From positions 24,564,597-24,628,596 of the forward strand of contig CM046347.1 of the NCBI GenBank assembly GCA_025403435.1: a stretch of DNA of 64,000 bases, written 5' to 3'. The DNA comes from Artocarpus heterophyllus. Taxonomy: Eukaryota > Streptophyta > Magnoliopsida > Rosales > Moraceae. A program made the translations under genes and the position numbers. The notes beneath the pieces are model-generated. The model had not been told where the DNA came from, did no database searches, and was given only the letters and a program-made list of their open reading frames with translations. The first letter of the stretch is position 1, and the number at the start of each line of letters is the position of its first letter. Shown here piece after piece: positions 1-64,000 of the stretch.

Positions 1-509
1 TGGTTGCTCTCAGGCACTCTCATTCCATAGAACACTGAAAATCACTTCAGACCTTCATTATTCCGTTATCTTGATCCACTTTTCCTCGTTATACGTGTAG
101 CCAATACAGAATAACTCCAATAGAGTAAGATTTGCTCATACGAAAACACTATTATGCGCCTAAACATCATAACGTGTCACAAGCTCATCTTCTTGATTTT
201 GAGCCGTCAGCCATCTGTTGACCATCATTGACCACGTTTTGTCATCGTTCACTTGACCTCGCTAATAGACGACAACTACTGTCGACTTGCGAGGACATTC
301 TAGCATATATCATCACGTTCATCCTTTGACCCTTACCTTCTCGTTGCTCATCTAGGTGTGCCGATATCAAAGACTACGCCCAACAATAACACGTATTCAT
401 TAAATTCTGACTTTTCTTCCTACTTAACTTAACTTACTTACTTGAGCTATGGTGTAGCGAACCTATGACAGTGCGAGATGGGATGACAGGATATTGCTTT
501 GATACCACC
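1..509 (-). mobile_element. Leader/internal start of a minus-strand LTR retrotransposon
   Basis: This stretch lies just inside a minus-strand LTR (510-3764) and begins, in element orientation, with a primer-binding site. No open frame of note is visible, so it is best read as the untranslated leader of an element whose gag-pol would lie off the left edge. This is inferred from position and the PBS; no protein homology is visible here. Confidence 0.5.
496..507 (-). other. Primer-binding site of the left-edge gypsy-type element
   Basis: On the minus strand this reads TGGTATCAAAGC, two bases inside the LTR end. It resembles the initiator-methionine tRNA 3' end complement (TGGTATCAGAGC) used by many plant retrotransposons, with one substitution. 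It fixes the LTR end at 510 and the orientation of the element. Confidence 0.6.
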
Positions 510-1059
510 TGTGACGACCCGCCTTTTCGGGCAGTCACTTTACTTTCTTAAACATCGTTTCATAAATAGTAATCTTACTTACTTAGTAAGAAAAATACTG
601 AAATAATTTTTTTTTTCTTTAAACGTTCTTTAAAAGTTCTTTAAAACTGATGCGACTTCTGTCGCATTTCAAGTTGAGACCTTGCTCAACATTTGCCCTT
701 AAAATCATTTCAAATCGTTTCTTAAAACTTAATAAGAAACATTTTTTAAATCATAGCTTAGAATTTTACTTTATAATTACATAAAATATCTTAAAACTTT
801 GAATACAATTCTTAGAACTCTGATTTTCTTAAAACTTCACAAACACTACATTAAACAATGGAAAACCTTTTCTTTGCATAGCGGAAGCAAACAGTGATGG
901 TATCCATACCCAAATCTTCGCATCTGTCCTCCGCAGCACCCAGCTCTTCTAACGGGTCCTATTGGTCACCCATAAATTACCTACAGCATGAAAAACTTTT
1001 AATGAGCTTTCGCTCAGTAAGTTCAAACATAAACTCACAAATCATTTAATCATGCTTTA

Positions 1060-1330
1060 AAACTTTTCTCATAAAAACCTTCCTCTTGAAACATTTTACA
1101 CAAACGTTGTCCATAAACATTTCTGAAAACGTTTTTCATAAACGTTTTTCATAAAACATTTTTGAAATGTTTTGTATAAACGTTTTTCGTAAAAAATTTC
1201 TTGAACGTTTTTCTTAAAACATCATTCATAAACCTTTTCTTGAAAACATGAAAATATTTTTCATAAAACATTTCTCTAAATGTTTTCCATAACATAACAT
1301 ATAAATATTTCATAAAAAGGCATTCAAGCA
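1060..1330 (-). repeat. Degenerate minisatellite inside the left LTR
   Basis: Variants of AACGTTTTTCATAAA and ACATTTTTGAAA recur about a dozen times with irregular 15-30 bp spacing. The short minus-strand frame here is a by-product of the repeat and reads as low-complexity Phe/Lys-rich peptide. Confidence 0.6.
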
Positions 1331-1639
1331 ACATCAGAATGCATGACTCCATTTATGCTCAATTATTAACTTCAATTATGAGCATTTTATGAACATTCTT
1401 TTCTTAGTTTAACTTTCTATCTTCGTTCTTTAACTTTCCTTACTTTATAACCTTTAGTGTTTGTACCAACATCTTTAATCATGAGATCATAAACGTGATG
1501 CTTCCCTTGTGGAAGACTTAGACCATCGAACATCGAGGTCATGTACCTTATATATGGGAGGTTAAACTTTAATTTTACTTTTATTACCTCACAACGAAGA
1601 GGCTGGTACGACACTTTCTTTTCACTTTACGTTACCTTC

Positions 1640-2175
1640 TTATTAACTTTAGTGAGCATTCCAAATGCAATCACATCATATGCCAACACACTTGCAATTC
1701 ATAGCTTGTATGATAAAACCTATTGCATAACAAATGCAACATATTGCTTAACAAATGCATCATAAAACGCAAATACATTTTACAAATCATAACTTATATT
1801 CTAACGCTTATTGCATAACAAATGCAACATATAATGAAATCACATTTTGTAAATTATAACTTTTATTCTAAAACTTATTGCACAACAAATGCAACTTATT
1901 GCATGACATATGCATCATGAAACCTATAACTTAAACTATAAAACATTATGCATTGTCATAATGCAAAACATACTTTAAATACTTTGAAAATCATAACTTA
2001 AACTTTTAAAAAATGTTATGCATATCAATATGCAAATAAACCTTTAACATAACAGTTGCAAATTCATTGCAATTCTTTTTCTTGAACTTTAAAACTTTTT
2101 GCACAATAAATGCAAATATACTTTAAAAGAAACTTGCATAATAATTGCAAACTCATTAGCAAATTATATAAATAA
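1640..2175 (-). repeat. TTGCATAACAAATGCAA-type minisatellite in the left LTR
   Basis: Words such as TTGCATAACAAATGCAAC, each a near-palindrome around ATGCAA/TTGCAT, recur with roughly 80-bp higher-order spacing. The same type of repeat is seen in the opposite orientation at 63450-63790 in the right-edge LTR, so it is a family feature rather than a local expansion. Confidence 0.6.
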
Positions 2176-3764
2176 GCATTTAAAAATCATTTATTTCATG
2201 TTGTAGGTGAGATTTGAACTTATTCGAACTATGCTCTAGCGTTCTCTATTCCGTTCCTTTTCCTTGCATTAGTCAGCCTCTATATCTTGGACTCCAAGCT
2301 AAGCAGATCCAGTTGCATCTCGCTGCATCTACAGTATGCAAAACATCCTCTATAGTGCTCCTTGTGCAACCATGAATGGCTAAGAATGCTTCCTAGAGAT
2401 CGTACATTCTTGGAACTGTCATTCTGGACTCTGTTACTACAGTTTGAATCGCCTCGATTCGCATGCAGTCAGTACCAGATGATTTTCACCAGAGTATAAT
2501 TAGCTCAAATGGAGGTCACCATTGCGTTCAGAGCATCGAAACAAGTCGGGAGGCAGTCTCAGATCTTCTATCGAAGGTCTGAATCACAAAATCCCAATTT
2601 GACAGTTGACCAGCCGTTGATCGGCAACGATTGGCTCCGTTGGGGGCTGAGCTTGAGCCTACCCCCCCTAATTCGACCCTCCTAAGTTGATTGGTGGGGT
2701 CAATTTTACCCAATTCGGCCTCCATATGCTCAAATCGAAGCTCAAAGTGGCGGCCAAAAGTGGAGATTCCAATCATCTCCCTCCGGCGAAGCTTCCGTGC
2801 AATTAAGGTGGGGGTTTTGTTCCCCGACCTCCTCTGAGCGTTTTTGTTCCATCAATTTGGCACGAAAGCATCGGGGATGGTGAACCCGATTCTCCCACGA
2901 TGGTGACGATGGGCCTCGTCGTTCCCCGATGATCGGCAGCTCGATGACAGAATTGACCGAGGCAAATCGTTCCACGCAAGGCTCTGAACGTTTTCCCCCT
3001 TTCAATTTGGGGTGCAATAGTTAGAAACACCTTCATCGGCGTCTCACGCGGTGGCTACGGTAGACGTTTTTGATCTGCGGTGGCCAGCAACACCACGACC
3101 AAATTGATTGAGGTGTTTTACTCACCTCCACCTTCTAAACATAATGGCAATGGTGGTGTCGATCATCGCTGCTGGTGGCGACAAGATCGGGTGGAGGCAC
3201 GGCAGCGGAGGCGGGGCAACTCCGTTGAGCCGCTCTAGCTGGAATTGAGCTGGGAGATTGGTACCATCTTGCTCCTCTCCTCATGCTGAGTCTATAGACA
3301 CCAAGATCACGTCGATTGGTTGTCGGACGGCGGAGAAATCACGTCGAGAAGAAATGGGTTTCTCCGCCACTTTGGGCGGCGCGTATGGTTTCCTCCGGCA
3401 GCTTTTTGGGCGGCACGGCACCTCGTTGGACTCAGCTCGTCGAGAGATTTCTATTAGCGTGGGAGGTGTCGAAAACAGACGCCGGAATCTCGAACGAGAT
3501 TTGAGGAGAGAGAGAGAGAATCTAGAGAGTGAAAGTAGAGGGGGAGCTGAATTTTTTTCTAATTTTTCTCTTTTTTTTCTTTCTTTTTGCACTTTTATAA
3601 AAGAAATTGTGGTCCACACAATTCAATTCTTGTACTACATTGCTCTAATGTTGTATAATTTTTCATGTTATTATACAGTATTTTTCATTAAACTGTGCTT
3701 TTCATCTTAATATAATCCTTAACTTAATACATTTTTAATGCATTAAAAATTCTTGGGTGTTGCA

Positions 3765-5245
3765 ATGTTACTCGACCATATCATCTCTAACGAAGGGCAG
3801 ACATTTTACTAATAATCCCTTTTCCTATTTGGAACGTTTTGGAGCAATTCGGGTTACTTGTAGAAAAATGACGATTTTGCCCTTGGTGGGCCTTTCTAAA
3901 TTTCTCGAGCTCGATTTGCTATTTAGCGAGAATTGTTGCTTATTAATTTTAAAACAATACCCTGGGGTGTCAGATTTTTTTATTTTATATCAATGCCCTA
4001 TTTTAATGAAACTTTGCAATTTTGTTCCTTATCTGAAAATTTTAACAATTTTACCACCAAGACTAAAATTAATTTCTTTGAACCATAATTTTTCATTTTT
4101 CATAAGGGTTATTTTTGCTTAAACTACCATACCCAAAATCCTTTTGAAAAATGACATTTTTGGCCTTTTAAAATTTTTTTCAATTTTAACAAATTTTTGT
4201 AAAATTAATATTTTGCAAACGAAGGCAATTTTTGATGAACCGTCCGTGATTTCTAATAGTTTCATCGAGATCTACAACTTTTTTGTTTAACTTTTTTGAA
4301 ATTCTCACTGTATAGGGGTCTTTTGGTCATTTTTCAAATCTGTCGAGAAAAACTTTTTCTTTACAATTTAGTCCTTGGGTCATTTTTGTGAAAATCAGTT
4401 TTAAAACAACATCTCTATCACTGTGAAGGCAGATTCAAACCTTCCCTAAACCATTTTTATGCCCAATCACTATTCTTTGCAAAACAAACATCAAAATTAC
4501 AAAACTAACCTATTTTTGCATCAACCAATACTTTTCACATTTAAACCCTAATTTCAGCATCAACATCATATCATAAACCATATGCCCATGAAGTTAACCC
4601 AAAAATTTACTTGGATAGCCACATACCTAAAAAAATATCAAAGCTCAAAACAAAACCAAATAAACTTTAAATTTGAGCGATTAAACTTACCAAAAGAAGA
4701 GCTAATAATCTTAGCCTCCCAAGGGCTCCTTTGAAACTTTTTCCTAAGCATATTTCATATAAGACAATCTTTGGTCACAATCCCCTCCCCAACCAATAGG
4801 GAAATTTGAGAAAAAGTTTAGATTTTTACCTCAAAATTGATAAAACCATTTGAGCTTAACTTCTTGGAACTTGTTTGGGGCCAATTTGTAAAGATTTAGG
4901 TTTGGGAAATTTTTTTGAGAGAGACTTCTATGGCTGCCGTGGGGTGAAGGAGAAGGGAATGAAAAATTTTTGGCTTATTTTAACTTTAATCCATGCTTAT
5001 CTTATTATGGTGACTCACCAAGTAATCAAGTGGTTTACTAAGGTGGCCAATTGTGATTGGGCCACCTTTCATGGCATGGTGGCCTAATAAAATTTCAATG
5101 GGTGTCCACTTAGTAGGCCCCAAAATTTTATACGGTATAATTTTTTACTATACAGTATTTTTTTTATATTGTTGTGGTAAAATCAATGCAAAATATATTC
5201 TTAGACTGTATAAAATATCCTACTTGCCTCTGGTTTATTTTTTGG
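3765..5245 (-). mobile_element. Older LTR remnant of the same gypsy-type family
   Basis: In reverse complement this aligns with the 61170-62850 part of the right-edge LTR. Examples are the CTGTATAAAA...GGGGCCTACTAAGTGGACAC block at 5105-5150 against 61325-61355, and the long stretch of 'no effect on expression' AT-rich sequence after it. The younger LTR at 510-3764 interrupts it, so its 3' half lies off the window. Its extreme 5' start is missing or unrecognisable near 5245. Confidence 0.6.
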
Positions 5246-5380
5246 GAAGCCAAACATAGCATTTCTTGTACCTATGTTTCACTTAGCAGTATACCTATAC
5301 CGCATCGAATCCCCTTTTTGCACTGGTTTAGGGTTTTGGTAGACTCTCTATCTTATTTATACCTTAATTACCAATCCATT

Positions 5381-5412
5381 TATATCACAATTCTATAATT
5401 AATTGTGATATA
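5381..5412. repeat. Perfect 12-bp inverted repeat, 8-nt loop
   Basis: TATATCACAATT (5381-5392) and its exact reverse complement (5401-5412) enclose an 8-nt loop. It lies in an otherwise featureless 5246-5640 stretch between the LTR remnant and the Harbinger arm. Confidence 0.6.
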
Positions 5413-6349
5413 AAATTCATTTTATTGATATTATTTACAAATTTTTGAGTATTCAGACTCACAAAATCTGTATTGACAATATCCAACATTACATCGAGTT
5501 CGTAGTGGGGTTTCCTATTGATACTGCTTATTTGCACATTGTCATAATTTTTATAGAAAATACAATTTTTAAGGGTAAATTCATTAATTAAACCCAATTA
5601 TAATTAGATTTTATTAATAAATTCCCCCGGTCATTACAACTACAAGACCCATGAGTTTCTGTTTGGTGCACTAAAAATCCAAATCATTTGAATCAATTTT
5701 TGAGACCTCTGAATCCAGAATCCCGAGTTCACCTCGGGGTTGTTTTCTTGAGACTTCAATGCTGTTGCTACAGTAAAGATTCCTCTAACCCAAATTCACG
5801 TGATTCCTACTTTGCTATAGGATTCCCTACAATCTTTTTGCCCAAGAATTTTTTTTACCGTTGAGGGTTATTGCTTCTGCAATAAATCCCCCAACTCCCA
5901 ACTAGATATGGGTGCTTGATCTCTCTTCTCTCGTCTATTGGAACCTATCTCTCTCTCTCTTGCTCTCTATCAAAACAATGAGCATTGGTCCTGCCAGTGA
6001 GAAATTGTGCCGTAGACTCGCTCATCTTTTCCGTCGATGTAGATCGGGCCACTGTAAATAATATCTGACCAACCATCCTTTGTTGGCCTATTATCATTGT
6101 CGGCGTTGGAATAGGCGACTGTTGTCCTTCTCGTTAGTTGCTTAGATTTGGTTGGAGTCTACCCAATCGTCAATCGGCTCAAACATGGTAAGTTTTTTGG
6201 GCTCAATTCTTTTTGTTTTTTTGAAATTTTCCCTTGAATTAATTTTTGGCCATGAACCTCGCTTCTTCGCTCCTATGCATGTTGGTTCCCTTGTAAGTCG
6301 CCATCTCTGTCGTGATGGGCCGAGACGGTATGCTTGTCATTTTTGGGCT

Positions 6350-6660
6350 CTTTCTCCATTGTCACCTATCGTTGTGTCCATCTCCACCCTCTGCTCCTTG
6401 TCGTCTTTGCCCTACTCGCTGTCTCCTATCATTTTGGCCCCCCATTGTTTGGTACCTGTCATACTCATTGTCCCTACCACCCTTTGTTACCTGCCTTTTT
6501 GCCCTCCTCACCCTCTCTTTCCCATCATTTTGGCCATTCCTAACCCAGTGTCTTGTGTCGTTTTGCGGCCCCACTCCCCACCATTTGTTACCTGTTGTAT
6601 GCACTGTCCCCGTCCTCTGTCTCCTGTCATTTCGAACCGCCCAACCCTCTGTGAGCTGTG
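6350..6660 (+). repeat. Degenerate ~25-35 bp minisatellite (CCTGTCATTTTGGCCC type)
   Basis: Variants of CACCTGTCATTTTGG and CCCTTTGTTACCTG recur throughout. Open frames across it on both strands (up to 186 codons, 6152-6712) are Pro/Leu/Ser/Cys-rich translations of the repeat, not genes. The same repeat is present in reverse at 34700-35010. Confidence 0.6.
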
Positions 6661-6694
6661 GAATTTTTTAGCATTAATTCCCATTTGTTTTGAT

Positions 6695-6940
6695 GTGAAT
6701 TGTGATCAATGACTGTAAACTGTGAACTTTGATCAGTGAGTTGTGCAATTCAGTTATGAACTCTAAAATTTGAATTTTGATTTGTTTACTTTGATTACTA
6801 ATGAGTGGCCTGTAAACTTTGAACTTTTCATATATATACATTGAAATAGGGAGAATTATGCAATATGAACTGTGAGGCAGTGTATATTGATTTGTCATCA
6901 GTGCCCTATGAACTGTGATTTGTGATTTGTGAACCTTCCG
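6695..6940 (+). repeat. CTGTGAACTTTGATCA-type degenerate minisatellite, block 1
   Basis: Variants of TGTGAACTTTGAT, ATGAACTCTGAA and GTGAATTGTGA recur at short irregular spacing. A second block lies at 7735-7895, and its inverted counterpart is near 19870-20030. Block 1 has no counterpart in the other arm. Confidence 0.5.
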
Positions 6941-7734
6941 TTACAACGTAGCACTGATTTAACTTAGTTTTCTTCTTTTTGGAATTTTCACACAGATCAA
7001 ATGCAAATTACTAGTTTTCATTTGGTTGCTGATTATAACACTTATAGGACTAATGGTTTTTAGTTCAATACTAAGCTTTTTTTCATGCTACGTCATTAAT
7101 TAATTCTTACATTTGTTTATATAACCATCCATCATTGATTAGGTCAAGGTAATATTTTCTTCTCTGTTATTTTTTGCTTCATAAATCCGTAAGAATGCTT
7201 TAAAAGAAAGGAAAAAAAATTAAAAAGGTTGCTGCGGTAATACTTTCCACAAGTTTTTATACCACCAACATGTTTGTTTTAACATTAAAATTTTGGTGGA
7301 AGATACATTTTTAATTTTAGTTGCTTTGTTATTGAAGATTTGGTACATATCCCTTTATGTCAAAGGGATAAATCAAATAATTCAATTGCTTCTACTATTT
7401 GAGTTTCTAATCTTTTTCTCTTCTATCAATGTTTTGTAGTGTTCTTGGTCTTCACTTTGTACATGATTTTTTTTCCACATCCACTCTCGCTAATTGCTTC
7501 CCTGTTTGAGGATCCTAAATGAAAATTCTCTAGTATTTCCCCACTTAAAAAATGTTTACCATCAAGTGACCATGCAACACAAAAGACTGAACACTTGTGT
7601 CCTGAATCAAAGAACTAAATAAATGAACTTATTGCAATATTGATCTACCTACCACTATATTATTGTCCCATGCTATATAATGTTATTTATCTATTGTAAA
7701 CTGCAGTTTGAACCCCCCATTGGTTCCTAATTGG

Positions 7735-7895
7735 TTTACTGTGATTTGTGATCAACAACCAGTAAACTTTCAACTTTGATCAATGACCTGTGAATTTGAT
7801 TATGAACTCTGAACTTTGAACTTGATTTGTTTATTGTGATTACTTATGAATGGCCTATAAAATCTGAACTGTTTTCATATTCCTGTGAATTGTGA
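7735..7895 (+). repeat. CTGTGAACTTTGATCA-type degenerate minisatellite, block 2
   Basis: Same word family as the block at 6695-6940, embedded in the Harbinger arm upstream of ORF1, with an inverted counterpart in the right arm near 19870-20030. Confidence 0.5.
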
Positions 7896-8396
7896 GTTGT
7901 TTACACTTCTAGTTAAATGATTTCCATATTTGGCTAATTATTTTTTTTCTTTTTTTCTTTTAATAGAAATTGAACTTAATAAGTTTGTTGGTACTACATT
8001 ATGATCTTAGAGAAACAACTGGCTGTGATGAAACTCATTTTGCTTCGTCATGTTGGTTGAAGTGTTTTTATTGTGGATCGTCGCGCTTGTTATCCCTATA
8101 TGGTCTCGGTTGATTTTGCACATGATTTTCTTGTTTAACCTGTCGTTTTGCCTTTCTTCACCCTCTGTTACCTGTCGTTTTCGTCCGTCCTTGTGTGTGC
8201 CAACCAGTCGTAGTATTGCTATAAACGTTTTAAGTGCCAATCCATAATGCTTATGCTCCTAATGTGAAATGTAAGAAGCTACAGTTCTGAGCTAGATTTA
8301 TGTCTCAATTGTTATTAAATTTTTATTTTGTTGTTTTCTTGCATCATATGCATCTGCATTTGTGCTTACAGGCTCGATGATTATTTGTATGTAAAA

Positions 8397-9567
8397 ATGG
8401 AAAAGATGGGGAAGAAAAAGAATGATGATGAGGCAACCATTAAGTGGAGCAGATATAATAAGAAGGCATTGTTATTACGGTTGGTGGATCATCAAACAAC
8501 CATTCTTGGACTACATCCTTCAGCAACTGATTGGGACCAGTGGGCGTTGAAAATTTTTGGTCTAGGTGTTCCTAGGGAACGTTGTAAATAGAAGAGGAAC
8601 TGACTGAGAAAGATTTTTATCTATATTCTGTCCTTATCAATGCAAGTGGACTTGGTTGGGATCTTGAAACTGGGGCGGTTCATTGCGAGTCGGAGTATTT
8701 AGATGATTTTTTAGTGGTAATCCCTTTGGTTTCTGCCTTTACTATCTTGTAGATACTGTTGAAGTTGCATATGTTACAATATTAATGAGTTTCTCATTTG
8801 ATGTCTACATGTGAAAGACTATTGGTAAGGCAGTGCTTAATTGGAATTTGATAGCACAACTGTTCCACATAGAGTATGCCATTGGCAATCATGCCGTGGC
8901 TTCAGGTTCAACCCGTTTGAACGAACCTCCTAGCTCGCAAAGAAGTGTAGAGGAGCATGAAGGAGTCTTTGAGCAGTTGGACATAGAAGATGGTTATAAC
9001 AACTTGGAGGATACGGCATACATTTCAAATTTTGCAGGGGTTGACGGCCGCAGATCTAGAGCACGTGCCACTAACATTGCTGCCACGTGCTAGACAATTG
9101 GAAAGAGGCCAATGCGAAAATAAGGTTTGTCAGATTCGCACATTGTTGCCACTGCCTTGCAAAGTATCACCGAGTCCCTATCTAGTCGCGACATCAGTAG
9201 GGGCACTAGTGGTACAAGTTCTGCAAAACGGCATGACTCAAATGGTGGGGAATGAAGGCAATGGCTAAATATCATGAATGAGATGAACATCGACACATAT
9301 GCGTATTGGGACTTTACAGACTTCTTGTCCACTAATCTCAAATTCTAGATAGTGTTCCTCACAACGAATCTAGAGTATCGAATGGCCTTCGTAGAGAGGG
9401 GAGTTATGGAAATTCATTCGCAACAACGACATAATACGGAATGCACACCTGCACCATCAAGACCATTTCAAGCACCACCGCTAGCTTTCTTCACATCGCC
9501 AGCCCATTATCAACATGACACCCCTAACTACCCACGTCTACCTTATAATGGAAATGACCTATTTTAG
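8397..9567 (+). pseudogene. Harbinger ORF1, Myb/SANT-like DNA-binding protein (broken)
   Basis: Harbinger ORF1 proteins carry a Myb/SANT-like trihelix domain and help the transposase bind element ends. The visible start, MEKMGKKKNDDEATIKWSRY, follows a TTACAG intron-acceptor-like sequence. A tryptophan-spaced segment runs to a stop at 8591. Past a frame change, the ASGLGWDLETGAV stretch (about 8640-8690) matches the 'SGFGWD' block typical of plant Myb/SANT-like domains. The C-terminal part is Pro/Gln-rich, ending NGNDLF at 9567. At least three frame changes or stops break the gene, so it cannot make a full product. The same gene in reverse is at 14249-15433. Family assignment rests on domain signature and on sitting directly upstream of a DDE transposase. 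Confidence 0.6.
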
Positions 9568-9922
9568 TTGATTAATTTCTTACATGCCTACCCTTTTTTT
9601 TTTCATTCAATATGTTTAGATTTGTCATGGCCTTTCTTTCAAGTCAATTTTTTTCCCACTCAAACATTTGGTTTAATTTCATTCGGTGACGACTGTATTA
9701 TTTATTTAGTCCTATTTGCCATTTATGGGTAAGGATCACGAACTACATTATTATTTATATGCGAGGCATTAACCCCTGTTTTCTTTGCTTTAAGTTTATC
9801 CATTTGGTCACAATATTAATATTGTCTTCAATTTCAAATCCATTTGTTATGTTCAAAATACTAGAACGTTAGATGAAATTATGTAATGGTACAACATATT
9901 CATAATTCATTGTAGGGATTTT

Positions 9923-11255
9923 ATGGTAGATTTTGGTGATTTAAGTTCTGGAAATAATAATTGGGATGACAACGACAATATTTATGAGATTGCAGCAGCC
10001 TCTATTGCGCTATACGCATCGGCATTTATGCAACCCCGTCAATTAGGAACACTTTAGGATGCCTTGGCACGAACGAGTTGATAATTTGCTTTAGCGTCAT
10101 TATAGTAGAATATACAATAAGATTCGAATGGGTCCTGATATTTTACAATGCTAAGCTCAATAGTTCAAACAAGGGTCTGCTAAGACCGAACCATAATACG
10201 AATGTTAATAAACAATTGATGATCTTTTTAAACATCATATCGCAAAGTCAAACAAACTGAGAATGCAGGATTATTGGCAGCATTCAAGATAAGCACTTTC
10301 TTGTTACTTCACATAGGGGCTCCATGCAATATGTGAATTAAGGCATGACTTTATTTTACCTCCTAAATGGGATGACCTGCCAACGCTTGTGCGAAAGCAT
10401 AAGAACAAGTACCTTCCTTGGTTCAAGGTAATTGGAAAAAACTAACAAAATTATCTGTATATTTTCATAATACATTTGCTCAAACAAATGACTTCCAATT
10501 CAATTATATAGGATTACATAGGTGCTATTGACAGTACATACATATAGTGTATTCCATCTAGTGAAGAAGGGAGAAGGTACATTAAAAGAAAATGATTTTA
10601 CTCCCAAAATGTCATAGCCATCTGTGACTTTGACATGAAATTTACATTCATCTTAACTGGATAGGAGGGATCGACACATGATGGGCGAGTGTTATTGGAC
10701 AGTATATCCGATCCAAAGAAACACTTTCCAAGACCACTGCCTGGTAGGAAAAAAATATAAATTTTAATTGTTTTCAATTAAACAATTATTTGTTGTATTG
10801 TCAGAACATATACAAGCACCACTTGTGATTTGTTTTGGAAAATTCTATTTGGTAGATTCTGGATATTCGAACATAGATTGTTTCCTCGCTCCATATCGAG
10901 GAGTTATATATCACTTATAAGAGTATCAAGAGCATTGGCAAGGTCCTCGTTCGCTGAAGGAATTGTTTAATTATATCCACTCTTCTCTTCACAACTACAT
11001 TGAGAGAACCTTTTGGTGTGTAGAAGGCCAGATTCCCAATTTTGAAGAGCATGAAGCTCTTTCCAGTACTATGATGGCGCAATACCGATGGCAGAGATAG
11101 AAGGTGAAAATATTAATCAAGAAGATGAGGTGCAAGACGATGATGGGGTTGATGATAACGTATTGATTCAAAATAGGGTAGACAACGGTGACATGAACGC
11201 ACGCAAGGATGCGATGGCGATGGAAATGTGGGAAGCTTATGCCCAACACCCTTAA
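9923..11255 (+). pseudogene. PIF/Harbinger DDE transposase (broken), left arm
   Basis: This is the DDE_Tnp_4/HARBI1-type nuclease that would excise and insert the element. An acidic N-terminus starts at ATG 9923 (MVDFGDLSSGNNNWDDNDN) and meets a stop at 10055. Further on are FILPPKWDDLPTLVRKHKNK (about 10350), a probable GT-AG intron at 10428-10511, then the first catalytic block as GAIDSTYI (family consensus GAIDGTHI), then a G-STHDGRVLLDS block near 10670 for the second Asp. Next come the LKELFNYIHSS / ERTFWCVEGQIPNFEEHEA region (10955-11055) and the terminal MEMWEAYAQHP before a TAA at 11253. Multiple frameshifts and stops make it non-functional. The same gene in reverse is at 12517-13890, where GAIDGTHI is retained. 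Confidence 0.75.
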
Positions 11256-11876
11256 TACACCTCTTGGTATTAGTATTTCAGTAGACACTTTAATTGTTGA
11301 ATTGTTGGAGCATTGCTATGTTATTTTTTTTTCTACTCCATTTTATCTTTACAAATTCGTTGTCAGACATACACTGCTTTTGAAAAAAAAAGCATGTTCT
11401 TTGTTTTCTTGGTGTGTTTTGAAATAACTTATTTTGGGGAGAAAATTTATTCTTAGGAAGAACTAGTTGAAAAATGCCAAAAGAATCAATAGGAAAAGTC
11501 AAAGAGTTAATAAAGTTAGAAGAACATTTTCATATTATTAATATTGTGTTTACATGCACCAAGCATGAAATTCTCATTGCATTCAATGAAATAAAAATAT
11601 TATTTGATAAATCAATTTAATTCATTTTTGAAAATAAGTGTTATTTTCTTAGTAATTTTTTTTAATTTTCAAAAAGAAGCACAAAAAATCTGAATCTAAA
11701 TCTATAATGTACCAAACACATATTCATTACTAAAATCAAGATTCCAAACACATACTTGGATCTTCTACCTAACTTGAATTTTTAAAAACTCTCTCAACCA
11801 AACACTAACTCAAATTAAAATTCTCTCATAACCAAACACTAACTCAGATTATAATTCGAATCATAATACTCAAATC

Positions 11877-11914
11877 ACAACACTAACTCAAATTATGGTG
11901 ATTTGGATTCTTTT
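11877..11914. repeat. Loop at the centre of the giant inverted repeat
   Basis: The left arm ends ...AATACTCAAATC at 11876 and the right arm begins GATTTGAGTATT at 11915. The 38 bases between them are not paired. Near the centre both arms hold copies of AACCAAACACTAACTC (or its reverse complement), which resemble the TTTGGTT-type terminal sequence of Harbinger elements. Confidence 0.7.
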
Positions 11915-12516
11915 GATTTGAGTATTGTGATTTGAATTGTAATTCGAGTTAGTATTTGGTTGTGAGAGTTTTTAAAAATTCAAGTTAGCTAGAAGATCCA
12001 AGTATGTGTTTGGTAAGTGTTTGGAATCCTGATTTGAGTTATAAATATATGTTTGGTACATTAGAGATTTGGATTCAGATTTTTGTGCTTCTTTTTGAAA
12101 ATTAAAAAAATTTATTAGGAAAATAACAATTATTTTCAAAAGTGAAATAAATTAATTTATCAAATAAATTATTTTCATTTCATTGAATGCAATGAGAATT
12201 CCATGCTGGTGTACATGAACACAATATTAATAACATGAAAATATTCTTGTAGCTTTATTAACTCTTTGATTTTGCCTATTGATTCTTTTGGCATTTTTCA
12301 ACTAGTTCTACCTAAGAATCAATTTTCTCTTCAAAATAAGTTATTTAAAAATACACCAAGAGAAAAAAAAAGAATGTGCTCCTTTTTTCAAAAGCAGTGT
12401 GTATATGACAGCGAATTTGTAAAGACAAAGTGGTCTGAAAAAAAAATAACATAGCGACGTTTCAACAATTCAACAATTAAATTGTCTACTGAAATACTAA
12501 TGCCTAAAGGTGTACG

Positions 12517-13890
12517 AGGGTGTTGGGCATAAGCTTCCCACATTTCCATCGCCATCGCATCCCTGCGTGCGTTCATGTTGTCGTCAATGACTTATCAACA
12601 GTCCCATCATTGTCTTGCACTCTATCTTCTTAATTGACATTTTCAACTTCTATCTCCGCCGATGTTATTGCGTCATCATAGTCCTGCTCAAGGATCTCAT
12701 CATTACTGTACCACATGCGTATGAAGTTGTAGATGATGGCGCAAGCAATTGGAATCAATGTTTGTTTGTCGAATGAAAAGGGCTTCATGCTCTTCAAAAT
12801 TGGGAATCTCGCCTTCCACACACCAAAAGGTTCTCTCATGCAGTTGCAAAGAGAAGAGTGGGTATAGTTGAACAATTCCTTTAGCAAACGAGAACCCTGC
12901 CGATGCTCTTGATACTCCTGCAATTGATATGTAACTCCTCAATATGGAGGTAGAAAACAATCTATATTCAGATATCTAAAATTTGCTAAATAGAATTTAC
13001 CTAAACAAATCACAAGTGGTGTTTGTATATATTTCGACAATACAAGTAATAATTGTTTAATTGAAAACAATTAAAACATTTATTTTTTCCTACCAAGCAG
13101 TGGTCTTTGAAAGTGTTTCTCTCATATCATGGGCCGATCCCTCCCATCTAGTTAGGGTGAATATAAATTTCATGTCAAAATCGTAGACACCCATGACAAT
13201 TTAGGAGTAAAATCCTTTTTTGTTAATGTACCTTCTTATTTAATCACTAAATGGAATACGTGGTATATGAGTACCATCAATAGCACCAATGCAATCCTAT
13301 ATAACTGAAATGGAAGTAATTTGTTTGAGCAAATGTATTATGAAAGTATATAGATAATTTCATTAGGTTTTTTGCAGTTACCTTGAACCTAGGAAGGCAC
13401 TTGTTCTTTTACTTTCGCACGAGCGTCGGCAGGTCATTCCATTTAGGAGGTAGAATAAAGTCATGCCTCAATGCACATATCACATGGAGCCCCTGTGTGA
13501 AGTAATGAGAAATTGTTTCACTTGAATGCTGCCAATAATCTTGCATTTCTTAATTTTTTTGACTTTAGGATATGATGTTTAAAAAGATCATCAGTTGTTC
13601 ATCAACATTTGTATCATGGTTCAGTCTTAGCAGACCCTTGTTTTGAACTATTGAGCTCAACATTATAAAAGTGTTAGGACCTATTCAAACCTTATTGTAT
13701 ATTCTACTACAATGACCCTAAAGTAAATTATCAACTCGTTCGTGCCTAGGCATCCCAACGTGTTTCGTAGTTGACAGGGCTACATAAATATCGATGAATA
13801 TAGCACAGCAGAGGCTGCTGCAATCTCATAAATATTGTCATCGTCATCCCAATTATTATTTCTAGAACTTGAATCACCAAAATCTGCCAT
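12517..13890 (-). pseudogene. PIF/Harbinger DDE transposase (broken), right arm
   Basis: Read on the minus strand, the ATG is at 13890 (MADFGDSSSRNNNWDDDDN). It continues to a GAIDGTHIP catalytic block near 13265, interrupted by the same probable GT-AG intron as the left copy. The best-preserved part is the C-terminal 12630-12923 segment, with LKELFNY, ARFPILKSM and LIPIACAIIYNFIR, a hallmark of HARBI1/ALP1-type transposases, followed by MEMWEAYAQHP near 12520. Frameshifts and stops between these blocks make it non-functional. Comparing the two copies shows which lesions are private: this copy keeps the canonical GAIDGTHI, while the left one has GAIDSTYI. Confidence 0.75.
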
Positions 13891-14248
13891 AAAATCCCTA
13901 CAATGAATTATTAATATGTTGTAACATTGCATAATTTCATCTAACATTTTAATATTTTGAACATAAACAAATGGATTTGAAATTGAAGACAATATTAATA
14001 TTGTAACCAAATGGATAAAGTCAAAGCAAAGAAAACAGTGGTCAATGCCTCACATACAAATAATAATGTAGTTTGTGGTCCTCACCCACAAATGAAAAAT
14101 AGGACCAAATAAATAACACAGTCGTCACTGAATGAAATTAAACTAAATGTTCGAGTGAGAAAAAAAATTGACCTGAAAAAAAGGCCATGACAAATCTTAA
14201 TATATTGAACGAAAAAAAAAAATGGCAGGCATGTAAGAAATTGATCAA

Positions 14249-15433
14249 CTAAAATAGGTCATTTCCACCTTAAGGTGGACGTGGGTAGTAAGGGATATCG
14301 TGCTGATAATGGGCTGGCGATGGGAAGAAAGCTGGTGGTGGTGCTTGAGATGGTCTCGGTGGTGGCGGCGTGCATTCTATATTATGCCGTTGCTGCGAAT
14401 GACCTCTCACAACCCCATTCTCTATGAAGGCCATTAGATACTCTGAATTCGTTGTGAGGAACGCTATCTAGAATTTGGGATTGGTGGACAAGAAGTCTCT
14501 AAAGCACCAAAACTTATCTACGCTGAGGTTCATCTCATTCATGATATTTAGGCACTGCTTATGTTCCTTATCATTTGAGTCATGCTGATTTGCAAAAATT
14601 ATACCACCAGTGCCCCTCTGGCGTCGCAACTAGATAGGGACTCGGCAATACTTTGCAAGGCAATGGCAGCAACATGCGAATCCGACAAACCTTTGTTCCG
14701 CAATGGTCTCTTTCCAATTGTCCTGGACATGGCAACAATGTTAGTGGCGTGTGTTCCAGATCTATGGCTATCAACCCTTGCCAAATTTGAAATGCATGCC
14801 CTGTCCTCTACATTGTTATAACCATATTCTATGTCCAACTGCTCAGAGATGACTTCATGCTCCTCTACGCTTCTCTACAGGCTAGGAGGTTCGTTCAAAC
14901 GTGTAGAACCAGAAGTCACGGCATGATTCTCGACGGCAGACTCTCTATGAACAGTTGTGCTATTGCATTCCAATTATGCATTGCCTTACCAATCAAGTCT
15001 TTCATATGGGGGGTTCTCTGGACATCAAATGAGAAATTCATTAACATCGCAACGTATGCAAGTTCAACAGTATCTGCAAGAATTAGTAAAGCCAGAAACC
15101 AAAGGGATTATCGCTAAAAAAATCATCTAAATACTCTGACTTGCAACGAACCACCCCAATTTTAGGATCCTAACCAAGTCCACTTGCATTCATAAGGATA
15201 GAATATGGATGAAAAATCTTTCTCAGTCAGTTCCTCTTCTGTTTACAACGTTCCCCAGGAACACTTGGACCAAAAATTTCCAACGCCCACCGATCCCAAT
15301 CAGCCTTTGAAGGATGATGTCCAAGAGCAATTGTTTGATGATCCACCAATTGTAATAACAATGCCTTCTTATTATGTCTGTTCCAATTAATGGTTGCCTC
15401 ATCATCGTTCTTTTTCTTCACCATCTTTTCCAC
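14249..15433 (-). pseudogene. Harbinger ORF1, Myb/SANT-like protein (broken), right arm
   Basis: Reverse counterpart of 8397-9567. The segment after the start reads KKKNDDEATINWNRHNKKAL then LVDHQTIALGHHPSKADWDRWALEIFG. The first Met codon of the left copy is GTG here (VEKM), leaving the Met at 15424 as the nearest start. Frame changes follow, and the C-terminal Pro-rich segment ends at the stop 14249-14251. It lies upstream of the transposase pseudogene in element orientation. Solo LTR A sits just upstream of it, in the region equivalent to about 8230 of the left arm. Confidence 0.6.
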
Positions 15434-15616
15434 TTTCACATACAAATAATTACGAAGCCCGCAACCACCAATGCAGATGCATATGATATAAGAAAACAAT
15501 GTAATAAAAAAAATTAGTAACAATTGAGACATAAATCTGGCTCAGAACTATAGTTTTTTCCATTTCACATTAGAAGTGTAAGCATTGTGGATTGGCACTT
15601 AAAACGTCCATAGCAA

Positions 15617-17641
15617 TGTTGAAAAAATAGTACACAACAAAATTTAAAATTTTTTATAATAGAGTATTTTCTAAAACACAAGTTTGACATGCTATATGCA
15701 TAAATTAACCAGATTTTACAAACCTTGTAAATGCCAAAAAGCTTCCTCAATCAGTGTAGAGAGTAATGTTCTAGAAGAACCTCAACTAACTGGCCTTCTT
15801 TGCTATTCTCTATCTACAATCGGAGTGAGTGTGGGCTCACACGTTCAGCTCTTCCACCAGGTGACTCTCCTTCCAACCAATTAAGAGAACTCAAAGCTAG
15901 TGTTTGTGGTTTGTGAACAAGAGCTCTCAGGGAGTTTTAGAATCTCACTATCAGAGTTTTACACTTAATCTCTCAACTAATCTAAATAATAATGAGACTC
16001 ACTCCCTTTTTATAGAGGTTGAGCCCAAGAGTCAGTCCTTATCAGATAATGTCTCAAAATTTGAATCAAAATCAAATTCAGATCAATATTTGATGAAATT
16101 CGCGTGAAAATGTGTGATCCTTTTATTGCATGATTGGCATGCCGATTTGTCTAACCAGCATGCCAAACTTGCCCCATCGGCAGGCCGAACCTGAGGATTG
16201 GCATACCGAACAGCCGATAAAAAATCTCAGCGAATCTTTATTTTCCACCCGAGATTCTATAGAATAAAGTCTTAGTTTTAATTCAAATAACCCAATAGGA
16301 AAGTTATCTAATTAAAACAACTTTATCTAGATAATCTATAGAAAAATAAATGAATTCCTAATAATTTAACAAGTTTATCTTCAATTAATTTGAAATTAAT
16401 CCAACCAATAAATAAACATGAATTATCTGATCTCGATAATTCAACATGTTTATCTTGAATCAATTTTGTCACAAAATTAATTCAACCAATGAACAGACAT
16501 GAATTATTTGATTCTTTTGAATTTTAGCTAATCTGATAAATTTGACAAAAGTCTCAAATTATTAAAAAAGCACGCCGTATAGTTATAGGATTTTTGTGAG
16601 CTAGCAAAGGGGATGAAATGGACCTATATAGTTTAAGCTCCCGATAATTATGAAAACCAATATCCCAGATATTCATTTTATAATTATCAACTCCAACGCT
16701 ACTCCACTAAAAGCTTAGAGCTGTACTCTCGAACTATATAGAATTACGAAGCACGTATAGCTAAGTCTTCATGACATATTATAGTGTATCGTATCCCTAT
16801 AGGATCATCCATAATCAGCTTAAGGACAAGTTCTGTCTTACCTTCTTGATTATTTTTATCTTACGTTTCATTATCTTACCATCAAAAAACTTACCATCCA
16901 AAGATAGTATGCCATTCGGTTACACCTATGTATCCAAATGTTGAGCACTCCAGTTTTTCAATTACAAGATAACGCATATAAGAAGATATCACTACTAAAG
17001 AGAAGCTATGGAATTCCATATCTATAAATAACAGGTCTATGCTATCAAGAGTCACGCCTCCAACATACCAACATGCATACCACTATTGAAATGTGGGTGT
17101 CACCCTTTGGTACATCAAAGGACACAAGTCAAGACAACAGACCTACTATTCATCTCAGGATGAAGATACAATACTAATGATTGTCTAAAGTGAATCAATT
17201 TATTGAGACAGAATTATTAATCCAATTCAATTCACTTTATGTTCCGATCCAACACATCGTCACCTATGACAATGTACCAATGTTTCTAGTCATAGAGTCC
17301 ACCTTCGATGGTCAAGACAAACCATCTCCTAATAGGGATATAGACAATATAACAATCTTTATATGAATAAAGTGCCTAACTTTATTCCCTCCATTGTGGA
17401 TCTTATGTTTTAGACCGTTACCTTAAGAATTGTGTCTTCCGCATAATTTTTCCATCATATGCTTAATTCTTAAAGGTTTAGAATGACAGTCTCAGACTTT
17501 TGTTTGCTTAGTATATATTCAATAAATATGAACATAAAGAAGACAAGATTTGGTATATAAATAATAAATAAATTATTTATTGATAAAAATGTCTCTAAAA
17601 ACATATTACAATTTTACTCATTAGGGCATACATGTCTAACA
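15617..17641 (-). mobile_element. Solo Ty1/copia-type LTR A (2025 bp)
   Basis: On the minus strand it starts TGTTAGACATGTATGCCC at 17641 and ends at 15617, with 5-bp target duplications AGCAA on both sides (15612-15616 and 17642-17646). No internal sequence is present, so it is a solo LTR left by recombination between two LTRs. A TATA box (minus-strand TATAAAAA at 16014-16007) lies downstream of four quasi-palindromic units at 16137-16215. The host is the right Harbinger arm; the left arm shows the empty site. Confidence 0.9.
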
Positions 17642-17853
17642 AGCAATACTACGACCGGTTGGTACACGCAAGGACAGGTGAAAATGACATGTAACAGAGG
17701 GTGGGGGGAGGCAAAATGATAGGTCAAACGGGAAAATCCTATGCACAATCAACAGAGAGCATACTAGCATAACAAGCATGACAATCCACAATAAAAACAC
17801 TTCAACCAACATGACGAAGCAAAATGAGTTTCATCACTGCCAACCATTTCTCT

Positions 17854-19723
17854 TGTTAGACATGTATGCCCTAAGGAGTAAAAATCTAATAAGTTTTTGG
17901 AGAAATTTTTATCAATAAATAATTTATTATCTTGTCCTCTTTACGTTCATATTTGTTGAATGTATGTTAAGCAAACAACAGTCTGAGACTGTCGGCCTAA
18001 ACCTTAAGAATTGGGCATATGGTGGACGAATTATGTGGAATACACGATTCTTAAGGTGATGGTCTAAATCATACGATCCGTAATCGAGGGAATAAAGCTG
18101 GGCGCTTTATTCATGCAAAGATTGTTATGTTGTCTATATCCCTTTTGGGAGATGATTTGTCTTGATCATCGGAGGTGGACTCAGTGAATAGAAACATTGG
18201 CACTTTGTCATAAGTGATGATGTGTTGGATCGGGACATAAAGTGAATTGATTTGGATTAATAATTCTATCTCGGCAAATCGATTCATTTTAGACAATCAT
18301 TTGTGTTGTATCTTAATCCTGAGATGAATAGTGGGCCCGTTGTCTTGGCTTATGTCTTTTGATGTACCAAAGGGTGACACCCACATCTTAATAGTGGTAT
18401 GCATGCCGGTACGTTGGAGGCATGATTCTTGATAGCGTAGACTTGTTATTCACAGATATAGAATCCATAGCTCCTCTTTAGGAGTAATGATATCCTCTTA
18501 TATGCGTTATCCTGTAATTGGAAAACTGGAGCGCTCAACCATTTGGATACATAGGTGTAACCGAATGGTATACTGTCTTTGGATGGTAAGTTTTCTAATG
18601 GTGAGATAATAGAACGTAAGATAAAAATAATCGGGAAGGTAAGACAGAACTTGTCCTTAAGCCGATTATGGATAATGATATGGGGATATAATATACTATG
18701 ATATGTCATGGAGACTTAGCTATACAAGCTTCATAATTCTATGTAGTTCGAAAGTGCAGCTCTAAGCTTTTAATGGAGTAGCATTGGAGTTAATAATTAT
18801 GAAATTTATATATGAGATATTGGGTTTCATAATTATCAGGAGTTTAAACTATATAGGTCCATTTGGTCGCTTTTGCTAGCTTACAACATCCTATAATGAT
18901 ATGACGTGCTTTTCCAATAATTGGTGACTTATGTCTGATTTATTAGATTGGTTAAAATTTGGAAGAATCAGATAATTCATGTCTGTTTATCGATTGAATT
19001 AATTTTTATTATAAAATTAATTCAAGATAAACTTGTTGAATTATTGAGATCGGATAATTCTTGTCTGTTTATCGGTTGATTTAATTTTTGAATAAATTAA
19101 ATCAAGATAAACTTGTAGAATTATTAGGAATTCATTTATTTTCTTAGAGATTATCTAGATAAAGTTGTTTTAATCAGATAACTTTTATATTGAGTTATTT
19201 GAATTGAAACTGAGACTTTATCCTATAGAATCTCGGGTGGAAAATAAAAGATCTGCTGAGATATTAATCGGTAGTTCGACATGTCGATCCTTAAGTTCGG
19301 CCTACCGATGGCGCCTGTTCGGCCTGTCGATCATCCTGATCGGCCTGCCGATGAGCGAAGGATAAGATCACACATTTTTATGTGGATCTTATCAAATGTT
19401 GATCCAAATTTGATTCTGATTCAAATTTTGAGACCTAATCTGATAAGGTATAACCCTGGACCCAACCTCTATAAATAGGGAGTAAGTCATATAAGTTATT
19501 TAGATCAATTGAGAGATTAAGAGTGATACTCTGCTGGTGAGAATCTGAAAACTCCTTGAGAGCTCTTGTTCACAAATCACGAACACTAGCTTTGGGTTCT
19601 CTCAATTGGTTAAGGCTCTTCTGGAACGTTACTTCTCTTCACTGATTGCTTGTCAAACTTATGTTTTAGAAAATACTCTGGTATAAAATTTTTAGAATTC
19701 CGCTGCGTACTATTTTTCCAACA
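17854..19723 (+). mobile_element. Solo Ty1/copia-type LTR B (1870 bp)
   Basis: Starts TGTTAGACATGTATGCCC and ends TTTTTCCAACA. Flanks are TCTCT (17849-17853) and TTTCT (19724-19728). The uninterrupted left Harbinger arm (near 8010) reads TTTCTCTAAGATCAT in reverse complement, confirming that this is the empty site and that one TSD copy has mutated. TATA box TATAAATA at 19470-19477; quasi-palindrome array at 19268-19352. It is 212 bp from LTR A in opposite orientation, with Harbinger sequence between. Confidence 0.9.
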
Positions 19724-20705
19724 TTTCTAAAATCATAATGTAGTACCGACAAACTTATCAAGTTCAATTTCTATTAACCAAAAAAAGAAAAAAAATAATC
19801 AGCCAAATATGGAAATCATTTATGAAGAAGTGTAAACAGCTCGCAATTCATGTTGCATAATTCTCCCTGGTTCACAGGTATATGAAAACAGTTCATATTT
19901 TACAGGCCATTCATAACTAATCACAGCAAACAAATCAAAGTTCAAAGTTCAGAGTTCATAATCGAATTTCACTGGTCATTGATCAAAGTTGAAAGTTTAC
20001 TTGTTGTTGATGACAAATCACAGTAAACCAATCATAATAGATAAATTACATTATATAGCATGCGACAATAATATGGTGGTAAATGGACCAATATGATAAT
20101 AAGAAGTTCATTTATTTAGTTCTTTGATTCCGAACATAAGGGTTCAGTTATTTGTGTTGCATGGTCACTTGATGGTTTTAAGTAGGGGAAATACTAGAGA
20201 AATTTTCAGTTGGGATCTTCAAATAGGGAAGCAATTAGGGAGAGTGGATATGGAAAGAAAAAAATCATGTACAAAGTGAAGACCAAGAACACCAATTATC
20301 CCACAAAACATTAATTAGACGAGAAAAAGATCAAAAACTCATATAGTAGAAGAAATTGAATTCTTTGATTTATCCCTTTGATATAAACAGATATGTACCA
20401 AATCTTCAATGACAAAGTGACTAAAATTGGAAATGTATCTTTCCCCAAAATCCTCATGTTAAAGCAAACATGTTGGTGCTATAAAAATTTGTGGAAAGTA
20501 TTATCATGGCAACCTTTTTAATTTTTTTCCTTTCTTTTAAAAGCTTACTTATGAATCTATGAAGCAAAAAATAAAAGAGAAGAAAATATTACCTTGACCT
20601 GATCAATGATGGATGTTTATATAAACAAAAATAAGAATTAATTAATGACGTAGCATGAAAAACAAGCTTAGTATTGAACTAGTAAAAATTTTCATAGCTC
20701 ATAGA
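19724..20705 (-). other. Harbinger right-arm non-coding segment
   Basis: This aligns in reverse complement with about 7050-8010 of the left arm, including the CTGTGAACTTTGAT minisatellite. No gene is visible. The last five bases, ATAGA (20701-20705), are the target duplication of the next insertion. Confidence 0.7.
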
Positions 20706-21204
20706 TGTAATGCCCGCCTTTTCCTTCTATGGACACTTATGTTAATTTAACGTTGGAATGTGATATTTTAGTACTATTATTATTTATGTTAAGTAAATTA
20801 ACATTTTATTTAGTAATGTCGCAGGTGACGGCCATGTGGGATCGATGTGTTCGGGATGTTTATGTCAAAAGTGATAATAAGCTTAAAGTATTTATTTATT
20901 TATTTATTTATTTTGGTTTCAATTTACCCTAAATTTATAATCTTTATAATGTCCTAGAGCTATGTATGGCCTAAAATTAAAGTCTTGATGATAACATGAA
21001 TGCTGTTACATTTTTATTTTTTATTTTTTTTTATAATATTAATGATACCATGATAATTACATGTGTATTAATATTTTTGGGTCATAAAGTAAATATTATT
21101 ATCGTGTATAAATAATTATATATTTTAATTATATTATATTATATTTTAATATATGTATAATATATTATATTATATAACCCTTAAAGTTTATAATATAATA
21201 TGCT

Positions 21205-21240
21205 TATATTATATATTATATATATATATATATATATATT
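21205..21240. repeat. (TA)n microsatellite
   Basis: An almost pure TA run inside the gypsy-type solo LTR, within a wider ATTATA-rich stretch from 21110. Confidence 0.9.
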
Positions 21241-21362
21241 AATATAACTTATGTTTAAGAAGGAAAAAAAAAGAAAGAGAAAAAGAAAAAAAAAAAGAGA
21301 AGTTGAATTAGATTAGGATTAGGGTTTTCTACACTTCTCTAATCCCTTCACCCTCATAAACT

Positions 21363-21370
21363 TATAAATA
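21363..21370 (+). promoter_or_regulatory. Probable TATA box of the gypsy-type solo LTR
   Basis: TATAAATA followed within 50 bp by CT-rich sequence, a usual plant LTR U3/R arrangement. Inferred from motif and position only. Confidence 0.45.
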
Positions 21371-23182
21371 TACCTCTAAGCCACCAAAGCCTTCATTCTC
21401 TAAATTTCTAGCCAAAGAAAATTCTCTCTCCTTAAAATTTTCTTGGACACTCTCTCTTTCTTCTCCACTTTTTCTTCCCTTCTCTCCCTTATTTTTCTGC
21501 AAATAATTGAATGAAATATTGGGTTTTGGCTTAGATAAATTCAAGAGAATTGAGAAGAATCGTTTTGGAGGTAAGAAACTTATTCTAGACTATTGCTGAA
21601 TTTTTGTTTCCTTTGTAATCCGACCCTCATAACTTTGTCTACAAATTTCCGTTTGGTTTGAAATTTTAGTATGATGTTATGTATGTGTTATGTGATATTC
21701 CTCAAAATTTCATGTTATTTGGAATTTTCTATGCTGAGATATTAAATTTTCATTCTCTACCACTCATTACCAAACTGTTGCTGATTGATATTTTGCACAA
21801 AAGTATAGTCCATGTTTAAGAGGCAAACGACCTTTGATTTGACCAAAATTTTACAAAGATATTCATGCATATGTTAAGTTATGATCTGGAAAATTTCATG
21901 GTTATTTGATGAATATTTTGAGTTCTTGAATTTTCTTTAAGATAGGTTTATATGGCTGTCTATTCAGTGAATTTGGTACTTCTTGATTATGTGACCTATT
22001 TGTATAGCTAAAAAAATTTATTTGCTAATGAGACTTTTTGTGGTGCTGTATATATATGTTATTAGGTTGTCATAAAAATTATAGGGTTAAAGTAATTTTA
22101 TTTTAATCATTGGAATTTTATGATCGTGTGTTTCTCACTGCTTTAGGTAATTAGAGTTTGTTTGGTCTTTGAATTCTAATGTATGTTTTTAATTGTTGAA
22201 AATTTATTTGAAGCTAATTTTTTGATATGTTATAGTTTTGGTGTATTGTGTTAGTATTAGAATTATTATTATCATCACAAAAATTCTTTTATTGTATGTA
22301 TTTCATGTAAATTGGCATTTAATTTTTTTTTTTGATGCCTTAAGTCTGCTTTTCATACAAACATCTGACAGTCGCCGTGTTTCAGTAATTTTTGATTATG
22401 TATTGCTTTGTTTATATTTTTCTTATATTTTTCTCAAATACTAAACATCTTAAGCTTTTGTTTGGCTTTTGAATCGCTTTAATCGGAGTTTTCACTAAAT
22501 AGTTATGATTTTTTGAAGTTGACATTGAAAGCTGTATAATTTTACACAAACCCGAAATTTAAATTGAATTTCAAGGACTTTTTCTTCATGCAAATTATTG
22601 TCAAAATATGTGTGTGATATATCAAATTCTTTGCTTTTCAGTCTAGTTTCTAATGCCACTGGTTTTGATTTGGAGTTAAGATGAAATTATTATGAATTTT
22701 AAGTGAATAAAGGTCATTTTGCCTACTTTTGTGAATTATGCCCTAGATTCATGAATTGTGATTTTGTGTTTTTTGATATTATTACGTGATAAGGTGATGT
22801 TTAATGAGATGTTTATATATTGCTAATAGTATTGTTAGTGACTTACGGTTAATATGAATGTTTGACATGAACACTCCACAAGACGAACACACCGAGAATC
22901 GCAACAACGTCACCCAAGTTAAGGTTTAGTAAGCAAGCAAGACAAGTAAGTACATTCTCACCTGCAACATGATAAAAGTTTATGAAAAGGTTTTGAGAAC
23001 ATGTTTTATGATGATTCTTAAGTTTGTTTTTACATATGGTTTTTCTTATGAAAACTCTTGTTGCAACAAGAAAGTTTAACGAATGTTTCAATGATAAGGT
23101 ATGTTAAAAGTACATCTATATATATGTATCACTTAATTAAGTGTTGCACACGCTATGTTTATGTTTATGTTTATGATGTGCC

Positions 23183-25213
23183 TGTTAGACATGTATGCCC
23201 TAAGGAGCAAAAATGTAATAAGTTTTTGGAGACATTTTATCAATAAAGAATTTATTCATTATTTATATACCAAATCTTGTCCTCTTTATGTTCATATTTG
23301 TTGAATGTATGTTAAGCAAACAACAGTCTGAGACTGTCGGCCTAAACCTTAAGAATTGGGCATATGATTGACGAATTATGTGGAAGACACGATTCTTAAG
23401 GTGATGGTCTAAATCATACGATCCATAATCGAGGGAATAAAGCTGGGCGCTTTATTCATGCAAAGATTGTTATGTTGTCTATATCCCTTTTGGGAGATGA
23501 TTTGTCTTGATCATCGGAGGTGGACTCAGTGAATAGAAACATTGGCACTTTGTCATAAGTGATGATGTGTTGGATCGGGACATAAAGTGAATTGATTTGG
23601 ATTAATAATTCTATCTCGGCAAATCGATTCATTTTAGACAATCATTTGTGTTGTATCTTAATCCTGAGATGAATAGTGGGCCCGTTGTCCTGGCTTGTGT
23701 CTTTTGATGTACCAAAGGGTGACACCCACATCTTAATAGTGGTATGCATGCCGGTACGTTGGAGGCATGACTCTTGATAGCGTAGACTTGTTATTCACAA
23801 ATATAGAATCCATAGCTCCTCTTTAGGAGTAATGATATCCTCTTATATGCGTTATCCTGTAATTGGAAAACTGGAGCGCTCAACCATTTGGATACATAGG
23901 TGTAACCGAATGGTATACTGTCTTTGGATGGTAAGTTTTCTAATGGTGAGATAATGGAACGTAAGATAAAAATAATCGGGAAGGTAAGACAGAACTTGTC
24001 CTTAAGCCGATTATGAAGTATTATATGGGGATACGATACACTATGATATGTCATGGAGACTTAGCTATACGAGCTTTGTAATTCTATATAGTTCGAGAGT
24101 GCAGCTCCAAGCTTTTAGTGGAGCAGTGTTGGAGTTGATAATTATGAAATGTATATCTGGGATATTGGGTTTCATAATTATCAGGAGCTTGAACTATATA
24201 GGTTCATTTGGTCCCCTTTACTAGCTCACAACATCCTGTAACGACATGGTGTATTTTTTTAATAATTGGTGACTTGTGTCAGATTTATCAGATTGGTTAA
24301 AATTTGGAAGAATTAAATAATTCATGTTGGTTTATCGGTTGAATAAATTTTGTAAGAAATTAATTCAAGATAAACTTGTTGAATTATTGGGATAAGATAA
24401 TTCTTGTCTGCTTATCGGTTGATTTAATTTTGTATAAATTAGATCAAGATAAACTTTTAGAATTATTGAGAATTGATTTATTTTCTTAGAGATTATCTAG
24501 ATAAAGTTGTTTTGATCAGATAACTTCTCTATTGGGTTATTTGAATTAAAACTTAGACTTTATCCTATAGAATTTTGGGTGGAAAGTAAAAGATTCGCGA
24601 GATTTTTTATTCGGCAGTTCGACCTACCGATAGACGTGTTCGGCCTACCGATGGGACCTGTTCGCCCTGCCGATTAGGTGGTTCGCCCTACCGATCAACA
24701 AAGGATAAGATCACGCGTATCTATGCGGATCTTATCAAATATTGATCCAAATTTGATTTTAATCTGAATTTTGAGACCCAATCTGATGAGGACTGACCAT
24801 AGGACCAACCTCTATAAATAGGGAGTGATTCTGACAAGTTACTTAGATCAATAGAGAGATTAAGAGTGATACTCTGCTAAGTGAGAATCTGAAAAACTCC
24901 CTGAGAGCTTTTGTTCACAAATCACGAACACTTGCTTTGGGTTCTCTCGATTGGTTGGAAGGAGAGTCACCGGTGGAAGAGCTGTACGTGTGAGCCCACA
25001 CTCACTTCGGTCGTGGATAGAGAATAGCAAAGTAGACCAGTTGGCTGAGGCTCTTGAATGTTATTTCTCTTCACAGATTGCGGAGCCTCTTCAGCATACA
25101 AAGGTTAGTAAGATCTGGTTAATTTATGCATATAGCATGTCAAACTTGTGTTTTGGAAATTACTTTGATGATATAAATTTTTTAAAATTTCGCTGTGCAC
25201 TCTTTTTCTAACA
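23183..25213 (+). mobile_element. 5' LTR (LTR C, 2031 bp) of a copia-type element
   Basis: Starts TGTTAGACATGTATGCCC and ends at TTTTTCTAACA, directly followed by a methionine-tRNA primer-binding site. Four quasi-palindromic units (24606-24702) lie about 110 bp upstream of the TATAAATA box at 24813-24820. GTGCC precedes it (23178-23182), and GTCCC follows the partner LTR at 33936, a target duplication with one mismatch. LTR C and LTR E share diagnostic variants (for example GCTAAGTGAGAAT after the TATA box) that LTR D lacks, so C and E are the pair of one insertion. Confidence 0.9.
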
Positions 25214-25215
25214 AT

Positions 25216-25227
25216 TGGTATCAGAGC
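25216..25227 (+). other. Primer-binding site, copia element C/E
   Basis: TGGTATCAGAGC, complementary to the 3' end of initiator methionine tRNA, two bases after the LTR end. Confidence 0.85.
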
Positions 25228-25716
25228 CATGGTTTTTACATAAATTTACGAGTTTGTGATCATGTTATATGCATAAATTTTGTGATCTTAATCTCTCCGA
25301 TGCTTGAATTGAATTTTATACAGAGTTGGCACGCTATATTTCTATAAATTATATATGTTGTCATAGATTATGTGGAGAATGTTTATTAATTAATTATGGT
25401 TGATTAAATCGTTGTTTAATTATTTATTAATTAATTAATTTATACCAATTTTGGTTCCTTAGAGGTTAGAATGTGTATCTAAGCTTTTCATGTAATTAGA
25501 TGGTAGACTATCGTCTCCGTCTAGGAATTATTATTTATTTTAAATTTGTAAAAATTTTGTAATTAAATAATTATTTGGAGAAGACGGATCTAGAAAATTG
25601 ATGATGATACTCCCAGGTATTTCTTGAGTCTCTAATTTTATGTTTTTGAATTGTTGAAAATAAAATTGATAAATTGGTTTAAAAAATTGTATTTTCTGGA
25701 ATGGAGATTTATGCTT

Positions 25717-25922
25717 GGTCGGCATGCCGAACATCACAGTTCGGTAGGCCGATGGTCACAGATCGGCATGCCAGACGTGTAGTTCGGTAGGCCATCAGTG
25801 GGGCAGAAATCGGCTGGCTCTGCCGGCAAGCCGAACTTTCAAGGGTCGGCAGGCCGATCTTACTGATCGACAGACCGATAGAGCATGACCGGCAGGCCGA
25901 TCACCTAGAACGGCCTGCCGAC
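25717..25922 (+). repeat. Array of ~10 quasi-palindromes (TCGGCAGGCCGA type) in the leader
   Basis: Units start near 25718, 25740, 25762, 25783, 25822, 25845, 25866, 25888 and 25909, mostly 21-23 bp apart. Central variants include CATG, TAGG, CAGG and CCTG. In RNA each can form a short stem with a 4-nt loop. The array sits about 0.5 kb after the PBS and 0.7 kb before gag, apart from the four-unit array in the LTR. Confidence 0.85.
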
Positions 25923-26609
25923 CGAGAGCTGAAAAATTTTTAAAAAAGGTGCAGTTTTTTCAATGCAGTTTTAATTTTTCTTTTGGGACAATTCTAAGAA
26001 ACATTAAATTTGGATATGACTGGAAATATGAAGTGTCCAATTCATACGGGATTAAAGACTTGAAGACAAAATTACATGAAGAAGGATACAGCTTGAGGAT
26101 TCAAGGATGAAGAATCAATAATATATCTCGATTATTCTCTTGTAATCTTAGTTTTCTATTCTCTAGAGTGGAGCCATAATATTACGGTTATTATTATTAT
26201 TTTGCTTGTAGCTTTGCTTGATTGCTTTGCTTGTCTGTATTATAATATGATTTGCCATGTATATTGATAACATGTCATATAGAATAGGAAGTGCCACTCA
26301 TATTAACATTGTTCATGCATATTCTTAAAATAAAACCTTGATTTCAAAAAAAATTGAGTGGGAGAAAGTTTTCGAAGAGAGGACCTAAGGCCTCCATCGT
26401 TGGTCCATAGGCAGAACATAGTGGTCCTGACCCCTAGGAAGGGATTTTTATCATCTACCAGATTGGATCTTTGAGAGGATAAGGTATTTTAGCATGATTT
26501 ATGGTTGTACACCCCTAGGTGGTGATTATAAATCATGGATAAAATATTAAAACGATGGTTATACACTCACATTAATTTTATTATACACTCACATTATTGT
26601 AGATTGAAA

Positions 26610-27757
26610 ATGTCCAAAAATGCTTTATCATCGATAGTTGACAAAAACCTATTAACCGGTGAGAACTATAACGATTGGAAACAGAACCTAGATATCGTCA
26701 TGTCCTTTGAGAAACTAAAATATGTACTGACAACCCCTTGTCCTCCTGAGCCTACAGGAGACTCAAGTAATGAGCAATTCCAAGCGTATGATCGCTGGAA
26801 AGATGCTAATGATCAGGCCCGCTGCTATGTTATGGCTAGCATGAACAACGTGCTGTAGGCTCAACATCAGGATTATGAGACTACAAAATAGATCTTGGAT
26901 AATCTTGAGGATATGTTTGGAGGCCAAGCCATAACAAAGCGGCAAGGGGTGCTTCAGAAACTCTTAAACTGTAGACAGAGGCCGGGGACATCTATAAAGG
27001 AGCACATAATGTTGGTCATGGGTTACCTCGCTGAGGCTCAAACCAATGGAGCCGATATCGATGCTGAAACTTAGATGACTATGGTCTTTGAGAATCTATC
27101 TAAGGAATTTATTCCATTTAGAGCAACTTTTAATTTAAGCAATAGACGGGATATGACCTTAACAGAACTGATGAAACAATTACAGGAGTTCAAACTGCTG
27201 ATTAGGGAGTCTCCTGCTGGTGGTGAGGCCAACATGGTAGCTGCTTCTGATTCCAATCCTAACTCTAGGAATGGAAAGAATCAACAGGGCAAAAACGGGA
27301 AGTCTTCTATTCCTGCTGCTACTAAAAGCAAGAAGAAGAAGAAGAAGAACCCGAAGAAGCTTAAGTGCTTCTTCTGTGGAAAGGTCGGGCATATCAAGAA
27401 GCATTGCAAGGACTTCCTTTCCAAAGGAGGTAGGTGTGATCTTCCATATTTAGAAACTTGTTTGGTTGAGGAATCTAATGACATTTGGGTCATAGATTCT
27501 GGTGCAACTAATCTTGTTTGTGTTTCTCTACAGGGGTTCAAAGAAACGAGAAGTCTTCTACATGAGGACTTCACGCTTCGGATGGGCGATGGATCCTTGG
27601 TCTCAGCGGAAGCAGTGGGAGACGTCCATCTTTATTTTGATAATTATAGGAATTTATTTTTGCAAGATTCTTTTTATGTTCCTAAATTTAAAAGGAATTT
27701 AATTTCTGTAGCTTGTTTATTTAAAGACTCCTACTTGGTTTCTTTTAATGATAAAGT
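26610..27757 (+). pseudogene. copia Gag-protease, element C/E (three amber stops, truncated)
   Basis: Gag coats the element RNA and the aspartic protease would process the polyprotein. The frame starts at ATG 26610 (MSKNALSSIVDKNLLTGENY) and is broken by in-frame TAG codons at 26856, 26889 and 27072; no frameshift is needed to read through. A Lys-rich stretch precedes a CX2CX4HX4C zinc knuckle (CFFCGKVGHIKKHC, about 27366-27407). Next comes the protease DSGATN motif (27494 onwards), then the conserved DSFYVPKFKRNLISVACL segment. The gene is cut at 27757 by LTR D of a second element, and no integrase or RT of this element survives downstream. The frame runs on to 27800 only by chance through LTR D. 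Confidence 0.85.
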
Positions 27758-29801
27758 TGTTGGAAAAAATAATTTGAGGTACGCAGTGGGAATTTTTTAG
27801 ATTTTAACATCAGAGTATTTTTCCAAAACACAAGTTTGACATGCTATATGTATAAATTAAACAGATCTTACTAACCTTTGTGCATCAAAGAACCTCCGCA
27901 ACCTATGAAGAGAAGTAACATTCCAGAAGAGCCTCAACCAACTGGTCTTCTTTGCTATTCTCTATCCGCGATCGGAGGGAGTGTGGGCTCACTCATACAG
28001 CTCTTCCACCAGTGACTCTCCTTCCAACCAATCGAGAGAACCTAAAGCTAGTGTTCGTGATTTGTGAACAAAAGCTCTCAGGGAGTTTTCATATGCTCAC
28101 CAGAAGAGTATCACTCTTAATCTCTCAATTGATCTGAGTAACTCATGAGACTTACTCCCTTTATATAGCAATTGGTCCTGGGGTCAGTCCTTATCAGATT
28201 AGGTCTCAAAAACTCAAAATAAAATCAAGTTTAGATCAATATCTGATAAGATTCGCGTGAAAAAGCATAATCTTATCTCTCGTTGATCGATAGGTCGAAC
28301 AGCCTGATCGGTAGGCTAAACAGGCCCCATCGGCAAGCCAAACACGTAGATCGGCAGGACGAACTGCCGCGTAAATATCTCCATGAATTTTTTATTTTTC
28401 TCCCGAGATTCTATAGGATAAAGTCTCAGTTCTAATTCAAATAACCCAATAGAAAAGTTATCTGATCAAAACAAACTTTATCAAGATAATCTCTAAGAAA
28501 ATAAATCAATTCACCATAATTCTACAAGTTTATCTTGATTTAATTTATCCAATTAAATCAACCGATAAATAGACAAGAATTATCCGATCCCATTAATTCA
28601 ACAAGTTTATCTTAAAGTAATTTTATTACAAAATTAATTCAACCAATAAACAGACATGAATTATTTGATTCTTCTAAATTTTAAACCAATCTGATAAATC
28701 CGACATAAGTCACCAATTATTGAAAAAGCACGCCGTATCATTATAGGATTTTGTGAGCTAACAAAGGGGACCAAAATAGACCTATAAAGTTCAAGCTCAT
28801 GATAATTATGAAACCCAATATCCCAGATATACATTTCACAATTATCAACTCCAACGCTACTCCACTAAAAGCTTGGAGCTGCACTCTCGAACTTTATAAA
28901 ATTACGAAGCTCGTATAGCTAAGTCTCCATGACACATCATAGTGTGTCGTATCTACAAATGATAATCCATAATCGGCTTAAGAACAAGTTCTGTCTTACC
29001 TTCCCGATTATTTTTATCATACGTTCCATTATCTCACCACTAGAAAACTTTCCATCCAAAGATAGTATACCATTCGGCTACACCTATGTATCCAAATGGT
29101 TGAGCGCTCCAATTTTTCAATTACAGGATAACGCATATAAGAGGATATTATTACTCCTAAAGAGGAGCTATGGATTCCATATCTATGAATAACAAGTCTA
29201 CATTATCAAGAGTCATGCCTCCAACGTACCGGAATGCATACCACTATTGAGATGTAGGAGTCACCGTTTGGTACATCAAAAGACACAAGTCGAGACAACG
29301 GGCCCACTATCCATCTCAGGATTAAGATACAATACAAATGATTGTCTAAAGTGAATCGATTTGCCAAGACAGAATTATTAATCCAAATCAATTCAATTTG
29401 TGTCCTGATCCAACACATTGTCACCTATGACAACGTGACAATGTTTCTATTCATGAAGTCTAACTCCGATGGCCAAGACAAACCATCTCCCAATCGGAAT
29501 ATAGACAACATAACAATCTTTGCATGAATAAAGCGCCCAACTTTGTTCCTTCGATTGCGGATCATATGTTTTAGACCGTCTCCTTAAGAATCGTGTCTTC
29601 CGCATAATCAGTCCATCATGTGCCCAATTCTTAAAGGTTTAGACCGACAGTCTCAGACTACTGTTTGCTTAACATACATTCAACAAATATGAATGTAAAG
29701 AGGACAAGATTTGGTATTTATAAATGAATAAATTCTTTATTGATAAAAATGTCTCCAAAAATATATTACATTTTTACTCCTTAGGGTATACATGTCTAAC
29801 A
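27758..29801 (-). mobile_element. 3' LTR (LTR D, 2044 bp) of an inverted, nested copia element
   Basis: On the minus strand it starts TGTTAGACATGTATACCC at 29801 and ends ...TTTTTTCCAACA at 27758. It is preceded (element orientation) by the typical copia polypurine tract, so it is a 3' LTR. Four quasi-palindromic units at 28285-28366; TATA-like TATATAAA on the minus strand at 28160-28167. About eight extra bases lie near its 3' end compared with other copies. Sequence variants group it apart from LTRs C and E, so it belongs to a separate insertion that landed in the protease region of element C/E. Confidence 0.85.
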
Positions 29802-29816
29802 ATCTCCCACTTGCAC
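29802..29816 (-). other. Polypurine tract of nested copia element D
   Basis: Minus-strand GTGCAAGTGGGAGAT immediately before the LTR, the plus-strand primer site typical of plant copia elements. It abuts the pol stop codon. Confidence 0.85.
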
Positions 29817-32395
29817 TAAGTGAGTAAATACAGCAAATTTTGCATCCCCATAGATTCCACATGTTTCTCGAAAACTCTCTCAGTAAGTGTCTTCGTAAAT
29901 GGATCAGCTAAATTGTCCTCTGACGTGATCTTGCACACCGTGACATGCCCGCCCTCAACGAAGTCCTTTATCACATGATAATTTCGATCAATATGCTTAC
30001 TATTCTTGTGAAATCTTGATTCCTTAGCATTAGCTACCGCCGCACTGTTATCACAGTACAGTGATACCGCCTTATCCATACCAGGAACTACCTCAAGATC
30101 CCTAAGAACCTTGCGAAGCCACACTGCTTCTTTTGAAGCATCACTAGCTGCCACATATTCGGCCTCCATCGTTGAATTAGAAGTGCAATCTTGCTTCACA
30201 CTTCTCCAACTAATGGCACCGCCACCCAGAGCAAACACAAACCTCGAAGTCGATTTCCTAGAATCCAGACAGGATTGAAAATCCGAGTCAGTATATCCTA
30301 GAGGAGTCAGGTCCTCACCCGAATACACAAACATATACCCTTGAGTGCTTCTCAGGTACTTGAAAATATGCTTTACAGCAACCCAATGGTTCAGTCCTAG
30401 ATCCGTCTGAAATCGACTTACAATCTTGACTGCATAGCTAATATCCGATCGTGTGCAAAGCATGGCATACATGAGACTACCCACTGCCAAAGCATAGGAC
30501 ACCTTCTTCATGTATTCTCTTTGTTCATAAGACTTTGGTGAGTCTTTCTTAGAAAGAGTAATTCCAGACCTAGATGGTTGTCCACTTTTCTTGGAATCCT
30601 ACATTGCAAATCTCCTGAGAATTTATCTATGTAGCCAGCCTGTGACAAAGCTATCATTTTGTTCTTCCTATCTCGAAAGATCTGGATACCGAGAACAAAA
30701 TTAGCCTCACCCAAGTCCTTCATGTCAAACTGCTTGGTCAACCATAATTTGATCGATGACAACGCCCCAACGTCATTGCTAATTAGCAGAATGTCATTTA
30801 CATAGAGCAGTAGAAAAACCACCTTCCCATCCTTAATGTGTTTGTAAACACATGGTTCATCCACATTTTGTGAGAACCCATAAGTCTTGATCACCTGATT
30901 AAATCTTATGTTCCAAGAAGGAGAAGCCTGGTTAAGTCTATAAATTGAATTTAGCAGCTTACAAACCTTACCCTCTTGACCCGTGACCTTGAACCCGTCT
31001 GGTTGTTCCATACAAATGGACTCATCAAGATAGCCATTCAGAAAGCCGTCTTGACATCCATCTGTCAAATCTTGTAGTCGAGAGCGGCAACGATGGACAA
31101 GAGAATCCGGATGGAGTTAAGCATGGCTACAGGCAAAAAGGTTTCCTCATAATCGATTCCTTCCTTTCGTATATAACCCTTAGCTACTAGTCTAGCCTTA
31201 AAGATTTCAACCTTTCCATCCACTCCTCTTTTCCTCTTGTAGATCCACTTACACCCTATGGGTTTTACCCCTTCGGGAAGATCCACAAGCTCCCAGACAT
31301 GATTAGTCTCCATAGACTTCATCTCAATGTTCATGGCCTCTGTCCAGAGTTTTGAATCAACATCTTCCATAGCTTCTACGTAAGTATAAGGATCCTTGTC
31401 ATGTTCATCCGGTTCAGCCAGGAAGACCTCCCTATTGAACATATACCTTTTAGGTTGACGCCCGATCCTCCCACTACGCTGAAGCCCCTGAGATTGTTGT
31501 TCAAGTTTGTTTGATTTTTCTACACTGATTGAAACGGTTTCATTCGGAACCTCCAGAGTGATTTGATCACTCCTTAACTCCTCAAGCACCACTTTGCTTT
31601 GAGGTTTAAAGTCATCCATGTAACTCTCCTCAAGGAAAGTTGCATTAGCAGAAACCACGACTTTATTTTCCTTTGGGTTATAAAAATAACCCCTTTTAAT
31701 CCCTTTTGGATGTCCTACAAACATGCAAACTTTCGAACGTGCTTCCAACTTATTCGGATCCTTAAACAGGACATGAGCCGGATATCCCCATATGCGAATA
31801 TGGTTTAAGGATGTCTTCCTTCTTGTCCACAACTCGTGAGGAGTTTTAGGGACTGATTTTAAAGACACATTGTTCAAAAGATAACATGCAGTTTGTAGTG
31901 CTTATCCCAAAAAGGATAAAGGTAATGATGAATAACTCATCATGGACCTGACCATGTCCAACAAACTCCTATTCTTCTCTCTGCTATGTCATTCTGCTGC
32001 GGAGTGCCCGGCGCAGTCAAATGGGATAAAATCCTATTCTCTAACAAGTGTTCCAAGAACTCATTAGAAAGGTATTCCCCACCTCGATCGGATCGAAGTG
32101 CCTTTATGGGTCTACCCAATTGTTTTTCCACTTCAGCCCGAAAATCCCTGAGCTTGTCAAAAGTTTTGCTTTTGTGGTGCATCAGGCACACATACCCATA
32201 TCTTGAGTAATCGTCAATAAAAGTGACGAAGTACTCATACCCTCCTTGTGCCCGGATGTTCATCGGTCCGCAAACATCACTATGCACAGGTTCTAGAACC
32301 CCTTCGGCCCTATTGCCCTTAGACCCAAATGGTCTTTTGGTCATTTTACCCTCCAAACAAGATTTACATTGAGGTATAGATTCCACCTTTAAGTC
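29816..32395 (-). pseudogene. copia Pol: integrase, RT and RNase H, element D (broken)
   Basis: In element order (high to low coordinates): integrase core from ESIPQCKSCLEGKMTKRPFG (32386), with HSDVCGPM, LRSDRGGEYLS and AERR giving the D,D,E residues. Two frame changes lie near 31985 and 31900. Then come the integrase C-terminus and RT start (31877-31065), broken by W-to-TGA next to DYKI and a one-base loss near 31042. RT follows at 31068-30508. Its active-site motif reads YVNDILL instead of YVDDILL, losing a catalytic Asp. RNase H (30511-29816) is well preserved, with GYTDSDF, MEAEY and YCDNSAA blocks. Gag, protease and the 5' LTR of this element are missing; the 5' edge is a hairpin deletion junction at 32366-32424. 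The 2 kb LTR and pol type suggest an Angela/Ikeros-like lineage, but this is not firm. Confidence 0.9.
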
Positions 32396-32424
32396 ACTTA
32401 AAAGTGGAATCTATACCTCAATGT
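32366..32424. repeat. 29-bp snap-back inverted repeat at a deletion junction
   Basis: Arms 32366-32394 and 32396-32424 are reverse complements with one mismatch and a single spacer base. The left arm is native integrase coding sequence (minus strand, KVESIPQC). The right arm is an inverted copy of it joined to the middle of LTR E, with TGTG shared at the joint. This is the signature of a templated, fold-back repair event. Confidence 0.85.
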
Positions 32425-33935
32425 GTCTTTTGATGTACCAAAGGGTGACACCCACATCTTAATAGTGGTATGCATGCCGGTACGTTGGAGGCATGACTCT
32501 TGATAGCGTAGACGTGTTATTCATAGATATGGAATCCATAGCTCCTCTTTAGGAGTAATGATATCTTCTTATATGCGTTATCCTGTAATTGGAAAACTAG
32601 AGCTCTCAACCATTTGGATACATAGGTGTAACCGAATGGTATATTGTCTTTGGATGGTAAGTTTCTAATGGTGAGATAATGGAATGTAAAATAAAAATAA
32701 TCAGGAAGGTAAGATAAAACTTGTCCTTAAGCCGATTATGGAGTATCATATGGGGATACGATACATTATGATTTGTCATGGAGACTTAGCTATACGAGCT
32801 TCGTAATTCTATGTAGTTCGAGAGTACAGCTCCAAGCTTTTAGTGGAGTAGCATTGGAGTTGATAATTATGAAATGTATATTTGGGATATTGGGTTTCAT
32901 AATTATCAGGAGCTTGAACTATATAGGTCCATTTGTTACCCTTTGCTAGCTCACAACATCCTGTAATGACACTACGTGTTTTTCCAATAATTGGTGACTT
33001 GTGTCAGATTTATCAGATTGGTTAAAATTTGGAAGAATTAAATCATTCATGTCTGTTTATCGATTGAATTAATTTTGTAAGAAATTAATTCAAGATAAAC
33101 TTGTTGATTGGGATCAGATAATTCTTGTCTGTTTATCTGTTGATTTAATTTTGGATAAATTAGATCAAGATAAACTTGTAGAATTATTGAGAATTGATTT
33201 ATTTTCTTAGAGATTATCTAGATAAAGTTGTTTTGATCAAATAACTTCTCTATTGGGCTATTTGAATTAAAACTGAGACTTTGTCCTATAGAATCTCGGG
33301 TGAAAAGTAAAAGATTCGCGAGATTTTTTATTCGGTAGTTCGGCCTACCGATGGACGTGTTCGGCCTGCCGATGGGACCTGTTCGGCCTGCCGGTCAGGT
33401 GGTTTAGCCTGCCGATCAGCGAAGGATAAGATCACACGTATCCATGCGGATCTTATCAGATATTGATCCAAATTTGACTATGATCTGAATTTTGAGACCT
33501 AATCTGATAAGGACTGACCCTAGGACCAACCTCTATAAATAGGGAGTGATTCTCACAAGTTACTCAGATCAATAGAGAGATTAAGAGTGATAGTCTGCTA
33601 AGTGAGAATATGAAAAACTCCCTGAGAGCTTTTGTTTACAAATCACGAACACTTGCTTTGGGTTCTCTCGATTGGTTGGAAGGAGAGTCACCGGTGGAAG
33701 AGATGTACGTGTGAGCCCACACTCACTCCGATCATGGATAGAGAATAGCAAAGAAGTCCAGTTGGTTGAGGCTCTTCTGGAACGTTATTTCTCTTCACAG
33801 ATTGCGGAGGTTCTTCAGCATATAAAGGTTAGTAGGATCTGGTTAATTTATGCATATAGCATGTCAAACTTGTGTTTTGAAAATTACTCTGATGATATAA
33901 ATTTTTAAAATTCCACTACGTATCTTTTTCCAACA
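32422..33935 (+). mobile_element. 3' LTR (LTR E) of copia element C/E, 5'-truncated
   Basis: Matches LTR C from its TGTGTCTTTTGATGTACC segment (about 23698) to the end TTTTTCCAACA. The first ~515 bases are lost at the hairpin junction. Quasi-palindromic units at 33339, 33360, 33382 and 33403 are the cleanest set among the copia LTRs. TATAAATA at 33534-33541. GTCCC at 33936-33940 is the near-match to GTGCC before LTR C. Confidence 0.9.
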
Positions 33936-33940
33936 GTCCC

Positions 33941-34694
33941 GAAGGTTGGACTAGTTATGTTTGGTTTGGGATTAGCTACCCCTCTCCTCTCATGACAGCG
34001 CGCCTATGATGATGATGTTTATAGTGTAACACTTGGGCCCCAAAAATAAAACGAATGAAGTTTTTAATATGATAATGATAATGAAAGATATGTTCTATAT
34101 GAAACTGTGCCAAGTGCATTATTATGTTAATGATGATTATGATTACGATGTTTCATAAAGGTCTTCATAAAATGTTTTATCTTGTGAGATAGGAAAGTGT
34201 ACTTACTAAACTTTTGCCTACTTAGTTTATAATCATGTTGCAGATAAAGGTAAGAGGACCGTGGAATAGGTGGAGGGCGAAGACGGGCGTGTGGACTATG
34301 AACGATTGATTGGAAATGGAAGAACGCCAAGAAAGAATAATTTTTTTTAAACTATATTTTTATTTCTTTGAATGCTTAAATTTCCGCACTATTAAGTAAA
34401 AAGACTTGTTTTACATTTATTTTGATTTTACAGAAGTTCAGTCTACCGAACTGTTAAAAGCAGATTTTAAAGTTTGTTTTGAAATTTTATTTGAAATATG
34501 ATTTTTGTTAATTTGGCATTGATAAACTATAAAAAAAAAAGATTTGAAATATTTGGAATATATAAAAAAAATTGTATGCATGGATCTTGGGATATGTTTA
34601 TCAAATTGTGTTTAAATTTAAATGGTTATCTTATAAATAATTATAACAAGGATGAAAGTAATGATTATTGTGACGTCCGTAAGGGGGCGTTACA
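33941..34694 (+). mobile_element. 3' portion of the split gypsy-type solo LTR
   Basis: Continuation of 20706-23182 after the copia insertion, ending GGGCGTTACA, which mirrors the TGTAATGCCC start. No coding content is visible. Confidence 0.75.
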
Positions 34695-35761
34695 ATAGAG
34701 GGGTCACGGGAGGGGTTTCCAAATGACAAGAGCCAAAAGTTGGGGACAGTGCATACGACACGTAACAAATGGGGGGGGGGCAAAACAAAGAGACAGCTAA
34801 AATGATGGGAAAGAGGGGCTAAGGGAGGCAAAAAGGCATGTAACAAAGGGTAGTGGAGACGGTGAGTACGACAGTTACCAAACGATGGGGGACCAAAGTG
34901 ACAGGAGACAGTGGGTAGGGCAAAAACAACATGAAGCAGAGGGTGGAGATGAACACAATGACAGGTGACAATGGAGGGAGAGCCTGAAAACGACAAGCAT
35001 ATCGTCTCTGCCCATCACGGTGGGCAGAGACGACGACTTGTAAAGGAGCTAACATGCATAGGGGTAGAAAAGTGAGGTTCATGGCCAAAAATTAATTCAA
35101 GGGAAAATTTCAAAAAAAAAGAAGAAGAAAGATTTGAGCCTAAAAAACTTACCGTGTTTGAGCTCACCGACAATTGGGTAGACTCCAACCCAATCCAAGC
35201 AACTTGCGAAAAGGACACCGATCGCCTATTCCGACGTCGATAATGATAACAGGCCAATAAAGGACAGTGGGTCATATATGGTTTATGCTAGCCCGATCTA
35301 AATCGACAGAAAAGAGATGAGTGAGTCGAGGGGAAAACTTCTCATCAGCGGGACTAATGGTGGTCATTTAAATAAAGATAGAGAAAGTGAGAGAGCAAGA
35401 GAGATGGGTTTCTAGAAGACGAGAGAAGAGAGATCAAGCACCTATACCCAGTTGAGAGTTAGGGGATTTATTGTAGAAGAACGGTAAAAAAAATTCTTGG
35501 GCAAAGAGATTGCAAGAAATCCCTGTTGTAAAGTAGGAATCATGAAAATTTGGATCAGAGGAATCTTCACTGTAGCAACAGCATTGAAGTCTTAAGAAAA
35601 CAACCCCTAGTTGAACTTGGGATCCTGGACTTGGAGGTCTCAAAAATTGATTCAAATGATTTGGATTTTTAGTACACCAAACAAGAACATATGGCTCTCG
35701 TAGTACTCAAATCTAGACTTGAGTTCGTTCAGTCATATAAGTACTTAAACCAAATGGACCC
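34695..35761 (-). mobile_element. Distal end of the Harbinger right arm
   Basis: Reverse complement of about 5650-6670 of the left arm, including the CCTGTCATTTTGG minisatellite and the sequence around the left arm's CT-rich leader. It ends in the PIF-like terminal sequence GGGTCCATTTGGTT (minus strand, inward from 35761), followed by TAA. Short open frames on the minus strand (34631-35275) mirror the repeat-derived frames of the left arm and are not genes. Confidence 0.7.
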
Positions 35762-35764
35762 TAA

Positions 35765-37365
35765 GAACATGATCTTAAGTCTTTTAAACATTATTGCTAA
35801 TTTTTTTTTAACTAATATAACAATACTATTAATGTGACAACAATTAACACAAATACACTTCGTACGTGAAATTACAGTAGGTAACTTAAGTAAAATCTTA
35901 TTAATTAACACAGGTCTTTTAGAGTGACCGAGAAGACCACTCTCAATCTTAAGCTGAATAGGGAGGGTGAGTTACAAATATTACAATTTAACTAAGAAGA
36001 CTATTACCATTTGTCTAAAAATTTGGGAAGATTGGACTCGAGATTTTGAGAAGACCGATGGGACTGGTAAGACTAATACCATTCATGCCTTCCTATCAGT
36101 AAGACTTATAACCAGTGTGGCTAGTCTACATGGTCAAGATATCTAGTTTAAATTTCATAGCCAGTAGACTATTTCAAACATGTAAGACCGATCAAATCGA
36201 TGGCTGGTCGATAAGAATTTGTTTGCCAATTTTTAGATGATCGATAGGATTGGTATGATCAATTCCTTCAAAACCCAGTCCTCCTGATTCAATTAATGCT
36301 TTTTTAATAACAAATAAAGTAAAAGTAATTTTAACAATGAATGAACTCGAAAAAAATACAAAATAATATTTTACTTAATAAATTAATAAAATAGCAAATC
36401 TACTCCAAGCTTTTGAAATAGTTTACCAATACAAAGTTTTGCAAGTTGCAAATACAATAAAATCTAATTTAGTCAAATTTATTAAAAAGAGATGTCATTT
36501 ACAAGTTCTCATGAAAGTTTATTTCTTGATGGAGTCGTTTGTTTTTGGCTCTTCATCCTCTCTATCCATGCCTTATCATATTGATAATATATGACAATAT
36601 CAATCATGTTCCAATTAAAAAAAAAGCATTGTTATTAAAGAATATTGAAAATGGTAAAAAATAATAAAAAAGGTAAGACCATAAGTCTTTATGGGAAGAC
36701 CGAACCCAGTCATCTTTCGACCGCTTTAACCAGTCTCACTGGTCATCTATTGATCTCTAGGTACTTTCCATATGGCATTTTCTTTAGATTTACATGTTTT
36801 TTAGGTCAAAAATGGGGCAGAATAGGATAAATCATTATTGATTTTCTAAATTAAATTCCAAAACATGAATACCCAATCTTTAAACAACAATGTAAAGTTA
36901 AATATAAGAGATTTTAAGATTAGCTTGCTAAAATCTTAGGGATTTGACGATATCTTGTACTTTTCTCTTTCCTTGTGGCTGGAAATTAATGCCCAAAGAC
37001 TTAATGTTGGTGGAGGATGTCACCGGAGCATATGGATGGCGATTTTGGGAGGGTGGTGGTGGAGGGCAATGATGGGGGAGAGAGAGGACTTGTTTGGAGG
37101 GTTTTTTCCAAAAGGAGATTTTTTTTAGAGGAAGAAGATGATATTTTTATTTTAGTTTTTTTTATTATTAGAATTTATTTTATTTTTTTATTTCTAAAGG
37201 GCATTTTGGAGAAAAGAAAATTTTCATTAATAAATAAGATCATTGGTGCAACATTCCCACCTTGTCAGTTACTCATGCAATGTCATGCTTATACTTTAAT
37301 CTCATATTTGCAACGTACCCTTCAATATCATCCTTCTCTAATTTCTGAAAAAAGATTTAGGCCGA
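35765..37365. other. AT-rich intergenic stretch, no gene seen
   Basis: No coding sequence or RNA gene is recognised. The 35920-36290 part is rich in AAGACCGAT, GACTGGT and ACCAGT words that often form short inverted pairs, which may be debris of another repeat family. 37010-37140 is GA/GT-rich. Confidence 0.5.
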
Positions 37366-37639
37366 ATTCTTGTAACGTCCCGAAATTTATTTAATATTAA
37401 TATAATGTAAATGATGAATTAGTGTGCCATAATTAAAGTTTTAACTTTAATTAGATTATTTGGTTGGATTTTTAGTTTTTGATTGTTTTGTTAAATTGAT
37501 GTGTTCAAAAGATTCCTTGTTGATTTAAAATGATGTTTTGAGTTTTAAAACACAACAATTTGTAAAATGTTAAAAATACTCCGTTTTGCAAAACCGTGGG
37601 CGGCACATGGTTTTCGCACAGTAAAACCGCCCACCGATT

Positions 37640-37750
37640 TTCTCTATTTATTTCTCTCTTCTCTCTCTCCCTCTTCATTCTCACGGGCTCTCTCTCTCTC
37701 TTCCCTCTCTCTCACTCGGCAGCCTCTCTCTCTCTCTCAATCTCTCTCAA
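37640..37750 (+). repeat. CT-rich microsatellite tract in the 5' LTR
   Basis: Long (CT)n/(CTT) pyrimidine runs, repeated in the 3' LTR at 44541-44651. The position suggests the start of the transcribed leader. Confidence 0.8.
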
Positions 37751-38219
37751 ATTTTTGATTTCCATTCGAATCCAAGCTTCGGAACAGCAAGGAGGAAGCT
37801 CGGGGACGTGATTCGGCAACCGAGAACGCGGATTGAAGCTTCGATTCGAGGTTAGATTCGAAATTTCTAAACTTTTTCAAAATTTTCGAATTTGTGTGTT
37901 TTTTAAATCTAAGTTTGTTTAAGCTTAGAAAACTGTGGATTTGTGTTAAATGAGCTTAGAACAACTAGAATCTAAACCTAGATTGAAGAAAAACGGATTG
38001 GATTCAAGATTTTTCATTTTTCTCCTCTTTTTCTCATTTTCGGATTTTTGAAGATTTTGAGTTCAAATGTTGTTTAAATGATTCCAAACATGTTTTAGAA
38101 TGTTTTTCTATCAACTATAGTTATTTTTCATGCCTGGGATTTGAGAAAAACAGGTTGGAATTCAGATTTGGATTTTGGGGATCGAGAAACCCGTGGCTGG
38201 GATTTCTGGATTTTCCCAG

Positions 38220-38389
38220 TTCGGCAGGCCGAAGTTCATGTTCGGCAGGCCGAAGTTCATGATCGGCAGGCCGGTGTTCTTCCGATCGGCAGGCCGAATC
38301 TGGGGAAATGTTCGGCAGGCCGAACCTCGTTTCCGGCAGGCCGAACTGTGCAGTTCGGCAGGCCGAAGCAGGGCGTCCGGCAGGCCGAC
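38220..38389 (+). repeat. Eight-unit TTCGGCAGGCCGAA array, 5' LTR
   Basis: Units start at 38220, 38241, 38262, 38285, 38311, 38332, 38354 and 38376 (spacing 21, 21, 23, 26, 21, 22, 22). The CGGCAGGCCG core is invariant in all eight while the spacers differ, apart from units 1-2, whose spacer AGTTCATG-type sequence is shared. The unit is an inverted repeat, TTCGGC/GCCGAA, around AG. Confidence 0.97.
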
Positions 38390-39528
38390 CGAGGCATGGA
38401 AAATTTTGTGATTTTTACCCGATTTCATTGTTTTGAACCCTAATTTAAATCCCAACCTTATAGGATGATTTTAATGATACGAATGGCACACTAGGACATC
38501 ATGAAATGATTTAGTAACATAGAATGTTTCGAACTAGATATTGATCGACTTAGTTTGTATCTAGGACTGTTCGTGGTTCCGTGGAGCTAACGTATAGCGG
38601 ATCGGGATTACGGTGTGGGGTACCGGCACGAGTACTGAGGTAGGACTTCTATCCTATTTCTTTGGTAGCCTGGTTTTGAAATGATTTGGCTTTGAAAAGG
38701 ATTTCTCTCAAAATGTTTTCAACGGATGTTTGAAAATGGTTTTATCGGTTATATTTTTATATACCGTGACATGAAATGAATTTCATAATGAATGTAATTG
38801 ACAACACTCGGTAAATGGGTTTTGAATGATAATGATAATAACCACATGGGCATGATGCCATATCAGAGATCGGGTCGTGATCGACCTTGGGGGCAGGTCC
38901 CGAAACCCAGCTGGGCCACTACGGTGGTGATATCATGGTTTGCCTAGGTAAAAGTAAACTGGTGTTTTGATTTGACGAGTAGACGGTTCTGTGCCAGAAC
39001 GGTTCTACTCAATTTATTTATTTATTTATTTAAGTTTCTTCTTGCATACCTCCTAATAATGTTATGTTTCTTTGCAATAAATTATTTTATAAAACTTAGT
39101 CCTACTGAGCCTTTCGCTCACGTTTTATCTGTTTTAAATCCCCCCCTTCTAGGTGGTTTCCCATTTAGGTTTGGAGAAGATTCTTCGGACCGAACTCAGG
39201 AGCAATAGGAGAATTTATTTACAATCTGTATTTATTAATCAAGGCATGTAAGACTTAATTTTATTTGTACTTGGACTGTAATTGTATTTGTGATATTGTC
39301 AGATCCATGTGTGTGCACAAGTTGTGGGTTGTGGAACCCATATTCGCGGTTTTTATTCAATTATTATTATTTGCTTAATATTTATAAATTCTTTTATCAA
39401 ATGTGGCGGAAAATCTTCTTAATTTTTATTTAATTGGGTTCTCAAACTCTCGGTTTTTAATTAAATTCTCTTTTAATTAATCTAAATACTCCGCCACGTC
39501 ACCTCCCGTACTCCGGGGCGTGACAGAA

Positions 39529-39540
39529 TGGTATCAGAGC
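39529..39540 (+). other. Primer-binding site of the intact gypsy element
   Basis: TGGTATCAGAGC, complementary to the 3' end of initiator methionine tRNA, three bases after the 5' LTR. Confidence 0.95.
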
Positions 39541-39630
39541 TCAAGGTTATGAACCTTGGGAATTGTGCACACATAGGTTTGACAATGAAATACATCTGAC
39601 AGTCCAAATTTTGTTTTCAGAAGTGAGAGA

Positions 39631-42600
39631 ATGGCACCTAGACGTCGTTCGACAGCTGACGCCGAGTTCGGAAATGATGAGGGCCTGATGAGGTCTATGA
39701 TTGCGGCTTTCCGGCAGATGGCAGCCAGGACTAGACCGGAAGACTCCAGTGTTGGTAGTCGGCATGCCTTCTTTAAGGAATTTCGGCGGGCGTCTATTCC
39801 GACTTTTGATGGTAATGGGGATCCGCAGTTAGCAGAGTATTGGTTGGATTCGATCTTGAAGCATCTTGATACTCTTGGTGTGCCTGAGGAGTATCGTGTG
39901 GAATTCGCGGCGTATAAGCTCGAGGGTGGCGCCAACACCTGGTGGAAACAAACTAAGCGTCTGGAGCGCGGTGGCGATATCGGTTGGGACAAGTTCGAGG
40001 ATCTGTTCTATGATCGGTATTTTCCGCAGGGGTATAGAGATCAGAAAGCAGCTGAGTTTTATAGATTGCAGCAGGGTGATATGTCAGTTCGGGAGTACGA
40101 GGCAAAGTTTAGCGAGTTGGCTAGGTTTGCTCCATCAGCTGTGGCATCGGAGCGCGAGAAATGCATCAAGTTTCAGGAAGGACTCAAGGCTCCTATTCGA
40201 CGGCAGTTGGTTGCTCTACGGCTTAGGAGTTTCGGAGAGCTTGTGTCGTCGGCGATCTCCGTGGAGAATGATTACGTGCAGTATTGTGAGGATCGAGCCA
40301 AGGCTTCAGGAGGACCGCAGAGGAGTGGCAGGAAGAGCACCAGTAGTCGTCCAGCTCCGGGGAAAGGCAAGCAAGGCGGTGCGACCAGTGGCAGCAGCAG
40401 TTCGTCTGGTAGCGGGCGCAGCAACCCCTACAGCTTTCATTGTCATTTCTGTCAGCAGCCCGGACACATCAAGAGGAATTGCCCGATCAGGAGTGCTCGT
40501 CTTGGATCGCAGACCGGGGAGGATGCCAGTCGTTCATCTCAGCCTCAGCCTCAGACCCTACCTCCGCCTCCGCAGTACCCGCAGTTGCAGTATCCGCAGT
40601 TTTCTCCTCAGCAATTCTCATATCCGGCACGGGGACAGCAGCCGCAGTATTTTCAGCGCAGTGTTCCTCAGTATAGAGCTCCGAGTACAGGTAGTGTGCA
40701 GTCATCTCCATCTCAGCAGTATCGGCCGAGTAATGCAGGACCCAGCAATGTCGGTAGAGGAAAAGGGAAGGCGCCAGTGCAGGTTCATGCAATGGCATCT
40801 GGAGGGTCAGATTCTCAGACTGGTAACGCGGTTGTCGATGGTATGGTTTTGGTTTCTAGATCTCTAGCTCGCGTTTTATTTGATACCGGTGCCTCTCATT
40901 CTCTCATTTCGAGTTCTTTTGTACATGCCTTGGGATTAGAAGTAGAAGAGTTTAAGGAACCCCTAGTTATAACTTCTCCCTTGGGGCGGGTGTGTGTGAA
41001 TTGTATGTGTAAATCTTGTAAAATAAAGATTGGGGATGAGATTTTGAAAAGTGATTTGATTGTACTCCCCATGAGTTCCTATGATGTGATTTTAGGGATT
41101 GACTGGTTGTCCAGGTATAGTGCAGTTGTGGACTGCCAACTTAGAAAAGTGACCCTAGTGTCTGAAAGTGGGACGGTAATCACTTACCAGGGTGGTGGTG
41201 ATTGGCTAATGAGTGAGCGTCTCATGAAGTCATGTCTAGGAGGGCGAAGGAATCTAGATTGTTTTGCTTTTCTTGCCAATCTAGATTGCGAGCCCTATGT
41301 TTCGAGTAGTGGTGTAGCGATTCCGGTGGTTGGTGAGTTCGAGGATGTCTTCCCCGACGAGTTATCAGGATTACCACCGCATCGGGAGATTGAGTTTGGT
41401 ATCGAGTTGTTTCCAGGGACATCACCGATTTCTATGGCACCTTATCGGATGGCGCCGGCAGAAATGAAGGAATTGAGGAGGCAACTTCAGGAGCTTGCTG
41501 ATAAAGGATATATTCGGAATAGCACATCTCCGTGGGGAGCACCAGTTTTGTTCGCTAAGAAGCACGATGGGACTCTCAGGTTATGTGTGGATTATCGGCA
41601 GCTGAATCGTGTTACGGTGAAGAACAAGTATCCTTTGCCTAGGATTGATGAGCTATTTGATCAGTTGGGAGGTTCGCGATACTTCTCGAAGATTGATTTG
41701 CGGTCAGGTTATCATCAGCTCAGAATCAAGGAAGAGGATATTCCCAAGACAGCTTTTAGGACTCGGTATGGGCACTTCGAGTTTCTGGTTATGTCTTTCG
41801 GGTTGACGAATGCTCCAGCAGCTTTTATGGATTTGATGAACAGGATATTTCGGCCATATCTGGATCAGTTTGTGATCGTGTTCATCGATGATATTCTTGT
41901 GTATTCTAAGACATGGGAGGAGCATGAGCAGCATCTTCGGATCGTGCTTCAGACTCTGCGGGAGCACCAGTTGTATGCTAAGAGGGAAAAATGTGAGTTC
42001 TGGTTGACTGAGGTCAAATTTCTGGGTCATGTCATCTCGGAGCATGGTATTTCAGTGGATCCGTCCAAGATTGAAGCTATATTGGAGTGGGAACGACCAA
42101 GGAATGTAGCGGAGATTCGCAGCTTCTTAGGTCTTGCTGGATATTACAGGAAATTTGTAAGGGACTTTTCAAAGATTGCAGCTCCGTTGACGAGATTGAT
42201 CAGGAAAAACGTCAGGTTTGAGTGGGATGAAGACTGTGAGTCTGCTTTCCAGGAATTGAAGAACCGGTTGACTTCAGCTCCAGTATTAGTTATTCCTAGT
42301 AGTGACGAGCCGTATGAGGTTTGTGCTGATGCTTCAGGGCGCGGACTTGGATGCGTGTTGATGCAGCATGGACGTGTGGTTGCGTACGGATCGAGACAGC
42401 TACGACCTCACGAGCGGAATTATCCTACTCACGATTTAGAGCTTGCGGCGGTGATCTACGCGCTGAAGATTTGGAGATGTTACTTGTATGGGGCATCGTT
42501 TCAGGTCTTCTCCGATCATAAGAGTTTGAGGCATTTGTTCACTCAGAGGGATCTCAACTTGAGGCAGCGCAGATGGGTGGAGTACATGGAGGATTATGAT

Positions 42601-44223
42601 TTCGCGTTGCAGTATCATCCCGGAAAAGCTAATGTGGTAGCGGACGCGCTTAGCAGGAAATCTTCAGGGATTCTCGCTTGTTTGATTTTTGAGGACTGGA
42701 GCAGGGATGCGACAGTGAGTGAGTATCGGCTACAGTATCATGAAGACGGTGATCGAGTTTTGTTATATCATGTGGAAGCGACTCCAGCTCTTGTTCGGAT
42801 GGTGAAGCAAGGTCAGTGGCAGGATCGACATTTGCAGGGGATTTGGTCGCGGATTCAGAACGGGGAGCAGTTCGAGGAATGGAGCGTGCATGCAGATGGA
42901 TCGTTGTACTTCCGGGAGCGTCTTGCAGTTCCAGTTATCGCCAAGGTGACGAAAGCCGTTCTAGATGAAGCTCATAGGTCTCAGTTTGCTATTCATCCGG
43001 GGAGCACCAAGATGTATCGTGATTTGAAGAGGCACTATTGGTGGAGAGGTATGAAGAAAGATGTTCGCGAGTACGTGGCCAAGTGTTCGACGTGTCTTCA
43101 GGTGAAAGCTGAGCACCAGAAGCCTGCAGGTCAGCTTCAGCCGCTTCCTATTCCAGGGTGGAAATGGGAGCATGTGACGATGGATTTCCTCACAGGTTTG
43201 CCGAGGACGGAGCAGCGGCATGATGCAGTTTGGGTTGTGGTCGACAGGTTGACGAAATCGGCGCATTTCATTCCGTTTAGGTCGACGTGTTCCAGGAAGA
43301 TTCTCGGGGAGTTGTATATGCAGAACATTGTGAGGTTGCATGGAGTTCCTTTGTCCATCACCTCTGATCGAGACACCAGGTTTAATGCTAAGTACTGGAG
43401 GAGTTTTCAGGAGGCTTTGGGTACGGATTTGAACTTCAGTACGGCGTTTCATCCTCAGACTGATGGGCAGTCTGAGAGGGTTATTCAGGTTCTCGAGGAT
43501 ATGTTGCGTGCTTGTGCGTTGGACTTCGGCGGGAATTGGAAGCAATGTTTGCATTTGGCGGAGTTCGCGTACAACAACAGTTATCAGGCGAGTATCGGTA
43601 TGGCACCATTTGAGGCGTTGTATGGGCGACCGTGTCGGTCACCTGTGTGTTGGGCCGAGCCGGAAGATAGAGTTATTCTTGGGCCAGATGAGATTCGTGA
43701 CAGCAACGAGAAAGTCGTGGTGATTCGGGATCGATTGAGGGCAGCTCAGAGTCGGCAGAAGAGCTACGCGGATAGGAGACGTAGACCTTTAGAGTTCGCG
43801 GTTGGAGATTTTGTTCTCTTGAGGGTGTCACCTCGTAAGGGAACTATGCGGTTCGGAGTGAGTGGGAAACTCGCGCCGAGGTATATTGGGCCGTTCGAGA
43901 TCACTCAGCGTGTTGGTGTGGTCGCTTATCGGCTTGATCTTCCACCCGAACTTTCTCATGTGCACGATGTGTTTCATGTGTCTATGCTTAGGAAGTGTCC
44001 ACCTGAGCAGGGTAAGATAGTATCGTTTCGCGATGTGCAGGTTCAGGAGGATACGACGTACGAAGAAGTGCCGATTCAGATCATCGACCGGAAAGTGATT
44101 AGCTTGCGTCGTCGTGAGATACCGTTGGTAAAGGTCGTGTGGCAGCATCACGGGGTTGATGAAGCCACTTGGGAATTAGAGTCGGGTATGCGGGAATTGT
44201 ATCCGCATTTGTTTTGTTTTTGA
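39631..44223 (+). CDS. Gag-Pol polyprotein of a Ty3/gypsy chromovirus (1530 aa, intact)
   Basis: One frame encodes capsid, protease, RT, RNase H and integrase, so Gag and Pol are made without a frameshift. Visible in order: Retrotrans_gag-type capsid about 55-220; zinc knuckle C271-C274-H279-C284; Gln/Pro/Ser-rich linker; aspartic protease D418-TGAS; RT with LCVDYRQLN (651-659) and catalytic D689, D753, D754 (FIDD); RNase H from D900 to about 1020; integrase zinc finger H1115, H1122, C1152, C1155; integrase core D1185, D1246, E1282 (D-X60-D-X35-E); GPF motif 1420-1422; C-terminal chromodomain-like segment about 1484-1520 ([15 protein letters not shown]), expected to steer integration to chromatin. 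The ATG at 39631 lies 90 bases after the PBS in a good context (GAGAATGGC) with no earlier in-frame Met. GC content is well above the surroundings. No lesion seen. Stop TGA 44221-44223. Confidence 0.98.
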
Positions 44224-44258
44224 GATGAGTTGTAAATTTCGAGGACGAAATTTCTTTT

Positions 44259-44270
44259 AGGGGTGGAGAG
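44259..44270 (+). other. Polypurine tract of the intact gypsy element
   Basis: AGGGGTGGAGAG one base before the 3' LTR; it primes plus-strand DNA synthesis. It is preceded by GAGGACGAAATTTC, a conserved block in Tekay-type elements. Confidence 0.9.
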
Positions 44271-44271
44271 C

Positions 44272-46426
44272 TGTAACGTCCCGAAATTTATTTAATATTA
44301 ATATAATGTAAATGATGAATTAGTGTGCCATAATTAAAGTTTTAACTTTAATTAGATTATTTGGTTGGATTTTTAGTTTTTGATTGTTTTGTTAAATTGA
44401 TGTGTTCAAAAGATTCCTTGTTGATTTAAAATGATGTTTTGAGTTTTAAAACACAACAATTTGTAAAATGTTAAAAATACTCCGTTTTGCAAAACCGTGG
44501 GCGGCACATGGTTTTCGCACAGTAAAACCGCCCACCGATTTTCTCTATTTATTTCTCTCTTCTCTCTCTCCCTCTTCATTCTCACGGGCTCTCTCTCTCT
44601 CTTCCCTCTCTCTCACTCGGCAGCCTCTCTCTCTCTCTCAATCTCTCTCAAATTTTTGATTTCCATTCGAATCCAAGCTTCGGAACAGCAAGGAGGAAGC
44701 TCGGGGACGTGATTCGGCAACCGAGAACGCGGATTGAAGCTTCGATTCGAGGTTAGATTCGAAATTTCTAAACTTTTTCAAAATTTTCGAATTTGTGTGT
44801 TTTTGAAATCTAAGTTTGTTTTAGCTTAGAAAACTGTGGATTTGTGTTAAATGAGCTTAGAACAACTAGAATCTAAACCTAGATTGAAGAAAAACGGATT
44901 GGATTCAAGATTTTTCATTTTTCTCCTCTTTTTCTCATTTTCGGATTTTTGAAGATTTTGAGTTCAAATGTTGTTTAAATGATTCCAAACATGTTTTAGA
45001 ATGTTTTTCTATCAACTATAGTTATTTTTCATGCCTGGGATTTGAGAAAAACAGGTTGGAATTCAGATTTGGATTTTGGGGATCGAGAAACCCGTGGCTG
45101 GGATTTCTGGATTTTCCCAGTTCGGCAGGCCGAAGTTCATGTTCGGCAGGCCGAAGTTCATGATCGGCAGGCCGGTGTTCTTCCGATCGGCAGGCCGAAT
45201 CTGGGGAAATGTTCGGCAGGCCGAACCTCGTTTCCGGCAGGCCGAACTGTGCAGTTCGGCAGGCCGAAGCAGGGCGTCCGGCAGGCCGACCGAGGCATGG
45301 AAAATTTTGTGATTTTTACCCGATTTCATTGTTTTGAACCCTAATTTAAATCCCAACCTTATAGGATGATTTTAATGATACGAATGGCACACTAGGACAT
45401 CATGAAATGATTTAGTAACATAGAATGTTTCGAACTAGATATTGATCGACTTAGTTTGTATCTAGGACTGTTCGTGGTTCCGTGGAGCTAACGTATAGCG
45501 GATCGGGATTACGGTGTGGGGTACCGGCACGAGTACTGAGGTAGGACTTCTATCCTATTTCTTTGGTAGCCTGGTTTTGAAATGATTTGGCTTTGAAAAG
45601 GATTTCTCTCAAAATGTTTTCAACGGATGTTTGAAAATGGTTTTATCGGTTATATTTTTATATACCGTGACATGAAATGAATTTCATAATGAATGTAATT
45701 GACAACACTCGGTAAATGGGTTTTGAATGATAATGATAATAACCACATGGGCATGATGCCATATCAGAGATCGGGTCGTGATCGACCTTGGGGGCAGGTC
45801 CCGAAACCCAGCTGGGCCACTACGGTGGTGATATCATGGTTTGCCTAGGTAAAAGTAAACTGGTGTTTTGATTTGACGAGTAGACGGTTCTGTGCCAGAA
45901 CGGTTCTACTCAATTTATTTATTTATTTATTTAAGTTTCTTCTTGCATACCTCCTAATAATGTTATGTTTCTTTGCAATAAATTATTTTATAAAACTTAG
46001 TCCTACTGAGCCTTTCGCTCACGTTTTATCTGTTTTAAATCCCCCCCTTCTAGGTGGTTTCCCATTTAGGTTTGGAGAAGATTCTTCGGACCGAACTCAG
46101 GAGCAATAGGAGAATTTATTTACAATCTGTATTTATTAATCAAGGCATGTAAGACTTAACTTTATTTGTACTTGGACTGTAATTGTATTTGTGATATTGT
46201 CAGATCCATGTGTGTGCACAAGTTGTGGGTTGTGGAACCCATATTCGCGGTTTTTATTCAATTATTATTATTTGCTTAATATTTATAAATTCTTTTATCA
46301 AATGTGGCGGAAAATCTTCTTAATTTTTATTTAATTGGGTTCTCAAACTCTCGGTTTTTAATTAAATTCTCTTTTAATTAATCTAAATACTCCGCCACGT
46401 CACCTCCCGTACTCCGGGGCGTGACA
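44272..46426 (+). mobile_element. 3' LTR of the intact gypsy element
   Basis: Same length (2155 bp) as the 5' LTR and differing at three bases that I could find. It ends GGGGCGTGACA, followed by the ATTCT duplication. Confidence 0.97.
45121..45290 (+). repeat. Eight-unit TTCGGCAGGCCGAA array, 3' LTR
   Basis: Identical to the 5' LTR array at 38220-38389, all eight cores and spacers conserved. Confidence 0.97.
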
Positions 46427-46431
46427 ATTCT

Positions 46432-47813
46432 ACGGTCTTTTTCCAATATGTACGCATATTTTTCCTTTTTTCAATAATCTAGGAAAATATTTAGTGTAGA
46501 TGCCACAATACTAGATGGTGGATCAATTTTTCCCATAATGAAAAACTATTGAAAAGGAATTTTACATTGTCTTTTTTTATTGTTTGATACAGAAATCCAC
46601 TAGCATGATTATTATTTAAACAAAAAATATAGTAGTGGATTCCATATGATGATGAATGCAGAGAGTGTAAAAAGAAAATTAGAAAGAGAGTGTTGCTTAC
46701 ATTATTAACTATTGAATATTCTATCACGCCTACTAAAAAATTAGTCATCGGGACGTTTATAACCTTTGAGACTGAGGGTTCTTTTTTTGTTTTTATTTTT
46801 CTCTCTCTTTCCTCCCACGTGATTTCTTCTTTCCTCGCCAATCTTTTTTCCCTCTCCCTTTTCTCTTTCAAGAATGTTGAAAACCATAGAGGCATATAAT
46901 AGTTTAGAGATGGGCTCTCTCAACCAGTTGCCTTTCACCACCACCTCATCTTCCACCTCCATCGTTGCACAAGAAGATCATGTAAATTTTAGGTGAGGTC
47001 CTTTGCATGTTTTATAATAGATCTACTCACTGTCGCTGAACTTTTCCACAAGGTTATGTCAAATCAAAGTCTTGAGTGCCATTGAGCTTCTCCCCGCTAC
47101 CATTATTGTTACTTTGCTGAGTTGAAGCCGCATGCATTTCCAAGATTTGATCTTCCGTTGGGGTCGCACGATGGAGATTGCTGATAAGATCTCTTCCACA
47201 CATAGAGGTAGGGGTGGGGGTGGGGGTGGGAGTGGGAATAAATGAGGAGTGCTAATACAAACTTTATTTTAAAAGAAATTATTCAAGAGAGATTTATAGG
47301 AAATGCTCCCTTATGAACACTCTTTATCAACATTGCCCCTCTTTTTTTGACTTCTCATTTCTATCCCTTTTAATTTTGATTTTTTTAAAAAATACATTTT
47401 ATTAATTGACATTTTTATCCTGCTAATAAATAAACTCTCCCCTCATTGAAAGCAAACCCTCATCAAATTCCCTCATTCCTTTCTCTCTCTGATCCTCTCT
47501 CTATGATCCACACCTATCCCTCGCTCTCTCTACCAAATTCCAACACTTTTCCCCTCTCACTCCATCAAAAGATTAGTCATGATCGAAGCATGTCGCCACC
47601 TCTCCATCTCACCTGAGTAGTAGATCTATAGATCCAAAAATGCTTGAAGATTAAACGTTGGTGGGTGGGCAACTCACTGTCGTTATCTACAGTAGGAGAC
47701 TCACCATTGCTAAGCTCCATTTGAAATTGCAACATTGTTCAAAGATCGGCTCATGAGAACAAAGATCGCCATCTCCTCATGGATGAATGATCTCTGCCGT
47801 TGGAGATCGCAAC
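46432..47813. other. Intergenic stretch, no gene seen
   Basis: Continuation of the sequence interrupted by the gypsy element. It holds CT-rich patches (46800-46870, 47475-47535) and a G-rich run (47211-47236). A minus-strand frame at 46491-46895 is Lys/Glu-rich at one end from the CT-rich patch and shows no domain. Confidence 0.5.
47211..47236 (+). other. Potential G-quadruplex motif
   Basis: GGGGTGGGGGTGGGGGTGGG followed by AGTGGG: five runs of three or more G separated by one to three bases, enough for an intramolecular G4 on the plus strand. Confidence 0.7.
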
Positions 47814-49736
47814 TATTAGACATGATACCCTAAGGAGTAAAATGGTATAATTTGTTTTTGAAGACATTTTATCAATAAAGAGTTTATATATTATTCATAT
47901 ATCAAATGTTGTCCTCTTTATACTCATTTCTGTTAAATATATAATAAGCAAACAAAAGTCTGAGACAATCGGTCTAAACCTTTAAGAATTGTGTATATAA
48001 TGGATAGATTATACAGAAGACATGAATGTTAAAGGTGATGGTCTAAATCCAAAGAATAAGGTTGGGCACTTTATTCATGCTAAGATTGTTATGTTGTCTA
48101 TATTCCTAACAGGAGATGGCTTCTTCTAGTCATCGAAGTGGGACTTCACGAGTTGAAACATTGGTGCATTGTCATAGGTCACGATGTATTAGATCAGGAC
48201 ATAAATTTGAATTGATTTGGATTAATAATTCTATTTATGCAAATCAATTCACTTTAGACAATCATATGTGTTGTGTCTTAATCCTGAAATGACTTATGGG
48301 CTCGTTATCTTAACTTATGTCTTTTGATGTATCAAAGGGTGGCATCCTGACTTTATGATGGTGTGTATGCCGTTACGTTGGAGACATGACTCTTGATTGC
48401 ATGGACTTGTTATTCATAGATATGGAATCCATAGCTATTTTTGTAGAGTTAATGATATTCGCTTATATGCGTTATCCTATAATTGGAATAATAAAGTGCT
48501 CAACTATTTGGATACATAGGTGTAACTGAATGGTATACTATCTATAAATAGTTAGTATTCCAAAGGTGTGATAATGGAACGTAAGATAAAAATAATCAAG
48601 AAGGTAAAACAGAATTTATCCTTAAGCCGATTATGAATATCCTATGGGGATATGACACATTATGATATGTCATGGACGGTTAGCTTAATAAAACTTTGTA
48701 ATTTTATATAGTTCGAGAGTGCAGCTCTAAGCTTTTAGTGGAGTAGTGTTAGAGTTGATAATTATAAAATATGTATATAGGATATTGTATTTTATAATTA
48801 TAGGAACTTGAACTGTATATGTCCATCAGGTCCACTTTGTTACCTCATAATAAATCCTACAATGATATGGCATGTTTTTCCTACATATTGGTGACTTATG
48901 TTAAATTATTATATTGGCTAAAATTTGATAAGATTAGATTTAATAATTCATGTAAGTTTATTGGTTGTAAATTAATTCAAGATAAACATGTTAAATTATC
49001 TGGATAATATTTTATTTTCTATGAGATTATCTAGATATGACTATTTTGATTAGATAACTTTTCTATTAAGTTATTTAGATTAAAATTGAGGCTCTATCTA
49101 AGAATCTTGGGCGAAAAATAAGATATTCTCAAGGATCAAATTATCGCAAGCTCGATAGGCCGATGCATTAGTCCAGCCTGCCGATGGAGTAAGTTCGGTA
49201 GGCCGATGGGAAAGTTCGGTCTGTCAATTGTGCGATATTTTGTATACACATTTTAGACATGTTTTTCACCAAAAGTTGATGCAAATTCGAATTTTGAGGC
49301 CTTATTTGATAGGAATTAATCCCATATTCGACCACTATAAATAGGGGGTGAGCTTGCTCAGCTATTTAGATCAATGGAGAAGCATAGAGTGAGTACTTTA
49401 GTTTAAGAAACTCTAAAACTCCTTGAGAGTTGTTGTTTAACATCATAAACTTTAGTTCAAGGCCTTCTCGAGTGGTTGGAAGGAGAGTCACTAGAGGAAG
49501 AGCTGTATGACATGTGAACACCCACACTCCGATCGTGGATAGAGAATAGCAAAGAAGACCAGTTGGTTGAGCCTCTTCTGGAACGCTCTTCTCTACACGG
49601 ATTCAAGCCTACTTCGATATACAAAAGGTTAGTAAGATCTATCATTAATTATGAATATAGTATGTCTAACATGTGTTTTAGAAAATACTCTGTTTGAAAT
49701 TATTTAAAATTTCACTACATACTTGTTTTTCCAACA
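47814..49736 (+). mobile_element. Solo Ty1/copia-type LTR F (1923 bp)
   Basis: Starts TATTAGACATGATACCC (TG mutated to TA) and ends TTTTTCCAACA. Flanks GCAAC (47809-47813) and GCAAT (49737-49741) are a duplication with one transition. TATAAATA at 49336-49343, quasi-palindromic units near 49150, 49171, 49193 and 49214. With LTR G it forms a subgroup distinct from A-E. Confidence 0.88.
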
Positions 49737-49741
49737 GCAAT

Positions 49742-50280
49742 GTCGTTCATAGATTATGAGATGTTCACTATTGGAGAGAGTCGTTGTTGCGATCTATAGG
49801 GGTGCCGATGAAGCTCGTTGTGATTTAACCTTGCTGCTCATGCTGGTGTTCGCTAGAGTTCTTCTTCTCTTTTTTCTCTCCCTTCTCCTTTATCTCAAAA
49901 TGAGATTGATGAGAAATGGATAAGATTGACGCCTATGGAAGTAATATGTATCTTATCTAATATGGTTTGGTAGATTATATTTAGGATTTATGATTTTAAT
50001 CATTGCTAAGATCAACAAATGGTTATGTACTATAGATATTATGATTTTTAAGTTTTTTTTTTTTTGGTTGTATTTTGTTGAGATTTGGTCTTACTTTAGA
50101 TTTATTTGAGATCTAGATTATGTTTGAAATTCTTTCTTCAATTGTTTTTTGTTTCTTGGCAATTTGTTGCTTCTGTTTCTTTATGGAACTTGTGTATAGT
50201 GTCATTAGAGAGTAATTTTGATAATATCATTTTTCTCTCTTTAAATTTTGGTTTAATTTTATAACCTAACAAATTATGAA
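49742..50280. other. Intergenic stretch, no gene seen
   Basis: AT-rich with a CT patch near 49860-49890. No coding or RNA gene recognised. Confidence 0.4.
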
Positions 50281-50850
50281 ATGTAATCTACCAGATTCCT
50301 TTATGGCATTTGGTACATTATAATCAGTTCAACGACCCATGTTGGCGACCTGAAAGGGAAAATCTAGTCGATTATGGAAAATAATTTATCAAATTCAACT
50401 TTGTTATTTGGTAGATTCCTCTCTGGAGTCTCGTACTAGCGACAGAAAATGATTGGTATTTTTACTTAAAATAACCAAAAAAAAAAAAGATAATCTAACA
50501 TGCTCTAGCATCTGCTAGATTCCACTCCAATGGCCCATACCGATAACAAAAAATGGTTGGTATTTTTTGTTAAAAATTAAGAAGAAAATATGATAATCTA
50601 CTAGATTTCGCACCTGTATCTACCAAATTACACTTTGTCTGCCTTTGTTGGTAACCAGAAACTATTGTCATTTGTTTCATTAAAAATAAAAAATAAATAA
50701 TTTAGTAGATTTTTTTACCGATATCTGCCAGATTTTATTTCAGTAGCCCATGCGAGTTACCGAAGGCAGTTGATAATTTTTTGTTCAAAATAAAAAATAA
50801 TTCACTAGATTTCACATTGACATCTAGTAGATTATCTTTTTGAGTAGCAA
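50281..50850. repeat. Degenerate 100-108 bp tandem repeat, 5-6 copies
   Basis: The anchor TAATCTACTAGATT-like sequence recurs at 50281, 50381, 50489, 50592, 50697 and 50798 (periods 100, 108, 103, 105, 101). Each unit also carries a second AGATT/CTGCCAGATT block, a GCCCATAC/GTTGGTAACC block and a GTTGGTATTTTTTGTT block in the same order. Copies are diverged, so the array is old. Confidence 0.75.
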
Positions 50851-51930
50851 GATCAATTTGGATATCACACAAACTACGACCCTAAAGTAGTCTTTTAGAA
50901 AGGGGTGGTTTAGAAAGACCCAATGATTAAGGATAGTCTTAAAAAAGTGCTTCTTTAGACAAGTAGCTTTGAAAATTCTTTATTATTCAGCAACGGATGT
51001 ACCATGTCATGTTGTTTAAGTGGTACACCCGTTCAGCAAAAATATAACATTTGGTTCGTTTATATATGTCAGCATTTGGAATTATATTTCTCTTTGCTTA
51101 TATGTGTTGTATTAATTGTTGAGTCATATTCCCCATAATTATACCTAAATCTCATATATTAATCTTTAAGTTTTTACTAATTTAATTTTAAATTTTAACC
51201 TGTTATTTTATACATTTCCTTTAGTTGGTTATTTTATTTTACTTAGTTGTTGTGGAATATTATTTACTTGGGTGATTCTTGTTGAGAATTAGATGTCCTA
51301 ATTTTATCGAGTGTAAAATATATGAAACAAAAAATAAACAAGAACACTTTCAAAATTTATAGTGGTCCACCTTTAATGTGAGAGCTATGTCTATTTTCAA
51401 CTATTGCAGAGATTCACTATAATGATGAAAAAGTTTATAAGAGAAAAATTGTACATCCTCTCTCTAGATTTCTCTTTATATATGTGTGTGTGTGTGTGTG
51501 TTTTTTTTAGTTAAACAAAAAAACCCTAGTATGTCCTATTTCTAGGTTTGTAAGAAAGAGAACAAAAAATCCCAAAAATACTTTTATGTGTCCTAGCCAA
51601 ACATTGCATAGCCACGCCTTTTGAGCTAGCATTGCAACTCGAATTTGTTCTGCTTTGGATGTTTCATTCCCTATGATCTTTTGTATAAGGTGATAATTCA
51701 TCAGGGTATATATTAGGCACCAAACTTCTTAACAATTCTTTTGTACAACACTTTGCCATTTTTTTACCAAGAGCTAATATTTATTTTATGTGAACTTGAA
51801 TCATCAAAAGGAAAATAAATACAATCCAAATGAACAAAGTCAAAAATTATAATAAATGCGGGGTAAGAATGAGTAAATTATAGCATAATCTTTTAAAATT
51901 GGTACAAAATAGCACAGGTGCACCTATTTA
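50851..51930. other. Intergenic stretch, no gene seen
   Basis: AT-rich, with a (TG)n microsatellite at 51483-51501. No coding or RNA gene is recognised. Confidence 0.4.
51483..51501. repeat. (TG)n microsatellite
   Basis: About nine TG units followed by a T run. Confidence 0.9.
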
Positions 51931-51934
51931 CACC

Positions 51935-52530
51935 CCATATTCTACTTGCCTCTGGCTGAGGCGTGTTCTCTGCTACAACTTCCTTGAGCATGTTCCCCAA
52001 GAATTAAGGCTCCTTCATCAATCTTGTCAAGGTCATCTCTGGCCTATTTAGATTTTAGGTGGCCTTGAACGACATGAAATCCTTTGACAAGTTCTCAAAG
52101 ACCATCTCGACCTGAATATCTGGATCAATGTCCGCTCCATTTTTTTGAGCTTTAGCTAAATAGCTCATGACCTCCTGCATGTGCTCCTTGACTGGAGTTC
52201 TTGGCTTTTGCTTACAATTTATGAGCTTGCTCATAGCTAGTCTGTATGGCTTAACAAGCAAACATCTCCTGAAGGTTGACCATCATGGCTGCAACAGTCA
52301 AGAACTCATCACACTGCTTTTGTAGAACGTTGGTCATGCTCGCTAACATGTAGCACCAAGAAATCCCATTGGAATCATGCTAGAGGGTGTAAGCCTAATG
52401 CTCCTCAAGAGTAGCATATTCCTGTGGTTCGAATGGGCAAGGTTCATCTAGCACGAACTTCTGTTTTTTTTACAAAACATGACTATTAATAGATTCCTTT
52501 TCCTGACATTAAAGTTCTCCCTGGGGAGGG
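51935..52530 (-). pseudogene. copia Gag remnant, minus strand
   Basis: The minus-strand frame 52261-52055 contains KLINCKQKPRTPVKEHMQEV and NGADIDPDIQVEMVFENLSK, matching the Gag of element C/E (NGADIDAET, MVFENLSKEF). Upstream, frame-broken pieces such as DEPCPFEP (52440) match its N-terminal half. Downstream, EMTLTRLMKE (about 52010) matches DMTLTELMKQ. Protease and beyond are not seen. It carries Gln codons where element C/E has amber stops (DIQVEM versus T-stop-M), helping to infer the original codon there. Confidence 0.75.
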
Positions 52531-55350
52531 TGTGTTTATTAAGTATCATGTTCGATGAATTCAACATTTTGACTATAATAAACCAATATATTTCATGTAT
52601 CAATAATAAGCAAGCATACAATTTAGTTATAAAACATATAATAACATAAATATATCAATGTGAAAAATCATGAGAAAACACATTAATTACAACGATAATT
52701 CCTAGCCCTATTCATGTCAGCTACCTCGGGGCAATCATGTTAGACATGGTGCCCTAAGGAGTAAAATGTTATAATATGTTTTTGGAGGCATTTTATCAAT
52801 GAAGATTTTATTTATTATTCATATACTAAATGTTACCCTCTTTATGTTCATTTTTGTTAAATGTATGATAAGCAAACAAAAGTCTGAGATTGTCGGTCTA
52901 AACCTTTAAGAATTTTGAATATGATGGACAAATTATGCAGAAGACATGAATATTAAAGGGGATGGTCTCATAAGATCTGCAATCGAGGAAATAAAGTTAG
53001 GCACTTCATTCATGCTAAGATTGTTATGTTGTCTACATCTTTAACAGGAGATGGCTTGTCTTGGTCATCGAAGTGGGAGTCCGCGAGTAGAAACACTAGT
53101 GCATTGTCATAAGTGACGATGTATTGCATCAAGATATAAAGGTTGAATTGATTTGGTTAATAATTCCCTTTGTGCAAATCAATTCACTTTAGACAATCAT
53201 ATGTGTTGTGTCTTAATCCTGAAATGACCAATGGGCTCATATTCTTGACTTATATCTTTTGATGTACAAAGGGTGACATCTTGACTTAATGATGGTACGT
53301 ATACCGGTATGTTGGAGACATGACTCTTGATTCGTATAGACTCATTATTCATAGATATGGGAACCATAACTCTTTTGTAGAGTTAATGATATTCTCTAAT
53401 ATGCATTGTCCTGTAATTGAAGGACTAGAGCGCTTAACCATTTGGATACATAGATGTAATAGAATAGAATATTGTCTTATGAATAGTAAGTATTCCAATG
53501 GTGTGATAATGGAATGTAAGATAAAAATAATCATGAAGATGAAACAGAATTTATCCTTAAGCCAATTATGAATATCTTATGGGGATGTAACATATTACAA
53601 TATGTCATAGATGGTTAACTTATTAAAGCATCATAATTTATAAAGTTCAAGAATGCAGCTCTAAGCTTTTAGTGGAGTAGCGTTAGAGTTGATAATTATA
53701 AAATATGTGTCTGGGTTATTGTATTTTATAATTATAGGAGCTTACACTATATATGTCCATCAGGTTTCCTTTGCTAGCTTATTATAAATCCTGTAACGAT
53801 ATGGCATGTTTTTTCCTACATATTGGTGACTTATGTTAAAATATTAAATTGGCTAAAATTTTATAAGATTAGATTTAATAATTCATGCAAGTTTATTAGT
53901 TGAATTAATTTTGTAAATAGATTCAAGATAAACATGTTGAATTATTTGGATAATATTTTATTTTCAATGAGATTATCCAGATTTAACTGTTTTGATCAGA
54001 TAACTTTTTTATTGGGCTATTTAAATTAAAACTAAGACTCTATCTAAGATTCTCAGGTGGAAAATAAGATATTTTTAGAGATCAAAATTATCGTAAGTTT
54101 GGCAGGCTGATGGGAAACGTTGGCCTGCCAATGGAGTAAGTTCAGCATGCCGATCTCCCAAATCGGCTTGCCAATCGTGCGATAATCTGTATACACATTT
54201 TTGATGCATTTTTCATAAGAAGTAGATCCAAACTCGAATTCTGAGGCCTAATCAGGTAAGATTTAACCCCAAATTCGAACACTTTAAATAGGGGGTGAGT
54301 TTTTTCAATTATTTAGATCATTTGAGAAGCATAGAGTAAGTACTCCAGTTTGAGAAACTCTAAAACTCCCTGATAACTATTGTTTAACATCAAGAACCTT
54401 AGTTCTATGTATTCTTAAACGGTTGGAAGGAGAGTCACTGAAGAAAAAGCTGTACAATATGTGACCACCATACTCTGATCATGGATAGAAAATAGCAAAG
54501 AAGACTAGTTGGTTGAGGCTCTTCTAGCACGTTCTTCTCTTCACAGATTCCTACTACTTTTGGTTAACAAAAGAGGTTAATAAGATCTGTCATTAATTTA
54601 TGTATTTAGCATATCGAACTTGTGTTTTGAAAAATACTTTGATTTAAAATTTTTAAAATTTTGCTGTGTACCATTTTTCCAACAAGTCAGACACAAACTA
54701 GCCTGGAACATGGATCCCATCGGATTAGTATATACCAACTAACTACCGCTTTATTTGGTCACTAATTTAATTAACAAAACTCCTCAAGGAGTTTAATAAA
54801 TAAATTCATCTTAAGTGTATAACCATTGTGTATATCTTATGAACCATGACCCATAAATTGCCACCTTAGGGCGTACAACCATGAATCATACAAACAGACA
54901 TTTTTCCTAAGAAGTCGAATATAGTATACCACTGGTGGTGAACAACTTTTATCAAGGTTGGCATCACCTAGTTTCACATATGGACTAACAATGGAGACTG
55001 TGGGTCCTAATTAAGAACCCTCTCCCAATCAATATCTTAAAAACAACAAGATTTATATAACAACATGCATGAACAATTTTCTGAGTGACACTTCCAATTC
55101 TACATGATTTGTTATCAAACATGTGGCAAATCATATCATAAAGCATACAAGCATAGCACGATAGCATGGCAAAAGCAATATGTACATATGGTCATAATAT
55201 TATGGTCTTACCCTAGAGCAAGAAAATAAAAGATTACAAAAATAAACCAAAACATATAGCGGTCTTCATTCTTGCATCTTGTACTTGCATCCGTCTTCAT
55301 ATGGTTTAATTTTCTGAATTAACCTTTCCAATAAAATTCCCATAATTTTA
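52531..55350 (-). mobile_element. copia leader remnant, minus strand, split by LTR G
   Basis: Upstream (minus strand) of the Gag remnant. The part after LTR G (54690-55350) resembles the leader of element C/E in reverse complement, for example GGTTGTACGCCCTAAGGTGG near 54885 and the TTTTATTTTCTTGCTCTAGGGT block near 55220. It suggests a minus-strand copia element whose LTR would lie beyond 55400 but is not recognisable. Confidence 0.5.
52738..54684 (+). mobile_element. Solo Ty1/copia-type LTR G (1947 bp)
   Basis: Starts TGTTAGACATGGTGCCC and ends TTTTTCCAACA. Flanks AATCA (52733-52737) and AGTCA (54685-54689) match with one transition. The TATA box is decayed to TTTAAATAG (near 54284). Quasi-palindromic units near 54097, 54119, 54140 and 54161 are the most decayed set, but spacing is kept. 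Inserted in an older copia leader. Confidence 0.88.
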
Positions 55351-55952
55351 TTAAGGCTTTCATACATTCGAATTTGACCACCAATAGGTCAAATTAATTT
55401 TCAAAATCTCAAATAATTTTATTCATAATTTTTCTCCAATCAAAAAAATAAATTAAAATTATTTAAATAATAATAACAAAATAATTTTCCTTTATTTATA
55501 ATTATTATTCATTATTATTATTACTATTATTAATATATACAATAATATATCATAATATTATACAAAATAATATACATTACATCATTTATTGTGTATATAT
55601 ATAGATATAATATATCTACACGGTTTCGTTAATGCAAACCCAAGAAATTTCTTACCCGTGTCGTCACTCTTATTGTGGGCAGCCTGCCTCTACAACGCCC
55701 ATAACAGGCGCTGCTTTGTTGTAAGTTCCATGGCCATATAGGCCATAGGAAGATACACAGGGGGGATTTGTTGATCCCTTCCATGCAATTCAAGCAAAAA
55801 AAAAAAAAAAAAACGAATCAAACAATCCAAACCAATGACCAACCAATAGAGTTACGGAGTGATCATCAAAATTGTAATCGGGGCCGGAACGAAGTTTAGG
55901 ACATGTCACGAGGTTGGTTTTTATATCTATTTTCATACAGAATTCTTACTAT
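55351..55952. other. AT-rich stretch, no gene seen
   Basis: ATTATT-rich 55440-55620, then a GC-richer patch (55660-55760) with GCAGCCTGCC and an 18-A run near 55797-55813. Could be the far end of the minus-strand copia remnant; no LTR boundary recognised. Confidence 0.4.
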
Positions 55953-56285
55953 TGTTATGAATAAATTAGTTTATTAGTGTAGATGTTCATATTCCCAACA
56001 CCCTTATGAATTGCATTATCTCTTTTTTAATTATCATTGATAATTGGTACTCCATAACCTTCATATAAGCTCCCAATAGACACTCAATTAGTAGTATTTT
56101 ATTGTTGCAACTCATGGCTTTTAGCCTCTCCCGTTTTATGATTCTTAGCCTATATATATGGCCTTTGAGAGCTTGCATTTGTACATAATATGAGATGATG
56201 AAAAATAAGATTGTTTCTCTCTATTTCTCTTGTGTCTCTCTATTTTATACTTTCCAATTTACATTTTTGCATTTGTTTTATAACA
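55953..56285 (+). mobile_element. Probable short copia LTR (333 bp)
   Basis: Starts TGTTATGAATAAATTAG and ends TTTTATAACA, followed at once by TATTATTAGCATGAG, a decayed form of the TTATCAGCACGAG leader start seen in some plant copia elements. A TATATATATGG box lies at 56151-56161, with CT-rich sequence after it. No matching 3' LTR found. Confidence 0.5.
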
Positions 56286-59200
56286 TATTATTAGCATGAG
56301 TCTCTAACCATTTTTGTTGTAAGAAAAGTTTAAAGGTTTTACAAGACTCAAGAATTTCTTTACACTAACTTCAGTGTGTGGATTTTGTAGCATTGTATCT
56401 TATGATGAAGGAATATTGGCATATTAGTAAGGTTAATTTTCATCAGTCTCTTTTGAGTTTTCAAATCTTTGTTTTGATTCCTCTTTATATCATACTAACA
56501 TTTTTGTCATACTATATGGTTCTTTTTGTGGTACACGTAATTGCAATATCATAAGTTGCATATTAGTAAGGTTAATGACTTTTTCTTAAATTGCATTTAT
56601 ATGAATCTTGTGCTTTTATATATGTTTAAGTATATAATTTTTATCAATATAGTTTACAGTAAAAAGAGAAGTAATATAATAGTAATTGTTGGCAATATTA
56701 TTGAAAACAACTATGATATATAGTGTATTCGTTACCAAAGATTTAAAATTAGATCTTTCATTTGGTTTGATGGATATTTCATTGCTAAAATAAAACTCAT
56801 GATGAAGTTATTTACATGCATGATATTATATTTGGTTTAGTTTCAAAATTTATTGGTTAACATTATATTTTATAATGTATGTGTTCTTTAAAATATAGGT
56901 ATTTCTTCCATATATGTAAGTATGTATACTTATGTCTTGCGTAGCTTTTAAATTATATCATGATTTAGTTAGCCATTATTTTTATATTGGTTTTATCAAT
57001 ACTAATATGTCATTATTAGTTAGGGGTAATCAATTTACATAAATTTATAATTATTATTTTTAGATGGTTGTTGATATTCTTTGATGACATGAATACACTA
57101 TATTGGCATATGCTTTCGATCCCATAATTTATTAAGAGCTATTAATATTTTTTTAATTTGTTGTTTGGCTTTACATATTTCATGATGTAAATGTTGATAA
57201 TATTACAATTATGATAGTAATAATGATGAAATCATGGAAAATAAAATGGCGATCAATTTTTTCTAATTATTTCTACATATTCCCTAAAATGAACATTGCA
57301 AATTTGTGATGGCTAAGGTACTTTTTTAAGATTCCTCAACGTCCTTACTATTAATGAAAATAATAAAATAAGCATTGGAAGCATAAAATTATGAGGATAT
57401 TAAAAATTTGTGATATTAAATTTGCACGAATAATTAAAAAAAAAAAAGTTCTTGACAAGTAACGTAGAAAGGCTTTGGTATGTACTTGTTATATGTCTAA
57501 ATATAAATACCAAGCCTAAATCAAGAGAGAAATTTTGTCATCATTAGTTTATTATAAGAATATTATGACATATGATAATGCTGTAGTGGTTCCTCCACGA
57601 AGGACATACCTATTGAACATTCAAAGTATAAATGTGATCTTATAAACCTAAATGGAACAAAAGCTAAAAACCATTGAGCTATTGATTGTCTCCTCTTTAT
57701 TTTATTCAAGTTTATTTAACCAAGTACACTGTGATATTATCACACAAAACATCCCTAAAGTTTGAAAAGTCACATATAACCGCTAGAAGTGGAAAAGTCA
57801 CAAGAAAAAAAATTAAAAGGCTTGTGATGCAAAAAAAAAAAATTGCATAGCCTAGTTAAGTAATTGATTATGATATTTAATTTGTTGAGTATACGAATTA
57901 AATGTTTGTTATTGATGATGTAAATTCCCATAATATTGTCATTATTTTGATGAAAAGGAAAAATAATTATAGTAGCTATGAAGGATATGAGCTATCTTTA
58001 CATTCTGTTTGGTTTTATGCACAGAAAGACATACATGAGGGTACATGTACTACTTATATGGATATATTAGAAACTTATTTCCACTTTCTCTTCCAAGTTA
58101 TAATGAGACAATTATAAAAATTGTTATAACAAACTAGAAGTTTGATAATCCAAAAGGCATATTGGGTATGAACATACATATTTTGAAAATCCCTACATGT
58201 AATATCATTTGGAAAAATATTCCCACCATCAGGGGGAGGAATTTATAGATCCTCACACAGATTGATTGATTGAGCATTGTAATGCAGTACAAAATTGTTA
58301 ATTAATATGATAAAGAAAGTGACAAAATCACTTCTCCAACTGCTAATCTAATAGCTTGGATTGAGGTCTCTAAATGATAATTTATTAACTTGTGAGTTTA
58401 AATAATGCCTGAAACATTGAAGACTTTTCTAGTCTAATGTACCACACTTCTTGGAAGAGAAAGAAACTTGTAAATATATTGGTATTATGAAGAGACCATA
58501 TTTTTAAAGAGGAAATAGTCGTAAAAGGTTATTGACATGACAATTTAATATATTTGCTAAAGATCAAACTTCTTGAAGTTGTTGAGCTTCTGAACTAGTT
58601 TAAAAGATATACTTGAAATTTAGAAATAGTGAATAATAGAGAGAGATCTCAACAAGTCATATCAATAAAAAAGTAAAGTTAAATTATAAAAAAAGTTGTT
58701 GTCGACAATTACAAAAAGCATGAATTATTAGTATATTGAAAAGAAAAAGAGGATCTTGAAAAATATTTGGAATCCACCGAAAGTAATAGACTTTAAAAAA
58801 AAGCTCTATAAGTAAAAGACCCAAAGTCCAGGCAAGTATATATGATGATGCAAAGTATTGTGGACAATCCAAAAAATTTTAAATATTAAAGCCAGTGGAG
58901 TGGAAATGAATATTCATATGATATAGTGCATATGAAAATATATGAGGCTATAGGTTAAATTATGAATTATAATAAGTTTTTGTAGAAAACTTATAAAGAA
59001 TATGAGTAATGGTACTCATATACGATGGATATGCAATTATATTTTGATAGCCTGGTAATATATATAAATAAGTTCTTAGGCGTCTGAAAAACATGTTGCA
59101 ACAATCTATTAATATTTATGAAAAGTCCTAAAGGAGCTTCAAAGGCCTAAAAGATATAAGTTGAAATTGCATCCTTAAAAGGTCACAAAGATCTTTGTGT

Positions 59201-59860
59201 AGAAGGATACAATTCATATATGAATCATGCCACTATGTTTTTATGACATAAGGAATCGAAGTGCTAACAAATTAATATCTCCATTGCTTTATAATAAACT
59301 CAAACATTCTAGATTTGTATTTGTTTTTACAAACTCCTAAAAGAGATTATTAAGAGAAATATAAGAAGACAAATCTCATAGAAGAAAGTTTATTCAGACG
59401 TAAAGATTAAGATTTACTTAAAAGAATGCTTATCCATAATTTCTCTTACATATAAGAAAATTGACCTAAAGAACTTTCAGGAATATTGTGCATTATTTTG
59501 TTATCATTTTATATTTTGAGGATATACCAAAATAATTCCAAGCCTTAAATTTTTGTATAGTGCTTTGTTTACTATCTCAATTATTTAATTTAGTATATTA
59601 AAATATGAGATATTATTTGAATAATTAAGTAGAATGACAAGTATTTGGCTACAAGATGCACAATATTTTATGCTCATTTGGAGATGAGTTTATGTGCAAA
59701 TAATTGTTGCACAGTTGTTCTACTAATTTGGAAATAAATATAGGTAAAGGCTTGCTCATGTATACCCATAAAAATAGTCAATACTTTTATAAAATTCTTT
59801 ATGATAAATGAACTCTTACATGCTATTTGGCCAAGTAGGTTACAACCACGCAGTTGGGTT
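56286..59860 (+). pseudogene. Heavily decayed copia internal region
   Basis: Only scattered peptide echoes survive. FIDPHTD followed by KKVTKS (58240-58330) recalls the linker between integrase and RT of one plant copia group. KGHKDLCVEGYNSYMNHATMFL (59190-59250, with frame breaks around it) recalls its RT. An ATCAGGGGGAGG block is at 58230. Stops and frameshifts are dense throughout. The call rests on weak similarity plus the upstream LTR-like segment. Confidence 0.4.
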
Positions 59861-59967
59861 AAAACTAAGATTGTTGTTTGGCCTATATGCAGTCCAAAGT
59901 CAGTTGAAGCCCTACAGTATTATCTTCTATTCTAATCCTAATCTTATAAGTTGGATCCTTAGTTCTC

Positions 59968-60287
59968 GCCTCCATTCCCCTTATGCTCTCCATGGTAAAG
60001 CTTGAGATCAATTTCCTTTATCTCTCTCAATTGAGTTGGTCCCTAATCTATTGAAGACGAAAGGTATTGATCCCATTTTTCTGATTGCTTCCCCCATTTC
60101 TCTCGTAAAAGCTCATCAGTTATCTCCTTTGGTTCTAACAATCCCTTAGTTGTGATCTCTATTCCCCTTTTTGCTCTCCATGGTAAAGCCTGAGATTGAA
60201 TCTTCCATCATCTCCCTTAGTCGAGTTGGTCCCTTCTCTATTGCAGACGAGAGGTATTGATCCCATTTCACCGATTTCTCCTCTCAT
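59968..60287 (+). repeat. Tandem duplication, ~192-bp period
   Basis: GCTCTCCATGGTAAAGC...GGTATTGATCCCATTT at about 59986-60081 recurs at 60173-60270 with roughly 85% identity by eye. The CT-rich flank before each is also repeated. No coding frame is kept across both copies. Confidence 0.75.
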
Positions 60288-60301
60288 TCCTCTTTGCAAG
60301 T

Positions 60302-60440
60302 GAACACTAAATTCTACCCTAATTGCCAAACACTGGACTCGTCTAGCCCGACACACGAACCTTAAATTCATCCCTTATTCCTTTCTCAATTGAACCCTAA
60401 ATTCTTCCCTAATTGCTTCCCAAAGTCGGCTAGCCCATCA
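60302..60440 (+). repeat. Second short duplication (~90-bp period)
   Basis: GAACACTAAATTCTACCCTAATTGC (60302) recurs as GAACCCTAAATTCTTCCCTAATTGC (60393), each followed by CTAGCCC-type sequence. Part of the same low-complexity, CT-rich block (59940-60560) with no recognised gene. Confidence 0.65.
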
Positions 60441-61545
60441 CATAAGTGCTCTATTTTAACCCAAATTTTGTCCTCCCTTATTCCTCTGTCACTTGTATTG
60501 ATCTTTGTCTTGCCTTCGGTTCATCCTCTTCCAATCCCTTTTTCAACTCTCTTCATTCGTAGGAAATAGCCATAATTACTTTTGAACCCAATATTTGCCC
60601 CCCAACCCCCTAGATCCATAACACGGCGCCCATTTTATGGCCTTGTGCACAAGTCTCCAAAACTATGTCGCCTTTGTTGTTGGAACCTACAGCATGTAAA
60701 CGCCAACCAAAAAAAATCCAAAAGTCCTCCAAAGCAGCATTTCAAGACAAAAAAAATCTTGTCCTTCTTACGGTAGAAGAAACTCCATGTTTGACAAAAA
60801 TCAACACCACTAAGTTTGGATTCCTAAGGGAGTCTTTGTAACACCCGAGCATTTACGTACATTAAAAACACAATAAGTTAAAGATTATGTTAAAATGAAA
60901 ACACAGTCTAAGAACAATATTGTATAATAATATAGAAAATTATATAGTATTAGAATAATACAGTGTAAAGAATACACTGATAAAATTATGTAGCATGAAA
61001 ATTATACTGTAAAAGTAATGTCGTGTAAGAATTAGACTGTTTAAGGTTTAATAGTATAGAAATTAGACTGTTTAAGTTAAAGCAGTATAGGAATAATATT
61101 GTTTGGAGAATATGGATGAATAAGGAATGCTATAGCAGTATAAAAAATATACCGACAGTATAAAAAATATTGTCAGTATAAACTTAGACTGTACAAAGTT
61201 AGATAATATTAGAATTTCATTATGGGATGGATGAAAATGAGTATAGGAGGTTGTGAAGCCTCGTGAATTGTATGGAAAAAAATACTTACAGTATAAGAAA
61301 AATACTATCAGTATAAACTTGGACTGTATAAAAAGTTGTAGGACCCACCAAGGGGACACTTTAAGAGTTTTGATTGGACCACCACATTTGCTAATGTAGC
61401 CCAACCAAAAGTGGCCAACTTTCCCCTAATTAATTAGGGTGATGATTCATCATTTTTATTAAAAAATCCATTTTTCATATTTATTAAACTTGGACATTAA
61501 GAAATCAAGGGGATAAGAAACCAAAATTTTGGTCTCCAATGTGCA

Positions 61546-61632
61546 AGAAAAAAAAGAAGAGAGAGAAACGTGAAAAGGAAAGAAAGAAAGAAAGGAAGGA
61601 AGGAAGAAAGAAAGAAAAAAAGAAAGAAAATT
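61546..61632 (+). repeat. (GAAA)n/(GGAA)n purine microsatellite
   Basis: Nearly pure purine run. Open frames on both strands here are Lys/Glu or Phe/Ser low-complexity translations, not genes. Confidence 0.85.
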
Positions 61633-63056
61633 TCCATTTCTTTCTAATGGAAACCGCCCACTTCAATGAAATTCTCTCAATAATTTTTTTGAAGAACAAA
61701 CCTCCAAAATCATGTTTTGAAGCCAAGTGAAGGGTTTGGAGGGAGATTTAAGCATTTCAAGGTAAAAATCCAAGTTTCACCTATTGTGTTTAAGGGTTTT
61801 TATTCATGATTTGGTTGAGATTTTTATGGGAATTGCTATGAATGTTGTCAAGGGTGTTGAGAAGGTTTTCAAGCATTTCAAAGGAGGATCAAAAGGCTTG
61901 GTGAAGTTTAGGTAAAATTCTAAACTTTTTACTTGAAAAGTTTGTTTTTTTTTATACATATTATATGTTTGATAAAATGTTTTGGACTATGGCATGTAAG
62001 ATGAATGTTAAGGCATGGTTTTTTTATGTTATATGTTGATGGTGATGATGATGGAAAGAAGAAAGTAAGGGTTTTGGTGAAATTCTAAAAGGGACTAAAT
62101 TGCAAAGAAAAGTGTATTCTTGGCATTTTTGAAAATCAGCTAAAAATTCCTCCTAAATTTTAGTATTTTAAGAAAGTTAAAACACAAAAGTTGTAGAACG
62201 CATCCAAATTCTTAGGACAACATGAACAGTTTTTTAAAATTCTGCTTGGTTTAGGAGCTATGAATTTTACAAAATTTTGAGCATAAAATTTCAAGAAATG
62301 GAAATGTTATGAAATGTTAAGGAGCTTTTGTAAGTTTTATTCCTTGCGAAAAACTAAATGTTAGGCTATAGATTGGTCGCTTTTGGTTCTGGGGGCAAAA
62401 ATGTAAATATTTTTGTGTTTCAAGCCAAAACCGTAAAATCGTGTGAAATCTGAGTTTTCATCAAGGAACGTTGATTTTCTATGCTGTTGTAGGCAGTAAG
62501 TAATCATAGATGCTAAGTTTTAAAAGATTAAAAGTTTAGTCAAGGAAAGAATGAAAGAATAATGTTAAGGACAAAAATGTCACAATTTTCATGTTTTGGG
62601 TCAAAACTATAAAGTTTTGACAAAAACAGGTTTGATTTAAAGAAAAACTATTGTTTGGTTTTTTTGCAATGTTATTATAAGTAAAGAAATGAAAGTTATG
62701 TTTTAACGGGTTTTGAAAATTTTTAAAGACCCGTCAAGGGTAAAACGGTCATTTTATGAAAAAATGCCAAAATGGACCCGAAACGCACGATGTCAGGAAA
62801 TGCTTCTTAGTGGAAATTTTTTTGTAATATGTAGGTAATGGAACGGTAAAGTTAAGCAATGAGTTTTATAAAGTTACGAACTGGACGAAAAACCCATTAG
62901 GGGTAACATCATCATTACCAAGAGAATGGCTAAAGCGAAGTCGAGCACTCCGAACTAGTAAAACATTCTTAGATGGAAAATGTTCCATAATACGTTAAGT
63001 AATGAAACCGTGACATGAGATGGAAAATTTAAGAATGGTTGTTCTAGTAAAACAAA

Positions 63057-63215
63057 GGTAACCCGGTCGGTTACAAAGTCAAGTAAAGAAGGAGGTAATC
63101 CGATGGGTTACCGAGCTAAGCAGAAAGAATGGTAACCTGGTGGTTATATAATTAAGCAAAGGGAAAGGTAACCCGGTGGGTTATAAAATTAAGTAAAGGA
63201 AAAGGTAAAATGATA
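63057..63215 (+). repeat. 37-bp minisatellite of GGTAACCCGGTGGGTTA quasi-palindromes
   Basis: Units start at 63057, 63094, 63131, 63167 and 63204 (periods 37, 37, 36, 37). Each complete unit opens with an inverted repeat, GTAACCC/GGGTTAC around GGT, in more or less perfect form, then AAG/TTAAGTAAAG spacer. Confidence 0.9.
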
Positions 63216-63449
63216 GTCTGCCATGTTATGAAAAAAGGGGAATGAATGCTTAATGTTTAAGTTATGTTATCAATCGAGTAAATTGGTAATAGAAGTTAAC
63301 TAATTAGTCAGGTGTTATATGATCAGGACACAAAGGCTGACTAATGAAAGGAAAAGGAAGGAAAGGAGAGGTTAGGGCTAGAACCAGATAACTTCAAATC
63401 TCACCTACAGCATAAAGTAAATGATTTTTAAATGCTTATATATATGTGT

Positions 63450-63795
63450 TTGCAAATGAGTTTGCAATTATTATGCAAGTTGTTTTAAAGTATGTTTGCA
63501 TTTTTTTATGCCAAAAGGTTTTAAAGTTTAAATCAAGATTTGCAATGTATTTGCAACTATTATGTTTCAAGCATGATTACATTTAGTATGCATAAAGTTT
63601 TAAAGATTAAGTAAAAGTTTACAATGTATTTGCAATAACTATGTTTAAAGTATATTTGCATTTTGTTAATGTATAATGATTTACAGTTTAAATTATAAGT
63701 TTTATGTTGCATTTGTTATGCAATAAGTTTTATAGAACAAGCTATGATTTGCAAGTGTGTTTGCATATGATGTGATTGCATTTGATATGCTCATT
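63450..63795 (+). repeat. ~80-bp TTTGCAA/TTGCATTT minisatellite
   Basis: Units begin near 63450, 63539, 63618, 63700 and 63748, each with TTTGCAATGTATTTGCAA then TATGTTTAAAGTAT then TTGCATTTTGTTATGC then TAAAGTTTTAAAG. The reverse counterpart is at 1640-2175 in the left LTR. Confidence 0.75.
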
Positions 63796-64000
63796 AAAGT
63801 TAATAAGAAGGTAACATAAAGATAAAAAGAAAGTGTCATACCAGCCTCCTTGTTGTGAGGTAATGAAACTAAAATTAAAGTTTAACCTCCTTGATGTGAG
63901 GTACATGACCTTGGTCTTCGATGGTCACAAGTCTTCCACAAGGGAAGCATTATTTTTATGATCTCATGATTGATGATGTTGGTACGAACACTAAAGTAAG

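What the first reader, a model, noticed from the sequence alone, without database searches (positions are those of the whole stretch)
38220..38389. The same ~21-22 bp-phased quasi-palindrome array in unrelated gypsy and copia elements
Seen: TTCGGCAGGCCGAA occurs eight times in each LTR of the intact gypsy element. The same unit, or its CCTG-centred form, occurs four times in every copia LTR here (A 16137-16215, B 19268-19352, C 24606-24702, D 28285-28366, E 33339-33416, F 49150-49228, G 54097-54175) and about ten times in the copia leader at 25717-25922. Spacing is nearly always 21-23 bp, two DNA turns. Gypsy and copia LTRs do not otherwise resemble each other, so inheritance from a common LTR is unlikely. 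Inference: either one family captured the array from the other, or a host factor selects for it (a dimeric DNA-binding protein on one helix face, or RNA hairpins). I know of no described element with this name or role.
Basis: partly seen in the sequence, partly recalled or inferred. Interest (0 to 1): 0.88.

Follow-up and report, generated by a model that had tools for sequence, protein, structure and literature searches.

The report
Shared phased palindrome array in retrotransposons
A 14-base near-palindrome, repeated every 21-22 bases in blocks of four, sits in the non-coding regions of three plant retrotransposon families whose control regions do not otherwise match, and its exact form occurs about 33,000 times in this genome; it likely serves as a shared docking array for a host DNA-binding protein, and blocks of it may have been copied from one family to another.

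Summary
CGGCAGGCCG occurs 8 times per gypsy LTR (the exact 14-mer TTCGGCAGGCCGAA only 4 times). Every copia LTR in the window carries about four mostly diverged units; the copia leader has nine or ten. The genome (985 Mb, a flowering plant by its pol relatives) holds 33,063 TTCGGCNNGCCGAA sites, 88% with an AG/CT centre, against 27 for the reversed control. Neighbour pairs: 42,671 at period 19-24, 3,315 at 25-30. In 250 kb sampled, 32 of 32 exact cores lie in LTRs or leaders of three families: Ty3/gypsy (Tekay-like), a relative with unrelated LTRs of about 3.1 kb, and one copia group. Gypsy and copia LTRs match only over the array. Spacers diverge far more than units in 4 of 4 comparisons.

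The kind of feature is not new: Sireviruses carry CGG-CCG palindromic repeats in their LTRs (Bousios 2010). New, within the papers searched: gypsy and non-Sirevirus copia hosts, the shared asymmetric centre, phasing in fours, and array-only similarity that is flipped relative to transcription in one family. Best reading: a binding-site array for a dimeric host factor, at least partly spread by block capture. No function was tested.

The parts
37371..39525 (+). 5' LTR of the intact Ty3/gypsy element (begins TGTAACG, ends GTGACA)
   Evidence: 99.86% identical to 44272-46426; TSD ATTCT, PBS TGGTATCAGAGC next to it
38220..38389 (+). 8-unit CGGCAGGCCG array, two blocks of four (spacings 21,21,23 | 26 | 21,22,22), all AG-centred in sense
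39631..44223 (+). gag-pol ORF of the gypsy element (gag, protease, RT, RNase H, integrase order)
   Evidence: Pfam scan
44272..46426 (+). 3' LTR of the gypsy element
45121..45290 (+). 8-unit array of the 3' LTR
16133..16215 (-). 4-unit array in copia LTR A (15610-17645)
19268..19352 (+). 4-unit array in copia LTR B (17851-19611)
24606..24702 (+). 4-unit array in copia LTR C (23183-25221)
25718..25922 (+). 9-10 unit array in the leader of copia C, between PBS and gag (4 | 39-bp step | 5)
28285..28366 (-). decayed 4-unit array in copia LTR D (27780-29802), the 3' LTR behind the - strand pol pieces at 32410-29816
   Evidence: below the score cut
33339..33416 (+). 4-unit array in copia LTR E (32422-33936, 5'-truncated)
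49150..49228 (+). array in copia LTR F (47816-49737), 3 scored units and a decayed fourth
54097..54175 (+). 4-unit array in copia LTR G (52738-54688)

Best explanation
The array is a cluster of near-palindromic sites that likely act as a cis-regulatory docking platform for a dimeric host DNA-binding protein, and blocks of it were probably captured from one retrotransposon family by another and then, it is inferred, kept because they help the element to be transcribed. Shown: the same 14-base unit (TTCGGC-AG/CT-GCCGAA) occurs in blocks of four at 21-22 bp steps in the LTRs or leaders of three families whose LTRs do not otherwise match. In 4 of 4 comparisons of homologous array regions units are better conserved than spacers. 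Both orientations of the asymmetric centre occur, even within one element. Inferred: a protein reads the dyad, four sites on about one face of the helix are bound together, and the effect is on transcription. Untested: which protein binds, and whether it activates or represses.
For: Confinement and abundance: 33,063 TTCGGCNNGCCGAA sites in 985 Mb, 27 for the reversed control; 29,070 AG/CT-centred, only 1,556 with the fully symmetric CG centre; 32 of 32 exact cores in 25 sampled stretches lie in the three families' LTRs/leaders, which cover 19.6% of the sampled bases.

Phase: 42,671 pairs at period 19-24 against 3,315 at 25-30. In the 25 stretches 19 arrays score at period 20-24, against 0 for four rearranged palindromes and 0 in 314 kb of Markov sequence; two near-cognate palindromes still find 10 and 3.

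Unit-specific conservation: copia A-E against F/G LTRs: units 0.69, spacers 0.37, flanks 0.68 and 0.57 (21 pairs); Tekay-like main type against L025: units 0.74, spacers 0.54, flanks 0.60 and 0.70 (6 pairs).

Orientation and place are free: AG-centred in the gypsy LTR and mostly so in the copia leader, CT-centred in most A-E copia LTRs, both in the third family, which suits a DNA dyad better than an RNA element.

Capture: the gypsy LTR and the LTR of the third family align only over the array, all 8 units in order, in the orientation antisense to the third family's pol; in-register arm letters P 0.007-0.013, inverted control 0.37-0.46; spacing P 0.033, reversed 1.0.
Against: No binding, expression or methylation data. 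In copia A/B against other A-E copies units (0.74) are less conserved than flanks (0.78-0.84); in Tekay main against L027/L013 units (0.84) equal one flank (0.83) and fall below the other (0.91). Not every copy keeps a scoring array: of copies in the sample whose alignment spans the array place, 7 of 7 gypsy LTRs, 6 of 10 copia LTRs and 5 of 6 copia leaders have one. With the extended unit held fixed, spacer similarity between families is near chance in most pairs. Tekay-like against copia leader in-register P is only 0.10-0.20, and for third family against copia leader the inverted control is also low (0.048, 0.033) at two of three widths. Flank similarity between gypsy and copia leader arrays is suggestive at the 5' side only (0.3% of background windows reach it; mid spacer 14%, 3' side 11%), and one out-of-register comparison scores as high (16.2 against 16.4). 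The copia leader array lies downstream of the LTR, presumably inside the transcript, where RNA roles are as natural as DNA ones.
Confidence: 0.5

Rival explanations
1. RNA-level element: transcripts through the array fold into stable hairpins that matter to the element (packaging or dimerisation, for the leader array) or that feed small-RNA silencing, as proposed for maize Sirevirus palindromes.
For: Sense RNA of the gypsy array folds at z -5.75 and of the copia leader array at z -6.39 against dinucleotide shuffles. The first block of four is closed by an extra stem outside the units, with different letters in gypsy (2 and 0 of 500 shuffles reach it in W and L008; 4-14 of 500 in the L022 and L027 copies) and in 4 of 8 copia leaders (2-13 of 500 in L001, L007, L017, L024). 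Maize Sirevirus palindromes are reported as small-RNA hotspots.
Against: With units held and spacers shuffled, folding of the gypsy arrays is no better than chance (z +0.3 to -1.7 over 6 copies, two unit widths); only some copia leaders and LTRs exceed it (to z -3.8), so most structure is a by-product of palindromic units. The closing stem is weak in gypsy L013 and L025, in 4 of 8 leaders and in both arrays of the third family tested. The centre occurs in both orientations.
Confidence: 0.2
2. Independent convergence: each family evolved the same sites on its own because the same host factor is useful to all of them; no array moved between families.
For: LTR similarity stops at the array. Spacers mostly do not match between families once the extended unit is kept. 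Tekay-like against copia leader is not significant in register. Different Sireviruses share near-identical CGG-CCG motifs at low overall sequence homology.
Against: The asymmetric AG/CT centre makes up 88% of all sites, more detail than a symmetric dimer should demand. In-register similarity between the two gypsy-type arrays (P 0.007-0.013) and, less cleanly, between the third family and the copia leader (P 0.014, 0.007, 0.26 at three arm widths).
Confidence: 0.2
3. Neutral minisatellite: the arrays are tandem repeats that hitchhike in LTRs and turn over by slippage, with no function.
For: Unit number varies between copies (leaders with 7, 8 and 9 units), spacers evolve faster than flanks, and 4 of 10 sampled copia LTRs have no scoring array left.
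Against: Neutral repeats would not be expected to keep a 14-base core while spacers of nearly constant length lose similarity, nor to show the same motif at homologous places in diverged subfamilies and in otherwise unrelated LTRs. No exact core was found outside the three families in the sample.
Confidence: 0.07
4. Target of a sequence-specific anti-silencing factor encoded by some element in trans, as VANC proteins are for VANDAL transposons; the retrotransposons exploit it.
For: VANC proteins are sequence-specific anti-silencing factors of VANDAL transposons (search listing and starts of abstracts of PMC5735166 and PMC10398659); that they bind short repeated motifs is recalled.
Against: The intact gypsy ORF shows only gag-pol domains. 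No candidate gene was sought, and VANC targets are family-specific (recalled).
Confidence: 0.03

Closest known systems
Sirevirus repeated motif (RM) boxes, Bousios et al. 2010 (PMC2829016; abstract and sections 9, 10, 11 and 19 read)
   Same: Palindromic, CGG-CCG core (12 of the 13 RMs there), at least 8 copies per element, in the LTR and in a second non-coding site, raised G+C; conserved against divergent flanking sequence.
   Different: There reported as Sirevirus-specific and absent from other copia elements. Here it is in Ty3/gypsy elements and in copia elements with 17 bp between the last aligned pol codon and the 3' LTR, so no room for linker or ENV; the second site is the leader between PBS and gag, not upstream of ENV; one motif with a mostly fixed asymmetric centre is shared by several families; 21-22 bp steps in blocks of four are not mentioned in the sections read.
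Palindrome clusters of maize Sirevirus LTRs (Bousios et al. 2016: not held; described in passages of PMC10760457 and PMC5311732)
   Same: Palindrome-rich, rapidly evolving region of LTRs; RNA predicted to be highly structured.
   Different: The motif differs (CACCGGACNNNGTCCGGTG). Small-RNA mapping is reported there and not available here. [quoted passage not shown]), a parallel for sharing between superfamilies.
VANC target motifs of VANDAL transposons in Arabidopsis (PMC5735166, PMC10398659; search listing and starts of abstracts only; the repeated-motif detail is recalled)
   Same: Short motif repeated in non-coding regions of a mobile element.
   Different: Different motif and element class; the binder there is encoded by the element; no such gene was seen here.

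Membership tests
Sirevirus RM box (as a cis-motif class) | dyad-symmetric unit with CGG-CCG core | tested here: met
   TTCGGC-NN-GCCGAA units in all three families
Sirevirus RM box (as a cis-motif class) | many copies per element (8 or more) | tested here: met
   8 per gypsy LTR; about 4 per copia LTR where kept, plus 7-9 per leader (6 leaders); 8 plus 4-6 per LTR of the third family
Sirevirus RM box (as a cis-motif class) | forms a CpG island in the LTR | tested here: inconclusive
   201 bp at the gypsy array: G+C 0.62, 20 CpG, against 0.35 for the rest of the LTR, but CpG observed/expected is 1.05 against 1.03; copia C array 106 bp G+C 0.53, o/e 1.35 against 0.36 and 0.76 for the whole LTR; no island predictor was run
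Sirevirus RM box (as a cis-motif class) | a short distance upstream of a TATA box | tested here: inconclusive
   gypsy LTR TATA-like words at LTR positions 31, 1718 and 2013, array at 850-1019; copia C words at 1251, 1631, 1990, array at 1424-1520
Sirevirus (SIRE lineage) for the copia elements | linker with multiple PPTs (often ENV) between pol and 3' LTR | tested here: not met
   17 bp lie between the last aligned RNase H codon and the LTR alignment in 6 of 6 junctions (window D, L015, L017, L024, L023 twice)
Sirevirus (SIRE lineage) for the copia elements | RT phylogeny within SIRE | not testable with these tools
   no lineage-labelled reference set; resemblance of the LTR start to Angela-type elements is recalled only
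Ty3/gypsy, Tekay chromovirus | gypsy domain order PR-RT-RH-INT | tested here: met
   Pfam scan of 39631-44220
Ty3/gypsy, Tekay chromovirus | chromodomain (CHDCR type) after integrase | tested here: inconclusive
   no chromodomain family reported at E 1e-3, only SH3_Tf2-1 at the C-terminal side; the C-terminus looks chromodomain-like by eye; lineage name recalled

The most novel reading that the evidence does not exclude
A block of four helix-phased near-palindromes is a regulatory cassette that moves between retrotransposon superfamilies: one ancestral array was copied, and once flipped, into gypsy LTRs of two types and into copia leaders and LTRs, plugging them all into one host factor and seeding tens of thousands of near-identical sites across a plant genome.
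Probability: 0.38. Interest if true: 0.78.

Novelty: new variant of a known kind. Interest (0 to 1): 0.6.

Why it matters
If one host factor serves several retrotransposon superfamilies through the same array, that factor is a single handle on the expression or silencing of much of a plant genome's mobile DNA, and the three families are three separate ways to find it. It would also extend the Sirevirus palindrome motif, described as lineage-specific, to gypsy and other copia elements, and show that regulatory modules, not only genes, can be exchanged between elements whose LTRs are otherwise unrelated. With about 33,000 exact sites, neighbouring genes could have been drawn into the same control.

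Tried and rejected
Common LTR ancestry: rejected; LTR similarity stops at the array. Chance or base composition: rejected. Motif equally common outside these elements: rejected for the sample. Flank homology between the gypsy and copia leader arrays: tried against background windows and unit-preserving shuffles; not decisive. The first test (30 pairs) gave mean z 2.3, but it left the extended arms free; with arms fixed (36 pairs) the mean fell to 1.4, with 1.0 for the inverted control. RNA fold: strong z against dinucleotide shuffles, mostly gone once units are fixed. Mutation spectrum of units: the loose unit caller took in chance words, so I do not use it. Viral contigs: 50 stretches with two neighbouring cores, 48 with one match and 2 with two; I took them for chance matches and did not read them further. 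LBD (LOB-domain) proteins as the binder: a recalled guess; one paper search (listing only) gave no support, and I make no claim. Copia lineage by tree: not done, no labelled references. Two further genome-wide controls (pairs at period 13-18, a rearranged 14-mer) and the AT-centre count were asked for but not answered. On checking I corrected the third family's LTR length from 4.1 kb (the long repeat) to about 3.1 kb.

Full report
WHAT IS THERE. The window holds an intact Ty3/gypsy element: LTRs 37371-39525 and 44272-46426, 99.86% identical, TSD ATTCT, PBS TGGTATCAGAGC and a purine-rich tract before the 3' LTR, and one gag-pol ORF 39631-44223 with protease, RT, RNase H and integrase in gypsy order. 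The name Tekay-like is recalled from LTR ends, LTR length and the look of the C-terminus; no chromodomain family was reported in the scan. Around it lie seven copia LTRs and copia pol pieces. The host is a flowering plant by its pol relatives; the closest named one among the 120 listed is Ulmus minor at 81% identity over 94% of the RT region searched.

THE ARRAY. CGGCAGGCCG occurs 8 times in each gypsy LTR; exact TTCGGCAGGCCGAA 4 times. Copia LTRs carry about four units each, CT-centred in sense in most of A-E and mixed in F/G; the leader of copia C carries nine or ten, mostly AG- or AT-centred. In gypsy the extended unit reads roughly GTTCGGC-AG-GCCGAA. In 25 arrays 103 of 113 spacings are 20-24 bp, 90 of 113 are 21-22 bp; the caller kept only units with a neighbour 19-27 bp away, so this tally is biased, and the genome-wide counts below are the fairer test.

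GENOME-WIDE. The genome is held (985,004,640 bases, 334 contigs). TTCGGCNNGCCGAA: 33,063 sites, reversed control 27. AG centre 14,626 on one strand and 14,444 on the other, together 29,070 or 88%, reversed control 0 and 1. Fully symmetric CG centre: 1,556. Pairs of CGGC[AC][GT]GCCG at period 19-24: 42,671; at 25-30: 3,315. In the listed first places most of the latter are the 26-bp step between the two blocks of the gypsy array.

SAMPLE. I read 25 stretches of 10 kb: 20 on a fixed grid over contigs C1-C20 and 5 at random places (these 5 held no scoring array). At score 26 or more there are 19 arrays in 10 of 25 stretches; 0 in 314 kb of Markov sequence; 0 for four rearranged palindromes. Near-cognate controls AACGGCNNGCCGTT and TTCGGANNTCCGAA still find 10 and 3, as they share most letters. 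Other periods find few (5 at 23-27, 1 at 33-37, 8 at the double step 43-47, 0 at the rest above 27). At score 22 or more there are 21 arrays in 10 stretches, all within LTR or leader matches. Exact cores: 32 of 32 inside the three families' LTRs or leaders, which cover 19.6% of the bases. Not every copy keeps the array: of sampled copies whose alignment spans its place, 7 of 7 gypsy LTRs, 6 of 10 copia LTRs and 5 of 6 copia leaders have a scoring one.

THREE FAMILIES. (1) The gypsy type of the window, also in L008, L013, L022, L027 and, at 67% LTR identity, L025. (2) A relative, called T3, at C1 from 1596595 to the end of the fetched stretch at 1610000, and in L016 and L086: RT 64-71% identical to the window element, LTR of about 3.1 kb (L016 6206-9316; the two long repeats of the C1 copy match over 4.1 kb at 94.5% because each carries a further 1.1-kb block), with two arrays per LTR, 8 units (4+4) and 4-6 units. 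(3) A copia group with about four units per LTR and 7-9 in the leader. Other retroelement pieces in the sample (L009, L019, L021, L079, the gypsy pol of L028) showed no array of their own, but their LTRs may lie outside the stretches.

SHARED BY DESCENT OR BY SELECTION? LTR similarity between gypsy and copia, and between gypsy and T3, is confined to the array. The 8-unit array of T3 aligns in order with that of the window element (68.9% over 206 columns, E 4e-16) in the orientation antisense to T3's pol: the same array sits the other way round. Permuting unit order, in-register letters beside the units are more alike than expected between gypsy and T3 (P 0.013, 0.007, 0.009 for arm widths 2, 4, 6; inverted 0.37, 0.37, 0.46), between T3 and copia leader at two widths (0.014, 0.007, 0.26; inverted 0.68, 0.048, 0.033), and not clearly between gypsy and copia leader (0.10, 0.20, 0.11; inverted 0.35, 0.25, 0.07). 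These are 18 tests on few copies: five gypsy arrays, the two LTRs of one T3 element, and three leaders, of which L007 dropped out at widths 4 and 6. The spacing pattern agrees for gypsy (as in L008 and L022) and T3 (P 0.033, reversed 1.0) and not for the leader. Spacer letters proper do not exceed unit-preserving shuffles in most pairs, and flank similarity of gypsy and leader arrays is not decisive. So capture of a block is moderately supported for the two gypsy-type families and open for copia.

SELECTION ON UNITS. Identities as 5' flank, units, spacers, 3' flank: copia A-E against F/G (21 pairs) 0.68, 0.69, 0.37, 0.57; gypsy main against L025 (6 pairs) 0.60, 0.74, 0.54, 0.70; gypsy main against L027/L013 (9 pairs) 0.83, 0.84, 0.68, 0.91; copia A/B against C, D, E, L001, L015 (10 pairs) 0.84, 0.74, 0.48, 0.78. 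Spacers are the least conserved in 4 of 4. Units exceed both flanks in 2 of 4, one flank in a third, neither in the fourth.

MECHANISM. Within each block of four the units stay within about 0.2 turn of one another (0.3 in T3); the second block of the gypsy array is 0.6-0.9 turn away from the first unit. Indifference to orientation and place, with units conserved and spacers free, fits a protein reading the dyad in DNA. The RNA folds well (z -5.75 and -6.39), but fixing the units removes most of this for gypsy. An extra stem outside the units closes the first block in some gypsy and copia copies, which keeps the RNA rival alive.

KNOWN. Bousios et al. 2010 (PMC2829016; abstract and sections 9, 10, 11 and 19 read) describe CGG-CCG palindromic repeated motifs in Sirevirus LTRs and upstream of ENV, and call them Sirevirus-specific. 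In maize, palindrome-rich Sirevirus LTR regions are reported as small-RNA hotspots, and the same palindrome as the most abundant motif of structured Helitron regions (passages of PMC10760457 and PMC5311732). The copia elements here lack the Sirevirus linker (6 of 6 junctions). I saw no report of such arrays in gypsy elements in the listings of searches (titles and starts of abstracts; 20 of 64 shown), and no paper holds the 10-mer together with 'retrotransposon'; these cover open-licence papers only.

Noticed in passing
window 32369-32421: A perfect 18-bp inverted repeat (TTGAGGTATAGATTCCAC ... GTGGAATCTATACCTCAA) sits where the - strand copia pol pieces meet the truncated + strand LTR E, as at a fold-back or inversion junction.
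   Followed up: no
window 24317-24471 (LTR C; likewise in other A-E LTRs): The copia LTR carries a tandem duplication of about 75 bp (LTR positions 1135-1210 and 1215-1289), shortly upstream of the array.
   Followed up: no
window 24704-24736 and the matching place in B and E: Directly after the copia LTR array a second inverted repeat (GATAAGATC ... GATCTTATC) recurs; slightly changed in D, not intact in A.
   Followed up: no
window 38210-38310 and copia leaders L001, L017, L024: The first block of four is closed by a stem outside the units: ATTTTCCCAG/CTGGGGAAAT in gypsy, TTTCTGCTC/GGGCAGAAA in copia leaders L001 and L017, same architecture with different letters.
   Followed up: partly
genome-wide: The symmetric CG centre is rare (1,556 sites) next to AG/CT (29,070 sites); the cause is open.
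   Followed up: partly
L084/L085 (C1:1595501-1610000): This copy of the third family carries an extra 1.1-kb block with internal tandem repeats beside each LTR, absent from L016 and L086.
   Followed up: no
window 1452-2279 and 63334-63996: The two ends of the window share a repeat in inverted orientation at 80-89% identity.
   Followed up: no
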